From Labia minor (taxonomy: Eukaryota; Arthropoda; Insecta; Dermaptera; Spongiphoridae): a stretch of DNA of 64,000 nucleotides. A model generated the notes under the pieces. It saw only the letters and a list, made by a program, of their open reading frames with translations, did not search any database and had not been told where the DNA came from. Below, one piece after another: positions 1 to 64,000 of the stretch (position 1 is its first letter; each line of letters opens with the position of its first letter). Location: contig OY720346.1 in assembly GCA_963082975.1 (NCBI GenBank), positions 41,877,787-41,941,786 of the forward strand, read 5' to 3'. The translations under genes and the position numbers were made by a program.

Positions 1-386
1 AATGCTAGGGTTTTTTTGCGAAATGAGGTCAAAAAAATCAGTTTTTTTTTTAATTTTATTTTTAATATTGATAAATTAAAAATCATAATATAAACTTAAA
101 AAAACATACAAAATTGAAAAACGTTATGTTTTTAAAAAATTGGAGTGTCTCCACTCAACTAAAAATTTGAATTAGGTAAATTAATTTATATTATTGTAAC
201 AAAGGGGCCAGAGTGCAGGTAGAATGCCTGCAATGGTCTCTTTCAAAAGGGGTCATAATAATTAGACAATATACTTTTGAAAAAATTATTTAAGTGCTTA
301 CATGTTTTCATAAAGCGAGAAGTCAACGTGAAAGTACATACGAAAATGAAATGAAGGTTATTTCGTCACTTTATGTAATCGTTGAT

Positions 387-1081
387 GGTAATTTCGTCAT
401 AATTACATGTAATCTCGTCACTCACATTTTACTACTTAGAATTCCTTCTGCTCTAAAATCTAATGGGCAAAAAAAGAAACTATTCATTCAGCTGAATCAA
501 AATGAAATTTTAATATAAGTTAAATACATTTAAATACAATTAAATTTCATATAATCTAATCTAATTTAAAAAATGTGAAAGTTCATCCACCATGTATACA
601 TTTCGCATCTTACTGATTTTCTTTGGAGTGTTTATGTGACCAATAATTCCATTCCAAGGGTAGGGCAGTATGTCTGGGCTATCCGGCCACTTCCACAGTC
701 GGCCTGCCCTTTGCATTGATGTTATGGTCGCCTCTTCTGTACCTAAAGCAATAATGTTTCCTGGGTTGTATTTTCCATCATATTTAAAAACGACATATTC
801 GTAAACATATTTTTTCACAGGTTGCCAGCCTTTTGTTTCCTTCGATTCTTCGTCGGTCTCGTGCAAAACACTCTCTCCGGATGTTACATCTACCCTACTC
901 TCAGAGCTTAATTTTCTTCCAAAATTTCTGGAATCAGTATCAATAAGAAAAATTTAAATTAATAAGTTATTCAAATAGGCATTACTGAGTTATGTTGCGA
1001 AAAGTCAATTAGCATATATGAAAACTAACATGGCAGCATAAGGGAACGTGCACAAAAATGGCTTATGGTGACGAAATTACC
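387..1081. mobile_element. possible DNA transposon remnant bounded by short inverted repeats
   Basis: The 13-mer GGTAATTTCGTCA at 387-399 recurs as a perfect inverted copy at 1069-1081, and the bases beyond it also partly match. A further similar motif lies at 358-371. The pair encloses the coding exon at 561-927. I see no convincing target-site duplication, so the repeats may instead be an older element's subterminal repeats. The link between exon and repeats is inference. Confidence 0.35.
561..927 (-). CDS. C-terminal exon of an unrecognised protein (about 121 residues, partial)
   Basis: A minus-strand reading frame runs to a TAG at 561-563. It is open upstream to a good 3' splice site (polypyrimidine-poor but ending CAG at 930-928), entering in phase 2. 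The encoded segment has an acidic, charged start (ETDEESKETK), then a compact domain with many aromatics and the pattern ...YVVFKYDGKYNPG... followed by a WKWPDSPDILPYPW block. I recognise this G-K-x-Y-P-G / WKWP arrangement as a C-terminal module seen in uncharacterised insect proteins, some linked to transposons, but cannot name it. The GC content is higher than in the flanks, as expected for coding DNA. No upstream exon is found in the next 3 kb, and inverted repeats flank the exon, so it may be a captured or transposon-encoded fragment rather than part of a live host gene. Confidence 0.45.
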
Positions 1082-1089
1082 CTCCTCTA

Positions 1090-2340
1090 CCTTAAGCTGA
1101 TTGTAAATAGAAAATAAATTTGAAAAAAAAAGAAATTTATTTTACATTTATAATATAGATTATATTTTACAACATAATTTTTATTAATATCTATTTATTT
1201 ATTTAATGACTGGATCTATAGTATATAAAAGAATGCATATTTTTTATGTATTTATTTATTTTTTATTATTTACCAACGTATACATTTCTTTATTCATTAA
1301 ATACAATGAGTTGTCAATCAACAATACATATACTTCTAAGACAATTTTCATCTCCTTTATTTTCCTCTCTCAAAATGGTTAATTTCTTCAATATACCTAC
1401 TTATCTCTAAATCCACTTTCATATATTTTTTCACATACATTTATTCTAAATATCTTTTGGTTGATTATAACAGACAAGTAAAAATGTCATGACAATTGGA
1501 ATTATTTTTCAAGGAAGCTAAAACTTTTTATTTATTTATTTTAAGAAAAAAAATATTTAATAAACTTATATATATATACATATATATATATGTATGAACA
1601 CAAAAACAAACAAAAAAAAAATTAGAATATATAATATATATGAAAAAATAAAAGTTTATTTTATACAAATTTGTTTTTTTTTCTTTGTTTTATTTTTAAT
1701 AGAAATATCAATATACATTCTTCACTTCTGATGTTGGTATGTGAACTGTAAATATAGCTAAAGCTATATATTGGAAATCTATATGATAGGCTGGGAAAAA
1801 AAAGAATATCTAATTAAATTTTCATCAAAATAAACTTTTTTTTTACTGACTAAAAAGTTTTAATAGAATATGTCTAAAAGTTTATATAATATCGATAGAT
1901 ACTATTCATAATAATTGAAATAATAATAATAATAATATAAAGCTATTTTTAAATAAAAATCTTATTTTTTTCTTAAATAAAGCTGGAATTTTTTCTGATA
2001 TGAATATATATGTTAATGCATATAATATAATTTCAAAATATGCTTATGATTATGATGTATTTAAAGTTTAATAAATATTAACTATAAATTACAATACAAT
2101 AAAAAAATATATACCTACATATTCTTTCTACGTTACGAACTGAATCTATTTTAGCCTAAAATTCTGATTCATAATTAATCTTTTATTGTATTTTAAATAT
2201 CACTTATACTAAAAGTGAAAATGAATTTATATCAATTTCTGTTGGTCCTCCAAAAATGTTTTTAAATTTTTAATTATTTATTTTAACTTTTAGATTCATA
2301 TATAATAATTTGATCTATTTCTAACGACAAAAAATATTAT
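1090..2340. other. AT-rich intergenic DNA, nothing recognised
   Basis: Simple AT-rich sequence with short TA and poly-A/T runs (for example 1566-1592). No open frame of note, no repeat family recognised. Confidence 0.5.
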
Positions 2341-2353
2341 AATGGCTTATATT

Positions 2354-2895
2354 AAGGTATATTTGAAGAATGTAAGGATAACCACAATACAGCGTCTTTT
2401 TGATAATTTAATTTAATTATTAAAAATTTGAAATCTATTATTGTGTTATTATTGTTGTTATTCAAATTATTATATTTTTGTCATTGTAATTATTATAATT
2501 TTAACATTTGTCTATCTGAAAAATGAGATGAAATACATCTTAAATAAATAATATATTATTTTAAGGTATATTTGAAGAATGTAAGGATCATTTTCGTGTT
2601 GAAAGTATCAAAAAATACTTTGTAAACTACCATTTCCTGTTTCCGGATATACACCAAAAGTTGATGAATTCATGCTACAGATGCATTAAGTAAATATACC
2701 AAATTTTATCAAAGTCCGTTGAGCCGTTCATGCTATAAACGTCTATATGGACACACAATGGACAGAAGGACAGTCATCATGCTAAAAATATTTTTTTCTG
2801 TTAATAAAATGCATGATTCGTGGAGAATATAAAAATCTCCACATATGAAATAATACCTTTCCTTCCTATCGTCGGTCGGTAAAAATGATCTTTTA
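2354..2895 (-). repeat. degenerate Helentron-like (HINE) repeat, partial
   Basis: Positions 2625-2885 read as a diverged reverse-orientation copy of the family at 20498-21090. Shared blocks include the ACCAAAAGTTGATGAATTCA stretch, the TGAGCCGTTCATGCT block, GGACAGAAGGACAG (decayed GTCC microsatellite) and the terminal TCGTCGGTCGGTAA. A 26-bp direct repeat beginning AAGGTATATTTGAAG occurs at 2354 and 2565, so two fragments may sit side by side. Another short end (CCGGTCGGTAA) is at 3262-3272. Confidence 0.6.
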
Positions 2896-3862
2896 TATCA
2901 AAATCATTACCATCATTCATAAAGGAAAACATCATAAATATTGTCATTTTAAAGTGCTTTATTCCTTACAATATGTCGACCCCCTCCCATAAAAATGTTA
3001 CATTTTCTTCATTACCCTTTATAATTTCTAGTGAAAATTAAAATAAACAAAATCTTTTGATAATTTAATTTATTATTTAGTAGTTTCTACAAAGTTGATT
3101 AAAATTATGTAAATAAAACATAATTAATTAAAGTTTTATTGTGTCATCATATCATCTTTACCTTTCTTTCTTTCTCCACCCCCGCCCTACTTGACACTAT
3201 AAAATTATTTAGGGGATATAACCAAACAATTCCAAAATAAAACAATACCTTTCCTTCCTATAGCCGGTCGGTAATAACTAAATTATTGATTTTATATAAT
3301 TTATTTTTATTACATCTTTATTTATATATTATCTAGTTTTATTTTTATCATTTAAGTATTTTTAGAAAATAAATAATATTTATATGTATAAATAAATATT
3401 TTTTTGTCAACCTAAGAAAAAAAAATAGATGATTACCTGTCATTTCAAATGATTAATATTAGTATATCAAAATTAATATTATTTATAATTTATTATTTTA
3501 GAAAACATTATTATTCATTTTATAACTTGTTATTCAAATAATTTGATGGGATGATTAATACAATTCATTACTAATTACTTAAAAATACTTTCAATTTTTT
3601 TTTATAAGTCAATTTATTACTAAAGAATATAAGCATAAGAATATATATTTATATTATCTGGGGAGTTGATTATCTGATTAGAATTTTTCCTATTTAATTT
3701 TCATTTTTTTTTTTTTGTAATTTTTTTTTTTTTGTTTTTTTTTTTTGTTTTTTTTTTTGTTTAATGGATTTAAAATTGAAAAATGCTCATGCAAATTGGA
3801 ATTTGCCTAGATTGATTGATGCCTATTCATTTTCATGTTTTGTTAGCTTTTAAAAATTACAG

Positions 3863-3999
3863 GAAATTACACTGGATATGATGACGTGGATGGTGTTGGT
3901 ATTGCTGAAAAGCATAGCAGGTTGTTGTTCAATACATTCCCATTTCATGCGGAGGGCCGAATCCTATTGGGCCAAGTTGTTGCGGCCAAGTTCAATTAA
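3863..3999 (+). CDS. isolated exon-like coding island, last exon of an unknown gene
   Basis: A 137-bp island of clearly higher GC follows a plausible acceptor (TTTTAAAAATTACAG, AG at 3861-3862). In phase 1 it gives 45 residues ending at TAA 3997-3999, starting (x)NYTGYDDVDGVGIAEKHSRL and rich in Gly/Asp, then FNTFPFHAEGR and a hydrophobic LLGQVV. A second frame through the same island is open longer (3878-4063) but has a less protein-like composition. I do not recognise the family. It could be the terminal exon of a plus-strand gene starting left of the window, or a pseudo-exon. Downstream, 4064-4180 has a pyrimidine-rich stretch compatible with 3' UTR. Confidence 0.35.
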
Positions 4000-4339
4000 T
4001 CGACGAAACGGCCATGCAATAAAACGCCATTCTAACACGAGGAATATTGCTCTTCCACTGTGAACAACGACCCTCTGTCTCCACACACCATCCAACCTTG
4101 CCTTTATCTATCCCTCTCATCCATACAACCTCTTCCCCAATTCCTAGGAAAAGATCTAATAAAGTAATAAAAGACACCAGGAGGGGTTGGAAATAAATTA
4201 AAATTATTTTATTTCGAGAAATATGTTTTTTCTCTCTATCACTGATGTTGTTCTCTCTTGTTTATGTGGATTGCAATTTTTCACTGTATATTTAATATAT
4301 ATTATTAATAAATCTTATAAAATTATATATATATATATA

Positions 4340-4640
4340 TATATTTGTATATTTTTGAAATATTAAACCGCTCAAAGGATTTTTTTGAAATTCACACCAT
4401 AGATAATTTTCATAAAGACAAATCAATCTCTATTGATTTCAGCCTCCTTAATTTAAAATAGGAAATTAATTTAAATGACTTCAGCAACTACGTCAGACAG
4501 CGGTTCCTTAAATACAAAATATTATAAATATAAATAAAATCAAATTACGAAATATATATTATGTTATATTCATGTTCTTTTAAATTATTTGAACAGCGGC
4601 TCGGTGAACCAGATACTATATATAAATATATAGCCTAATA
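4340..4640 (+). repeat. diverged copy of hairpin-ended interspersed repeat R3
   Basis: ACCGCTCAAAGGATTTTTTTGAAATTCACAC and the following 100 bp align by eye with the R3 family at 32645-32760 (ACCGCTCTAACGATTTTTTT...). The copy ends near a GGCTCGGTGAACCAG block at about 4597-4611, resembling the R3 terminal hairpin. Confidence 0.45.
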
Positions 4641-4958
4641 GTTATAAATAGAAGACCAAAGAACGAAATAAGAATTATTACCACTATGTAAAACCCAAAT
4701 TGCTTTTGTTTGTAAAGATAATTAAAGCAATTGCTATTTTCTTAGTTTCACCTGAACCTCATTTAATGCTGATCTCAATTTCTCTTCTATTCTCACACCC
4801 TCTCCAAAATCCAATAACATTTCAACTATAGTATTTATTATAAATCTAACATTTCTTTATTTCTATTTAAAAAATAAAAATGATACATATAATGTACCTA
4901 TTTGAAATTTTCCATCAAAAATATCTTTTTTTTTTTAATTTTAAGAATATACCTATTA

Positions 4959-5457
4959 CGAGAACAGATCAATAAGTCCGTGTCTTTTTGAATGAAACAA
5001 AGGTTTATGGATAAAAAATTATTTTATTCTTCAGCTTAGTCTCCCTTGAGCTCTATACACTTCGTCCATCGGTTTTTTATCCCTTCCTAAAAATAAGATT
5101 TTTTGAGGACATCAAAATAGATTTGATGTGAAATGATTCAATCGTTGTAGTCAAATCGATTTCCGCCAAGCCATTTCTTCAGGTTTGGAAACATGAAATT
5201 GTAACTCGAGGTTAAATCCGGAGAATAGGGCGGATGAGAGAGCAATTCGTATCCCAATTCATGGTTTTTCATGGAAATTCTCTTTTTCCATTTTATTCTT
5301 AAATCACGAGGTAGTCTGCTATTAATGGATATCAAACAAAAACTAAAAAACTCATCTGGTTCAAATTCGACATGTGTCAGTTGATAATCTGACATGAGCA
5401 GTGTTGTCATTTGATTTAAGAGAAGGAAAATTCAAAAAGACACGGACTTCTTGACCT
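4959..5457 (-). mobile_element. internally deleted mariner element with transposase C-terminus
   Basis: Terminal inverted repeats: TCAATAAGTCCGTGTCTTTT at about 4969-4988 and its near-inverse AAAAGACACGGACTTCTTGA at about 5434-5454. The minus-strand frame 5138-5410 still encodes the end of a mariner transposase, recognisable by HPPYSPDLTSSYNFMFPNLK followed by LGGNRF. The N-terminal DNA-binding part and first catalytic residues are missing, so it is non-autonomous. Confidence 0.8.
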
Positions 5458-5485
5458 ATATATATAAAATTTATTTAATTTTTAC

Positions 5486-6670
5486 CGACGGACGATAGTA
5501 AGGGAGGTATTGTTTTCACATCAAATTTCACATGTGGAGATTTTTACATATCTCCACGAATCATGTATTTTCTTAACAGAAAAAAGTTGACCTGTGGCCA
5601 GGTCCGAACCGACCGACGGTTTGAAATAAATTAATTTCCAGCTACAGAAACAATTTCAAATAATTTTAATATATCTATTAATGTAATGAAAAACATGGAT
5701 ATAACATAAATATTTTTTATTTTATTTTATTTATAATATATATGTAATACCAGGCTGTGACGTCATGAATGGCTGGATGACGTCATATAATTTTAAATTA
5801 AGAAAAAACTAATAAAGATGATTTTTCTCGAGGATAAAACCAATACAAAGTGCATGATGATTCGTGGTGATAAGTAAAAAAATCTCATGTGAAATTTGGT
5901 GTGAAAATCCTTCCCTTCCTATCGTCGATCGCTAATACTACCACTTCCGGTTTCCGGATTTGCACCAAAAGTTGATCAATTCATCCCACTGATGCATTAA
6001 GTAAATATACCAAATTTCATCAAAATCGGTTGAGCCGTTCAGGCTGTACACATCTATACGGACGGACAGACGGACGGACGGACAGACATCATGCTAAAAA
6101 TACTTTTTTCTGTTAAGAAAATGCATGATTCGTGGAGATATGTAAAAATCTCCACATGTGAAATTTGGTGTGAAAACAATACCTCCCTTACTATCGTCGG
6201 TCGGTAAAAAGTATTTTTAGCATGATGCCTGTCCGTCCGTATAGATGTGTACAGCCTGAACGGCTCAACGGATTTTGATGAAATTTGGTATATTTACTTA
6301 ATGCATCAGTGGGATGAATTGATCAACTTTTGGTGCAAATCCGGAAACCAGAAGTGGTAATATTAGCGATCGACGATAGGAAGGGAAGGGTTATTTTCAC
6401 ACCAAATTTCACATGAGGAGATTTTTTTACATATCTCCACGAATCATGCACTTTGAATTGGCTTTTTCCTCGAGAAAAATCATCTTCATTATTTTTTTCT
6501 TAATTTAAAATTAGATGACGTCACCCAGTCCTTCATGACGTCACGGCCACAGCGCCTCCTTATATCTTATCTTATTAGATAATAGATACATTAAAATTAT
6601 TTGAAATTGTTTCTGTAGCTGGAAATTAATTTATTATTAACCGTCGGTCGGACCTGGCCACAGGTCAACT
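5486..6670. mobile_element. Helentron-like (HINE) element interrupted by a reverse copy of itself
   Basis: A plus copy starts at ACCGACGGACGATAG (about 5488), breaks at about 5580 inside its CTTAACAGAAAAAA motif, and resumes at about 6205 with AAAGTATTTTTAGC, running to the 3' hairpin near 6640-6665. The break is filled by a complete minus-oriented copy of the same family (about 5581-6204: hairpin GACCTG-GCCA-CAGGTC end first, TCGTCGGTCGGTA end last). Both copies carry the GTCC/GGAC microsatellite, paired TGACGTCA motifs and the GATGCATTAAGTAAATATAC block. A short non-autonomous element with a GTCY microsatellite, subterminal inverted CGGTCGGT repeats, a 3' hairpin and insertion in T-runs fits Helentron-associated interspersed elements (DINE-like). 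Confidence 0.75.
5758..5785. promoter_or_regulatory. paired CRE-like TGACGTCA sites inside HINE copy
   Basis: Two palindromic TGACGTCA octamers (5758-5765, 5778-5785) lie exactly 20 bp apart start to start. The same pair with the same spacing recurs at 6516/6536 and 20889/20909. The octamer is the full consensus site for CREB/ATF bZIP factors. Function here is unknown. Confidence 0.5.
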
Positions 6671-6674
6671 TATT

Positions 6675-7640
6675 TTCATTATTTTCATTTCTAAATTTTT
6701 TCATTTTAATTTATTTTAATAAATAAATCATTCTCTTTTATATTATATTTTTATATACTTACTCGTTTAATTTATAATAAATGTGATTATTATTGTTAAA
6801 ATTCTCTCTTGATTTTATTAATAAAATCATTGTTTGTTTGTTTTATGTTTCCCATTAAAATTTATAATTCCATTTATAAATTTATCTTATTATTACTTTT
6901 TTTGTTTTCTTTTTTAGATAAGCATTTTATGAGATTTGAATGAAGTATGAAAAAAAATCTATTTTCATACAATATTGTAAAGATTTTTTCTCATCTCATG
7001 GTTTATTTTGTGTTTATATAGTCTATCTAATGGGTCCTATAATAGAAAGCAATTTTATAACTGACAGGTGAAATTATTATTTTTTTTTTTATTATTTTTG
7101 AGAACAAATTAACATTTATTTCTTAATATAAATTCAAGTATGATTTTAGAAAAAAACAAAAATTATTGTATTAACAATAAATTTGGCGTAGATACTTTTA
7201 AATATCAATTTATTTTTATTTTCTTTAATTTAATGGAATAAAAGATAAAACATAAAGTGTTCGATTAAATATATACACTATATATGTAGTGTTTTCAGTT
7301 TCTCAATCAATATAAATTGAATTTTAAATTAAATTTTGGTGTAAGAATAAGAATTTTAGTTTGAGATTTTTCTTATACTGAGATGATAATACTCCTGCCC
7401 TTATATGAAATCATAATTTCTTTATAATATAATAATTCAAATACTTATCTAATATTGAAATATCATATCTTTGATTGATGCTTTTTTACATTCGATTACA
7501 ATGCACAGGTAATTTTATAAATTCTCTTTACTCATTTTTTTACTCATTTTATTTTTTCAAATCAATATTTATTTATTATTTACATTGATAGAACATTAAT
7601 GTATATTTGTATGATTGTTTTTTTTCATAAGAAAAATTAT
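6675..7640. other. AT-rich spacer downstream of CAP gene A
   Basis: No coding potential or recognised repeat. It must contain the 3' UTR and polyadenylation site of gene A (which ends at 7650 on the minus strand), but I cannot fix that site. Confidence 0.4.
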
Positions 7641-7649
7641 AAATTTATA

Positions 7650-9320
7650 TTATTTACATAATTTCGTTGTTTGATCACATGTTGTCCCAGATGGGCAATT
7701 ACTGCATGCTGCTCCTACTTTATACATTGAAGTCCCTATAACGTTACCTCCGGGTCCATAATTACATACATACATTTTATCAAACCAAGACTGAACCTAT
7801 AATAATTAAAAGTAATTTTAATAAATTGATTTGAATCGGTTTATTCATATTCTTACAAATTAAGAAAAAGAAAATTTAATTATTTTGTAATTGGAAAATT
7901 TGAAATTAAAAGGTAAAAAAAATTAATTGTAGATTCTACTTACGTTATTGGTATGAATATATCCACAACCAATTTGATAAGTATCTGCCCAAGCCATTTC
8001 AGTATAATGACCATAATTACTTTCAAACCTATTGATAAATAATTGATTAATTTATACCTATATTTTCAAGTAATGTATTTTTGAAAAAGATAATGCTCTT
8101 TACTTGTACGGGTCGATGTTATTTTTTGAAAAATTTACAACTTCGTCCCACCATGAGGTTGCAGCCCCTTTAAAATCAGGATCATTGCCTCGGTTATTTG
8201 AAGAAGAAAACATGTACACATTTTGACCAATCCATCCATCTGATTGAGATAAAAATTAGTTTAGTTTTTTAAAAATTATTAATGAAGTATGAATGGTGAA
8301 ATTTATATTCATTTATTTTATATTTTTAATTTAATTATTTTTTAATATTTAAATAATGTTGACAGTTTTGAAATTTCTCAATACATTTTAACAGAAATAG
8401 CAGTACTCTTATATCGATATTATTTACATTAATGAATATATATATAATATATAGAAAAGAGAACACCAGTGTTGCTCAGTGTCTTTCTAAACAACATTAA
8501 TATGTTTATCAAAATTAAAGAAATTAATTTTTAATATCATAAAAACAAACTTGTCATTCATTTAAAGTTAAATTGGTATTAAAAATTAAAATCATTAATT
8601 TTGATTGACATATTAATGATGTTTAGAAAGTCGTTTAGCAAGACTGGTGTTCTCTTTTATTCGTCACTATACCTGTATTTCGGCAAGAATCATGTCCAAA
8701 TACACATTGGTCCGCCCATCTTTGTGCAATTGTAGCTAATTCAGCATTCCATTCCTAAAAACAACCAATTAATTTCATCAGAAAATAAAATTAATAAAAT
8801 AAAAAACTATAAAACGAATAAAATTATTATTTTTAGAATAGTAAGAATTTTATTATATTATAACCATTTGACGCATATTTTGAGCACTAGGTTGACCACC
8901 ACCGACACCCCGAGTTTCTTTTCCTTGAGCCAATTTGGACCGTAGATCATTGTGGGCATCTAAAATGACTTGAATATCATTTTCAGAAACACCTCTATAT
9001 AAAATTTGATTACATTGTCCAAGACTATTAACCTATAAATATAAATAAATTAATATTTATTAATTTATAGTCCAATTTAAAATGAATACAATAGAAATTT
9101 GTGTTACTTACTCCTGGATAAATGCACATGGTATGATCTGAACATACACTACAATAATCCCGGCAATCAATTATTGTTGGTAAAATAATTAGCATCAATG
9201 CATATAAAATCTTAATCTGAAATAAATTCAATATAAAAATTATCATACTTTACTAATACAATAACAATAACTACTCATTAAAAGAAAATCCGATAATTGT
9301 ACTTATACATGTATGTTTAT

Positions 9321-9391
<71 letters not shown>

Positions 9392-12300
9392 TATTTTTTA
9401 ATTTACTTTGGGAATTTTTATTGAAAATTTCTTGCGTTTAAATTGTTTTTTTTTTTAATATAAAAATAAATATATACCAGTAATAAAGAAAATATTGCTT
9501 TATAATTTCCATGTTTCTTAATCTATAAAAGTAAACTGAAATATTAGTTTATTTTGTAATATAGTGGAGATATATTGTCTTGGTGTGATGGAGATGTATT
9601 ATATTTGATATATTGAAAATATATTATCTTAGTGTAATGGAAATATATTATTATGTTATCTTTAGAATGTGTGGGAATAGATTATATAAAATACATTATG
9701 TCATAAATTAAGAATGGGTTAGTATAAGAAGAAGGAAGTTGAGTTTGCATTTCATAAGCCGTGGGAAAAATATAATCGTTGTCCACTGATCAAAGGTGAT
9801 CGTTATGTAAGAAAAGAAAGATTACTAATGGGTGCAACGGAGACAGAGGATGAGAGAAGGAGATGGCGAAAGGGGAAGGAGGGGAGGCTCAAGGTGAGAT
9901 GAACCAAAAGCGGCAGAGAGTGTGGCAGGCAGGGAAGAATGTACACGAGAGAATAAGTGATTGAATTATCGATAATTATAAGATGTGTGTGTTAATTTTG
10001 ATCTGTTTAGTGAATCTGTGCTCCTGGCCAGGAAAGTGTGAGTAAAGCAAATTTAATTATATCAAATGCATTTGAATAAATTCGTATGAAATTGATTAAA
10101 TAAATGAATTAATTTGGATAAGATATATTAAATAAGTTAATGTAAAATTGATTGAATAAATAAAGTAAATAATATGAATTATAATTAACCGAATTAATAT
10201 AAAATTAATTAAATAAGCAAGTTGAATTAAATGAGTTATAATTAAAAGAATTAATGTAAAATTGATTGAATAATTAAATTAAATAATATAAATTATAATT
10301 AACTGGATTAATATAAATTTAATAATTGTAACTAAATGAAATAAATTATATTTGAATTAAATTAAATGATGTTTTTAATAAACAATTAACACATTCGTCG
10401 TATATAGGTGGCATGATCTCGTACCTTCTTTCTAGCATTGGTGCAAGTAAGTACGCGGCCCATTACAACTGGTGTCAGGTGTGGGGTTGAGGGTTTAGGG
10501 GTAGAGAGTAAAATAATTAAGCAAAATTTTGAGGATTGCATCGATAAAATTTAATTAAAATGGGAATATTTTGTTAATAGTTTAATTCCTTTCAAACCAA
10601 AGATAAAGTAAAATTCTGAGAGCAGGGATACGGAAATTTGGGAGTATTTAAGTGAGGGAGAGTACGATAAAATTAAACCCTAGACCTGGTGTTTGCTCAA
10701 CATCGAAGTTGAAAGCACCCCCACGAAACATGGAGGAACAGATCCATAATTTGGAACAACAATTAGGACAATTGCAGGCCCAGTTATCAAATCTGACTGG
10801 GGCGGCTGGTCCCGTGGAGGTACGCGTCAATCGAGACCCTAATTGGGGAATAGTGGAGGGGATGTCGCCCTGGACGGGGACAGGACAGATAGACCTATTC
10901 CTCAATAAATTTGAGCAATTGGCCAAAATGGGTAACATACCCGAGGACCAGAGGAGGGAGGTCTTGGAATGGAAGCTGGAGGGAACGGCGTTGAGAGTCG
11001 TCAGAAATTTACCAGGAGATATCACTTGGGAAGGGGTGAAGGAACAACTGAGAGCGAGGTTCAAGCCGGAAGACACGGCCACCCAAAGGATGAGAATGGT
11101 CCTGACTATGGGTCAAACTCCGCAAGAGAGTGCAGCGGATTATCTGGATCGATTACGAGATGCAATGGCCGGAATAGATTGGGCGGGTACAGGAATTACC
11201 CTATTGGCTCGGTTTCTAGAAGGGCTCAGAGGCGAACCGGGTAGACAAGCCCGAGTAGCAGCCCCCACGACCGAGGAAGGAGCCTTACAGATTGCACAAC
11301 GGTGGGAAAAAGAGGGAAGGAATGTCCCGGAAACCCGCTTTACCTACCCATGGAGACGTAGAGACAACACACGGTTCACGAGTAACCCTGCGATTAGGGG
11401 CAGGTGTTACAATTGTAATCGGGAGGGACACATGGCTCGGATGTGCCCCATAAAGAGGGAACCGAATAGTACCATTGGGGGTACAGAGAAAAGAGGGAAC
11501 ATCAAACCCCGTGAAGGATGCTATAGGTGCGGGAGTAGGGAGCACTTTATAAGGCAGTGTCCCCGACCTCCCCAGGTAAAGTGTGTGGCCGAAGAAAACA
11601 TCCATACACAAGTGGCCCCAAAAGAGTTCGGACTCCCTCCGCCCCAAGAGTGAGTCCGAAGAGATTCGGATCTCTCCTGGTAACCGCAATCAACACCAAT
11701 GCGGATAAGGCTACTAGAGTGAGACTGAGTATAGGGGGACGGGAATTGGAGATGCTAGTGGACACGGGGTCGGAAGTGTCGATCTTAAAAGCTCCTATTC
11801 CAGATATCCCTGTAATGGGATATCCGCGAAATGCGTGTGGAGTTACGGGAGATCTGTTGCCCATTAGTGGTCAACAAACGCTTCCGATACTGGTGACGAA
11901 GAGAAGAATCATGCATCCATTCATTATTTGCGATGTACGGATAGCGGGAGATGGGCTCCTGGGAATGGATGTGTTGACCGCTTTGGGAGCGGTGATTGAT
12001 GTGCAGAAAAGGGAGTGCCGTTGGAACGGCACAGCACGAGGTAACGGGAAGGGGAAAAGGGGCGTTGGGAATGGGAGTAATTTGGAGATTATTCCCCTGG
12101 AACGACCTAGAGGAGTAGTCAGCACTGAAACTGATGACACGGAATTTGGAGCCATTAGTGGCATTCCGCCTGTCACCGGGATAGATGAAGTGCAAGAGGA
12201 GGTCGTGAGAGCGCGAGTAATTGGCACTAGAAAAGATGACACGGAATTTGAAGCCATTAGTGGCATTCCGCCTGTCACCGGGGTAGAAGGATTGCCAGAG

Positions 12301-15300
12301 GAGGTCGTGAGAGCAAAACAGAGGAAAGTAATTCCGGCGTGGTCCGAGGTAGTGGTCTGGGCTGAGGTAGATAATGCACAAGATGGCTCAGAAATGGTAG
12401 TGGAACCGGTTATATTGGCGCAACCAGTGTTACGGGTAGGGCGGACTTGTGTGAGAGTCGAGAAAGGAAGTGTACCGGTCAGAGTAATAAACTTATCTAG
12501 TAGGAAGGCAGTGATAGATCGTCGCCAACAACTTGCCAAAGCCAGCACGATACCAATATTAGACCAAAGTTGTATTTGCCGAGTGCAGGTGGTTGAACAA
12601 GAGACCAAACACCAATGGGTATCTAAGTTCAAGGAAAAGTTGACCCACCTGCCTGAAAATCACCAACATCAGATGTTCGAGCTATTGAACGAATATGCTT
12701 CATTGATGTATGAAGAGGGAACAACGGGATTGGGTTGTGCACTAGGTGTGAAGCATAAAATTGTCACTGAAGGATCAGCTCCCATCTTTAAACGACCCTA
12801 TAGAGTGCCGCATGCGATGAGACCCGAAGTAGAAAAACAGATCGGGAAGATGCTAGAAGAAGGAGTGATTGTAGAATCAGATTCGCCATGGTCAGCACCC
12901 GTAGTACTAGTACCCAAAAAGAGTACAGACGGGAGGGTTAAATATCGATTTTGTACTGACTACCGAGCTCTGAACAGTGTAACGAAGATTCCGGTGTATC
13001 CGATACCTAATATCACGGAGACGCTAGAATCCTTAGGAAATGCACAATATTTCACTACCCTAGACCTGGCAAGTGGGTACCACCAAATTCAGGTAGCTCC
13101 AGAAGATAGAGAGAAAACCGCATTCACTACTTTTATGGGGCATTTTGAGTACGCAAGAATGCCGTTCGGTTTAGCCGGGGCTCCAGCTACTTTCCAACGC
13201 TTGATGGATCGGGTGTTGGCTGGAATTAAGGGAAGCGAATGTTTCGTATATCTAGATGATGTGGTAGTATTTGGTACAACATTTTCGGAACATCAAAGAA
13301 GGTTGCGAAACGTATTCGAATGCCTCCGACAGGCAAGACTGCAAATACAACTAGAGAAATGTCATTTCGCGGTGGGAGAAGTTGGGTACCTGGGGCATCG
13401 GGTGGGGAAAGATGGAGTTCGACCCGATCCAAAAACAGTGGAAGCGATTAATAACTACCCACAACCGAAAAACGTAAAAGAGATACAACAGTTTCTGGGA
13501 CTCTCAGGGTGGTACAGGAGGTTTATCCCTGAGTATGCTAATATTGCGAAGCCATTGACGGTCCTCACAAAGAAAGACCAGAAGTTCCAATGGGGTAAGG
13601 ACCAGGAACAAGCGTTTCTTTCTCTCACAAAATTCCTGTGTAGTGACACCGTACTCGTTTATCCAGATTTCACACTACCGTTTATCTTGGCCACAGACGC
13701 CTCGAACGAGGCTTTAGGCGCAGTGTTATCACAGCGTCGAGACGGATATGAAAGGCCGATTGCGTACGCCAGTCGAACGTTGAACAAGGCCGAAAGTAAC
13801 TACACAGTAACGGAGAAAGAACTACTTGCTGTAGTGTGGGCGACGCAACAATTTCGGTGTTACCTATATGGGAGGAAATTCCAACTGATAACTGACCACG
13901 CGGCCTTGAAATGGATGTTAAGTCTGCATGATCCGTCACAGCGGTTGACACGATGGGCGCTACGACTGGCGGAATATGACTATACAGTAGAACATCGACC
14001 GGGGAAGTTACATCGGAATGCGGATGCTCTCAGCAGGGTGAAAGTTAGTGAGGAAGGCCCTGAGTCGAAGGTGCATACGATTCGAACTTTATTGAGAACC
14101 ACAGCGACCGAAAAAGAATGGCGCGAATCACAAGATCAAGATGAGGACTGTCAGCGGTGGGCACGGAGCGGCAAAGCCCAAGCAAGATCCGATGGGTGTT
14201 TGTACGTAGTAGATGATCACCAAACCCGTCTAATGGTACCCCGAGAAAAGGTGCCCATGATATTGGAAGAGAATCATGATAGACCCACAGCGGGGCATAG
14301 AGGGGTACAGGGAACCTTATCACGAATCCAGCGACAATATTTTTGGGAGGGAATGGAACGGGACGTAGAGTCCTGGGTGAAACAGTGTAGTATATGTACC
14401 CAGATGAAGTCGCCAACTGGACTTCGAGCTCCCGTTCAACCACATGAGATCCCCAGAAGGCCCTTCCAAATGATAGCACTAGATGTCGTGGAATTCCCGA
14501 AGTCCACCCGAGGTAATAGATACCTTTTGACGGTACTAGATCACTACTCCCGGTACTTGGAAGCGATACCCATACCAAACCAAACAGCGGCCAGAGTGAT
14601 CCGTGCGCTCACGGAAGAAGTAATAAGCCGGCATGGGATCCCAGAAATCATCTTAACCGATCAAGGAAGAAATTTCACCTCTAAACTATTCCTGGGACTA
14701 TGTCAACGTTTAGGAATAAAAAAGGTACAAACAACAGCCTATCATCCAGAATCGAACGGACGAGTGGAAAGGGTACACAAAACAATAAAGGAGATGCTTC
14801 GACCGTGGGTGAGAACAGACGGTAAAGACTGGGATGTTTGGTTGCCATACGCGTTAATGGCTTATCGGAGCGGACCCCATTCCAGCACTGGGTTTTCGCC
14901 GAATGTGTTAGCATTCGGCCGGGAAACAGACATTAATATCACCGTAAAAAATCAACATCATCAAGAAGAGCCAGATAGATGGGCATATCTAAACGACTTG
15001 TGTGACCGGATAGAACATCTACAACAACGGTCGATAAATCAGTCGGAAGCCAGGTTACAGGCGAGCAGGAAACAGGCTAATAAACATCGAAAATTCCGAA
15101 GGTTCGAGGTAGGGGATGAAGTATATGTATACAACCCCGTTCTGAAAGAGTCAGAAGCTCGGAAATTTTATAAGCCTTGGAAGGGCCCCTACACAATAGC
15201 GACAAAAAATTCCGAAGTGGTATATGGAGTGTGGTGGAGCCCCACTAAGATTGTCAACATACATGTGAATCGTTTAAAACCAGCCAATATAGAACGCCGC

Positions 15301-18300
15301 GGAGTGAACCGTGTATATGAACACACGGGAGATATGTTGATGGCACCCAAAAATTACGCCCTAGCTCATTGCGTATCGGCCGACTTACGCATGTCCCAAG
15401 GTGTTGCAAAAACTATACGAGACACCTATCCGAGGCACCCTTGCGAAAAGATCCCAGAACCAACCATCGGAGAGATCCTAGTACAATACCACCCAGATAG
15501 AGTAATACTTCACTGTGTCACGAAAACAAAAGCGAGTGACAAGCCGCGCCCTGAAAACGTGAAAATGACAATCAAGAACCTTCTACTGAAGGCGACCGAG
15601 GTAGGAATCCCAGCATTGGCGGTTCCGCGCTTAGGATGCGGAATGGACGGCCTCAAATGGGTACAAGTCAAGAAGTGGCTAAAAGAGCTAACCCCCGACT
15701 ACCCGGTGAGAGTACACGTATACACACCAGCGGCCATTGGAACCCCAACGCCAACTGATGATGAAGAGGAGAAAAACCGAATTTGGGAGAGCGATTCGGA
15801 TGACGATGTGTGGTCAGGGGAAGAGGACATTTCATTGAGCCCGTGGCGAGAACAGAATGACTCCCAGCCCAATTGGAATGGAGTAGGACAACTAGATTAT
15901 TCCGCAAGACCCAGCGAGATAGAGGAGATCGAGCCAGAAGGGGAGAAAGAAACACCCCCTGTAATTAATTTAGAAAGCCAAGATGAAATAGACATCGCAG
16001 AGGCACTAAGGGAAGAGGAATCCCTCAGAATTGACAGAAGAGATCCAGAGTCTGGGCGACAGGAGACAGAGACCGGTGAGCACGTTACTCAAGGGGAAAC
16101 AGGACAAACTTCGCAGGATGAAGAAAGTCAAAGGGAGGAGGGGTGGGAGGATATAGATTCCCCGGCTAGCCCGGAGAAATCACCCAATGCTCGGGACCAG
16201 AATGCACACCCTCCTCACACACCACCCAATAGAGATGTCCCGGTTAGGGGTAGCGTGGAGGCCCAACCCAGTACCAGTAGCCCGGGGACAAGACCTCCCA
16301 CAACAGCCGGGGCGACAAAGAACCCTAATACGAGTAAACCACCCGTTGGAGTCCCACCAAAAAAGAGAGGGGTAGGGCGTCCTAAAAAGAGAACCATTTG
16401 GAATTTCCATAAAAAAAAGGAGTAATGTTTCTTTGTTTCTTCTCTCACAGGCCAAACTAACGATGCGATGGGGAAGCAGGCGAGGGAGAGGGAGGAGATA
16501 ATGCCACTGGGAGTCTATTTTGAACCAGTCGACGATGTGATAATTACGGGAGATGAGTGGCGGATTGTAACGGAAGTCGACGTGAAAGAGATTCAAGGGA
16601 AGGTATCGGTCATCAGGGATTCTCTGGAGAAATTACAGGATGACCGATACGCTCTCTTGGAAGGAGAACCTTTGAAGACAATAGATTTTAAGGAGGATAT
16701 GTCCTATATTAAGACCAGTTTCGAGATGACGGAGGGGATTATTTCACATTTGAGTGAAATGCTACCCCCGGCGCGAAGTCGACGTGGTCTGGTGGACGCG
16801 GGGGGGCACGTTTTAAAATTCATTTTCGGAACTTTAGATAATGAAGATCTGGTGGAATTGAATACCAGATTACAAAATTTAAATGAAGTTAATGAACAAA
16901 TGAGTCATTACTTCGATGATCAAATTACAGCATTAGACCAACTCGACCATAAAACTAATCAAAATTTCGACTTGATTAAACAACATGCTAGAACATTATT
17001 GGAATTAGCCACTTTGATAGACCAAAATTTTAATTCGACACTTGGACGGCAAAACGCAGCCGAAAAATTTTTTCAAGAAGCGTTAGAATTAATGACTAAG
17101 ACACGACGCCTGGGGCAAGCAGTGACGTCAGTTCGAAACTGGTTAGAGGATATCCTCGGGATTGTTCAATCGGCGGCAGCGGGACGCCTCGATGCGCGAT
17201 TGATCAACCCAAAAATGTTATTAGAATTAATGATAGATATAAATAAGAAACTCCCCGAAGGACAAGAATGGCTGACCCCGCTAGAATTACGATTTATTTA
17301 TAAGTACTATGACACCTCATTAGTGAAAGTGTATAGTGTCAGGGACGCTATCCGTTTCGTGATCTCCCTTCCGTTGAAGACAGTATCCCAGTCAGGAACA
17401 ATATATTTCGTTCATGTGGTGCCTACAGCTCGGGGGGGAGTGAGGACCAAGTTAGTGAAAATTTCCCCGTGGATCCTAGTAACGCATGACCACCAAAAAT
17501 ATACCACGCTAGAACATAGATATGTGGACAACTGCCGAGGACGGGAGCCTATGGTGTGTCAACAGCCTATTCCACTCGTAGCCCGATCCCAACTCAGTTG
17601 TGTCAGCGCCCTCTTCTTCAAACAGGCGGAGCATCTAGACAGTTACTGCTCATGGGAAGTGTTATTAGGGGCGGTTACTGATTTTTGGGAACCATCATAT
17701 TCTGGTTCCCATTGGTATTATAGTATATCACGACCTCAAGTGGCCCGGCAAAGTTGCCGTACCAATAGCAAACCTAGATTCGATGATATCCAACTACATC
17801 AACAAGGCATCGTTACCGTTCCGGAGGGATGTCAGCTATATACAAATCAACATCTGTTGATGTCTAGGAGCGCGGGTCAATCGAGAGTCACGATAACAAC
17901 TCCAGTGATATTTACCGGCCATAAAGAAGAACCCCTAATAACAGAGACATCACGTAAGGAGAACACAATAATGGCGGAGGGACTGAAAAGCTTGGAGTCG
18001 ATAAGAGCTGAGTTGGGAAGGACCTCGATGAGTGTTCCATTATCCAGGTTGCGGGAGGAGGCGAGGTTGATACAGAGCAAAAGGAAACAGCATCTTATCG
18101 CTGGCGGGACCGGTGGTGGAGCAGTTTTAGTGAGTCTGTGTGGACTGGTGGGGTATCTTTGGTGGAAGAAGTGTACACGGAGGAAGAGGAAGGCCGGGAA
18201 ACTGCAGAATCAACTGGGAAGTGATGTGGACATAGACAAAACAGAGGAGGGGTCGAACTGTTGAAAAGGATTGTTTCGGGAAAAAACTTTACCCCGAAAC

Positions 18301-19963
18301 AATCTTTTTTAAAGGGTGGGGGAGTGTAATATAGTGGAGATATATTGTCTTGGTGTGATGGAGATGTATTATATTTGATATATTGAAAATATATTATCTT
18401 AGTGTAATGGAAATATATTATTATGTTATCTTTAGAATGTGTGGGAATAGATTATATAAAATACATTATGTCATAAATTAAGAATGGGTTAGTATAAGAA
18501 GAAGGAAGTTGAGTTTGCATTTCATAAGCCGTGGGAAAAATATAATCGTTGTCCACTGATCAAAGGTGATCGTTATGTAAGAAAAGAAAGATTACTAATG
18601 GGTGCAACGGAGACAGAGGATGAGAGAAGGAGATGGCGAAAGGGGAAGGAGGGGAGGCTCAAGGTGAGATGAACCAAAAGCGGCAGAGAGTGTGGCAGGC
18701 AGGGAAGAATGTACACGAGAGAATAAGTGATTGAATTATCGATAATTATAAGATGTGTGTGTTAATTTTGATCTGTTTAGTGAATCTGTGCTCCTGGCCA
18801 GGAAAGTGTGAGTAAAGCAAATTTAATTATATCAAATGCATTTGAATAAATTCGTATGAAATTGATTAAATAAATGAATTAATTTGGATAAGATATATTA
18901 AATAAGTTAATGTAAAATTGATTGAATAAATAAAGTAAATAATATGAATTATAATTAACCGAATTAATATAAAATTAATTAAATAAGCAAGTTGAATTAA
19001 ATGAGTTATAATTAAAAGAATTAATGTAAAATTGATTGAATAATTAAATTAAATAATATAAATTATAATTAACTGGATTAATATAAATTTAATAATTGTA
19101 ACTAAATGAAATAAATTATATTTGAATTAAATTAAATGATGTTTTTAATAAACAATTAACACATTCGTCGTATATAGGTGGCATGATCTCGTACCTTCTT
19201 TCTAGCATTGGTGCAAGTAAGTACGCGGCCCATTACAATTTTATTCCAATTATATAAATTATCCATATTCATAAAAATCTGTGTGAATCAAAAATAATCA
19301 GGAGCTTTTGTTTCAAGCTTTTTTGGTACAACTTTGTTTCCAAGTTTCAATGTTGTTTAATCAATATCTTCGAACTCTTCATTGATGAGTATGTGTGTTT
19401 GAAGTCGTGTTTTATCACGAAGTTGAAATTTTTGATCAAAAATTAGTTTCACTTCCATTTGTTTTATCCAATAACTGATCATTATTTATATGCACCATTT
19501 CTTGTCATATGCACTGTTCTCTTTCTTTTTATCTCCTTAATTAATAATTATCATTTATTTATATGATGGAATTATATCAAATCATACTTGCATGGCATTT
19601 TCAGAAAATCATTACCTTCAAAGATGAAAACGTTTTGAGTACATTTGACTAGTCAGTCGTATCTCTTTTTATGATGAAGACATTAAAAACTTAAGTTAAG
19701 TTAAATTCATAAACCAATGTGGAGAAAAAATAGAAAAAAAAATTTAAAAAAAAATTTCCGAATCAAAATAAATTTTTATTCAAAACTGTAAGATATTTTT
19801 CTAATAAATCATCTTAAATATACAAATTATATCAAGAAATTAAAATATTTTTAAATAAATAGCTATTTATTTAATTCCACATCAAAATTTTTTTAGTTCA
19901 ATATTATACATACACATGTCAAAGGTTTTAATTATTTATACTCACCACAGTATTGTCCATCAT
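7650..19963 (-). CDS. CAP gene A: venom allergen 5-like secreted protein, split by a provirus in intron 1
   Basis: Exons (minus strand): 19963-19946, 9216-9112, 9032-8865, 8754-8673, 8239-8104, 8028-7944, 7796-7650. They total 741 nt, 246 residues. All introns are GT-AG and phases chain without a stop. Exon 1 is a microexon (MMDNTV). Exon 2 supplies a hydrophobic signal ([15 protein letters not shown]) and the Cys-rich start DYCxVCxDHTMC of antigen-5 proteins. Exons 3-7 form the CAP domain with AHNDLR (His about 68), GHYTEMAW (His about 177), CNYGPGGN (about 209) and a C-terminal Cys-rich tail ([10 protein letters not shown]). These match the two CAP signature blocks, and the length is typical for antigen 5. 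Secretion, probably in venom or saliva, is inferred from family. Unlike genes B-F, exon 2 starts ATT rather than ATG, so translation needs exon 1, which now lies beyond the 9.7-kb retroelement (intron 1 about 10.7 kb). An in-frame ATG at 9246-9244, upstream of the acceptor, could serve a shorter transcript. Assignment of exon 1 rests on paralogy of flanking intron sequence with gene B. Confidence 0.85.
8455..8658. repeat. 204-bp palindromic (hairpin) element in intron 4 of CAP gene A
   Basis: The left end AAAAGAGAACACCAGTGTTGCT is mirrored by AGCAAGACTGGTGTTCTCTTTT at the right end. The arms stay about 80% complementary for roughly 80 bases (e.g. CTTTCTAAACA / TGTTTAGAAAG). The other CAP genes lack it at this place. 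It looks like a foldback MITE. No target duplication is certain. Confidence 0.7.
9323..9387. repeat. (TA)n microsatellite in intron 1 of CAP gene A
   Basis: About 65 bp of pure AT alternation, just upstream (minus strand) of exon 2. Shorter TA runs sit at the equivalent place in gene B (about 27032-27061) and gene C (about 31343-31366), so the repeat predates the duplications and has expanded in A. Confidence 0.9.
9555..10467 (+). repeat. 5' LTR
   Basis: TG...CA ends with a 6-bp terminal inverted repeat (TGTAAT/ATTACA). A TATA-like TATATAAAATAC lies near 9682-9693. An AATAAA polyadenylation signal lies at about 10378-10383, so R would be unusually long (roughly 9715-10400) and U5 short. The first half is GC-balanced around 9820-9950, the second half very AT-rich. 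Within it, 9983-10045 is a short hydrophobic ORF ending at a splice donor (see separate entry). TATA and R limits are inferred, not mapped. Confidence 0.93.
9983..10045 (+). CDS. LTR-encoded short ORF, candidate signal-peptide exon for Env, with splice donor
   Basis: An ATG in the LTR opens a 20-codon ORF whose product is almost purely hydrophobic (Val, Leu, Ile and Cys core of about 10 residues) and then turns polar with Pro-Gly-Lys, the make-up of a signal peptide. The ORF overlaps a strong 5' splice site, AAGT|GTGAGT, with the exon ending at 10037 in phase 1. The acceptor before env (AG at 16449-16450) supplies the two bases that complete the codon and continue directly in the env frame, whose own N-terminus lacks a signal. 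Spliced env mRNAs are known for gypsy-type elements. That the LTR exon supplies the signal is my inference from phase and composition. Confidence 0.65.
   Translation: MCVLILICLVNLCSWPGKCE
10470..10487 (+). promoter_or_regulatory. primer binding site, tRNA-Leu-like
   Basis: TGGTGTCAGGTGTGG starts 2 nt after the 5' LTR. It is complementary to a tRNA 3' end of the form ...CCUGACACCA, which resembles insect tRNA-Leu acceptor stems. The tRNA identity is from memory and should be checked against the host tRNA set. Confidence 0.7.
10730..11653 (+). CDS. gag: Gag polyprotein (capsid/nucleocapsid)
   Basis: Length 307 residues from ATG 10730 (context GAAACATGG). The frame is open from 10652, but only non-ATG codons precede it. 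It forms the capsid and packages RNA. The N-terminus is a short coiled coil (about residues 3-22, [12 protein letters not shown]). Residues about 35-190 are a Ty3/gypsy retrotransposon gag domain with the W-x-G...FLNKFEQLA and YLDRLRD patterns. Two CCHC zinc knuckles follow: [14 protein letters not shown] (from residue about 226) and [14 protein letters not shown] (from about 264). The last 30 codons overlap the pol frame, and a -1 slip site lies at 11617-11623 before the TGA at 11651. Classical Drosophila errantivirus Gags usually lack zinc knuckles, so this Gag is closer to other Ty3/gypsy lineages. Confidence 0.93.
   Translation: MEEQIHNLEQQLGQLQAQLSNLTGAAGPVEVRVNRDPNWGIVEGMSPWTGTGQIDLFLNKFEQLAKMGNIPEDQRREVLEWKLEGTALRVVRNLPGDITWEGVKEQLRARFKPEDTATQRMRMVLTMGQTPQESAADYLDRLRDAMAGIDWAGTGITLLARFLEGLRGEPGRQARVAAPTTEEGALQIAQRWEKEGRNVPETRFTYPWRRRDNTRFTSNPAIRGRCYNCNREGHMARMCPIKREPNSTIGGTEKRGNIKPREGCYRCGSREHFIRQCPRPPQVKCVAEENIHTQVAPKEFGLPPPQE
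11557..16425 (+). CDS. pol: Pol polyprotein: protease, RT, RNase H, integrase, plus macro domain
   Basis: The frame is open from 11557, with no early ATG. It is entered by -1 frameshift, so translation in this frame starts at about 11623. Residue numbers count from 11557. Protease: [11 protein letters not shown] (catalytic Asp 69, nt 11761) and LLGMD. RT: about 420-640, catalytic YLDD at 13249-13260 (565-568). RNase H: Asp 714 (TDAS), Glu 753, Asp 780 (TDHAALKW). Integrase: HHCC zinc module from His 907 to CSIC, then Asp 976, Asp 1035 and Glu 1071 with exactly 35 residues between the last two (DD35E), and a GPY/F module (KGPY, about 1210). Beyond the usual Pol end it has a macro domain (about 1259-1391), an acidic Ser/Glu-rich stretch (about 1395-1540) and a Pro-rich, basic end with GRPKKR. 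Between protease and RT a 34-residue block is duplicated. Stop TAA at 16423, in the same frame as env downstream. All catalytic residues are present. Confidence 0.95.
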   Translation: MSPTSPGKVCGRRKHPYTSGPKRVRTPSAPRVSPKRFGSLLVTAINTNADKATRVRLSIGGRELEMLVDTGSEVSILKAPIPDIPVMGYPRNACGVTGDLLPISGQQTLPILVTKRRIMHPFIICDVRIAGDGLLGMDVLTALGAVIDVQKRECRWNGTARGNGKGKRGVGNGSNLEIIPLERPRGVVSTETDDTEFGAISGIPPVTGIDEVQEEVVRARVIGTRKDDTEFEAISGIPPVTGVEGLPEEVVRAKQRKVIPAWSEVVVWAEVDNAQDGSEMVVEPVILAQPVLRVGRTCVRVEKGSVPVRVINLSSRKAVIDRRQQLAKASTIPILDQSCICRVQVVEQETKHQWVSKFKEKLTHLPENHQHQMFELLNEYASLMYEEGTTGLGCALGVKHKIVTEGSAPIFKRPYRVPHAMRPEVEKQIGKMLEEGVIVESDSPWSAPVVLVPKKSTDGRVKYRFCTDYRALNSVTKIPVYPIPNITETLESLGNAQYFTTLDLASGYHQIQVAPEDREKTAFTTFMGHFEYARMPFGLAGAPATFQRLMDRVLAGIKGSECFVYLDDVVVFGTTFSEHQRRLRNVFECLRQARLQIQLEKCHFAVGEVGYLGHRVGKDGVRPDPKTVEAINNYPQPKNVKEIQQFLGLSGWYRRFIPEYANIAKPLTVLTKKDQKFQWGKDQEQAFLSLTKFLCSDTVLVYPDFTLPFILATDASNEALGAVLSQRRDGYERPIAYASRTLNKAESNYTVTEKELLAVVWATQQFRCYLYGRKFQLITDHAALKWMLSLHDPSQRLTRWALRLAEYDYTVEHRPGKLHRNADALSRVKVSEEGPESKVHTIRTLLRTTATEKEWRESQDQDEDCQRWARSGKAQARSDGCLYVVDDHQTRLMVPREKVPMILEENHDRPTAGHRGVQGTLSRIQRQYFWEGMERDVESWVKQCSICTQMKSPTGLRAPVQPHEIPRRPFQMIALDVVEFPKSTRGNRYLLTVLDHYSRYLEAIPIPNQTAARVIRALTEEVISRHGIPEIILTDQGRNFTSKLFLGLCQRLGIKKVQTTAYHPESNGRVERVHKTIKEMLRPWVRTDGKDWDVWLPYALMAYRSGPHSSTGFSPNVLAFGRETDINITVKNQHHQEEPDRWAYLNDLCDRIEHLQQRSINQSEARLQASRKQANKHRKFRRFEVGDEVYVYNPVLKESEARKFYKPWKGPYTIATKNSEVVYGVWWSPTKIVNIHVNRLKPANIERRGVNRVYEHTGDMLMAPKNYALAHCVSADLRMSQGVAKTIRDTYPRHPCEKIPEPTIGEILVQYHPDRVILHCVTKTKASDKPRPENVKMTIKNLLLKATEVGIPALAVPRLGCGMDGLKWVQVKKWLKELTPDYPVRVHVYTPAAIGTPTPTDDEEEKNRIWESDSDDDVWSGEEDISLSPWREQNDSQPNWNGVGQLDYSARPSEIEEIEPEGEKETPPVINLESQDEIDIAEALREEESLRIDRRDPESGRQETETGEHVTQGETGQTSQDEESQREEGWEDIDSPASPEKSPNARDQNAHPPHTPPNRDVPVRGSVEAQPSTSSPGTRPPTTAGATKNPNTSKPPVGVPPKKRGVGRPKKRTIWNFHKKKE
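11617..11660 (+). promoter_or_regulatory. programmed -1 frameshift signal (slippery heptamer plus stem)
   Basis: The heptamer C CCA AAA (11617-11623) is in the right phase of gag for tandem -1 slippage (X XXY YYZ). Three nucleotides later TTCGGACTC (11627-11635) pairs perfectly with GAGTCCGAA (11652-11660), a 9-bp stem with a 16-nt loop that contains the gag stop region. Pol is in the -1 frame relative to gag, as this predicts. The 3-nt spacer is shorter than the usual 5-9 nt, so a pseudoknot or a partly melted stem is possible. Confidence 0.75.
12133..12336 (+). repeat. 102-bp in-frame tandem duplication in the protease-RT linker
   Basis: Units start at GATGACACGGAATTTG (12133 and 12235). 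About 80 of the first bases match nearly perfectly, including ATTAGTGGCATTCCGCC and GAGGAGGTCGTGAGAGC. It encodes two copies of [16 protein letters not shown]...EEVVRA. The frame is kept, so the linker tolerates length change. Confidence 0.9.
15337..15735 (+). other. macro domain (TARG1/OARD1 type) within Pol
   Basis: Residues about 1261-1393 of Pol. Matches by eye to the TARG1/OARD1 subfamily of macro domains (ADP-ribosyl-protein hydrolases): [17 protein letters not shown] (N-terminal ADP-ribose loop), GEILVQ, a strand ending [10 protein letters not shown] followed by EN, then [13 protein letters not shown] and a final VRVHVY strand. Known biochemistry of TARG1 assigns catalysis to a Lys and an Asp 41 residues apart. 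The equivalent residues here, Lys 1323 (nt 15523) and Asp 1364 (nt 15646), are also 41 apart. This suggests an active ADP-ribose hydrolase that could reverse host (PARP-type) ADP-ribosylation of element proteins. The catalytic assignment is from family knowledge, the role is inference. Confidence 0.85.
16436..16450 (+). promoter_or_regulatory. 3' splice acceptor for spliced env mRNA
   Basis: A pyrimidine-rich TTTCTTCTCTCACAG lies between the pol stop (16425) and the env ATG (16468). It is the only such strong acceptor near the env start. Phase fits the LTR donor at 10037/10038. Confidence 0.75.
16468..18264 (+). CDS. env: Env, F-type fusion glycoprotein
   Basis: 598 residues from ATG 16468. 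The exon probably starts at 16451 and the true N-terminus is likely supplied by splicing. It would mediate membrane fusion for infectious transfer of the element. Seen: an early GVYFEP...EWRI block typical of the mature N-terminus of errantivirus Env and baculovirus F proteins, a furin-type site RSRR at residues 103-106 (cleavage after nt 16785), and immediately after it a Gly-rich hydrophobic fusion peptide (about 107-125). A long heptad-like helical region follows (about 120-250), then many Cys in 345-470. A single transmembrane segment lies near 543-566, followed by a basic 32-residue cytoplasmic tail. No signal peptide is present at this ATG, which would be fatal for an envelope unless supplied upstream. 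The frame is intact. It is in the same frame as pol but separated by the pol stop. Confidence 0.92.
   Translation: MGKQAREREEIMPLGVYFEPVDDVIITGDEWRIVTEVDVKEIQGKVSVIRDSLEKLQDDRYALLEGEPLKTIDFKEDMSYIKTSFEMTEGIISHLSEMLPPARSRRGLVDAGGHVLKFIFGTLDNEDLVELNTRLQNLNEVNEQMSHYFDDQITALDQLDHKTNQNFDLIKQHARTLLELATLIDQNFNSTLGRQNAAEKFFQEALELMTKTRRLGQAVTSVRNWLEDILGIVQSAAAGRLDARLINPKMLLELMIDINKKLPEGQEWLTPLELRFIYKYYDTSLVKVYSVRDAIRFVISLPLKTVSQSGTIYFVHVVPTARGGVRTKLVKISPWILVTHDHQKYTTLEHRYVDNCRGREPMVCQQPIPLVARSQLSCVSALFFKQAEHLDSYCSWEVLLGAVTDFWEPSYSGSHWYYSISRPQVARQSCRTNSKPRFDDIQLHQQGIVTVPEGCQLYTNQHLLMSRSAGQSRVTITTPVIFTGHKEEPLITETSRKENTIMAEGLKSLESIRAELGRTSMSVPLSRLREEARLIQSKRKQHLIAGGTGGGAVLVSLCGLVGYLWWKKCTRRKRKAGKLQNQLGSDVDIDKTEEGSNC
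18265..18324 (+). promoter_or_regulatory. hairpin and polypurine tract before the 3' LTR
   Basis: GATTGTTTCGGG (18269-18280) pairs perfectly with CCCGAAACAATC (18293-18304). Flanking A-run and T-run plus one G-T pair extend the stem to about 17 bp. The purine tract AAAGGGTGGGGGAG (18311-18324) directly abuts the LTR and would prime plus-strand DNA synthesis. Confidence 0.85.
18325..19237 (+). repeat. 3' LTR
   Basis: Same length as the 5' LTR (913 bp), and no difference seen when compared segment by segment. Ends GCGGCCCATTACA, followed by the target duplication ATTT. Confidence 0.93.
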
Positions 19964-20497
19964 GATTTTGTTTTAGGAAATAAATGTAAGTATCTTAGGC
20001 GAATCACTTTTTAAATGAATTTTTATCAAATACAAAAAATAAATAAATAATCGGAAATATATTATCATAGAAAAAAATTGTTGATATTTTTTATTAAATC
20101 TCAACAAGAATCTTTGATTAGGATCAATTTTATATTTGAAGATATTATCAACAAATATCTTTAAAATATATTTTTTTCGAAATTTTAAATTATTATAATT
20201 ATTATAATTTAGTAGATATTATCAAAAAATATATTTTAATCATTTATTAAAATTGTTTTCCTTATTTATTTAGCATAAAAAAATTATTTATGAGCAATTG
20301 AACTTCAAATGAAATCATTTTATAGATTAATTTGATAATAAAAATTAAAAATCAAGGGTAAATTTTTGCATATTTCAATTTATAATAAATATTTTTACTT
20401 AAAACAACTTCAAATATTTAAGTAAATTATATCCCATATAGTGAATTCATTTCTATGCAAACTTCTTTCAACCATAAACATAGATTTTTATATTTTT

Positions 20498-21090
20498 ACC
20501 GACCGACGATAGTAAGGGAGGTATTGTTTTCACACCAAATTTCACATGTGGAGATTTTTACATATCTCCACGAATCATGCATTTTCTTAACAGAAAAAGG
20601 TATTTTTAGCATGATGTCTGTCCGTCCGTCCGCCCGTCCGTCCTGAACGACTCAACGGATTTTGATGAAATTTGGTATGGGATGAATTGATCAACTTTTG
20701 GTGCAAATCCGGAAACCGGAAGTGGTAGTATTAGCGATCGACGATAGGAAGGGAAGGGTTATTTTCACACCAAATTTCACATGAGGAGATTTTTTTTTAC
20801 ATATCACCACGAACCATCATGCACTTTGTATTGGTTTTATCCTCGAGAAAAATCATCTTTATTAGTTTTTTCTTAATTTAAAATTATATGACGTCATCCA
20901 GCCATTCATGACGTCACAGCCTGGTATTACATATATATTATAAATAAAATAAAATAAAAAATATTTATGTTATATCCATGTTTTTCATTACATTAATAGA
21001 TATATTAAAATTATTTGAAATTGTTTCTGTAGCTGGAAATTAATTTATTTCAAACCGTCTGTCGGTTCGGACCTGGCCACAGGTCAACTT
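20498..21090 (+). mobile_element. Helentron-like (HINE) element, near full length
   Basis: Starts ACCGACCGACGATAG after a T-run. It contains the GTCCGTCCGTCC microsatellite (about 20620-20643) and a CRE pair (20889, 20909). It ends CCGTCTGTCGGT...GGACCTGGCCACAGGTCAACTT, with a GACCTG/CAGGTC hairpin. The 5' and 3' subterminal CGACCGAC / GTCGGT motifs are inverted. No coding capacity. Confidence 0.8.
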
Positions 21091-21799
21091 ATTTTATTTT
21101 ATCATTAATTTTAAATAATTTTAATTAGATTTGATAACTTTTGTTTCTTATTAGTAATCAAACAATTATATAACTACTACTTCATAAATCCATATATAGT
21201 AAATAAAAAGATAAAATATAAACTCCTACTTTAAAATATATACATATTTATCAATTCATCCATTTAATGGACATCATTTTACATTTTAAACTTTAATTAT
21301 AATTCAGATAAAGTTAATTTATTTATATTCAGAAATTATATGTGTATATATTTTTATAACCTTTATTATATTAAGCCTAATATGTTCTATACATTTATTT
21401 TTATACAATACATACATATAAATAATGTGGGAGAGTATATGGTATAAATATATTTAATATATATTTTTAATAATTTCTCTAGTTTCAATTTTTTTAAAAA
21501 ATAATGATTATATTTATTTTAAATATAATTTTCTGTGTCGCTACTTTCTTTGATACAACAACTCTCCAAATATCCCTATATCCATTCAATACCTATATTT
21601 GATAAAATTAGAAATATTTTTAATGCAGTTAGTTCTGCTTTATTTTTAAAATGAAACATAAATAGCGTGTCATTCCTCTTTGAAATCAATTTTTTAATAA
21701 CCAGGCCTGGCAACTAATCCTTCACATCAATATTTCCAAAACGAAAGTGAATGAATTATTTTTTTCCAGAAGTTTTTGAAATAGTACCATCACAAATTT

Positions 21800-22460
21800 T
21801 TACTATCTCGCAAGAGTTTTGTAGGTCCCTGAGTCTTTTTCAATAAGCTTGAGAAAAATATGTCTGTCTGTCTCTCTCTCTCTGTGTGTATGTATATAGA
21901 CAAGATTACGTAAAAACGGTATGAGTTAGAATAATGAAATTTGGACACGGGCATTATTCAAAATTTGTAGTTTTCTATCAACTTTTGAGAAATTAAGCTC
22001 ATTCGGAAGAGTCATTACTTACCACGTTTTGATATTTTTTCACATGATTAAAAATTGTATAAAACTGCTATATATATATTATAGAATTTCAGCTTAATTG
22101 AAACGCTGAAAGTACCGGAATTAATTTTTTACATTTTTAACACGTTGACTGGAAATCACGCGCCAGCACTTGACGTGGTGTCATCAACAAAGAGCCAAAC
22201 ACCCGAATTAATTTTTTAAATTTTTAAATTTAACTTAAAAATTAAGGTAAAGGATTTAAATTTAAATTTAATATGCCATATGTTAATTAATTAATTAAAT
22301 TTAATAACCATACTATACTGGAAATTTATTTTTTGATTAATTAATTAATTAATCCAATTCAATTATACTTCATTTATAATTTAATTATTTAAATTTAATT
22401 TAAATATAATGTATTTTTAATATTATGTTTTCTAACTACTAAGCCAATTTCAATGTTTTA
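21800..22460 (+). repeat. interspersed repeat R2 with GTCT microsatellite
   Basis: Starts near TTTTTACTATCTCGCAAGAG (21806). It contains CTGTCTGTCTCTCTCTC (about 21862-21880), AGATTACGTAAAAACGGTATGAG, and a block ending TGACGTGGTGTCATCAACAAAGAGCC. Further copies at 41260-41880 (+) and 55425-55790 (-). It is non-coding and resembles a second Helentron-associated family. Confidence 0.7.
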
Positions 22461-22469
22461 ATATTAAAC

Positions 22470-24700
22470 ACTCAAAGTGTTACCTTTTTAATGAGCATTT
22501 TGTGGTGGCGCTACGATGTATTATGTTTTCGGAGTAATTTGAAGTTATCTATTGGAAAAAGGTCACGAACTTTTTACTTGACCTATTATTATTATAAATA
22601 ACTATTTTTGCATTCTTTAATTGTCGTTTTATTTAATTAGCTTTTAATAATATGGTTAAATTAAAGTAAAGTGACTAATTTAGAATTTATAAGTAGCAAC
22701 AATTATAACAAAATGAATGACAACTGTTTTAAATTTTTTTTATTTTACATGACAAGTATTCTTCATTATTAGGCTAAAGAATCTTTTGATAATCATAGCA
22801 ATTAGGAGTAGTACGAATATAGATTATGAATATGGTAGGTATTGTTAATTAAATAATAGAAAGTTGTACCTCTCATCTCTGTAAAGATCAATGGACATAC
22901 AATCGTAGATCTGATGGAATTAGGAGAAGATAAAAATTGAATGAATCTGGAATAAAGTATAAAGACATTTGGGGAATGTAAATGCTGTAGCCAAGAGTAA
23001 AATGTTTTAAAAAGATATTAATGTATCATTATTTAAAGTTAAATTATACAAAAAATACTATTTAAATATTTATTTCCAAATTAGGAAAAAAATATACAAA
23101 GAAATAATATTTGTACATGTAATTTATTGAAAAGTATTTACTTAAACATTTTTTTTTTTACTTATTTGTGATTTTAATCAGTCTATTTTTATATGGAGTC
23201 TACGTTATCAGTTAAGTATTTAAATAATGATAAAGTCCATGCTAAATTATCTAAATTTCCTTATTTCCTTTTACTTGCTATCTTATTTATTTTTTTATAA
23301 ACACAATATATGACTCGAAATTATAGTGCAAAGACAAAATATTTAGTAAAAGAAGTCAACAGCTTAAAGTGGGATTTGAAAAGGTAAATATCAAATATCA
23401 GGATTTATGTATAATCATAAAAGTTAATAATATTAGAAAATAATTTAAATGAGAATTACAACCTGGTGGTGTCAGTAATTATGAGGTGAAATAGCTTATA
23501 TCTACAAAATTATTATCGGAATTATTAAAATTTATTAAAATTTATCATTATACAAGCTGGAATCCATAGTTTTAAAATATTTGAAAATAGGATTCTTTGA
23601 AGCATCTATCGACGGAAAAAGGATAATGTAGAATATTGCATAACAAAGAATTCCATGATCTTTATGTATCTTTATCATAGTTAGGAATATAAAATGGAAA
23701 ATAGGAGTTGAATTATGAAACTAGTGCGAGGCGGAGGTGTGGCATGGAGCTTTCGATTCTAGTTAATTTTTCACTCTTCACTTTTTCGAGTTTTATATCA
23801 ACATATAAAGCTTGAGTTGTTCTATTAAATAGGGCACTTATGGCTTCAGTAGCTACCTAAAGGGATGCGGTAGGTCATAATTAATATTGACGGGTTTTTG
23901 AACTTGTTAATGGATTTATTTTATTTTAATAATTAATATTATTAAATCTTTAGTCCGACCGGCGCAGAGGTTATTACAGGTACTGTCCAAATAACCCACT
24001 CCACTCCTCCCTTTTCCATTCCTTAAATTCTTTATTTACAAACATCAATATGGAATTAATTTCTCTCAACCAATAATTATTAACTTATTTTTTATAAAAT
24101 TAATATAAATCCTGATATCCTATCGGGGCTTCAAGTTCAAGCTATTTGCCGGCTGGGGGTGAACATGTGGGCTGAAATTCAAGAGGTTTCTAGCTGTATC
24201 TGATATTCTTTACACTACTTGTATCAGATACATTATCTTTCAATAATTCTAATAACAAGTTGCTCTTGAAAAACTCTAGAGTTCTATTTCTATTCCCCAC
24301 TTCTTTTCTTCTTGCTAATAGAGATTCAACGGTCTCAAGAGCAAAGGAAGACTTCTAGTGTCCGAATGACCGTGAGTGCAAATAAAATCTACAAACGTAA
24401 ATCACCTCAGTCGTTAGAACTGCTCTTCGTCACACAGCAAAAGCAAAATAAATTGCAAAATATCCCGTAAAAGCCTTGAAAAAGATTGAATAAAGGAAAA
24501 ATAAAACGGAAATCACAGATTTGATCTTTCTGTGGGCCCTCACGGCAAACAAACACTGGATGTCAACGGCAGAAGTTTGAGCGCGCCAGCAATACTCCCT
24601 TACGTTCCAGAACAGGTGGTTTAAGAATAAATCTATACTCCGATTTACATCAATAATTCATTATGTTATCACAAGGCAGAAATCGAAAACCTTGATATAG
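22470..24700. other. intergenic DNA between genes A and B, mostly unrecognised
   Basis: AT-rich to about 23560. From 23590 to 23760 a stretch (AATGTAGAATATTGCATAACAAAGAA) is shared with 29190-29290, part of a decayed non-LTR retrotransposon. At 24130-24700 sequence is less AT-rich but without an open frame, perhaps more of the same retrotransposon. Confidence 0.4.
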
Positions 24701-24739
24701 AACGTGAGAGTTATGTGAGGACCGAAAATGAATTCAATA

Positions 24740-25290
24740 ATGAATCCAATAATTAGTTATTAATTTTAACAAAACGGAATACCTTAAAGTGGAAAATGAG
24801 GAAAAGAAAGATTTGGACATTGATGGGATGGTTGAAAGTATCTGGGAAACACTCTGACATCCAATACGAAGAGGTTGGGGGAAATTGAAAATAAAATTGG
24901 ACTGGGGAATAAAAAGAAGGCTGCGAACCTGGTCACTAGAAACACAAAGAAGATTATATACTTCTTGGTCTAGTCTATATTTATGGGGTCGAGACTTGGG
25001 AAATAAACAAAAGGGAATCACAAAGGCTCCATGCCCTTGAAATGGATTTCTGGAGGCAGAACTGTCAGTCTCGACGACGTGCGAAACGAGATGAAGCGGC
25101 TGCAATGATATGGTCATTTTATGATAACAGCAGAGGAAAAATGGCTTAAGGGTGTGTACTACTAGGTTCCCATTGAGAAGAGGAAGCAGGGACGACCTCC
25201 GAGAACCTAATACCAGGACGTGTTGAGTGCGATGGTCTCACGGGTACTAAAGGAGGCAGATTAGCTGACCAGGAGAGAGTTCGCGAAGCG
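24740..25290 (+). pseudogene. non-LTR retrotransposon fragment, C-terminal reverse transcriptase region
   Basis: On the plus strand the stretch around 24965-25140 reads YGVETWEINKRESQRLHALE, then MDFWRQNC, the conserved post-RT segment of LINE-type polymerases (YGxExW...LxxxExxFxRxx). It is followed by a broken frame with a GRPPRT-like arginine-rich end. A near-identical copy lies at 36061-36560. Frameshifts and stops show it is dead. Confidence 0.7.
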
Positions 25291-25728
25291 GAGACATCCA
25301 TAAAACAAATAATACATATTAATAAACTAACAAATAATAATCTTTTACCAATTAATATTAACTGAATATTTAAATGAAAAGCCTTCCACTAATACAGCAT
25401 TTTGATGTGAGATTATCTTTCCCCCAATACCCTTCTTTTAACATGGATGTGACAGAAATTAAATCATCATACGACTTATAATGCAAAAATCACAACAATT
25501 TTATACTCGGAAAAAGAAAATATATATCAAAAAAAAATAAATTTTCTTATTAAAAAAATAATAATAATGTGTATTTTTAAAAAAGAAGAGGTTGTGGGGG
25601 GAAAAAGAGGATCATAATCATATTCTAGGATATTTTAAGAAAATTATTTACAACTAAAAATTATTAATTTTATTAGGCATCACAGATATACATTTCCTTT
25701 CAATGAACAGAAAAAACAGTTTTGTTAT

Positions 25729-27026
25729 TTATTCACACAATTTTGTTCCTTGGTTACATTTCGTTCCAGCTGGACAGGCGCTGCAAGGAGATCCTATTTT
25801 GTACATTGCCCTTCCTTTATAATTACCACTTGGTCCATAATTACATGCATAAGTTTTATCAAACCAATTATTCGCCTATAATAATTAAAAGAAATTTTAC
25901 AAACTGATTTATATCATTTTATTAATACTTCAAAGGTTAAATATTTAAAAATTGAAAATTTTAATTATGGATTCTACTTACGCTAATGGTATGAATATAT
26001 CCACAACCAATTTGATAAGTATCTGCCCAAGCCATTTGAGAATAATGGCCATATTTACTTTGAAACCTATTGATAAATAATTGATTTTTTTTTATACTTA
26101 AAATAATTTTTTATTGTTATATATATATGAGATAGATAATTTTCTTTACTTGAACGAGCCGATATTATTTTTGGAAAAATTTACAACTTCATTCCACCAT
26201 GAAGTTGAAGCACCTTTAAAATCAGGATCATTGCCTCGGTTATTTGAAGAAGAAAACTTGTGTACATTTTGACCAATCGATACATCTGATTGAGATAAAA
26301 ATTATTAAAGTTTTTTAATAAATTATATATGAATATATATGGTGAAATTTATATTCATTCACTTTATATTTTTAATTGAATTAATTTATAATATTTAAAT
26401 AAGAGATAATGTACCTGTATTTCTGCAAGAATCATGTCCAAATACACATTGGTCCGCCCATCTTTGTGCAATTGTAGCTAATTCAGCATTCCATTCCTAA
26501 AAACAATCAATTAATTTCATCAGAAAATAAAATTAATAAATTTAAAAATATAATATAATTTAAACTAAATATTAATAAAATTATTATTGTAAGGATAGTA
26601 AAAATTATATTGACCATTTTTCGCATATTTTGAGCACTAGGTTGACCACCACCGACACCCCGAGTTTCTTTTCCTTGAGCCAATTTGGATCGTAGATCAT
26701 TGTGGGCATCTAAAATGACCTGAATATCATTTTGATTAACTCCTCTATATAAAATTTTATTGCATCTACCGAGACTATTAACCTAATAAAATAAATAAAT
26801 AAATATTTTGTAAATATTAATTTATAATACATTTTAAATTTAATACAATTGAATTGAAATTTGTACTACTTACTCCTGGATATATGCACTTGGTATGATC
26901 TTTACATACACTACAATAATCCCGACAATCAATTAAAGTTGGTAAAATAATTAGTATGCATGCATATAAAATCTTCATCTGAAATAAATTCGATTTAAAT
27001 TATAATAATTTTTACTATAACAATTT

Positions 27027-27062
<36 letters not shown>

Positions 27063-28284
27063 TCTTTAAAAGAAAATCTGATAATTGTACTTATACATGT
27101 ATGTAAGTAGAGGGTTATTTTATTCTTTAATTTTTATTTCCCGTTTCCCTGGAAAAAACGAAACATTTCCCCCGGGAAAAAAAGCAAATTATTTTTCATG
27201 CTGATTATGATGCCGTTACCGAAATATTTGTTTGTTAACTGAAATAGTCGTAATAAATATAAAATACAAGTGTACATACATACATTTGTCTTTTGTTATA
27301 ATTTTTTTTTCTTTTTCTTTCTTACTCTCTCTTTAATTTTGCTTTAAAATTTTTCTATTTTTTGAGTTTTTTTACAGTGAACTCTGGTAGACGGCAATTG
27401 CCAAATTATTTTGTATTTAAATTTTTTACATATATAGTTATATATCTGCACGTGTAATAGAAAATGTCATACCTTTAACTGTCAATCAACTTTTAGGCTT
27501 AAAATTCGATTTCACAAGCTTGGGTCTGTTTTAATTCCCATCCCATATCCCTAGATAAGCGTTCTATATAAAAAATAGCAAAAACATCCAAATCATACAC
27601 TCAGAGTATCAGTTTTCCATCTTTTTAGATATATACAGTAAAGAAAAACCAAAATAAGAAAAACAAAATTTTTTGAATTAAATTTATTTTATTTTTTTGC
27701 AAAAACAACATTTATTTAACTTTTTAGTAAAATTTTTACAATTTCCACCTCAAATTTAGTATTTTTTTAAATTTCCCGTTTCCCGGGAACGAAAATAATC
27801 CGGGAAAAATTACCCTCTATATGTAAGTATATATAAATTAAAGTTTTGAAAGAATTTTTATCATTCTCATGAAAATATAACCAATCAGTTGGGCATTAGT
27901 CAGGATTTTATATGAGAGTGTTTCAGTGAGTGGGTGAGGTTTTAGCACATCTTTTTATGATGATGACACTATAAACTTACATTAAGACAAATTTATAAAC
28001 AAATATGTAAAAAGACAAAATAAATTTTCGAATTATAGTTTATTCCCGTTCGTAATGTTCAATTATTTAGTTACTATCACATTAGAAAATTTTAATATTC
28101 CTCCTTGGAATTAAAAGAAATATTTTTCCTAAATGTTAAAATTTATTTTTTTCAATAAATCATTTTAATTATTTTTTATAAATAACTGTTTATTTAATTC
28201 AACATCAAATTTTTTGTTAGTTAAGGATTATTCATTTACATGTCAAAATTTTTAATTAATCATACTCACCACAGAATTGTCCAT
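25729..28284 (-). CDS. CAP gene B: venom allergen 5-like secreted protein
   Basis: Exons (minus): 28284-28270, 26978-26874, 26782-26615, 26496-26415, 26285-26150, 26066-25982, 25875-25729. They total 738 nt, 245 residues, with all phases identical to gene A. Microexon MDNSV is joined to exon 2, which starts with its own ATG ([17 protein letters not shown] signal, then [12 protein letters not shown]). The CAP domain has [16 protein letters not shown] and CNYGPSGN, and the end is [10 protein letters not shown]...LCE. Exon 5 has WWNEV where A has WWDEV. Intron 1 holds a hAT-like element (27108-27819). Closest relative in the window is gene C. Secretion and venom or salivary use are family-based inference. 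No frameshift or stop is seen. Confidence 0.9.
27108..27819. mobile_element. non-autonomous hAT-like element in intron 1 of CAP gene B
   Basis: 712 bp with ends TAGAGGGTTATTTT and AAAAATTACCCTCTA (inverted, one indel/mismatch) and internal inverted CCCGTTTCCC(G)GG blocks. It is flanked by a perfect 8-bp duplication TATGTAAG (27100-27107, 27820-27827). The paralogous site in gene C (near 31403-31410) has a single TATGTAAG, a natural empty site that proves the insertion boundaries. Confidence 0.88.
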
Positions 28285-28889
28285 CACGAAATTGTTTTAA
28301 GAAATGAATTAAAGTATTTCAGGTGAAAGAGTTTTTAAATGAAACCTTATCAATTAAGAAAATTAAATATATTGAAAAATATAAATAATAAAATCGACAA
28401 ATTTTATCAGAAAAATTAATTGTTGATTTTGCTTATTAAATAAATTCCAAATAAATGCATTTATGATTAATTTGATATTTTTAGTATTCTCTTATCGTAC
28501 ATGTGTATATTATCCACATATATCTTTAAAATATCCTTAATCATTTAATCACATAGTATATTTGTTTTTCCTTATTTGTTAAGCTTAAAAAAATAATTAT
28601 GAGCAAATGAATTTCAAATAAAATAATTCAAGAGATTAGTTAGTTTGTCAATATTATTTATAATAAAAATTAAAATTTAAAGTAAATTTCTTGATATATT
28701 TCAATTTATAATAAATATTCATATTTTAATAGGGTTTTTAACTTGTTCAAATTCAAATCTTTACTATACTTTCCATATCGAATATTTCATATGATGAAAA
28801 TCTTTAGGTTGTTGTTTAGGCTCAATATTCTTAGGGACAGTGAGTTATTACTTTGGTCACATCAGTGAGTGATACCAGAATTAAAACTG

Positions 28890-29420
28890 GCAAAGGGTCT
28901 TATTATTATCGAAATTATAAAAATGTGGAGATCGGGAAGAAAAAGAATAAGTTGCTGTCCCAGAAAAACTTGAATGGAAGGCTTGGATTAGAGCTATGTA
29001 AAAGAGGAACCTAAGCGAAGGAGATTACCGGGGTAAAAGCAAATGGAGGTTGGGATGAGGTAGATGGCAATAAGTCTGTAAATTTAAAACACTATATATA
29101 TAAATATATAAGAATGTATAAAGTTATATTTTGTCGTTCTTATTACAATGGATGTAATGTAGAGTTAAAATACCATAGATTGAAATAATATTAATGTAGA
29201 ATATTGTATAACAAAGAATCTCATGACCTAGGTGAATTTCAAACCACAGTTAGAATTACAAAATGAAAAAGAGTCAAATTGGTGGGACACGTCGATGATG
29301 AAATATTGGCGATAAGCTTTTTTAAGAGAAGAACAATTGGGCTGGGTGAATCAAGGAAGTGATGGGCAGACAAAATGTAAGAATACATGAGAGAATTAGA
29401 ATAATATAATACTTATTGGA
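28890..29420 (+). pseudogene. non-LTR retrotransposon debris between genes B and C
   Basis: 28910-29085 reads with breaks as a GRKK-NKLLSQ...NLNGR...ANGGWDEV type C-terminus of LINE ORF2. 29270-29400 reads VGHVDDEI...RRTIGLGESRK..WADKM, another typical LINE terminal motif. Both are degenerate. Confidence 0.55.
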
Positions 29421-29942
29421 GAAATGTTCTTGGCATTCATTATTCTTTACAATTTTCCAGCTATTCCTATCCTAAAAGCAAACCATCTCCATACATTTCC
29501 AATTCTCTCCCCAGCAATTTGATATCTACTTTTATATTTACTTAACGGACTTTTCAACATAAATTAATTTATTACTTATTTGAACTACGTGATCTATTCA
29601 TTTATAATTCTAATTATGAAATAATAAAATAAATAATAATTAAAAAATTAGACTTCTACAAATTGACTGATGATTTTTTCTAAATCATTAACTTGAAAAC
29701 AGATTTAAATTAGATATCCTTATCTTTTACCGATTTATATTAACTGAAAAATCTTACATATTATATTATTCAACAAATACAAAAAATTTATAATCTCAGG
29801 AGGATCATAATCATATTCTAGGATTATTTAAGAAAGATATTTAAATCTAAAAATTATAATCTTTTATTAGGCATCAAAGATATACATTCCCTTTCAATGC
29901 ACAGAAACACATTTGTTATTTGTTGTGATTTGGATTTCTGGT

Positions 29943-32900
29943 TTATTCACACAATTTTGTTCCTTGGTTGCATCTCGTTCCAGCTGGACAGGCGCTGCAT
30001 GGAGATCCTATTTTGTACATTGCCCTTCCTTTATAATTACCACTTGGTCCATAATTACATCCATAAGTTTTATCAAACCAATTATTCGCCTATAATAATT
30101 AAAAGAAAATTTATAAATTGATTTATATCAGTTTATTAATACTTCAAAGGTTAAATATTTAAAAATTGAAAATTTTAATTATGGATTCTACTTACGCTAA
30201 TGGTATGAATATATCCACAACCAATTTGATAAGTATCTGCCCAAGCCATTTGAGAATAGTGGCCATATTTACTTTGAAACCTATTGATAAATAATTGATT
30301 TTTTTTTATTTTATTTATACTAAATATAATTTTTTATTATTATAAATATATGAAATAGATAATTTTCTTTACGTGAACGGGTCTATATCATTTTTGGAAA
30401 AATTTACAACTTCATTCCACCATGAAGTTGAAGCCCCTTTAAAATCAGGATCATTGCCTCGGTTATTTGAAGAAGAAAACTTGTACATATTTTGGCCAAT
30501 CCATACATCTGATTGAGATAAAAATTATTAAAGTTTTTTAATAAATTATATATGAGTATGAATGGTGAAATTTATATTCATTCACTTTATATTTTTAATT
30601 GAATTAATTTTTAATATTTAAATAATATTGACACACACACACACACAGTTTCTAAATTTTTCAAAACAATAAATCTTAAATAAGAGATCTCTTACTTAAT
30701 ATCGATTTTTTTCCATTAATGAATAATGTACCTGTATTTCTGCAAGAATCATGTCCAAATACACATTGGTCCACCCATCTTTGTGCAATTGTAGCTAATT
30801 CAGCATTCCATTCCTAAAAACAACCAATTAATTTCATCAGAAAATAAAATTAATAAATTTAAAAATATAATATAATTTAAACTAAATATTAATAAAATTA
30901 TTATTGTAAGGATAGTAAAAATTATATTGACCATTTTTCGCATATTTTGAGCACTAGGTTGACAACCACCGACACCCCGAGTCTCTTTTCCTTGAGCCAA
31001 TTTGGACCGTAGATTATTGTGGGCATCTAAAATGACCTGAATATCATTTTGATTAACACCTCTATATAAAATTTTATTGCATTTTCCGAGACTATTAACC
31101 TAATAAAATAAATAAATAAATATTTTGTAAATATTAATTTATAATACATTTTAAATTAAATACAATTGAATAGAAATTTGTACTACTTACTCCTGGATAT
31201 ATGCACATGGTATGATCTTTACATACACTACAATAATCCCGGCAATCAATTAAAGTTGGTAAAATAATTAGGATGCATGCATATAAAATCTTCATCTGAA
31301 ATAAATTCCATTTTAATTATAAAACTTTACTATTACAATTACTATATATATATATATATATATATACTCTTTAAAAGAATATCTGATAATATTACTTAAA
31401 CATGTATGTAAGTATATATAAATTAAAATTTTGAAAGTATTTTTATCATCCTCGCACACATAAAAAGATAACCAATCATTTAGGCATTAGTCAGGAATTT
31501 CAGTTTTGATCAATTAATTTCTTCCAAATCTTCAATGAGTTTGTAACTAGAACTCTATGCCGGTTTACCCACTAGTAACACAAGAAGTTAAAATCTTTCC
31601 AAGTAAAAAATTATAATATTTTTTACATATCTTTTTCGAACGTATAGGACTAGGTCGTCCAGATTATGATTATAATTTATATATAAAAATTTACAAAATA
31701 TATTTTCATATAATTTATGAATATTATTTTTTTTGTTTAATCTATTTAAAAATAAAGAAAAATTTTCAAAATTCTTCTATTTTTATTTTTAAAAATTTCA
31801 AATACGTAGTAGGAAACAAAAATAATTGCATATACAATATCAGTGCCCCAAACGAACTTAATTTGCCACTACTTGAAGTCGTGTATTGTCATAAATTTTT
31901 TACCAATATGCACTTTATTTCATCTAATATCAGACATATATGTTATCTTCTTTTTTCATCTTCACAATTATAAAAGTTATGACTTAGTTAAGGAGAGCCA
32001 TTCACATTGATACCAAAGCGGAATATTCATGACCTTAAAGTCTTGCTGTGCATATGGTGGGATCAGCAAGGTGTTTTGTATTACTAGCTGATAAAACCCC
32101 GCTTGAAACTGTAACTGAAGATGTCTACCGTCAACTAAACAAATTGATGACGATCAGCATTAGTGAGTAACAGAGGCAAAAGTCATCCTATTGCAAGACA
32201 ACGCTCGGCGACATGTTGCAAGAGTTGTGAAGGATACTCTTGCAACTCGAATGGGATGTTTTACCGCACTCAAAGTACTCACCAGACATTTCGCCTTCAG
32301 ATTAACAATTGTTCATATCGATGCGGTCGGACTTGGCTTGCACACGGTTTCGATATTCTGAAGAAGTGCGAAAATGGATTGATGATTGGATCGCTGCCAA
32401 ACCAACATCGTTCTTTAGACACTTTATCGCCATGTTGCAAGAAAGATGGGTAAAAAGTTGAAGAAAGAAATAGAAAATATTTTGAATTTTACCAATTTTC
32501 TGAATAAATGCCAATTTAAAGTCAAACAATAATCACAATAAATGCAAGAACCTAATTAATAAAATTTCCGAATTATATTTTATTCGCATCTTATCTTATT
32601 ATGCTAGCTAAAATTGTATATATCTATCTTTCTATATATATTGGTTCTCAAAAACCGCTCTAACGATTTTTTTCAAATTTACACTAGATATAGTATTTAT
32701 AAAGAAAAATTAAGTTTTATTGATGATATCTCTTGAAACATTCAGCTTCATTATTAATTTCTTAATTGAAAATTATATATGGAAAACGTCAAAATTGGCC
32801 TCCATTTTTATTTGTATTAATATTTTTTTTTATTTAAAATATTTTAAAATTTATTATTTAATTTCGAAATAAAATTAAAAATATTTATTTTTAATAAAAT

Positions 32901-35310
32901 ATATATAGATATTTATTAATCTCTCTCAAAAAAAAAAAAATAAAATAAAAAACATCAAATCTGCCTGCTAAGACAGTAAAAAAATGACAATTTTTTATCT
33001 AAACATATATAGTACAGTGGCTAGAGAGATGTTTTAACGAGTGGATTTCGTCGGTTCGAAACTCTCCGGGTGAATCGTTATTTAAAAATGAAAATGAAAA
33101 TAATGAATTTGTTATTTTTTTTCTTTTTATCTATTGTTTACATTTTAATAAATTACTATTTTATATTTATTTATTCATTGTTCTTTTATTAAATTTAATA
33201 TTTATTAATATTATTTATTATTAATTTATATATTGATGACATCACAAATGACATTTATATTGAAATTTGACTCCCGCCTTTTTTTAAAGAATATTGTATT
33301 AATATTTTTTTTATATTTAAAATATTTTAAAATTTTTTATTTAATTTCGAAATAAAATTAAAAATATATATTTTTTTTATATTTAAAATATTTTAAAATT
33401 TTTTATTTAATTTCGAAATAAAATTAAAAATATATATTTTAATAATATTTTATAATTATAAATTACGATATATATTTATCAATAATAATGAATTTTTTTT
33501 TTTAACTTAATTACAGAGCCGAGGCTCGGGGTCCCGGTATGATCTTAATATATTGTGAGAATTAGATAAATAATGTAGAGAGAAAAAAATATTTAAAAAT
33601 AGATATTTATTTAAATGAAATAAAATTATTTAATTTACAGAATGAAAATGTCTATAATAATGTCTAAACATTTTTTCTTTATAATTTTACATTATAATAA
33701 TACTAATTACAGTAGTTATAATATATGGGGAATTTTCAACTTTGACTGCCGATTTGACCATGTTCCCAAACGAATTTTAAAAAAACCAAGACCACTTTAC
33801 ATTTACACATTTTAAGCTCTAATCGAATCCAAAATCAAAATTTAAAAAATCGAAAAACAAACTCACAGATATATAGATTTTATAAATGAACATTTATACA
33901 ATTTATTTTAATTAATTTGAAACATTTTAGGAAACAAATTTTTAATGGGTCATTTTTAGAAATCCCATTTAACAATTATAATAAATAATTAAAAAATTGT
34001 AAAATTTTTAAAGTATATAAAAATAAATTGTATAAATTGGTTAAAGGGTCGAGTGATAGTTCGGTGTCCCAGGTATATATTTTATATTAACACGCCTACT
34101 TTTCTGTATAATAAAGATATAAAGAATCATATTTTAATTTTTATATAACCAAGAAATCATTTTTTCACTTAAAATATAGTTGTAAAGCCCAAATCTCCGA
34201 TCCATATAACATCATCGACTGGGCCGCTACCAAAAGGAGTCTTCTCTTGCTCTGACTAGGGCCACCGGTATTTGCCATTAGTCTCGAAAAAATAATATTA
34301 AATTTTATATAAATTTATAAATTAGAATATTTGAATTTGTTTAAATTTTAACACATGTAATCAATCATATGCATAAAGAATAGAAAATTTTGAAAATCAA
34401 CTTGGTATTAAATTCAGAAAAAAAAAATACTCATATATAGAATATATAGACTATTCGAATATAATTGAAACTCTTTCTCTCCCTCTATTTTAAATTTGAA
34501 AAAACGGAGTGTTAAGAAATTAAGATTCCTTATACAACATGGATGGTTAAATGAATTGGGCTCCCTACCTCCCTGAGAAATTCACATTAAAAATGTTTAT
34601 AATATTTTAGTTTATTAAATCAAACTATTATTTTTTTATTTCAATATTTTTAATGTTAATACAATAATTTTTATTTTATAATCTATAAAATAATTTAATT
34701 ATTTTTAAAAACAACGGTCTTCAATTACAATTTTTTTACTCTCTACTGACTGTTCATTTCATAACTGAAAATAGTGTCGAATAGAAATAGACGATATTAC
34801 TTGGATTAATCTTATTATGCTAGCTAAAATTGTTTGTTTGTATTATTGAGGACCCCAGTTCAATTCATTTTAATCAGATTGATGCAATGATGCAACATTT
34901 AATAATTGTAATAAATAATTAATTGTAGATTAATATTTTTTAAAGGGTCGAGCGACAGCTCGGTGTCCCAGGTATTAATATTACCAGCCAAACCCAATAA
35001 TAATGAATCATTTTTTTTAACTTAAGTACCGAGCCGAGGCTCGGGGTCCCGGTACTTCGTTATTATTAGAATAGAATTACATTAGAAAATGTTAATAATT
35101 CTCCTTGGAATTAAAATAAATATTTTTCAAAACAGTTCTGAGATATTTTTTTAATAAATTATCTTAAATATACAAAATATAATAAGAGGAAAATTATTTT
35201 TATATAAATAAATGTTTATTTAATTCAACATCAAATTTTTTGTTAGTTAAGGATTATAGATTTACATGTCAAAATTTTTAATTAATCATACTCACCACAG
35301 AATTGTCCAT
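29943..35310 (-). CDS. CAP gene C: venom allergen 5-like secreted protein
   Basis: Exons (minus): 35310-35296, 31295-31191, 31099-30932, 30813-30732, 30508-30373, 30280-30196, 30089-29943. They total 738 nt, 245 residues. Microexon MDNSV is identical in protein to gene B. Signal [17 protein letters not shown] is followed by [12 protein letters not shown]. The CAP domain has GHYSQMAW and CNYGPSGN, and the end is [10 protein letters not shown]...LCE. In exon 3, where paralogs have [11 protein letters not shown], gene C has [11 protein letters not shown], adding an odd-numbered Cys. Exon 5 ends ...PF-Thr where A and B have Lys. Intron 1 (about 4 kb) is swollen by a mariner remnant, an R3 repeat and other debris. 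Intron 4 has a short (CA)n. The reading frame is intact, so it is probably functional. Assignment of the distant exon 1 is supported by sequence shared with the gene B exon 1 neighbourhood. Confidence 0.88.
31990..32530 (+). pseudogene. mariner transposase fragment in intron 1 of CAP gene C
   Basis: Read in three frames it gives [14 protein letters not shown], then [19 protein letters not shown], then [19 protein letters not shown] and [18 protein letters not shown], successive landmarks of mariner transposase. Frameshifts break it. Inverted ends not found. Confidence 0.75.
32590..33541 (+). repeat. interspersed repeat R3 with tRNA-like promoter boxes and hairpin end
   Basis: Starts near TTATTATGCTAGCTAAAATTG. 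At 33010-33080 it has a tRNA-like segment (AGTGGCTAGAGAG as A-box-like, GGTTCGAAACTC as B-box). It ends at 33516-33541 with ACCGAGCCGAGGCTCGGGGTC, a CCGAG/CTCGG hairpin. Internal tandem copy of an AAATATTTTAAAATT block at 33305 and 33380. A reverse copy lies at 42900-43520, and shorter ones at 34806-35055 and 41930-42150. It could be a SINE or a Helitron carrying a tRNA-derived piece. Confidence 0.65.
34030..34080 (+). repeat. solo hairpin end of the R3-type repeat
   Basis: AAAGGGTCGAGTGATAGTTCGG followed by TGTCCCAGGTA matches the alternative R3 terminus at 34940-34970 (GTCGAGCGACAGCTCGGTGTC). Confidence 0.6.
34187..34290 (-). pseudogene. non-LTR reverse transcriptase scrap
   Basis: On the minus strand it reads [20 protein letters not shown] followed by [15 protein letters not shown], the conserved tail of Jockey/R1-type reverse transcriptases (GGP...R R LL...V..LLYG..IW). 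About 100 bp only. Confidence 0.75.
34806..35055 (+). repeat. short R3 copy with both hairpin termini
   Basis: From CTTATTATGCTAGC (34808) through GTCGAGCGACAGCTCGGTGTC (34946-34966) to ACCGAGCCGAGGCTCGGGGTC (35029-35049). The two hairpins, CGAGC/GCTCG and CCGAG/CTCGG, are about 80 bp apart. Confidence 0.65.
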
Positions 35311-36060
35311 CACGAAATTGTTTTAAGAAATGAATTAAAGTATCTCAGGTGAAAGAGTTTTTAAATGAAACCTTATCAATTAAGAAAATTAATTATATTG
35401 AAAAATATAAATAATAATATCGACAAATTTTATCAGAAAATTAATATTATTGTGATCTTGCTTATTAAATAAATCCTAAATATAATGTATTTATGATTAA
35501 TTTGATATTTTTAGTTCTCTTATCAAACTTAGGTATATTATCCACATATATCTTTAAAATATCCTTAATCATTTAATCACGTATTATAATTGTTTTTCCT
35601 TATTAGTTAAGCTTAAAAAAATAATTTATGAGCAAATGAATTTCAAATAAAATAATACAAGAGATTAGTTTGTCAATATTATTTATAATAAAATTTAAAG
35701 TAAATTTCTTGATATATCTCAATTTATAATAAATATCCATATTTTAATCAAATTTTTAACCTTAACATTTAACTTATTCAAATTCGAATCTTTTTCTATA
35801 CTTTTCATATCGAATATTTCTTATGATAAAAATCTTTTGCTTGTTATTGAGGCTCAGTATTTTTTACATCTTAGGGTCATAGAGTTATTACTTTGGTCAC
35901 ATTAGTGAGTGATACCAGAAATAAAACTGGCAAAGGGTCTTATATCCCCACAATTATTATTGAAATGACCCTCACTGAAATTATATCATCGTAAATATTA
36001 TATTATTCAAAAAATACAAAATATTTATAATCACAGAAAAAAAATAATTTGTATTTTTAA

Positions 36061-36560
36061 AAAAGGAAAAGATGGTTTTGGACATTGATGGGATGGTTGA
36101 AAGTATCTGGGAGTCACTCTGACATCCAATACAAAGAGGTTGGAGGAAATTGAAAATAAAATTGGACTGGGAAAAAAAGAAGGCTGCTGAACCTGGTCAC
36201 TAGAAACACAAAGAAGATTATATACTTCTTGGTCTAGTCTATATTTATGGGGTCGAGACTTGGGAAATAAACAAAAGGGAATCACAAAGGCTCCATGCAC
36301 TTGAAATGGATTTCTGGAGGCAGAACTGTCAGTCTCGACGACGTCCGAAACGAGATGAAGCGGCTGCAATGATATGGTCATTTTATGATAATAGCAGAGG
36401 AAAAATGGCTTAAGGGTGTGTACTAGTAGGTTCACATAGATAAGAGGAAGCAGGGACGACCTCCGAGAATCTGATACCAGGACGTGTTGAGCGCGATGGT
36501 CTCACGGGTACTAAAGGAGACAGATTAGCTGACCAGGAGAGAGTTCGCGAAGCGGAGACA
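36061..36560 (+). pseudogene. duplicate non-LTR retrotransposon fragment downstream of gene D
   Basis: Same sequence as 24780-25290 with few differences (YGVETWEINKRESQRLHALE region about 36245-36330). The similarity continues past the retro fragment into the 3' flanks of genes B and D (25380-25720 and 36630-36990). A segmental duplication, not two insertions, therefore produced the pair. Confidence 0.75.
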
Positions 36561-37016
36561 TCAATAAAACAAATAATACATATTATTAAACTAACAAATA
36601 ATAATCTTTAACCAATTAATATTAACTGAATATTTAAATGAAAAACCTTCCACTAATACAGCATTTTGATGTGAGATTATCTCTCCCCCAATCCCCTTCT
36701 TTTAACATGGATGTGACTGAAATTAAATCATCATACGACTTATAATGCAAAAATCACAACAATTTTATACTCGGAAAAGGAAAATATATATCAAAAAAAA
36801 TAAATTTTCTTATTAAAAAAATAATAATATTCTGTATTTTTAAAAAATAAGGGGTTGTGGGGGGAAGAAGAGGATCATAATCATATTCTAGGATATTTTA
36901 AGAAAAATATTTACAACTAAAAATTATTAACTTTTATTAGGCATCACAGATATACATTTCCTTTCAATGAATAGAAACACAATGTTTTGTTATTTGTTGT
37001 GATTTGGATTTCTGGT

Positions 37017-38863
37017 TTATTCACACAATTTTGTTCCTTGGTTACATCTCGTTCCAGGTGGACAGGCGCTGCATGGAGATCCTATTTTGTACATTTCACT
37101 TCCTCCATAATTACCAGTTGGTCCATAATTACATGCATGATATTTAGTGTACCTATTGTTAACCTGTAATTAGAAAAAGTATAACTCACTATAAAAACTA
37201 GGAACAAAATTTGGAATTATTTTACGAGAAAGTAAATTCTTACAAAATAATGAATATATCCACACCCAATTTCATATGTATCAGCCCATGCCATTTGACT
37301 ATAATGACCATATATTTTAGAAAACCTAAAAATAGAAAATAATATATTCAATCATAGTGTTCATTCATTCATTTTAAAATAAATATTTAGAATGAGAAAT
37401 CAAATTTTTTTTAAAAAAAATTTACCTGTATCGTTGAATATTGTTTCTAGAGAAATAATCTACTTCATCCCAAAATTTAGTTATACCAGTACTAAAATCG
37501 GCTTGATTACCTTGGTTTGCTGAATTATACGAGATGTACAAATTTTGTCCAACTGATTTAGCTGAAATTAACAAATATTATTATTATTATTGTTTGATTT
37601 TGTTATTTATACCTATTTTATGTATATGTATAAATGATTCATCACTCAAATCTAATTACAATTATTTTTTCTTACATTCTGTATTTCTGCAAGAATCGTG
37701 ATCATAATGACATTGGTCTACCCATCTTTGAGCAATTGTAGCCAATTCGCTATTCCATCTCTACAAACAAACAAAATCTTTGTTATAATAAATAAAGATT
37801 TTTTTTTTGTAAAAAAAAGAAAAGAAAAAAAGTGATCAAAATTATTCAATCGCATTATAAAGACCATTTTGCGCATGTTTCTTGCACTCGGTTGACCACC
37901 ACCAACACCACGATTCTCTTGTCCTTTTGCCAGCCTAGATCGTAGTTGATTATGCTTTTGTAAAATAATATTAACATCATTTTGGTTCACACCTCTTGCA
38001 AGAATTCGATTACATTTTCCTAAAGAATTTATCTATAAATTTAACATAAATTTTAAAATAAATTTGTTTAATTGAATGGAATAATTTCAATAAAAGAAAT
38101 GTGTTCATCTTACCTGACGATATCTGCACATAGTATGATCTGAACATACCCTACAATAATTTTGAGCCTCTATAAGACATGGTAAAATGATTAGCAATAA
38201 TGCATAGAAAAATTTCATCTAAAAAATTATTAATTAATTTTTAAATTAATATATTAATTATTTTTTTCAAATTTATCAATTATATATATAATATGTACCT
38301 ATATATATATATATATATTAATTACCTATGAATATATTTATATACAGTAACGTACATTCTTTTTAAAATATAATATTTAAATGATATTTTTTTAAAATTT
38401 TCTATTATAACATTTATTTGATTATTCTGTTGAATAAAATTTTATCTACCTTTTTTAACTATGTAGGTATTTTAGATAAATAATTGTATTATTCATTTTA
38501 TTTTTCATAATTCTCCATTCTCTCATAAAATTTATTTATTTATTATTTAAATAATTTTATAAAAAAAAAACATGCATTATATTTTACATTAAATTATGCA
38601 ACTACAATACTAAAAATAATTAATATTAGTTACAATTTTTCATATATAAGACCCATTTATATTAAATACTAAAATTTCAAATTTTACAAAAAAAAAAAGA
38701 AAAAAATCTATTCTATACCTTTAATCGATTTAGAAACTTGGTAATAGCATTTTTTCCTAATTTATTTTTAACCCGCTATAGTCATCGGTGCTTCCAATTC
38801 AAAATGAAAAACAATTATAAAAATCAATAAAACAAAATAATTTCTTACCTCTAAATTGTTCAT
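37017..38863 (-). CDS. CAP gene D: venom allergen 5-like secreted protein
   Basis: Exons (minus): 38863-38849, 38218-38114, 38032-37865, 37760-37676, 37561-37426, 37325-37244, 37163-37017. They total 738 nt, 245 residues. Microexon MNNLE, then signal [17 protein letters not shown], then [12 protein letters not shown]. The CAP domain has KHNQLRSR, a WDEV segment, GHYSQMAW and CNYGPTGN, and the end is [10 protein letters not shown]...LCE. Compared with A-C, exon 4 is 3 nt longer and exon 6 is 3 nt shorter, so total length is the same. Gene E shares this pattern. It is the most compact copy with no transposon in its introns. A TATA-like run lies at 38911-38920. Gene D shares 3' flank with gene B. 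Confidence 0.92.
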
Positions 38864-38910
38864 AATGAAAAATTTTAACAAATGTCCTTATGAGTATGTA
38901 TCCCCTCTCT

Positions 38911-38920
38911 ATATATATAC
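38911..38920 (-). promoter_or_regulatory. TATA-like box upstream of CAP gene D
   Basis: ATATATATAC (minus strand GTATATATAT) about 48 nt upstream of the start codon. The placement suits a short 5' UTR, but such runs are common in this AT-rich DNA. Confidence 0.35.
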
Positions 38921-39596
38921 CCACTAATTTGTATAACTACCCTTATCAAATAAAATGCTAAAATTTTGACCTTGAATATAGTAATTAATTACATTATGTT
39001 AAACCAAACCTAAGAATACAATATATCAAATTCAAATTGAAATACAAATTACTTCCAATTAACTTGCACAAAATGATTAACAGCCTTTCCTTTTTACATT
39101 ACTTTTAAGTAATTAGTAAATGGATATTTGATTATTCTTTTAAAATTATTAAATAATTTAAAATTAAATTTAAATATAATGGAATATAATATTAATAATA
39201 CAAACTAAGAGTGCATTCAACGTATTTAATAGAGTTTCATTTCTTAATTTATAATAATCATTGAAGAATTACTTAATAAATAAAGGGATTTATTTTAGTA
39301 TTTCTCTAAATTTTTTAAGTCATCTTAAAAGTAGGATTTCGTAAGGTCTTGAAAATAGACATCTTTTTGGGCGAAGACCTCCTTCTCATTCGACGAGAAT
39401 CCTTTACCAACAAGGCTTTTTTAATGTTTGGAAATATAATGAAGTTACTGATGGATATAGTGGTTATTTTAGGCGCTAATATTGAAATACATGAGCCATA
39501 AACATTTTGCAGATAGTATCTCTTTTTGTAGACTATTTGTTATGATGGACAAAGGGAACTGAACGTGTTTGTCATGAGTTTAGAAATAAGTAGTAA

Positions 39597-40537
39597 AGGG
39601 TTTTCCAATAAGAGTTGTTATTTGCAATAGCCCGCTATTTCGGTTGATGTCACTTTCGCAGCTGTAATTTTTTTACATTTGACAAGTAGAAACTACACCA
39701 TTAATAAAAATGAAACGATACTCGCTTCAACAATACGTTGAAATGATTAAAATTTACTATAAAAATAGTGAAAATTTGGCAGCGACGGTTCGTAAAACCA
39801 AAACAATTTTGAGACGTCGTGAAGAACCTTGTTGGTCCGCAATACAGAATTTGTTGAAAAAATTTAAGCTGTTGGATCAAGAATAAAAACCGTGCATGTC
39901 GCTTAAGAACAACTGTGAATATTGCTGTTGGTGCCCAAAGTGTTGAAGAAAACCCAGGTTTGTCCATTCCTCGACGTTCTTTGGAATTGGCCATTCCAAG
40001 ATTTATTGTTGAAAAGCCTCTCCATCCTCAACGTGTGACTGATTGGTGCGGTTTATAGTCCGGCAATGTCATTGGACCCTAGTTTTTCGAAAATGAGGCT
40101 AGAGGAACAGTTACGATGAATGGATTGCGCTATCGAGAAATGATTAATGAGTTTTTTTGACCAGAATCGGATAGTATCAATCTGGACTCGAAGATGTGAT
40201 CACAATTGGCCACCGAGATTTTGTAATTTAACACCTTACGACTTCTTCCTTTGAGGTCACGTGAAAGATTAGGTCTACAACAACATCCCAGCGTCGATTC
40301 AAGACGGATTCAAGATGGAATTCGATAAGCTATACTTTGCGATTTAGTGATGGAAAAGTTCATGAAAAGAATACGCTCTTGTAAGCTTAGCCGTGGTGGA
40401 CATGTGGCTGATATAGTTTTCCATTATTAATGGCATACCTTCCTCTTTACATTGAAATAAACATCCGATCATTTAAATCAGAAAATGCCAATTTCATTTT
40501 AATATCAAAATAACACCACTTTTTGAAAAACATTGTA
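39597..40537 (+). pseudogene. mariner-related DNA transposon with degraded transposase
   Basis: Ends GGGTTTTCCAATAAGAGTTG (about 39598) and, inverted, a diverged match near 40515-40535 (AACACCACTTTTTGAAAAAC). The plus frame from 39711 reads KRYSLQQYVEMIKIYYKNSE (N-terminal helix-turn-helix), with later traces such as HDWPPRF-like and DLTPYDFFL-like and a final GGHVADIVF-like tail. Many stops and frameshifts. Type: Tc1/mariner superfamily. Confidence 0.65.
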
Positions 40538-41057
40538 CTACTTTTGATTGATTCTTCCATTGATTCGGGAATTTGCCTACACCCCTAGTTGTGCGACTCA
40601 TCAGGTTCCTTGTTTTGCTTCCAACACATTGCACTATCAGTAATAATAGGGAATTCGACTGATAACCCATCTTCGCAACTCCACTCAGAGGATAGCTCTC
40701 ATTATTTTGTATGCGTAACTCCACAACATTTCCTTCTCTACGCTGTCTATCGTTTCATATAACATTTTTTCTTAACATCTTTGCTAAAGTTTTTCAGGAA
40801 GAACCTAGCCACTAGTTTGACTTCGTTCGGTTCATCTACATGTCTAGAAGCAATATGTCTTGCTTTTATATATACTATAATATTCTAAGAATATTATTAT
40901 AATATTTAGATAAAAATATGCATTCATATATATAGAATTGCTTTAATATTTGGGATAGAGGAGCACACTTTCATTTAACTGAAATCAAGTATTCTCAACT
41001 TAAATCAATTAAGTTTTAAGATATGATAAATCCTAATTCTTCTCATCTAAATCAGAT

Positions 41058-41096
41058 ATAACAATACCTCCCTTACTATCGTCGGTCGGTAAAAAG
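41058..41096 (-). repeat. solo 5' end of a HINE element
   Basis: CAATACCTCCCTTACTATCG followed by TCGGTCGGTAAAAAG is exactly the 5' 37 bp of the HINE family in reverse, with nothing else attached. Confidence 0.75.
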
Positions 41097-41259
41097 AGGA
41101 GAGATCATTTTATTTAATTTCGAAATAAAATGCACATAATATTTAAGATAATAAATTATACAATAAAATAAATTAGAAAATGTCTAGATAATATTAATAG
41201 TTTCTTAACTTAAAAATAATCGTGTTTAAAAAATATGTTGTTTTTGGATTTTATTTCAC

Positions 41260-41880
41260 TACTTTTTACTATCTCGTAAGAGATAGTATTGCGATCACGA
41301 AAATTTTCGATGTTGAGATTTTGATGTTTTTATACGTTTTGAAGGTTCTTGAATCATTTTCACTAAGGTTGAGAAAAATGTCTGTCTCTGTGTGTGTGTA
41401 TGTATGTATTTATGTATGTAACCAAGATTACGCAAAAACGGTTTGAGCTAGAATGATGAAATTTGGTACATGAGCATTATTCAAAATTCGTAGTTTTCTA
41501 TCAACTTTTGAGAAATGTAGCTCAACCGGAAGAGGGTCATTACTTAGAACGTTTTGATTTTTTTCCCTCTAAAGTGACCGTAAAAATAAAGATATATATT
41601 TGATAGTTTTTCACATGATTAAAAATTGTATAAAACTGCTATATGCTATATATAGAATTTTAACTTGATTGATTCGCTGAAATTACCAGAATTAATTTTT
41701 TAACACTGCAAATCTCACGCGCCAACACGTGACGTGGTGCCATCAACAAAAAGCCAAACATGCGCTAGTTTAATATTTATCATTTATAATTAATTAAATT
41801 TAATTTAAATATAATATATTATGTTATTTAATCCTATTCAAATTGCGAGATAGTCGAGTAGAGACACTCCAGCTAATTAT
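41260..41880 (+). repeat. interspersed repeat R2, most complete copy
   Basis: From TTTTTACTATCTCGTAAGAG (41265) to GCGAGATAGTCGAGTAGAGA (about 41851-41870). The ends CTATCTCG and CGAGATAG are inverted. It has GTCTGTCTCTGTGTGTGTATG and the same internal blocks as the copy at 21800. Confidence 0.75.
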
Positions 41881-41929
41881 ATTTTTACAAAAAAAAACAA
41901 CAATATATATATTTATATATATATAGTAC

Positions 41930-43520
41930 CGGGACCCCGAGCCTCGGCTCGGTACTTAAGTTAAAAAAAATGATTCATTATTATTGGATTTGGCTGGTAA
42001 TATTAATACCTGGGACACCGAGCTCTCGCTCTACCCTTTAAAAAATATTGATACACAATTCTTTAATTATTTATTACAATTATTAAATGTTACACATTTG
42101 CATCAATCTGATTAAAATTAATGAACTTGTGCTCCTCAATAATACATAAATATATAATATATAGGTACATATATTTTTTTTCTATAGTGTTTTTTTGAAA
42201 AACTGTTTAGCGCCCCAAGTGGTTATAAAACAAACTAAAGACAAAAAAACGTGCTTTGCAGCTTTTCGGAATTAAAAAAGCAAAATTGGCAGTCGTGGGA
42301 CTGGCCGACAGAAGTGAAAACTTCTGCGTAAGAAATTTTAAAACAGACGAAATTCGCGCTATTTCACGAGAAAGATGAATTTCATATGCATGTATATATA
42401 TATAACTTATATATTATTTTAAACATATATTTTAAACAAATTTGTAACTTATATTTATATATATATAAATACACAACTTTGTTTAAAATATTGCAATACG
42501 AACTGTTTTATAATTCTTATCTCTAACATAAAATATATATTTATTATGTGAAGTTCATTTCGTATAATTTTGATTATATATGTATATATGAAATGAACTT
42601 TACATAATAAATATATATTTATATGTTAGAGATAATTTATAAAACAGTTCTAATGACAATTCAAATTTCGCGCTCTGTTATAAGAAATTTGAAAGCAGAT
42701 GGTTTCATGGTGTTGGTCACGATCACGCGAGTTCTATACTTTTTCCCCATCCCGCAAAAGTGCTCAACGCCGCTAAAGAAGTTTTCACTTCAAAAATTAT
42801 TTAATATTTGGAAATATATCTGACTTATAGAAAAAATGAATATTAATTAAAGAAAGAAATAGTTTTTAAAATATCCTGAATAATATGTAACAATTTTCAA
42901 GATAGAAATTTATTACAATATTACAATTATTAACTGTTGCATCATTGCATCAATCTGATTAAAATGAATGGAACTTCGGGTACTCAATAATAATAAATAA
43001 AATAATATTAATAAATATATTGAATAATATTTTATTGAAAAAATATTAAAACTTATAAAACTATCTAAAACTTTATTAATAAAAGAACAATGAATAAATA
43101 AATATAGAATAGTAATTTATTAAAAAGTAAACAATAGATAAAAAGAAAAAAAAATAACAAAATCATTATTTTCATTTTTAAATAACGATTCACCCGGCGA
43201 GTTTCGAACCGACGAAATCCACTCGTTAAAACATCAGTCCAACCGCTGGACTATATGTATTTAGATAAAAAATTGTCATTTTTTTACTGTCTTAGCAGGC
43301 AGTATTAAAAATTTTGACGTTTTCCATATATAATTTTCAATTAAGAAATTAATAATGAAGCTGTATGTTTCAAGAGATATCATCAATAAAACTTAATTTT
43401 TCTTTATAAATACTATATCTAGTGTGAATTTGAAAAAAATCGTTAGAGCGGTTTTTGAGAACCAATATATATAGATAAATACATATATACAATTTTAGCT
43501 AGCATAATAAGATAAGATAA
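41930..43520 (-). repeat. two reverse R3 copies around an unrecognised insert
   Basis: 41930-42150 is the reverse complement of the 34850-35055 copy (GACCCCGAGCCTCGGCTCGG end first). 42900-43520 matches 32590-33240 in reverse, including the tRNA-like segment at 43186-43255 (GAGTTTCGAACCGACGA). The 42180-42900 insert has a 42250-42360 stretch with modest GC, an inverted repeat (next entry) and no gene. Confidence 0.6.
42500..42650. repeat. 150-bp palindrome
   Basis: GAACTGTTTTATAATTCTTA at 42500 is mirrored by the right arm ending ATAATTTATAAAACAGTTC at 42650. The arms (about 70 bp) match throughout with few mismatches and a tiny loop around 42570-42585. Confidence 0.75.
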
Positions 43521-43867
43521 ATGCACCTAATTCTGTTTTTACACGGTAGACTGGTTCCAGAAAAAACGTAAAAACAACAGGGTAAAAAAAGACATTGATC
43601 TTATGCAAAAATTGGTGATTGATTACTTATCTCTAAAACCTATTAAAATTAGATAAAAATAAGGATTTTTTAAGAATATGTATTCAGGTTTATTTTATTA
43701 AATCACAGAAAAAATGTATTTACCAAACATGATGATTCTACATAATTTTTGCCATTTAGAATTTCTCTGACCAGTAAATTTGCTTGAATATATGCACACA
43801 ATGTATACACAAAATAAAAACGAAAGAGAAACAAATACATACATATATACTTTATGCTCTTTCTTTT

Positions 43868-44457
43868 TACCGACCGACTATAGTAAGGGAGGTATTGTTT
43901 TCACACCAAATTTCACATGTGGAGATTTTTACATATCTCCACGAATCAAGCATTTTCTTAACAGAAAAAAGTATTTTTAGCATGATGTCTGTCCGTCCGT
44001 CCGTATAGATGTGTACAGTTTGAACGAAATTTGGTATATTTACTTAATACATCAATATGATGAATTGATCAACTTTTGGTGCAAATCCGTAAACCGGAAG
44101 TGGTAGTATTAGCGATCGGCGATAGGAAGGGAAGGGTTATTTTCACACCAAATTTCAAATGAGATTTTTTACATATCACCATTGTATTGGTTTTATCCTC
44201 GAGAAAAATCATCTTTAATAGTTTTTTCTTCATTTAAAATTATATGACGTCATCCAGCCATTCATGTCACAGCCTGCTCTTACATATTTATTATAAATAA
44301 AATAAAATTAAAAATATTTATCCATATCTGTTATTTTTATTTTTATTATTTTTTTATATTAATAGTTATATTAAAATTATTTGAAATGGTTTCTGTAGCT
44401 GGACATTAATTAACTTCAAACCGTCGGTCGGTTCGGACCTGGCCACAGGTCAACTTA
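43868..44457 (+). mobile_element. Helentron-like (HINE) element
   Basis: ACCGACCGACTATAG start, GTCCGTCCGTCC (about 43990-44002), one TGACGTCA (44246), and end CCGTCGGTCGGTTCGGACCT plus the CAGGTC hairpin half. It has small internal deletions relative to the 20498 copy (loss of the GAACGGCTCAACGG block and of one CRE). Confidence 0.8.
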
Positions 44458-44810
44458 TTTTCGTATGGATTCTAGCTGTTTGTAAGCTGTGTGTGTTTTA
44501 TTTATGTGTGTTGTGATAGTTTGAACCGTGCTAAATCGAATAAAATCGTGTAAAAAAAATTCTTGATTTTCAAACCGTGTTAAATCAAATTCGTGTAAAA
44601 AAGACGGCGTAAAAACAGAATTAGGTGTATACTTTTCTAAATATTTCGAAAAGTTGTCTTCTAGATAGGAGATGTGCTATTAATTATATCTACTCAAAGA
44701 ATAATGAAGAAATAATGAAGATATGCATTCAAATTGATTTAAAATTTATTAATAAATTAAATAAAATAACAAGTTTTATATTTTATCATAATTAAAATTC
44801 GAATTTCATT

Positions 44811-46400
44811 TTATTCACATAATTTCGTTTCTTGATTACAATTTGTACCATCTGGACAGGCACTACATGGTGGTCCTTCTTTGTACATTTCACCATCTAT
44901 ATAATTACCAGTTGGTCCATAATTACATACATAATATTTGTTGTACTGATTATTACCCTGTAATGATAGAAAATTATTTGATTGAATCTTAAAATATAAT
45001 TATAGAAATAATATTTCTTCTTCTAATTTATTAATAGGATTATACTTATTTTTATAAAAAAATTCACTTTACTTACAAAATAATGAATATATCCACAACC
45101 TATTTCATAAGTATCAGCCCATGCCATTTGAGAATAATGACCATATTCTAGTGCAAATCTAAAGATAGAATATAATTTAATTAATTCATAGTATTTATTC
45201 ATTTATTTTAAAATAAATATTAATAACAATGCCAATTTTCTTTTTCAAAATATTTACTTGTATGGTTGGATATTATCTCTGGAGAACAATTGTACTTCAT
45301 CCCAAAATGCATTCAGAGCAGAATTAAAATCGGTTTGATCACCTGTATTTTCTGAATTATATGAGATGTAAATATTTTGACCTACGGGTTCAGCTGAAAA
45401 GAAATTTCTATGATTATTATTGGATTTGATAAACAAAATAAATCAATTAAAATGTTTTTTTTTACATTGAGTGTTTCGGCAAGAATCATGTTCAAAAAGA
45501 CATTGGTCCGCCCATCTTTGGGCAATGGTTGCTAATTCAGGATTCCATCGCTAAAAAAAATAATAAATAATAAACTGATAAATTAATAATAATTCCTCAG
45601 ATCAATAAACGAATTAAATTTCATAAAATTATAATTACAATTTGACGCATATTTGCTGCACTTGGTTGACCACCGTCAACTCCACGACTTTCTTGTCCTT
45701 GCGCCAGCATGGATCGTAGATCATTATGCTTTTGTAAAATAAATTGGATATCATTTTCGTTCACCCCTTGAGCAAAGATTTGTTCACAATAACCTAAAGA
45801 ATTAACCTATTAATTCAAAAAAATCAATTAAAATATTTATTTTTTATATAATTAATTATATTAAAATATTTAAAAATTATTATTACATTAGGATATTTAC
45901 ACATAGTGTGATCCTCACAAACTGAACAATAATCTTGACCTTCAATAAAACATGGTAAAATAATAACGATGAAAGCCGACAAAAAATTCATCTAAAAAAT
46001 AATTTTATTTAATAAATCAATAAGATGGAAATTTTTAAATTCTTTAAAGTATGTTTATCTATTAGTTTTTTAGTGGAGACCACACGCTTGTCCTGAGATT
46101 AATGAGAACGAAGTCTAGCCAACTAACGTGATCAAAATTTTGAAGCTACTTGAAAAAAAGTAGCGGCCTTCGATCATGAAAATCAAGTTAGAAGTTGAAA
46201 AGTCTCGATATACTGAACATACAATACTTCTATCCCGCTTAGAAAACAACCGATTTGGTTTCCTCCAATTTCCCCTTATTTTTTTTCATTTCAAATTGTT
46301 TCCCATTTCGAATTACTTAATTAAAGATAAATAAAATAATTATAAATTTATATAAAATGAATAAATAATTATAAATAATACTCACCGCTAAATTCTTCAT
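44811..46400 (-). CDS. CAP gene E: venom allergen 5-like secreted protein
   Basis: Exons (minus): 46400-46386, 45991-45887, 45806-45639, 45550-45466, 45393-45258, 45158-45077, 44957-44811. They total 738 nt, 245 residues. Microexon MKNLA, then signal [17 protein letters not shown], then [12 protein letters not shown]. The CAP domain has [19 protein letters not shown] (paralogs have GVGGG), a WDEVQLFS segment, GHYSQMAW and CNYGPTGN, and the end is [10 protein letters not shown]...LCE. Exon sizes match gene D (85-nt exon 4, 82-nt exon 6), marking D and E as sister copies. Short introns without transposons. TATAAATA lies 37 nt upstream of the ATG. Frame intact. Confidence 0.92.
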
Positions 46401-46436
46401 AATAAAAACTTTAAACGAAATAGATTTAATCATTCC

Positions 46437-46444
46437 TATTTATA
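46437..46444 (-). promoter_or_regulatory. TATA box of CAP gene E
   Basis: TATAAATA on the minus strand, 37 nt upstream of the microexon ATG. Spacing allows a start site just before the ATG, implying a very short 5' UTR. Confidence 0.55.
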
Positions 46445-46899
46445 CTTTTTCAAAATTAGTCATATCGGTTTCAAAAAGTGTCTTGGTGTCATTAAAGAAA
46501 TATATTATTAAAAAAAAAAGCCAAAGTCAAGAATCCAATATATCAATTCCAAATTATAATAATATATAATCGTAAATTAACTCAAAATGTCACTTTTCCG
46601 CAAACTTATCTTCATACTTCCGCCAATTGATTAACAACTTTTTGTTTTTGTTTTTTAATTTTAAAAATTTTATTTATCATTTAATATTAACTATATCAAT
46701 TTTAAATACAAGCAAGTGTTACTAAAATAATAAATACTATTAAATTTATATAAATTCTATTTTCTTAAAAAAAAATAATAATATTAATACAAAAATAATA
46801 AACAAATGTTATAAACATTGTTGTTATTTTTAAGGAGAAGTTTTGTCTAAAACATGTGTAACATCATTTTTTTTATTTTTAAAAACAAATATATATATA

Positions 46900-47408
46900 C
46901 GAGGGATGTTCAAAGTATTCTAGGTATAGGTATGAAGGAAAATGCAGAAACTTTTAACTAAAATTTTTTTTTCAATGTAGTCCCCCATAACCTCAATACA
47001 CTTGTTTGCTCGGGAAACTAACTTTTGAATTCCCTCTAAAAAATATTTTTCCTCCTTGTCCTCAAAATGTGCGTTAATTGCCACCTTCAGCTTTTCATCG
47101 TCAGAAAAACGTTTTTCACGAAGATCTTATTTTTAGGTTGGGGAACAAGAAGTAATCACTAGTAATCACTGGGGGCAAGGTCTGGGCTGTAAGGTGTGTG
47201 CTTTATTTCTTCAAAGCATTTTTCTCAACATTGTCGCATCAGTCATTCTGGTCTTCTTACACCAACGATAATTAGATTAGTACTAATGAGAAATAAATGA
47301 AATTTTGAGGTTATGTTCTCAGGGAGTGTCGTTACCAACTGAAATAATTTAAATCCCTTCGTCACTGCTAAATTACCCCGTTACCGAGAATACTTTGAAC
47401 ACCCCTCG
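46900..47408 (-). mobile_element. internally deleted mariner element
   Basis: 509 bp flanked by TA. Termini CGAGGGATGTTCAAAGTATT and the inverted AATACTTTGAACACCCCTCG. The minus strand near the left end keeps a transposase C-terminal trace (CIEVMGDYIEKK). Non-autonomous. Confidence 0.85.
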
Positions 47409-47469
47409 TATACTAGCCCAATGTACGGCCCGCTGGGATCTAAATGAAATAATCTCTTTATGGGGGAAA

Positions 47470-48182
47470 AAGGAATGGACGATTGTGTGAACATTTGAAA
47501 GATATTGTATGGTTTTCAGACTTAGCATTTTTTATCGATCTTCTCAGTTATCACATCAAAAAATTGAACCTTAAACTCCAAGGAAGAAATCAGTTAATTC
47601 GTGATATTTGGGGACATATCCGGGTTTTCAAAATGCAATTGATTCTATTTTCCAAGCAGTTAGTCAAGAAAAACTTTACTCATTTTAAAAGACTAAAAAT
47701 TATTGGAGTCAGGGATGACAAAATTGAGAGCTATGAGAAAAGCTTGAAATGTCTTCATGCAGAATTTGATCGAAGATTTCAAGACTTCAAAGTTATCGAA
47801 CAAGACCAGCATCAGCATACCATTTAATTTGGATTGTGAATCTGTCAAACTAGAATTACAACTCGAACTGATTGAGTTGCAATGTAACACTGAATTGAAG
47901 CCAAAGTTTCTAAAATTGACTTTTACAAGGCCCTGTCAAAATCTAGTTTCCCAAACCTGAAATTTCAGAATATATTTTTGATGTTTGCATCTTCCTACAT
48001 CTGTGTGATCAGGTGTTTTTTCTACCATGAAGATTCGCAAAACCAGCATTAGAACTCGCTTGAGTGACCCTCATTTAACTTCCCTACTCATTGTACTACC
48101 AGAATATCAACAACTTTTGGAAATTCAGTCACAGTTTCATCTATCACATTCCCCTTCATACTCTTCTAATGAAATTTTGTAA
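47470..48182 (+). pseudogene. hAT-family (ZBED5/GTF2IRD2-like) transposase C-terminus
   Basis: The open stretch 47483-47827 gives FFIDLLSYHIKKLNLKLQGR, then GHIRVFKMQLILFSKQLVKK, then EFDRRFQDFKVIE. After a +/-1 shift it continues with CESVKLELQLELIELQC at 47825-47900. After another shift it reads FLMFASSYICEQ-like and KTSIRTRLSDPHL (47965-48090), the hAT dimerisation region. This is the hAT class that gave rise to ZBED5/GTF2IRD2-like proteins. Two or more frameshifts: a dead copy. Confidence 0.8.
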
Positions 48183-48210
48183 CTTTTTTTTATTTTTTTA
48201 CTATTATATC

Positions 48211-48612
48211 CAGTGGCGGATTAAGTTGATTGAGGGCCCCGGGCGGTAAAATTGAAATGGGCCCTCTGTTATTTATAATTATAATTGAAAGACAAATTTT
48301 GTTTCTATTATAATTTAGGCTATTTTATACTTGCATATATAGTACTTATGTAAAAAATACATAATTTTTACTGTGGTCGCCGAGACCCAAAATTGATTAT
48401 TTTTTCTTAAGTTAGTCGGGGTTCAAACACGACCGAATAAAGATCTGTTTTTCAATAAAGATCTGTATCAAGAATAACTTGTTTTATTTAAACTCCGATT
48501 ATCCATAAACTCAACAATTTTTTTAAATTTTTTTTAAGGAAATATTTTTATTTAGGTTTCGGTGGGCCCCTCGGGCGGCCGCCCGGTCCGCCCGGAGTTT
48601 AATCCGCCTCTG
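48211..48612. mobile_element. hAT MITE with 8-bp target duplication
   Basis: 402 bp. Termini CAGTGGCGGATTAA and TTAATCCGCCTCTG (inverted, one mismatch). Duplication ATTATATC at 48203-48210 and 48613-48620. Inner GC-rich inverted blocks GGGCCCCGGGCGG / CGCCCGGAG. Confidence 0.9.
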
Positions 48613-49243
48613 ATTATATCATATATACCACTTATAAAAATATAATTTTTTCGGCCCGTCTAGATGATTGTTTATTTTATCAGGCCCTCCCCTTCAAAAG
48701 TTTGCCTATGTCTGTACTAGCCGTTCCCGGCGGTATAAAACTCTTAGAATATAAACTTATTAAGTTGATTCCAATCGACGTAATAATTTTTTTATTTTTT
48801 TTCTATATTTAATAATAACAAAATAAAATTTAAAAAAAAGAAGTTATTTAAAAATTAATAATTTTGACAATTTGTAACTAACTTCATAATGTTACGACAT
48901 TACATACATACGACAAAAATTATATATATTGATATATACACTTAAATTTTATATTTATATAAATCTATTTCTTTTTAAATTATAAAATTCTTCTAACACT
49001 TAATAAATTAATTTTAAAGAAATATATATTTGTATTAATTAATAATCTAATCTTAAATGTGGAAATGTTTATAAACATAATGTAATATATTACTAAAGGA
49101 TGTGACGATGATTTTTTTAGGACATTGAAAATAAATTTAAAAAATTCGAATGCTAAATATTTTATATTTAAAAAAATAATTGTACAAATATATATTTTTT
49201 TCAGTTAAGCTATTTTGATTTAACTTATCTTTTTTTCTATCTT

Positions 49244-51269
49244 TTATTCACATAATTTTGTGGATTGATTGCATTTTGTTCCTGAAGGGCAACTACTACA
49301 TGCATTTCCAACTTTATACATCATTTCGGATAAAACATTACCACCAGGTCCATAATCACAAGTGATTAAAGAATTATATTCGCCATTAATCTAGAAAAAC
49401 AAAGGAATATTTTATACAATCGTAGATTTTATTAATTAAATCCAAATTAATTTATATACCTTGTTTAAAATATAATGTAAATAATGTAACATAGGAGGTG
49501 TGTTCAAAAGAAATGGTGAATATTAGATTGTATATTCTCGGACTGTGTATATTCGATTATCGAAATTATATTTTTGTAAAGTTGGTACACATATGTTTCT
49601 CATGTGTTGACATTATCAGCCATTTTTGGATTAGTACTGAAGTTAGTCACGTTTTTGTGTGTTTTTCGATTTTTTACTTAAAAAAATGGATCTTAGAATC
49701 TGTATTCAATTTTGAGTTAAAAATGGAATAAAGTGCTCCAACGCACATAAAATGTTGTCTGTGGCATTCGGGGAGTCTACTTTGTCTCAAAAATATGTTT
49801 AAAAGTGGTACAAGCGCTTTGCAGAAGGCCGAGAAGATGTTGACGATGTTTTGCTCAGTTTTCTTCGATTACAATGGCGTGGGGCATCATGTGTTCTTGA
49901 CACAAGGTCGTACTGTTGATAAGTAATACCACAAAAAAGTTATGGAATGTTTGCAATATGGTTCAAGCGATCGGAATTGTGGAAAAACAAATCATGGATA
50001 ATGCACCATCTCACACATTATTGCTTGTTGGTGATTTTTTGGCCAAAAACAACACCGTAATCATGCCTCAACCACCGTAATCACCAGATTTGGCTCCCTG
50101 TGACCTTTTCCTATTCCCAAAACTGAAGAGTCCAATGATAGGAAAGCGTTTTGCCACAATTAATGAGATAAAGTCGGAAACAAAGAACGAGCTGATGGCC
50201 CTACCGAAAAGCGTATTTCAGAAGTGCTTCGAAGATTGGAAGAAGCGCTGGCATAAGTGCATTTTATCTTAAGAGAATTACTTTGAAGGGTACAAAATGG
50301 ATATTGATGAATAAATAAATTATTTTCGAAATAATTTAAAATTCACCTTTTCTTTTGAACAAATCTCGTAGATAGATAGAATTTAGCTCTCCAGTAATTT
50401 ATATAATAATTGAATAACTATATTTACCTTATAATAAGTAAATCCACAACCAATTTCATAAGAATCAGCCCATGCCATTTGAGTGTAGTGACCAGCATTT
50501 TTAACATATCTAAAAAAAAATGCATGGTTCAATGATTCTCTTTATTTATTCATTTTTAATATTTTTTATAATATAAAATATTTACCTGAATGGATTTATA
50601 TTTCTACTTGGGAAAATTTTTACTTCATCCCACCATAAATTTGCAGCCCGTTCAAAATCAGGATTTAATTGCAAATCAAATGTCGAAATAGACAAGTAAA
50701 TATTTTGCCCATTATATCGATCTTGAATAAAAAAATATAGTATATTAGTTAAGTAATACATTTCTGATTAAGTTATTTCAGTTTTATTACAAAATAACTA
50801 TAATATTTATTATTCAATAAAAAGAACTTTTATTTAATTTAAATTAAAATAATAATCATAATATTTTTATAATTATATTTGTTTGTATAAAAAAATATTT
50901 TCAATCTCTTAAAAGAAAAAAAATTCTTTAATCTTATTTATTTATTTATTATCGTTATAATATTTAATTTATTACTTATTATTTATTATTGAATTTATTT
51001 TGCAACTAACAAAAAAATATAATAATATAATAATCTTTCTTTATTTCTGATTAAATTGCGCATAGTTTTTATTTTTTAATCAATTTATCAGTAATAATTC
51101 TCTCTCTCTCTCTTTCTCTCTTTATACGCTTAACGATGAATAATACAAGTAATGATAATATAAAATCTAGTAAACAGGATTTGTCTATTTATAATATCTA
51201 CTCTATTCAATTATTATTATCATATTGTAGGTTTTATATTTAGTCTATTTAAAATTAATCAGTTGATAA

Positions 51270-51305
<36 letters not shown>

Positions 51306-54300
51306 TTAGTTTGTAATCTATTATTTATTTATTTATTTTTTTATCATTCAAAAAAAAAAACAAAAAAAAACCTTTTAATGAAAATAATAGATATAGTTTT
51401 TAAATTGAATTCAATTTTCTTGACTTTCAATTGATCAAAACTAAAAATTTCAATAAATTATTTTCTAATAATATATCTAATACAATGGAAATAAATAACA
51501 ATTCATCAACCTGGTTTGGAATATTGCATGTTTTGTGACTCAACCTATTATTTATACAATAGTACTCTTGCAGATAAGTTTAATTTAATCAAGTTTCGAT
51601 TGAGAGTTTCGTAAAATATATCCATTAAATAAATTAATTTAACATTGACAAGTGTTTAATTATTTCATTTATTTTTTTTTTTTTGAGAGTTTATTTTCCT
51701 TAACTTAACTTTTCATATTAAACTAAAAAAAATTTCTTTTGTTGATTGATTTATAATATAATTATTCATTAAATTTATAGTTTTTTTTTGTTTATTTTAT
51801 ATATAAGTATGTATATTATATAAGATTATTTCAAAAGTTGTTATTTTATACATTTTATATATATATATATATACCTATATGGGTATATATTAGTACCTAT
51901 ATATCCACCCAATGGCATTCATTAAATGATTTTTTAATATATGCTCAATATATTTTATATATATGTATATATATTATATAAACTAAAATTAATAGATTAC
52001 TTTAAAATTTCAAGTTAATTGATATATATATATATATGGGGTAAATGTGCCAGTAGTTGAGACTTGTACATTTAATATCCTATAATAAGACACATCTGTC
52101 TAAACATTTCTTGCGCTCTATATAAAAGTAATGTCTTCTGATTTGAAGATGGGTAAATATAAAAGTTTTGAGTCCCCGTTTGAGCATACGGTTCAAAAAT
52201 TACTTTTTATAGAATCGAACAAATGAATATTTTAATATTTTGTGCTTCCAATGCTTAAGAAGGTAAATCACTAATTTTTAAATTATTTTTTTTTAATATT
52301 GACATTAATATTAAATATGATTAATGGAATGTCCATAATATCTACACCCTCCATTCCAAAAGAAACCGAACTTAGTAAAAATAGTACCACTAATGCTATC
52401 TGTTGTAATATTTTACACGTAGATGGCTTAGTCCCTCATTGACAAGTGGTATAAATTTCATAACATTTGGATGCTTACAACAAAAGTTATTGCGTTTCAA
52501 ATGTCAGTGTGTTTTGTACATCGGTCGGAAAATGAGTTTCAAACAAAGAGCTGCAATTGATTTTTGTGTTAAACTTGGTAAAACTTTTACTGAAACGCAC
52601 CAAATGCTACAAAATGCAAATGGTGATGATTGTCTATTCCGTACGCAAGTTTACGAGTGGTTCGGGCGATTCAATTCGGGTAGAGAGACGCTGGATGATT
52701 ACGAAAGATCAGGCCGTCCAAGAACCGGATTATCGGAACAAAGTATCGAAAAAGTGCGTGAATTCATAAAAAATAATAAAAAATTGTCGGTGAAGGTTAT
52801 TGAAATGGAATCAGGCATTTCTCAAACAAACGCATACCGCATTTTAACCGAAGTTTTGTGACTTCCGCAGTTGGACTCTTTTGCACGATGATGCACCAAC
52901 ACATCGTTCGCGACTTGTTGGTCAAAAATCACGTTATTCCTTTGCATCAGGGTGTAGAAGATAATACTAAAAGATCTAAATTTAAGTGAAAGAATCTTTA
53001 GCATTAAGGCTCTTTCAAGCACTGGGTACTCAGAATATGTATCTGCACCATTAGTTGACAGTGATGACAATTACTGGTGCAAACGGTAATATTAAGTTAA
53101 ATTTTATTCGGCTTGTCACACTGTACACAAAAATAGATATTAAAATCTGTTGCCATCATTTAAGTTGCATTTTATATATTTATGTTGTATTTTTATTAAA
53201 TAAATAATGAAAGATAAAAAAATAAATTTTTAATGTAGTGTTAATTTCTGGTACCGTTCCAGTCAACTACTGGATCATTTGAATTTTAAGGGTGAATCAT
53301 ATCGCCCCAAACTTAAATTGATATCTGATAAAAATATCAAATTTTTCCCATAAATTTGTCCTTTTAGTGTCAACTACTGGTACATTCACCTTATATAGAT
53401 ATATCCACTATCTATTCATTATTTATTAGTTTTGGTGATTCTAAACATACAAGTTTATGACTTTAGTAACCACATTCTGCTATTCTGCGCTCGTTCCAAC
53501 AAATTTCTATTTTTATTTTTCAAATTCCCTTTTATCTTATACTTTGATATTATCGGTTATTGTTTATTATGCTTTTTAATGCATTTTTCTCAAATACTAA
53601 CATATATCGTTAGAATACAAACATAATACATTGAAATACTCCTAAAAATAATATTAATAACATCAAATAACATCAATTATAAATATTTAATGTATTCCTT
53701 GAAAATATATATTAAAATACTAAATTTTAAAAACTAAGTATATACATACACGTCTTATTAATCTTTTATTGATAATATTTTTTTACAGGTTTGTTTTTGT
53801 TTAGTATACTGATTTATTGAATTTGTTATCCATTTAGTATTTATAATTTTTAATCAAATGATTTAAATGAAAGTTAATTAAAATTAAAATAATATAAAAT
53901 GTAAATATAAAAATATTACCTGTATTTCGGCAATCATCATGTTGAAAAACACATTGATCGGACCATCTTTGGGCAATTGTCGCCAATTCATCATTCCATC
54001 TCTATAAACATTACATATTATATTTACATTTGAAATTATTCTATTATTTATTAGTTATACATATTTAAATTATTAATTTTCATTTTTTTTTTATAAAAAT
54101 TTAAAGAATTTTATAAAATCAAGAATGATATTTAATCTATTATAAGATAAGCTTTCTAAAGATCAATTTTTATTTTTATTCTGAATTATAATTGACTACG
54201 AGCCAATTTTCTTTTACCCTTCTACAACGTTTATTTAAACTTATTTTAATTATAAGCTTACAAAATTTATTAAATATATTTACAATCATGTTTTTTCTTT

Positions 54301-56527
54301 CTATTAATAAACATGTTTTCTATCCTATTTTCTTTTAACAAAGCTAATTGGTATCTAAATATTTTGCTTTATAGTAAAATTTATTAAATTTCCATCTAAT
54401 AAAAATGTCCTAATTAGCTAAAATATTTATTTGAAATAAAAAATTAAAATTTATAGCCTGAAACTAAGGTGGGCGAGGAACAGTGGGATTGGGCGGGTGG
54501 AGAGATGGAAGCCCTTTTCTTCTTAATTTAATTAAAAATTATAATAATAAATATAATAATTGTAAAAGGTATACCATTTTACGCATGTTGGCTGCACTAG
54601 GTTGACCCCCACCAACTCCTCGGGTCTCTTGACCTTTGGCTAAACGGGAACGTAGATTGTTATGCACTTTCAAAATTGTTTCTTTATTATTATTATTCAC
54701 TCCTCTCTTAATGATCGTTCCACATTTTTTTAAAGAATTTATCTAAAGACAAATTCAAATATAATAATTAATATTCATACTCATAAATATATATATAAAT
54801 ATATATAAGATAATGGCACTTATGCAGACAGGGATGTAAAGAATTGCAAAACTTTTACTTCAAATAAGAATTATTTTAAATTTATATTCATTTCAAATGA
54901 TATTTCTTAAAATTTAATATTTACAAAATATATAGGCGATGTTTAGTTGACTTGACTGAACAAATTAATAAATTACTTGCGACAGACAAAATTTCATATT
55001 GAATTTCAATTGATTTGTTGAAAATTCTTAGCAAAATCTTTAGGTGAATTGTCATTATAATTAAGCTTTTATATTGTCGATTTTCAAGGTTTTTAATTAA
55101 AATCGAGATTCTTTATAGTTTAGAGAACCACATTATAAAGTGTTCTTGCCAAAGAGACTTATTGTTAAAAAATGATATGCCTTAGGTTCCAAATTTTTAT
55201 TACTTTCCTGAAGCAAACACTAGTTGTGTATGTAAAATTTTTGAATGAAATATAACTTAAATAAATTTGTTTTGATGTAGTTTAATCTTAAAATTACAGA
55301 AAAAAAAACAATTTATAACATTAAGTAGCCAAAAGGCAAGCTTTCTATGCTATTTGGTTGACTTGGTTGACCCACCCTCAGAAAGAGAAGAAAATATATT
55401 TTCAGTGACAGAACTTAAAAAATCTGGATTGTCTCCACTCGACTATCTCGCAAATTTGTATTGGATTAATTAACATATATTATATGTAAATTAAACTTAA
55501 TTAATTAAATTATAAATTAACATTAATAAATAATATTTATTAAGCCAGCGCGTGTTTGTCTCTTTGTTGACAGCACCAAGATTGCCAGGGAACGTGTTAA
55601 AAAATTAATTCCGGTACTTTCAGCGATTCAATCAAGCTGAAATTCTATATATAGCAGTTTTATACAATGTTTAATAACGTGAAATGTATATATAGGTGAT
55701 TTGTACAATTTTTAATCACTATCAAACATATTTCTTTATTTTTACGGTCATTTTAGGGCGGAAAAATTGAAAACGTGATAGCTTATGACACTCTTCCTAA
55801 ATATTTCATGAACTGGAGAATCCAATTATGATTTTAGAATTTTTCTGTCCGAATAGACCCAATATTGGGCGGGCCGAATCTATGAAATTAAATCACAACA
55901 TTCTTTTATACCCATGTTTAAACATAGGCTATAGATTAGATCAATATCAAATTATTAATGAATATAAAATGAATTGTTTAGGTTTGAAAATCATCAAAGG
56001 CAGAGCTAGTAACTATAATATAAGAATGATTTATTATGGATTTTTTCTTAAAGTAAAATATTGAAAATTAAATTTTTGATTTATTTAATTTGAAATCAAG
56101 ACGTTGAACCTTAGTGCACCTTAGTGTTAGCTTTAAGTTCTCCAAATGTCCGCTTTAGGTTCTGATGAAATATTCAACGTCCGCTTTAGATGCAGAAGTT
56201 GTATTTTTTTTTTAGAAATTAAAAATTGAATTTAAGATTCTAGCAATAGTAAAATATTCATTGCTCTCTTTGAGAATAATCTATGAACCTCAAATAAAAC
56301 CATAAATTTCTCCATTCATAATTGTGAATTTGATTCAAAGTACAAAAACATTGAAAAATTAGGCTTATGGTATTGGTTATAGATGCCATTACCTTATATA
56401 TCATGAAATAATTTATTACCTGTGTATATTTGCACATTGTATGATTCCTACACACTTGGCAATAATCTCGGCATTCAATTATATTTGATAACATCATAAA
56501 AAAAATTAAAGCATAAAATATTTTCAT
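49244..56527 (-). CDS. CAP gene F: divergent venom allergen 5-like secreted protein
   Basis: Exons (minus): 56527-56420, 54742-54575, 54001-53920, 50721-50586, 50509-50428, 49390-49244. They total 723 nt, 240 residues from the ATG of exon 2. Signal [18 protein letters not shown], then [12 protein letters not shown]. The CAP domain has [21 protein letters not shown], a WWDEV segment, GHYTQMAW and CDYGPGGN (others CNYG), and the end is [10 protein letters not shown]...LCE. The first exon is 3 nt longer than in paralogs. A microexon like those of A-E is not evident. The equivalent place near 56738 has an ATG whose frame would not join. Introns are invaded: intron 2 has an R2 repeat, intron 4 a TIR element with a mariner piece, and intron 6 a mariner. 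Despite 7.3 kb of transposon-laden gene, the frame is intact. It is the most diverged member and lies at the 5'-most end of the array. Confidence 0.88.
49494..50368 (+). mobile_element. mariner element in intron 6 of CAP gene F
   Basis: 875 bp between TA dinucleotides. Inverted ends TGTTCAAAAGAAATGGTGAA / TTCACCTTTTCTTTTGAACA. The transposase is broken: traces of the catalytic [11 protein letters not shown] region at about 50000-50020 and an open C-terminus at 50090-50272 ([20 protein letters not shown] ... KWHKCI-like). Deleted middle and frameshifts. Confidence 0.85.
52040..53390. mobile_element. TIR-bounded element in intron 4 of CAP gene F, with a nested mariner fragment
   Basis: Outer inverted ends GGTAAATGTGCCAGTAGTTGA (52040-52060) and TCAACTACTGGTACATTCACC (about 53370-53390), two mismatches. 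The TCAACTACTGG motif recurs inside near 53263. No TSD identified. Superfamily uncertain. Confidence 0.6.
52532..52965 (+). pseudogene. mariner transposase fragment (helix-turn-helix end)
   Basis: From ATG 52532 an open frame of 109 codons encodes the paired HTH of mariner ([20 protein letters not shown] ... [20 protein letters not shown] ... [11 protein letters not shown]) and stops at 52859. In another frame 52870-52930 gives [18 protein letters not shown], the second catalytic block. The centre of the gene is deleted. Confidence 0.85.
55425..55790 (-). repeat. interspersed repeat R2, reverse partial copy in intron 2 of gene F
   Basis: CTCCACTCGACTATCTCGC, then GCGCGTGTTTGTCTCTTTG, then TTTCAGCGATTCAATCAAGC in reverse order to the copies at 21800 and 41260. 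Confidence 0.7.
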
Positions 56528-56681
56528 CTAAAAATGACATCATAACAATTAAGCTACTTTCAATATAATTAAATTTAATTATAATTTATCTAATTAATTC
56601 TTTATAAAATTCGATTAGGAAAGTCAATATTTTTTAATGTTCTATGAATTCAAATTATTCTAAAAATATTTTTTAAATATA

Positions 56682-56712
<31 letters not shown>

Positions 56713-56715
56713 TAC

Positions 56716-56773
56716 TTATTCTCCTTATTATTGATCATTCTTCTCTTTCTTTCGCCAACGCCTGGTATTTATA
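56716..56773 (-). promoter_or_regulatory. possible promoter and leader exon of CAP gene F
   Basis: TATAAATA on the minus strand (56766-56773), then a purine-rich GAAAGAAAGAGAAG and an ATG at 56738-56736. A GTAATA donor candidate ends the segment at 56716. This ATG is out of phase with exon 2, so either it is upstream of the cap or it makes a short uORF. A stronger AAAG|GTAAGC donor at about 59606 could belong to another leader exon. Confidence 0.35.
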
Positions 56774-56799
56774 CAACCAAAAATCTTTCTTGACTAAAA

Positions 56800-59700
56800 G
56801 TATTGAAAGTTGCATAAAATTCAGGATATTTTTATTATATCTAACTAGAATAACTAGAACTATGCCTTAATAACTGATTACTTTCATACAAATATATATT
56901 TCTTTAAAATTAATTTATTAAGTATTAGAAGAACTTCATAATTTAAAAATAAATAAATATAAATAAATAATTTAAATATAAATATAAAATTTAAGTCTAT
57001 ATAGGTAGATATATGGTATATATATATATATATATATGTTTTTAAAAATAAAAAAAAAATTATCTATGTATATATATGTGCACATATTTTAGACAAAACT
57101 CTTTCTCCTTCTTAAAAATAACAACACCGTTTATAACAATTGTTTATTATTTTTGTATTAGTTTTATTAAAAAATCACAGAGTAAAAAAAAATTGAAATA
57201 TACAAGAGAATTGTTTTGACAACCTCAATTAATTACATAAAATATGGGTAAAATATATAATATAAAATAATAATAATGATAATTAGATTCTTGAAAATAT
57301 ACTCTTGCTTGCCCTGGTATGTGAAACATGAAGCTCTCTGGTCGGATTCTGCCCGCTGTGTAATTTTATCCGGCCATTGTAATATTTTTCAAATCTTATT
57401 ACACATACCCTTTTGGAAGCTTGAAAGTATTGTATTTAATATATATATATATGTCAAATATAATCCGGACATTATAATTATATATATATATATATATATA
57501 ATTCAAAAAATCTTAAATTAAATATCGATATTCAAAATCGTTGAATATTTTGGATTTATTTATTTATTTTTTTAAATTTATTCAATCAATATTTCTAAAT
57601 TCATTCACAAAACTCACATAATTTTTATCCATAAATAACCAATAAAATTTATTTAAAGTCATCTCATCATTTTATATTTATTTGAAAATGATTGATTTTG
57701 ATGTCTTATTTTATTTTTATTTTATCTAAACATAGATCAAATTTTCCTTCTCTTTGTTACTGCTTTATATATGTATTTTCTTGTTTTTCACCCCCCCCCC
57801 CCCCCTCTAATAAACCATCTAAATTTACTAATAGAAACTTATGAATTTTTATATCATTTTCTATTTTACTTTTTTTTTTTTTAAAAAAAGATCACCTCTT
57901 TCTTTGTAAATCCTGGTAATGGTTACATTTTACACCACACTTTCAAGGGATGAATGTACCGTACGGTTTATCATTAAACTCTTTGTTCCGCTCCTCATCC
58001 ATCCCCTCTCCTCACTCTCTTTCCTCGATTTTTTAGCGATCACGTTTCTTTATTGCTTATGAAAATTTTTATGATTACATTGCAGAATTTTTTCAATACC
58101 CCCCCCCCCCTCCCACCTTCCAGCCCCCACTCTCTCTCCTTGTCTGCTCGCTTTCTCAATTTCAATAAATCTTTTTATTATCTAAAATTTGTTGCGTATT
58201 ATTTCTTTTGATATGAAGTAGATGAGATGGTCGATAAATATAACCCTGAAATAGATTATTGGAGCTTGAGATGAGAAAATAATAACAACACCTCTTTTTA
58301 TTAAGCTAGAATTAACTGAGTGGATTTTATCAAAAATTAAATACATAAAAAATTGTAGTCTTAATTTAATTAATCTTTTAGAAATGTATTAATCAACTTA
58401 ATTAATTATACTTAACTATAAATTATTGATACTTATTCTTTTTAATCTATTAATTATAATCATTATTGTTTTTAATACGTATCATTCTTTTATCTAATTT
58501 TATAAATAAATAATAATAAATTTCGTAATTTAAGATTAATTTCTGATCTTGAAAACAGTTTCGATAGAATTTTTAAAAAATTCAAATATTATTTAATTAT
58601 TTAATTACAAAAAAATATAAAAAAATTTTAAAACAAATTATAGATAAAAATTAAAAAAATAAAAACGTTTTCAGCTGTCTTATCAGCATTTACAGATAGT
58701 AAATATTAGGTGTATAACAGGTATATAGCTACATATGTAACTATTAAGAATATTATTATTTTTTATATAATACTAACACTCTCTCTCTCTCTCTATTACT
58801 ATAATATAAAGGATATTCTTTTAAAATAATTAATTGAAATTATATATTTGATTATTAAAATTATTAAATTTGAAATTTAATTTAATTTATTTTTATCGAG
58901 GAAGATATTAGTTGAAAAGCCAAGGGTTTATTCGAATTACTGTTATAGAAAATATTAAAATGGAACTCATAAAATTTTTAATAAAATTATTATAATTTTT
59001 AATGGTGGATTTATATGGTATATATTTAACAACCTGGTTGACAATTTCTATACTATAGTTCTTATAACTAATGGTGAAGTTTAAAAAAAAATTAAGTACA
59101 GAGACTATTTGTTATGATAGAAGAATAAATGCTAATAATTGGAAAGATTTTGTAAAATTTGAAAAATAATCTCAATTCAATATTTGAATAACTTCCTGTT
59201 CATGTTTTTTTCCTTTTGATCCACCAAAAAAAAAATCCATATTAATTAAAAAATTAAATTTTAACTCTCTAAAAGACTTTTTTAAGTCATTCCCTCTCCT
59301 GTGAAGATATAAACTAAGAATAAGATCATGGGATATGTATATATAACATATATCGATAAGAAAAAAAACTATTACACAAACACAATTACAAACAAAACTT
59401 TATATACATATAATTGTGTTCTAAATAAAAATTGTATGATGCACTCGGTTTATATTAAAATAAAAATTATTAAAAAAAGAGTTGTTATTAAAGCTTATAA
59501 TAAAATAATATGCTTTATAGTGAGTGAATCATATGCTATAAAAATAAATAAATTTTCTATGATAGTAAAATAATATAATAGAATATAAAAAAATAAAAAA
59601 AGCTTACCTTTGTTTAATTGAATTAGTTATTCACTTTTTACTTAACTACACTCTTGACACCAACTAAATTCCTTTCAACATTTTCATCTATATAGTACTT

Positions 59701-60200
59701 TACTCTATTAATACTAAATAATTATCCTATTTCATAACATACTGATATAAATATATGTATAAATTCTATTGTATATATTTATTGAATAAACGATAATAAA
59801 TCATTAGAAAAACTGATAAGAAAATTTAATTACTTTCTGTCCATGAAAAATGAAAACAAAAAAAACAATAACGGAAAATTACCTATTGAATATATATATA
59901 TATATTAAGATATTTATGCAAAATTACTAATTTATTAACTGACTCACTCAATGACTCATTAACATTCAACCATTCACCTTAACTTCATACTTATTTTCTA
60001 CTTTCAGATTAACTAGAATTCTAAAATTTGTCATTTGATATATATCATACATAAATAATTCCGATCTAATAAATTGTAAAGTTCGATAATATTTTAATTT
60101 CTTTCTATCCATTATAATTAAATTCTGATTAAATTTAAATAAACGAAACTATCCTCCTTCTAGTAATAGTCAAAGAGTAACTTGAACAGTGGAGAGGTTA
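56800..60200. other. AT-rich intergenic DNA upstream of the CAP array
   Basis: No gene supported. Contains TA runs (57018-57040, 57479-57500), a C15 tract at 57791-57805 and a C12 tract at 58099-58110, and pyrimidine-rich stretches around 57980-58150. The ORFs at 57276-57521 and 59328-59573 have low-complexity composition and I reject them. Confidence 0.5.
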
Positions 60201-60208
60201 CTCTAACC

Positions 60209-60484
60209 CAGTGATTCCCAAAGTCGGCGCTGGAGCGATCCAGGGGGGCGGTGATGGTCACAGGTGCATTTAGAGAAAATTACTTGTATATTACTATTTT
60301 ATTCTTAGATACATAAATTCAATGTTTCTAATTTACACCTTTATTTATAATATTTTGCAAATAGGTACATTTATCTTTCTGTTTAATTGTTAATAAAATT
60401 AAAAAAAGTTAATTTCCAAGGGGGCGCTGAGTAAATTTTTACCTGGAAAGGGGGTGCTTGGCCAAAAAAGTTTGGGAACCACTG
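60209..60484. mobile_element. hAT MITE with 8-bp target duplication
   Basis: 276 bp. Termini CAGTGATTCCCAAA and TTTGGGAACCACTG. Duplication CTCTAACC at 60201-60208 and 60485-60492. Inner GGGGGGCGG / GGGGGCGCTGAG blocks. A second decayed hAT end (TTGGAAACCACTA) is near 60695-60707. Confidence 0.9.
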
Positions 60485-60719
60485 CTCTAACCCAACAGTA
60501 GTTTCACAACCTTTTTTATGTCATGCTCCACCAGAGCTTCAAAAACTTAAAATGTTACATATACATAATTTTTAATATTAAAATTTTTTGATTGTTCAAA
60601 AAGTACCCTAAATGATGGACTTCTGGCTGGTCTTCAATTTTTTCCATTGACCCCCCCCCTTCCTGAAAAGTTAAATTTCCCCTCCCCCCCAGATTGGAAA
60701 CCACTACTTTAATTTCACG

Positions 60720-62648
60720 AGTATAATTTAGAAACAAAAATCAGAAAATATTTTCTATTATAAATTTATGTAGAGTAGTTGATAAATTTTGTAAAGGGTC
60801 ACACACTCTCCTCTCTTGGTTGTTCTAATTGTTCAATATTAAAGTTTTTAGATTCCCTAGGAAATAATGTTCTTTGCACGTGATTATTCCTTCATGAAGC
60901 TTATTATTGTTTCTATTGCAATCAAACCTATCGAGATAGAGTCATACAAGAGAGATTATTTGTTATATTTTTAAATAGAGGTATAATCAACGAGTCGTGT
61001 GATTTCCACTCTAACAGGTAGAAGACATATTGAATATTGGAGATTTATTTATTTATTTTTTTATTAATTAATGAATTGGAAATGCATGTTCAATAGGCAA
61101 CGATTATTATACAAATGAAAAAAGGGAGTAATTTATTAAAGATGAACTCTCTTGAAATTGATAAAATAATAAAAGAAAAATTTTAACTTTTCGTTTTGAA
61201 AACTAATAAGTACATAAATAATTAATTAATTTTGCAAATATAAGATATTGAATTCTTAAATATGCATATCAATTGTAAATATAAAGAAAACTTTTATATA
61301 CTTTTTATTAATTTCATAAATTTTCGATGTTTTTTTTCCCCCTTACAAGAAAAAAAGACTAGAGAAAAGATATTGGAATTTTATAAATATTAAAAAAAGG
61401 TCTTGCACGCTGCTTTTTATTTGACGTGTCGTTTTATTTATGAATGTTTCTCCAAGGGAGACACTTTTTATGAATAGACTACATGAACTGCATTTTAACA
61501 AGTCCAGTACAGGTACCTCTATCTAAGTATAGAAATATATTTCTTGTTTTTATTTTGTTTGGTAAATATTGCATATCCGATAGTTGGTTAGCAAATCATC
61601 TATCCCACTTTCCATTCTTTCTACTTTCATTCATTTCCTAAAACTTAAAATAATAAACATAAAAATAAATAATCTTTTCTATCCATAATTAATAAATAAT
61701 AATAATATTTCTTTCTATACATATCCAAATAATTTATCTATCGTTGTGACATTACTTAACTCAATAATTCTTGTTCAGAGCAATAAGTATCCCCAACTTT
61801 TTCTATGATTGTGAGCCATTATCAACTCATCATCCTAACTTCTCCCAATTCTCTTATATCTCTTTTTATATTCATTCATTTTATGATTATGTTTAGGAAT
61901 ACATAGAAATCGTGTAATTAATGCTTTGTTATGCATTCCCCTATCATAACATGTTTTTTCAACTCATAATTTTAAAATATCTTGACTTGATTTTGTTCCT
62001 TAAATCATAGACCACGCCTCAAATTTATAAAAACAAATAACAAAATATAAATTTTAACTTTCAATTTTCTTTTTAATTAATTTATCTAGATTTTATATGA
62101 AATTTCATATTCATATTCATTGTTTTTTTTTAATATTACTTTTTAGAATTCTTAAAAAATTATTTTAATCAAAATATACTGAATCAATCCATTTAAGCAC
62201 TTCCCTATAGGTCGGGATATGTAGAGAAAAAATCCCCAGTATCTCTTGTTTGTTGTATTTAATAGAGGTTGTATTCAGCTAATTATGCTCTCTTCTTTAT
62301 TATTCATTTGATTTTTATTATTAGTGGATCTACAAACTTATTATTATACTTATACCAATATTCTGGTGGTGATAAGTTGTCTTCTTGTTTTAGTTCATTT
62401 AGAATTTATAATGTTTCTAATAATTGATACCCTTCTTTACAAATTTGAATCATACTTATACCAAGAATACAAAATAAATTGAAAAATAATTCTATAAATT
62501 TATAACCTGCCAATCGAAAAAATTTTTACTTTTATTTTATTTTTAATTTCAATTTTTATTATTCGTTTTGAAAACTAAAATTCATAATATGATTTTTGTT
62601 TTGGAAATTTTTACATAACCACATTTTTCCCTAATTCCAACCTTATTC

Positions 62649-62681
<33 letters not shown>

Positions 62682-62907
62682 AGCTTGTCTTTATTTCTAA
62701 CTTTCTTTGGGATTATTCACATATTTCTTAGATGTTGTGCGTGGTCCGGATAAGATTATTATTACTTTTCTTATTATTTTGTTCTATATAAGGAGAAATA
62801 AAATTAAAATATATTCCTTATCTTGATGATCAACAATTTATTAATTCATTCAAAATTTACAATTACATAATATATTTTAAATATACCTTTAAGGTGTAAC
62901 ATTTATA

Positions 62908-62960
<53 letters not shown>

Positions 62961-63540
62961 TATAATAAAATAAATTATACAATAAATTATGATAAATTTA
63001 TCTTGAATTCAATTTTTTATTGAGAGATTGATTTTTATGAAAGGTAATTATTTGTTAATTAGCTTCTCATCATAACCATGCTTGTCCACATTGAACGTAC
63101 AGTCTAACCCTTTCTAATCCGAGAAGCAAAGATATGTGAGTTGGCCTTGTTTAACTAAGCCATAAATACATTGCCTTCCTGGATATATATACATTTGGTA
63201 CTTAGCCTCCTCCAGTTTGACTCAAGAGTTAGTTTAAATGGATTAGACCCTGTGTGGTTAGAATAAAATGGTTTGGGAAATGTATTGGTGGGGGAGAGAA
63301 AGAGAGAGAGAAGAGGAGCGGGTGGAAAAGGGAGAAGGGAAACATGTACTCCAAACATGTGCCTAAAACTATCCCATCAAATTATATTATTTAATTCAAT
63401 GAAACATTTAAATTCATTTTCTGAAAGGAGATAGTAAGAATTATTTTGATTGGTTTAATTTAACATTAATTTTGGAATTATTTTTATATCATTATGAATT
63501 ACTAATTATTTATTGAATATAATAATATATAATTGTCAGC
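60720..63540. other. intergenic DNA, no gene recognised
   Basis: AT-rich, with (TTA)n at 62650-62680 and TA runs at 62903-62960. 63070-63370 is less AT-rich, with a GA-rich tract (63290-63345, GAGAGAAAGAGAGAGAGAAG). It could be a control region or an unknown repeat, but no frame supports a gene. Confidence 0.4.
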
Positions 63541-63550
63541 GATATATATA

Positions 63551-63624
63551 TTGGTCGGTGAAAATGATATGATTGAAACTCTTCTGTTAAAGCGCTTTCA
63601 ATTGAAATGATTTTTATTTTCTAT

Positions 63625-63672
<48 letters not shown>

Positions 63673-63769
63673 GCCTATGGTATTTGCATTTAATAATAGA
63701 AAATAAAAATCATTTCAATTGAAAGCGTTTTAACAGAAGAGTTTCAATCATATCATTTTCACCGACCAA
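63551..63769. repeat. 219-bp inverted repeat around a (TA)n core
   Basis: The left arm TTGGTCGGTGAAAATGATAT... (63551-63627) and right arm ...ATATCATTTTCACCGACCAA (63694-63769) are nearly perfectly complementary over about 76 bp. The core is (TA)n at 63629-63668. The outer GGTCGGT / ACCGACC ends resemble HINE termini. Confidence 0.85.
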
Positions 63770-63925
63770 TGAAGGTATTATTTTCACACCAAATTTCACA
63801 TATGGAGATTTTTTACATATTGTGATAAAATTTGGTATATTTACTTAATGCATCAGTAGCATGAATTCATGAACTTTTGGTATATATCTGGACACCGGAA
63901 GTGGCAGTTTACAAAGTATTAACTT
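63770..63925 (+). repeat. diverged HINE fragment
   Basis: GAAGGTATTATTTTCACACC, then ATTTGGTATATTTACTTAAT, then GGACACCGGAAGTGGCAGTT follow the HINE order with the central microsatellite deleted. Confidence 0.7.
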
Positions 63926-64000
63926 TATATTCATTGTCGGAAAATATTTCACTTAAAATATAGTAGTAATTAATAATTGAGTAATTAGACTAAAAATAAA

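What the first reader, a model, noticed from the sequence alone, without database searches (positions are those of the whole stretch)
15337..15735. A TARG1/OARD1-type macro domain fused into the Pol of an env-bearing LTR retroelement
After integrase and its GPY/F module, Pol continues without a stop into a segment matching the TARG1 branch of macro domains, including the ADP-ribose-binding LAHCVSADLRM loop, TKTKASDKP and GCGMDGLKW. The catalytic Lys and Asp known from TARG1 have counterparts at Pol 1323 and 1364, with the same 41-residue spacing. Some RNA viruses carry macro domains that remove host ADP-ribose marks. An LTR retroelement with an intact one would suggest a counter-defence against PARP-type restriction, or a role in nuclear integration. 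I do not know of a described insect errantivirus with this domain, but cannot search.
Basis: partly seen in the sequence, partly recalled or inferred. Interest (0 to 1): 0.92.

Follow-up and report, generated by a model that had tools for sequence, protein, structure and literature searches.

The report
Retroelement polymerase carrying TARG1-like macro domain
A recently inserted, envelope-bearing retrovirus-like element, probably in an insect, carries at the end of its polymerase protein a relative of TARG1, an enzyme that strips ADP-ribose marks, which suggests that some retroelements counter or exploit this host signalling mark.

The parts
9555..10467 (+). 5' LTR (TG...CA); target duplication ATTT at 9551-9554
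   Evidence: Identical to the 3' LTR
10470..10480 (+). Putative primer-binding site; letters fit the 3' end of tRNA-Leu (tRNA identity recalled, not tested)
   Evidence: Sequence read
10652..11653 (+). gag (Retrotrans_gag, two zf-CCHC stretches)
   Evidence: Pfam
11557..16425 (+). pol, single open frame of 1622 aa, -1 frame relative to gag
   Evidence: domains by piece
11713..11997 (+). Retroviral-type aspartyl protease
   Evidence: Pfam RVP 25.1 bits, cut-off 20.7
13051..14619 (+). Pol piece scanned: end of reverse transcriptase, RNase H, integrase zinc-binding domain, start of integrase core
   Evidence: Pfam; the integrase core is cut by the piece border and each half alone is below its cut-off
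15184..15282 (+). Integrase C-terminal (p58_C) module, directly before the macro domain
   Evidence: Pfam PF22938 22.1-23.1 bits, below its cut-off of 27
15301..15726 (+). TARG1-type macro domain (the finding)
15523..15525 (+). Counterpart of catalytic Lys84 of TARG1 (Pol 1323)
   Evidence: role from PMC6397177 (passages)
15646..15648 (+). Counterpart of catalytic Asp125 of TARG1 (Pol 1364)
   Evidence: role from PMC6397177 (passages)
15736..16359 (+). Acidic, Ser/Pro-rich linker, probably disordered (judged from composition by eye)
   Evidence: Translation
16360..16422 (+). Basic C-terminus with AT-hook-like GRPKK and WNF motif, shared with P0006 and P0007
   Evidence: AT-hook name recalled
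16468..18264 (+). env, Baculovirus F-protein type fusion protein
   Evidence: Pfam PF12259 E 1.2e-28
18311..18324 (+). Polypurine tract (one T in it)
   Evidence: Sequence read
18325..19237 (+). 3' LTR; target duplication ATTT at 19238-19241

Best explanation
The element's Pol ends in a captured TARG1-type macro domain that most likely works as an ADP-ribosyl hydrolase. It would travel with integrase in the particle and remove mono- or terminal ADP-ribose from the element's own proteins or cDNA, or from chromatin proteins at the integration site, where nicks and gaps of integration would activate PARP. The basic AT-hook-like tail would hold it on DNA. Shown: element structure, fusion, TARG1-like sequence and predicted fold, catalytic residues, recurrence in other Pols. 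Inferred: hydrolase activity, packaging, substrates and benefit to the element.
Against: No activity was tested. P0007 and P0063 do not meet the strict pattern, P0063's Pfam score is just below cut-off (20.8 of 22), and P0061 keeps only a weak remnant. 116 of the 120 listed Pols show no such domain, though some are cut short (e.g. 5 residues behind integrase in P0035, P0037, P0039, P0046). In PMC7712786 three of eight clearly changed elements went down, the nine further gypsy-type rises were not significant after correction, and the authors call an indirect effect possible. No second copy from this genome was available to measure selection.
Confidence: 0.55

Rival explanations
1. The macro domain is a reader: it tethers integrase to PARylated or ADP-ribosylated chromatin (damage sites, active chromatin) and so steers integration, as a chromodomain in the same place does in chromoviruses.
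For: It lies just behind the integrase C-terminal module, with a basic AT-hook-like C-terminus shared by the window, P0006 and P0007. TARG1 binds PAR chains and RNA (PMC5928194, abstract and passages). The chromodomain's place behind GPY/F is recalled; PMC5408684 mentions that none was found there in rotifer elements (passage).
Against: The catalytic Lys/Asp, presumably not needed for mere binding, are kept. The beetle element has the domain before integrase.
Confidence: 0.2
2. The domain acts in the cytoplasm as a general counter-defence, removing ADP-ribose placed by host PARPs on gag, particle or stress-response proteins, as macro domains of RNA viruses do.
For: The model matches predicted structures from many viruses, among them Kadipiro virus and negev-, flavi- and virga-like viruses of insects, and macro domains of alphaviruses. 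The RNA-virus function is recalled.
Against: It is fused to Pol, usually made in small amounts in frameshift elements (recalled), and is much closer to TARG1 than to alphavirus macro domains (12-16% identity).
Confidence: 0.15
3. A chance capture of a host TARG1 gene without a use for the element.
For: Only 3 clear cases and 1 remnant among the 120 listed Pols; P0061's remnant shows that the domain can decay.
Against: Same-place domain in three Pols whose RNase H-integrase parts differ by up to half, open frames, better conserved ligand loops; a second architecture.
Confidence: 0.07
4. Artefact: assembly chimera or gene-model fusion of a host TARG1 gene and a retroelement.
For: P0063 is a predicted gene model that also holds tropomodulin, so it alone is doubtful as a single protein.
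Against: In the window the frame is uninterrupted inside an element with identical LTRs and a target duplication; P0006 and P0007 from other sources have the same domain order.
Confidence: 0.01

Closest known systems
TARG1 / OARD1 / C6orf130 (terminal ADP-ribose protein glycohydrolase 1)
   Same: Predicted fold, Lys84/Asp125 counterparts, His-Cys-x-Ser loop, published sequence pattern
   Different: Here a domain of a retroelement Pol, 27-30% identical to the human protein in structure alignments; activity not shown
DarG macrodomain (antitoxin of DarT, removes ADP-ribose from DNA)
   Same: TARG1-like branch (PMC9967889, passages); matches NCBIfam NF048014 (E 7e-11) and PADLOC DarG (E 8.5e-15)
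   Different: Below the NCBIfam cut-off (41.9 of 250 bits); weaker by sequence and structure than TARG1
Env-bearing Ty3/gypsy elements (insect endogenous retroviruses, errantivirus-like)
   Same: LTRs, gag, pol with RT-RNase H-integrase, Baculo_F env, 4-bp target duplication
   Different: Pol has an extra enzyme-type domain and a 229-residue tail, acidic with a basic end
Retroelements with captured Pol domains: dUTPase in retroviruses and rotifer LTR elements; chromodomain of chromoviruses (latter recalled)
   Different: ADP-ribose metabolism instead of dUTP hydrolysis or histone-mark reading
Macro domains of alphaviruses, rubella virus and other viruses
   Same: Macro fold carried by a virus protein
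   Different: Low identity; RNA viruses without integrase in the named PDB cases

Membership tests
TARG1-type macro domains | Macro fold | tested here: met
   Pfam PF01661 above cut-off; model pLDDT 83.7, pTM 0.81; Foldseek 4j5s E 6.8e-14
TARG1-type macro domains | Closest to TARG1 rather than other macro classes | tested here: met
   phmmer, profile search, VIA-align. By tree less clear: 7-row clade with eukaryotic TARG1-like rows 99/94 in a 32-row tree, but in the 132-row tree this domain and P0006's joined a long-branched Bacteroidetes row, 99/88
TARG1-type macro domains | Catalytic Lys and Asp; pattern TKx(30,35)Px[IL]GxGxD | tested here: met
   (pattern from PMC6397177)
TARG1-type macro domains | ADP-ribosyl hydrolase activity | not testable with these tools
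   Needs an assay
Env-bearing Ty3/gypsy LTR elements | Two LTRs with TG...CA and target duplication | tested here: met
Env-bearing Ty3/gypsy LTR elements | Pol order protease-RT-RNase H-integrase | tested here: met
   by piece
Env-bearing Ty3/gypsy LTR elements | Envelope fusion protein | tested here: met
   PF12259 Baculo_F E 1.2e-28
Genus Errantivirus | Groups with gypsy, ZAM, 17.6 and kin in an RT tree | not tested
   No reference errantivirus sequence was at hand
DarG antitoxin | Reaches the curated family cut-off | tested here: not met
   41.9 of 250 bits

The most novel reading that the evidence does not exclude
ADP-ribosylation is a standing defence of arthropod germ lines against reverse-transcribing elements, and gypsy-type elements have at least twice captured TARG1 to erase it from their cDNA or integration complex: the first ADP-ribosyl hydrolases encoded by reverse-transcribing elements.
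Probability: 0.3. Interest if true: 0.92.

Novelty: new variant of a known kind. Interest (0 to 1): 0.8.

Why it matters
Macro domains of RNA viruses counter ADP-ribosylation (recalled), but I know of none described in a reverse-transcribing element, and no such report stands in the listings of my searches (the longest listings were partial). A TARG1-type domain kept in Pol, in two different places, points to ADP-ribosylation as something retroelements must deal with or make use of. It makes that question testable with a small isolated domain: does it act on protein, RNA or DNA, and does it read chromatin?

Tried and rejected
Chance similarity: rejected (E 2.9e-20; residue spacing). Assembly or gene-model chimera: rejected for the window element. 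Capture from phage or bacterial TARG1-like proteins: 78 viral-contig loci and 50 bacterial-genome loci were fetched. A tree of 132 rows (125 of these 128 loci; 3 too short were dropped) put the window's and P0006's domains with one long-branched Bacteroidetes row. A 32-row tree (25 of the 125 rows, picked by hand, that row left out) put the seven retroelement and eukaryote rows together, 99/94. Origin from a eukaryotic TARG1 is favoured, not shown.

One or several captures: the macro tree does not reject one clade of all four domains (p 0.44) and neither supports nor rejects window+P0006+P0007 (p 0.56). The Pols of these four are not one clade (AU p 6.6e-6, quick tree). P0063's domain is nearer to the free protein P0004 (44.5%) than to the other three (29-31%), but P0007's is as near to P0004 (32.9%) as to the window's (32.5%), so the common origin of P0007's domain rests on its place, the tail and the Pol tree (94, not secure). 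A test with P0061 added did not finish.

Led nowhere: a macro-region search among Pol-length proteins gave no hit among 185 candidates although P0006 exists, a limit of the word filter; the macro-only search gave 2 proteins. Single-protein scans of viral contigs gave no relative. tRNA and Rfam scans of the window were empty. A match to the phage family phrog_335, annotated phosphatase (E 6.6e-17), was not followed. In the Pol tree 2 of the 120 rows (P0040, P0064) were left out because their matches spanned two copies.

Papers: of the papers opened I saw passages or abstract and outline. PMC12992720 and PMC13172572, on insect endogenous retroviruses, hold no word beginning macro or ADP-ribos in the main text. 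Listings showed 20 of 419 papers, 20 of 512 and 25 of 31; searches found 0.

Full report
What is there. The window (64 kb, 28.6% GC) holds an LTR element at 9555-19237. Its LTRs are identical over their 913 bp, run from TG to CA and are flanked by ATTT on both sides, so the insertion is recent. It encodes gag with zinc knuckles, a pol of 1622 aa in the -1 frame with protease, RT, RNase H and integrase, and an env of the Baculo_F family. The coding parts have 45-52% GC against 26% in the flanks.

Catalytic residues. TARG1 uses Lys84 as nucleophile and Asp125 to resolve the lysyl-ADP-ribose intermediate (PMC6397177, passages; PMC9967889, passages). Their counterparts are Pol Lys1323 and Asp1364. 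The published pattern TKx(30,35)Px[IL]GxGxD is met here and in P0006, P0004 and P0005, but not in P0007 and P0063.

Relatives. A search with RNase H-integrase found 5461 proteins among 7967 scored, of which the best 120 are listed. A blastp of the window's macro domain against these 120 gives three matches: P0006 (47% identity, E 8e-44), P0007 (34%, 1.5e-23) and P0063 (32%, 2e-20); the next best has E 0.17 (E-values for 120 proteins). A profile built with these adds a weak match in P0061 (E 1.7e-4). So of 120 listed Pols 3 carry the domain clearly, 1 a remnant, and 116 show none, some of them because they are cut short. Lys and Asp are present in the window, P0006, P0007 and P0063; in P0061 only the part around the Lys aligns.

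Two architectures. In the window, P0006 and P0007 the domain follows integrase, and all three Pols end in a long tail with a basic C-terminus holding GRPxK and WNF. In the scan of the 120 tails WNF-like letters turned up only in P0006 and P0007, while GRP motifs occur in others too. In the RNase H-integrase tree (119 rows, quick method) the window and P0006 are sisters (100) and P0007 joins them at 94, not a secure value. P0063, named tropomodulin of Leptinotarsa decemlineata and so perhaps a merged gene model, has the domain between RNase H and integrase (residues 625-762; RNase H 471-574, integrase zinc-binding domain from 835). Its sister P0061 has the remnant in the same slot. One clade of the four Pols is rejected (p 6.6e-6). 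I infer at least two captures, or one capture followed by exchange between elements; the macro tree itself does not decide.

Constraint. Between the window and each of five relatives the three ligand-binding loops are more conserved than the rest, for example 24/36 against 42/105 with P0006 (p 0.005) and 23/36 against 24/105 with P0007 (p 1.2e-5). I marked the loops by hand after seeing the alignment, so the p values are indicative. The free TARG1-like proteins P0004 and P0005 show the same contrast. Conserved loops alone do not tell catalysis from binding; the kept Lys and Asp point to catalysis.

Origin. In a 32-row tree the four retroelement domains and three eukaryotic-type TARG1 rows form one side of a branch (99/94; P0004 and P0005 are called eukaryotic by likeness only, their sources are unnamed). 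In a 132-row tree the window's and P0006's domains joined a long-branched Bacteroidetes row (99/88). I favour capture from an animal TARG1; the trees do not settle it.

How it may work. Inference, in order of my belief: (1) a hydrolase carried with integrase that cleans ADP-ribose from the integration complex, cDNA or chromatin; (2) a tether to ADP-ribosylated chromatin; (3) a cytoplasmic counter-defence; (4) no use. Background: TARG1 binds PAR and RNA (PMC5928194, passages) and reverses thymidine-linked ADP-ribosylation of DNA (PMC8501950, abstract). In Drosophila without PARP-1, five of eight clearly changed mobile elements went up and three down; ten more, nine of them gypsy-superfamily, rose without passing correction, and the authors allow an indirect cause (PMC7712786, passages).

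Novelty. Seven paper searches joining macro domain, ADP-ribose or TARG1 terms with retroelement terms listed no paper that reports this; four found nothing and three gave listings (20 of 419, 20 of 512, 25 of 31) judged by title and start of abstract. The library lacks most subscription papers and all bioRxiv preprints. Capture of enzymes by LTR elements as such is known (PMC5408684, passages), hence a new variant of a known kind.

Limits. The host genome could not be searched, so copy number, the host TARG1 and selection at DNA level are unknown.

Noticed in passing
about 7649-9262, 25721-27024, 29935-31341, 37009-38264, 44810-45837: Repeated blocks, at least some holding CAP/antigen-5-like exons on the - strand; one exon (30803-31099) matches Ancylostoma secreted protein 1 (E 9.9e-8), Ves v 5 (1.3e-6) and venom allergen 3 (6e-4).
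   Followed up: partly
52409-52858 +: ORF with the Mos1 transposase HTH domain (32 bits, cut-off 24.1), probably a mariner remnant.
   Followed up: no
10127-10361 and 18897-19131: Three copies, 57 bp apart, of a repeat inside each LTR.
   Followed up: no
12113-12212 and 12215-12314: Duplication with 102-bp spacing (34 codons, in frame; 87% identical) inside pol, behind the protease.
   Followed up: no
5580-6392 and 20491-21094: Inverted repeats 98-99% complementary on both sides of the element, perhaps a small DNA transposon family.
   Followed up: no
P0063 (Leptinotarsa decemlineata record), residues 43-185 and 254-1188: Gene model named tropomodulin joins a tropomodulin domain to a gypsy Pol with a macro domain between RNase H and integrase; likely a merged annotation.
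   Followed up: partly
L001-L078: TARG1-like proteins in IMG/VR viral contigs: 78 loci on contigs of 4 to 394 kb; 70 of 78 meet a slightly relaxed TARG1 pattern. Not checked whether the contigs are truly viral.
   Followed up: partly
BFVD matches of model m8d03d8a80f67: Among the best viral structure matches are Kadipiro virus VP8 and insect-associated negev-, flavi- and virga-like virus proteins; TARG1-like macro domains there deserve a survey.
   Followed up: no
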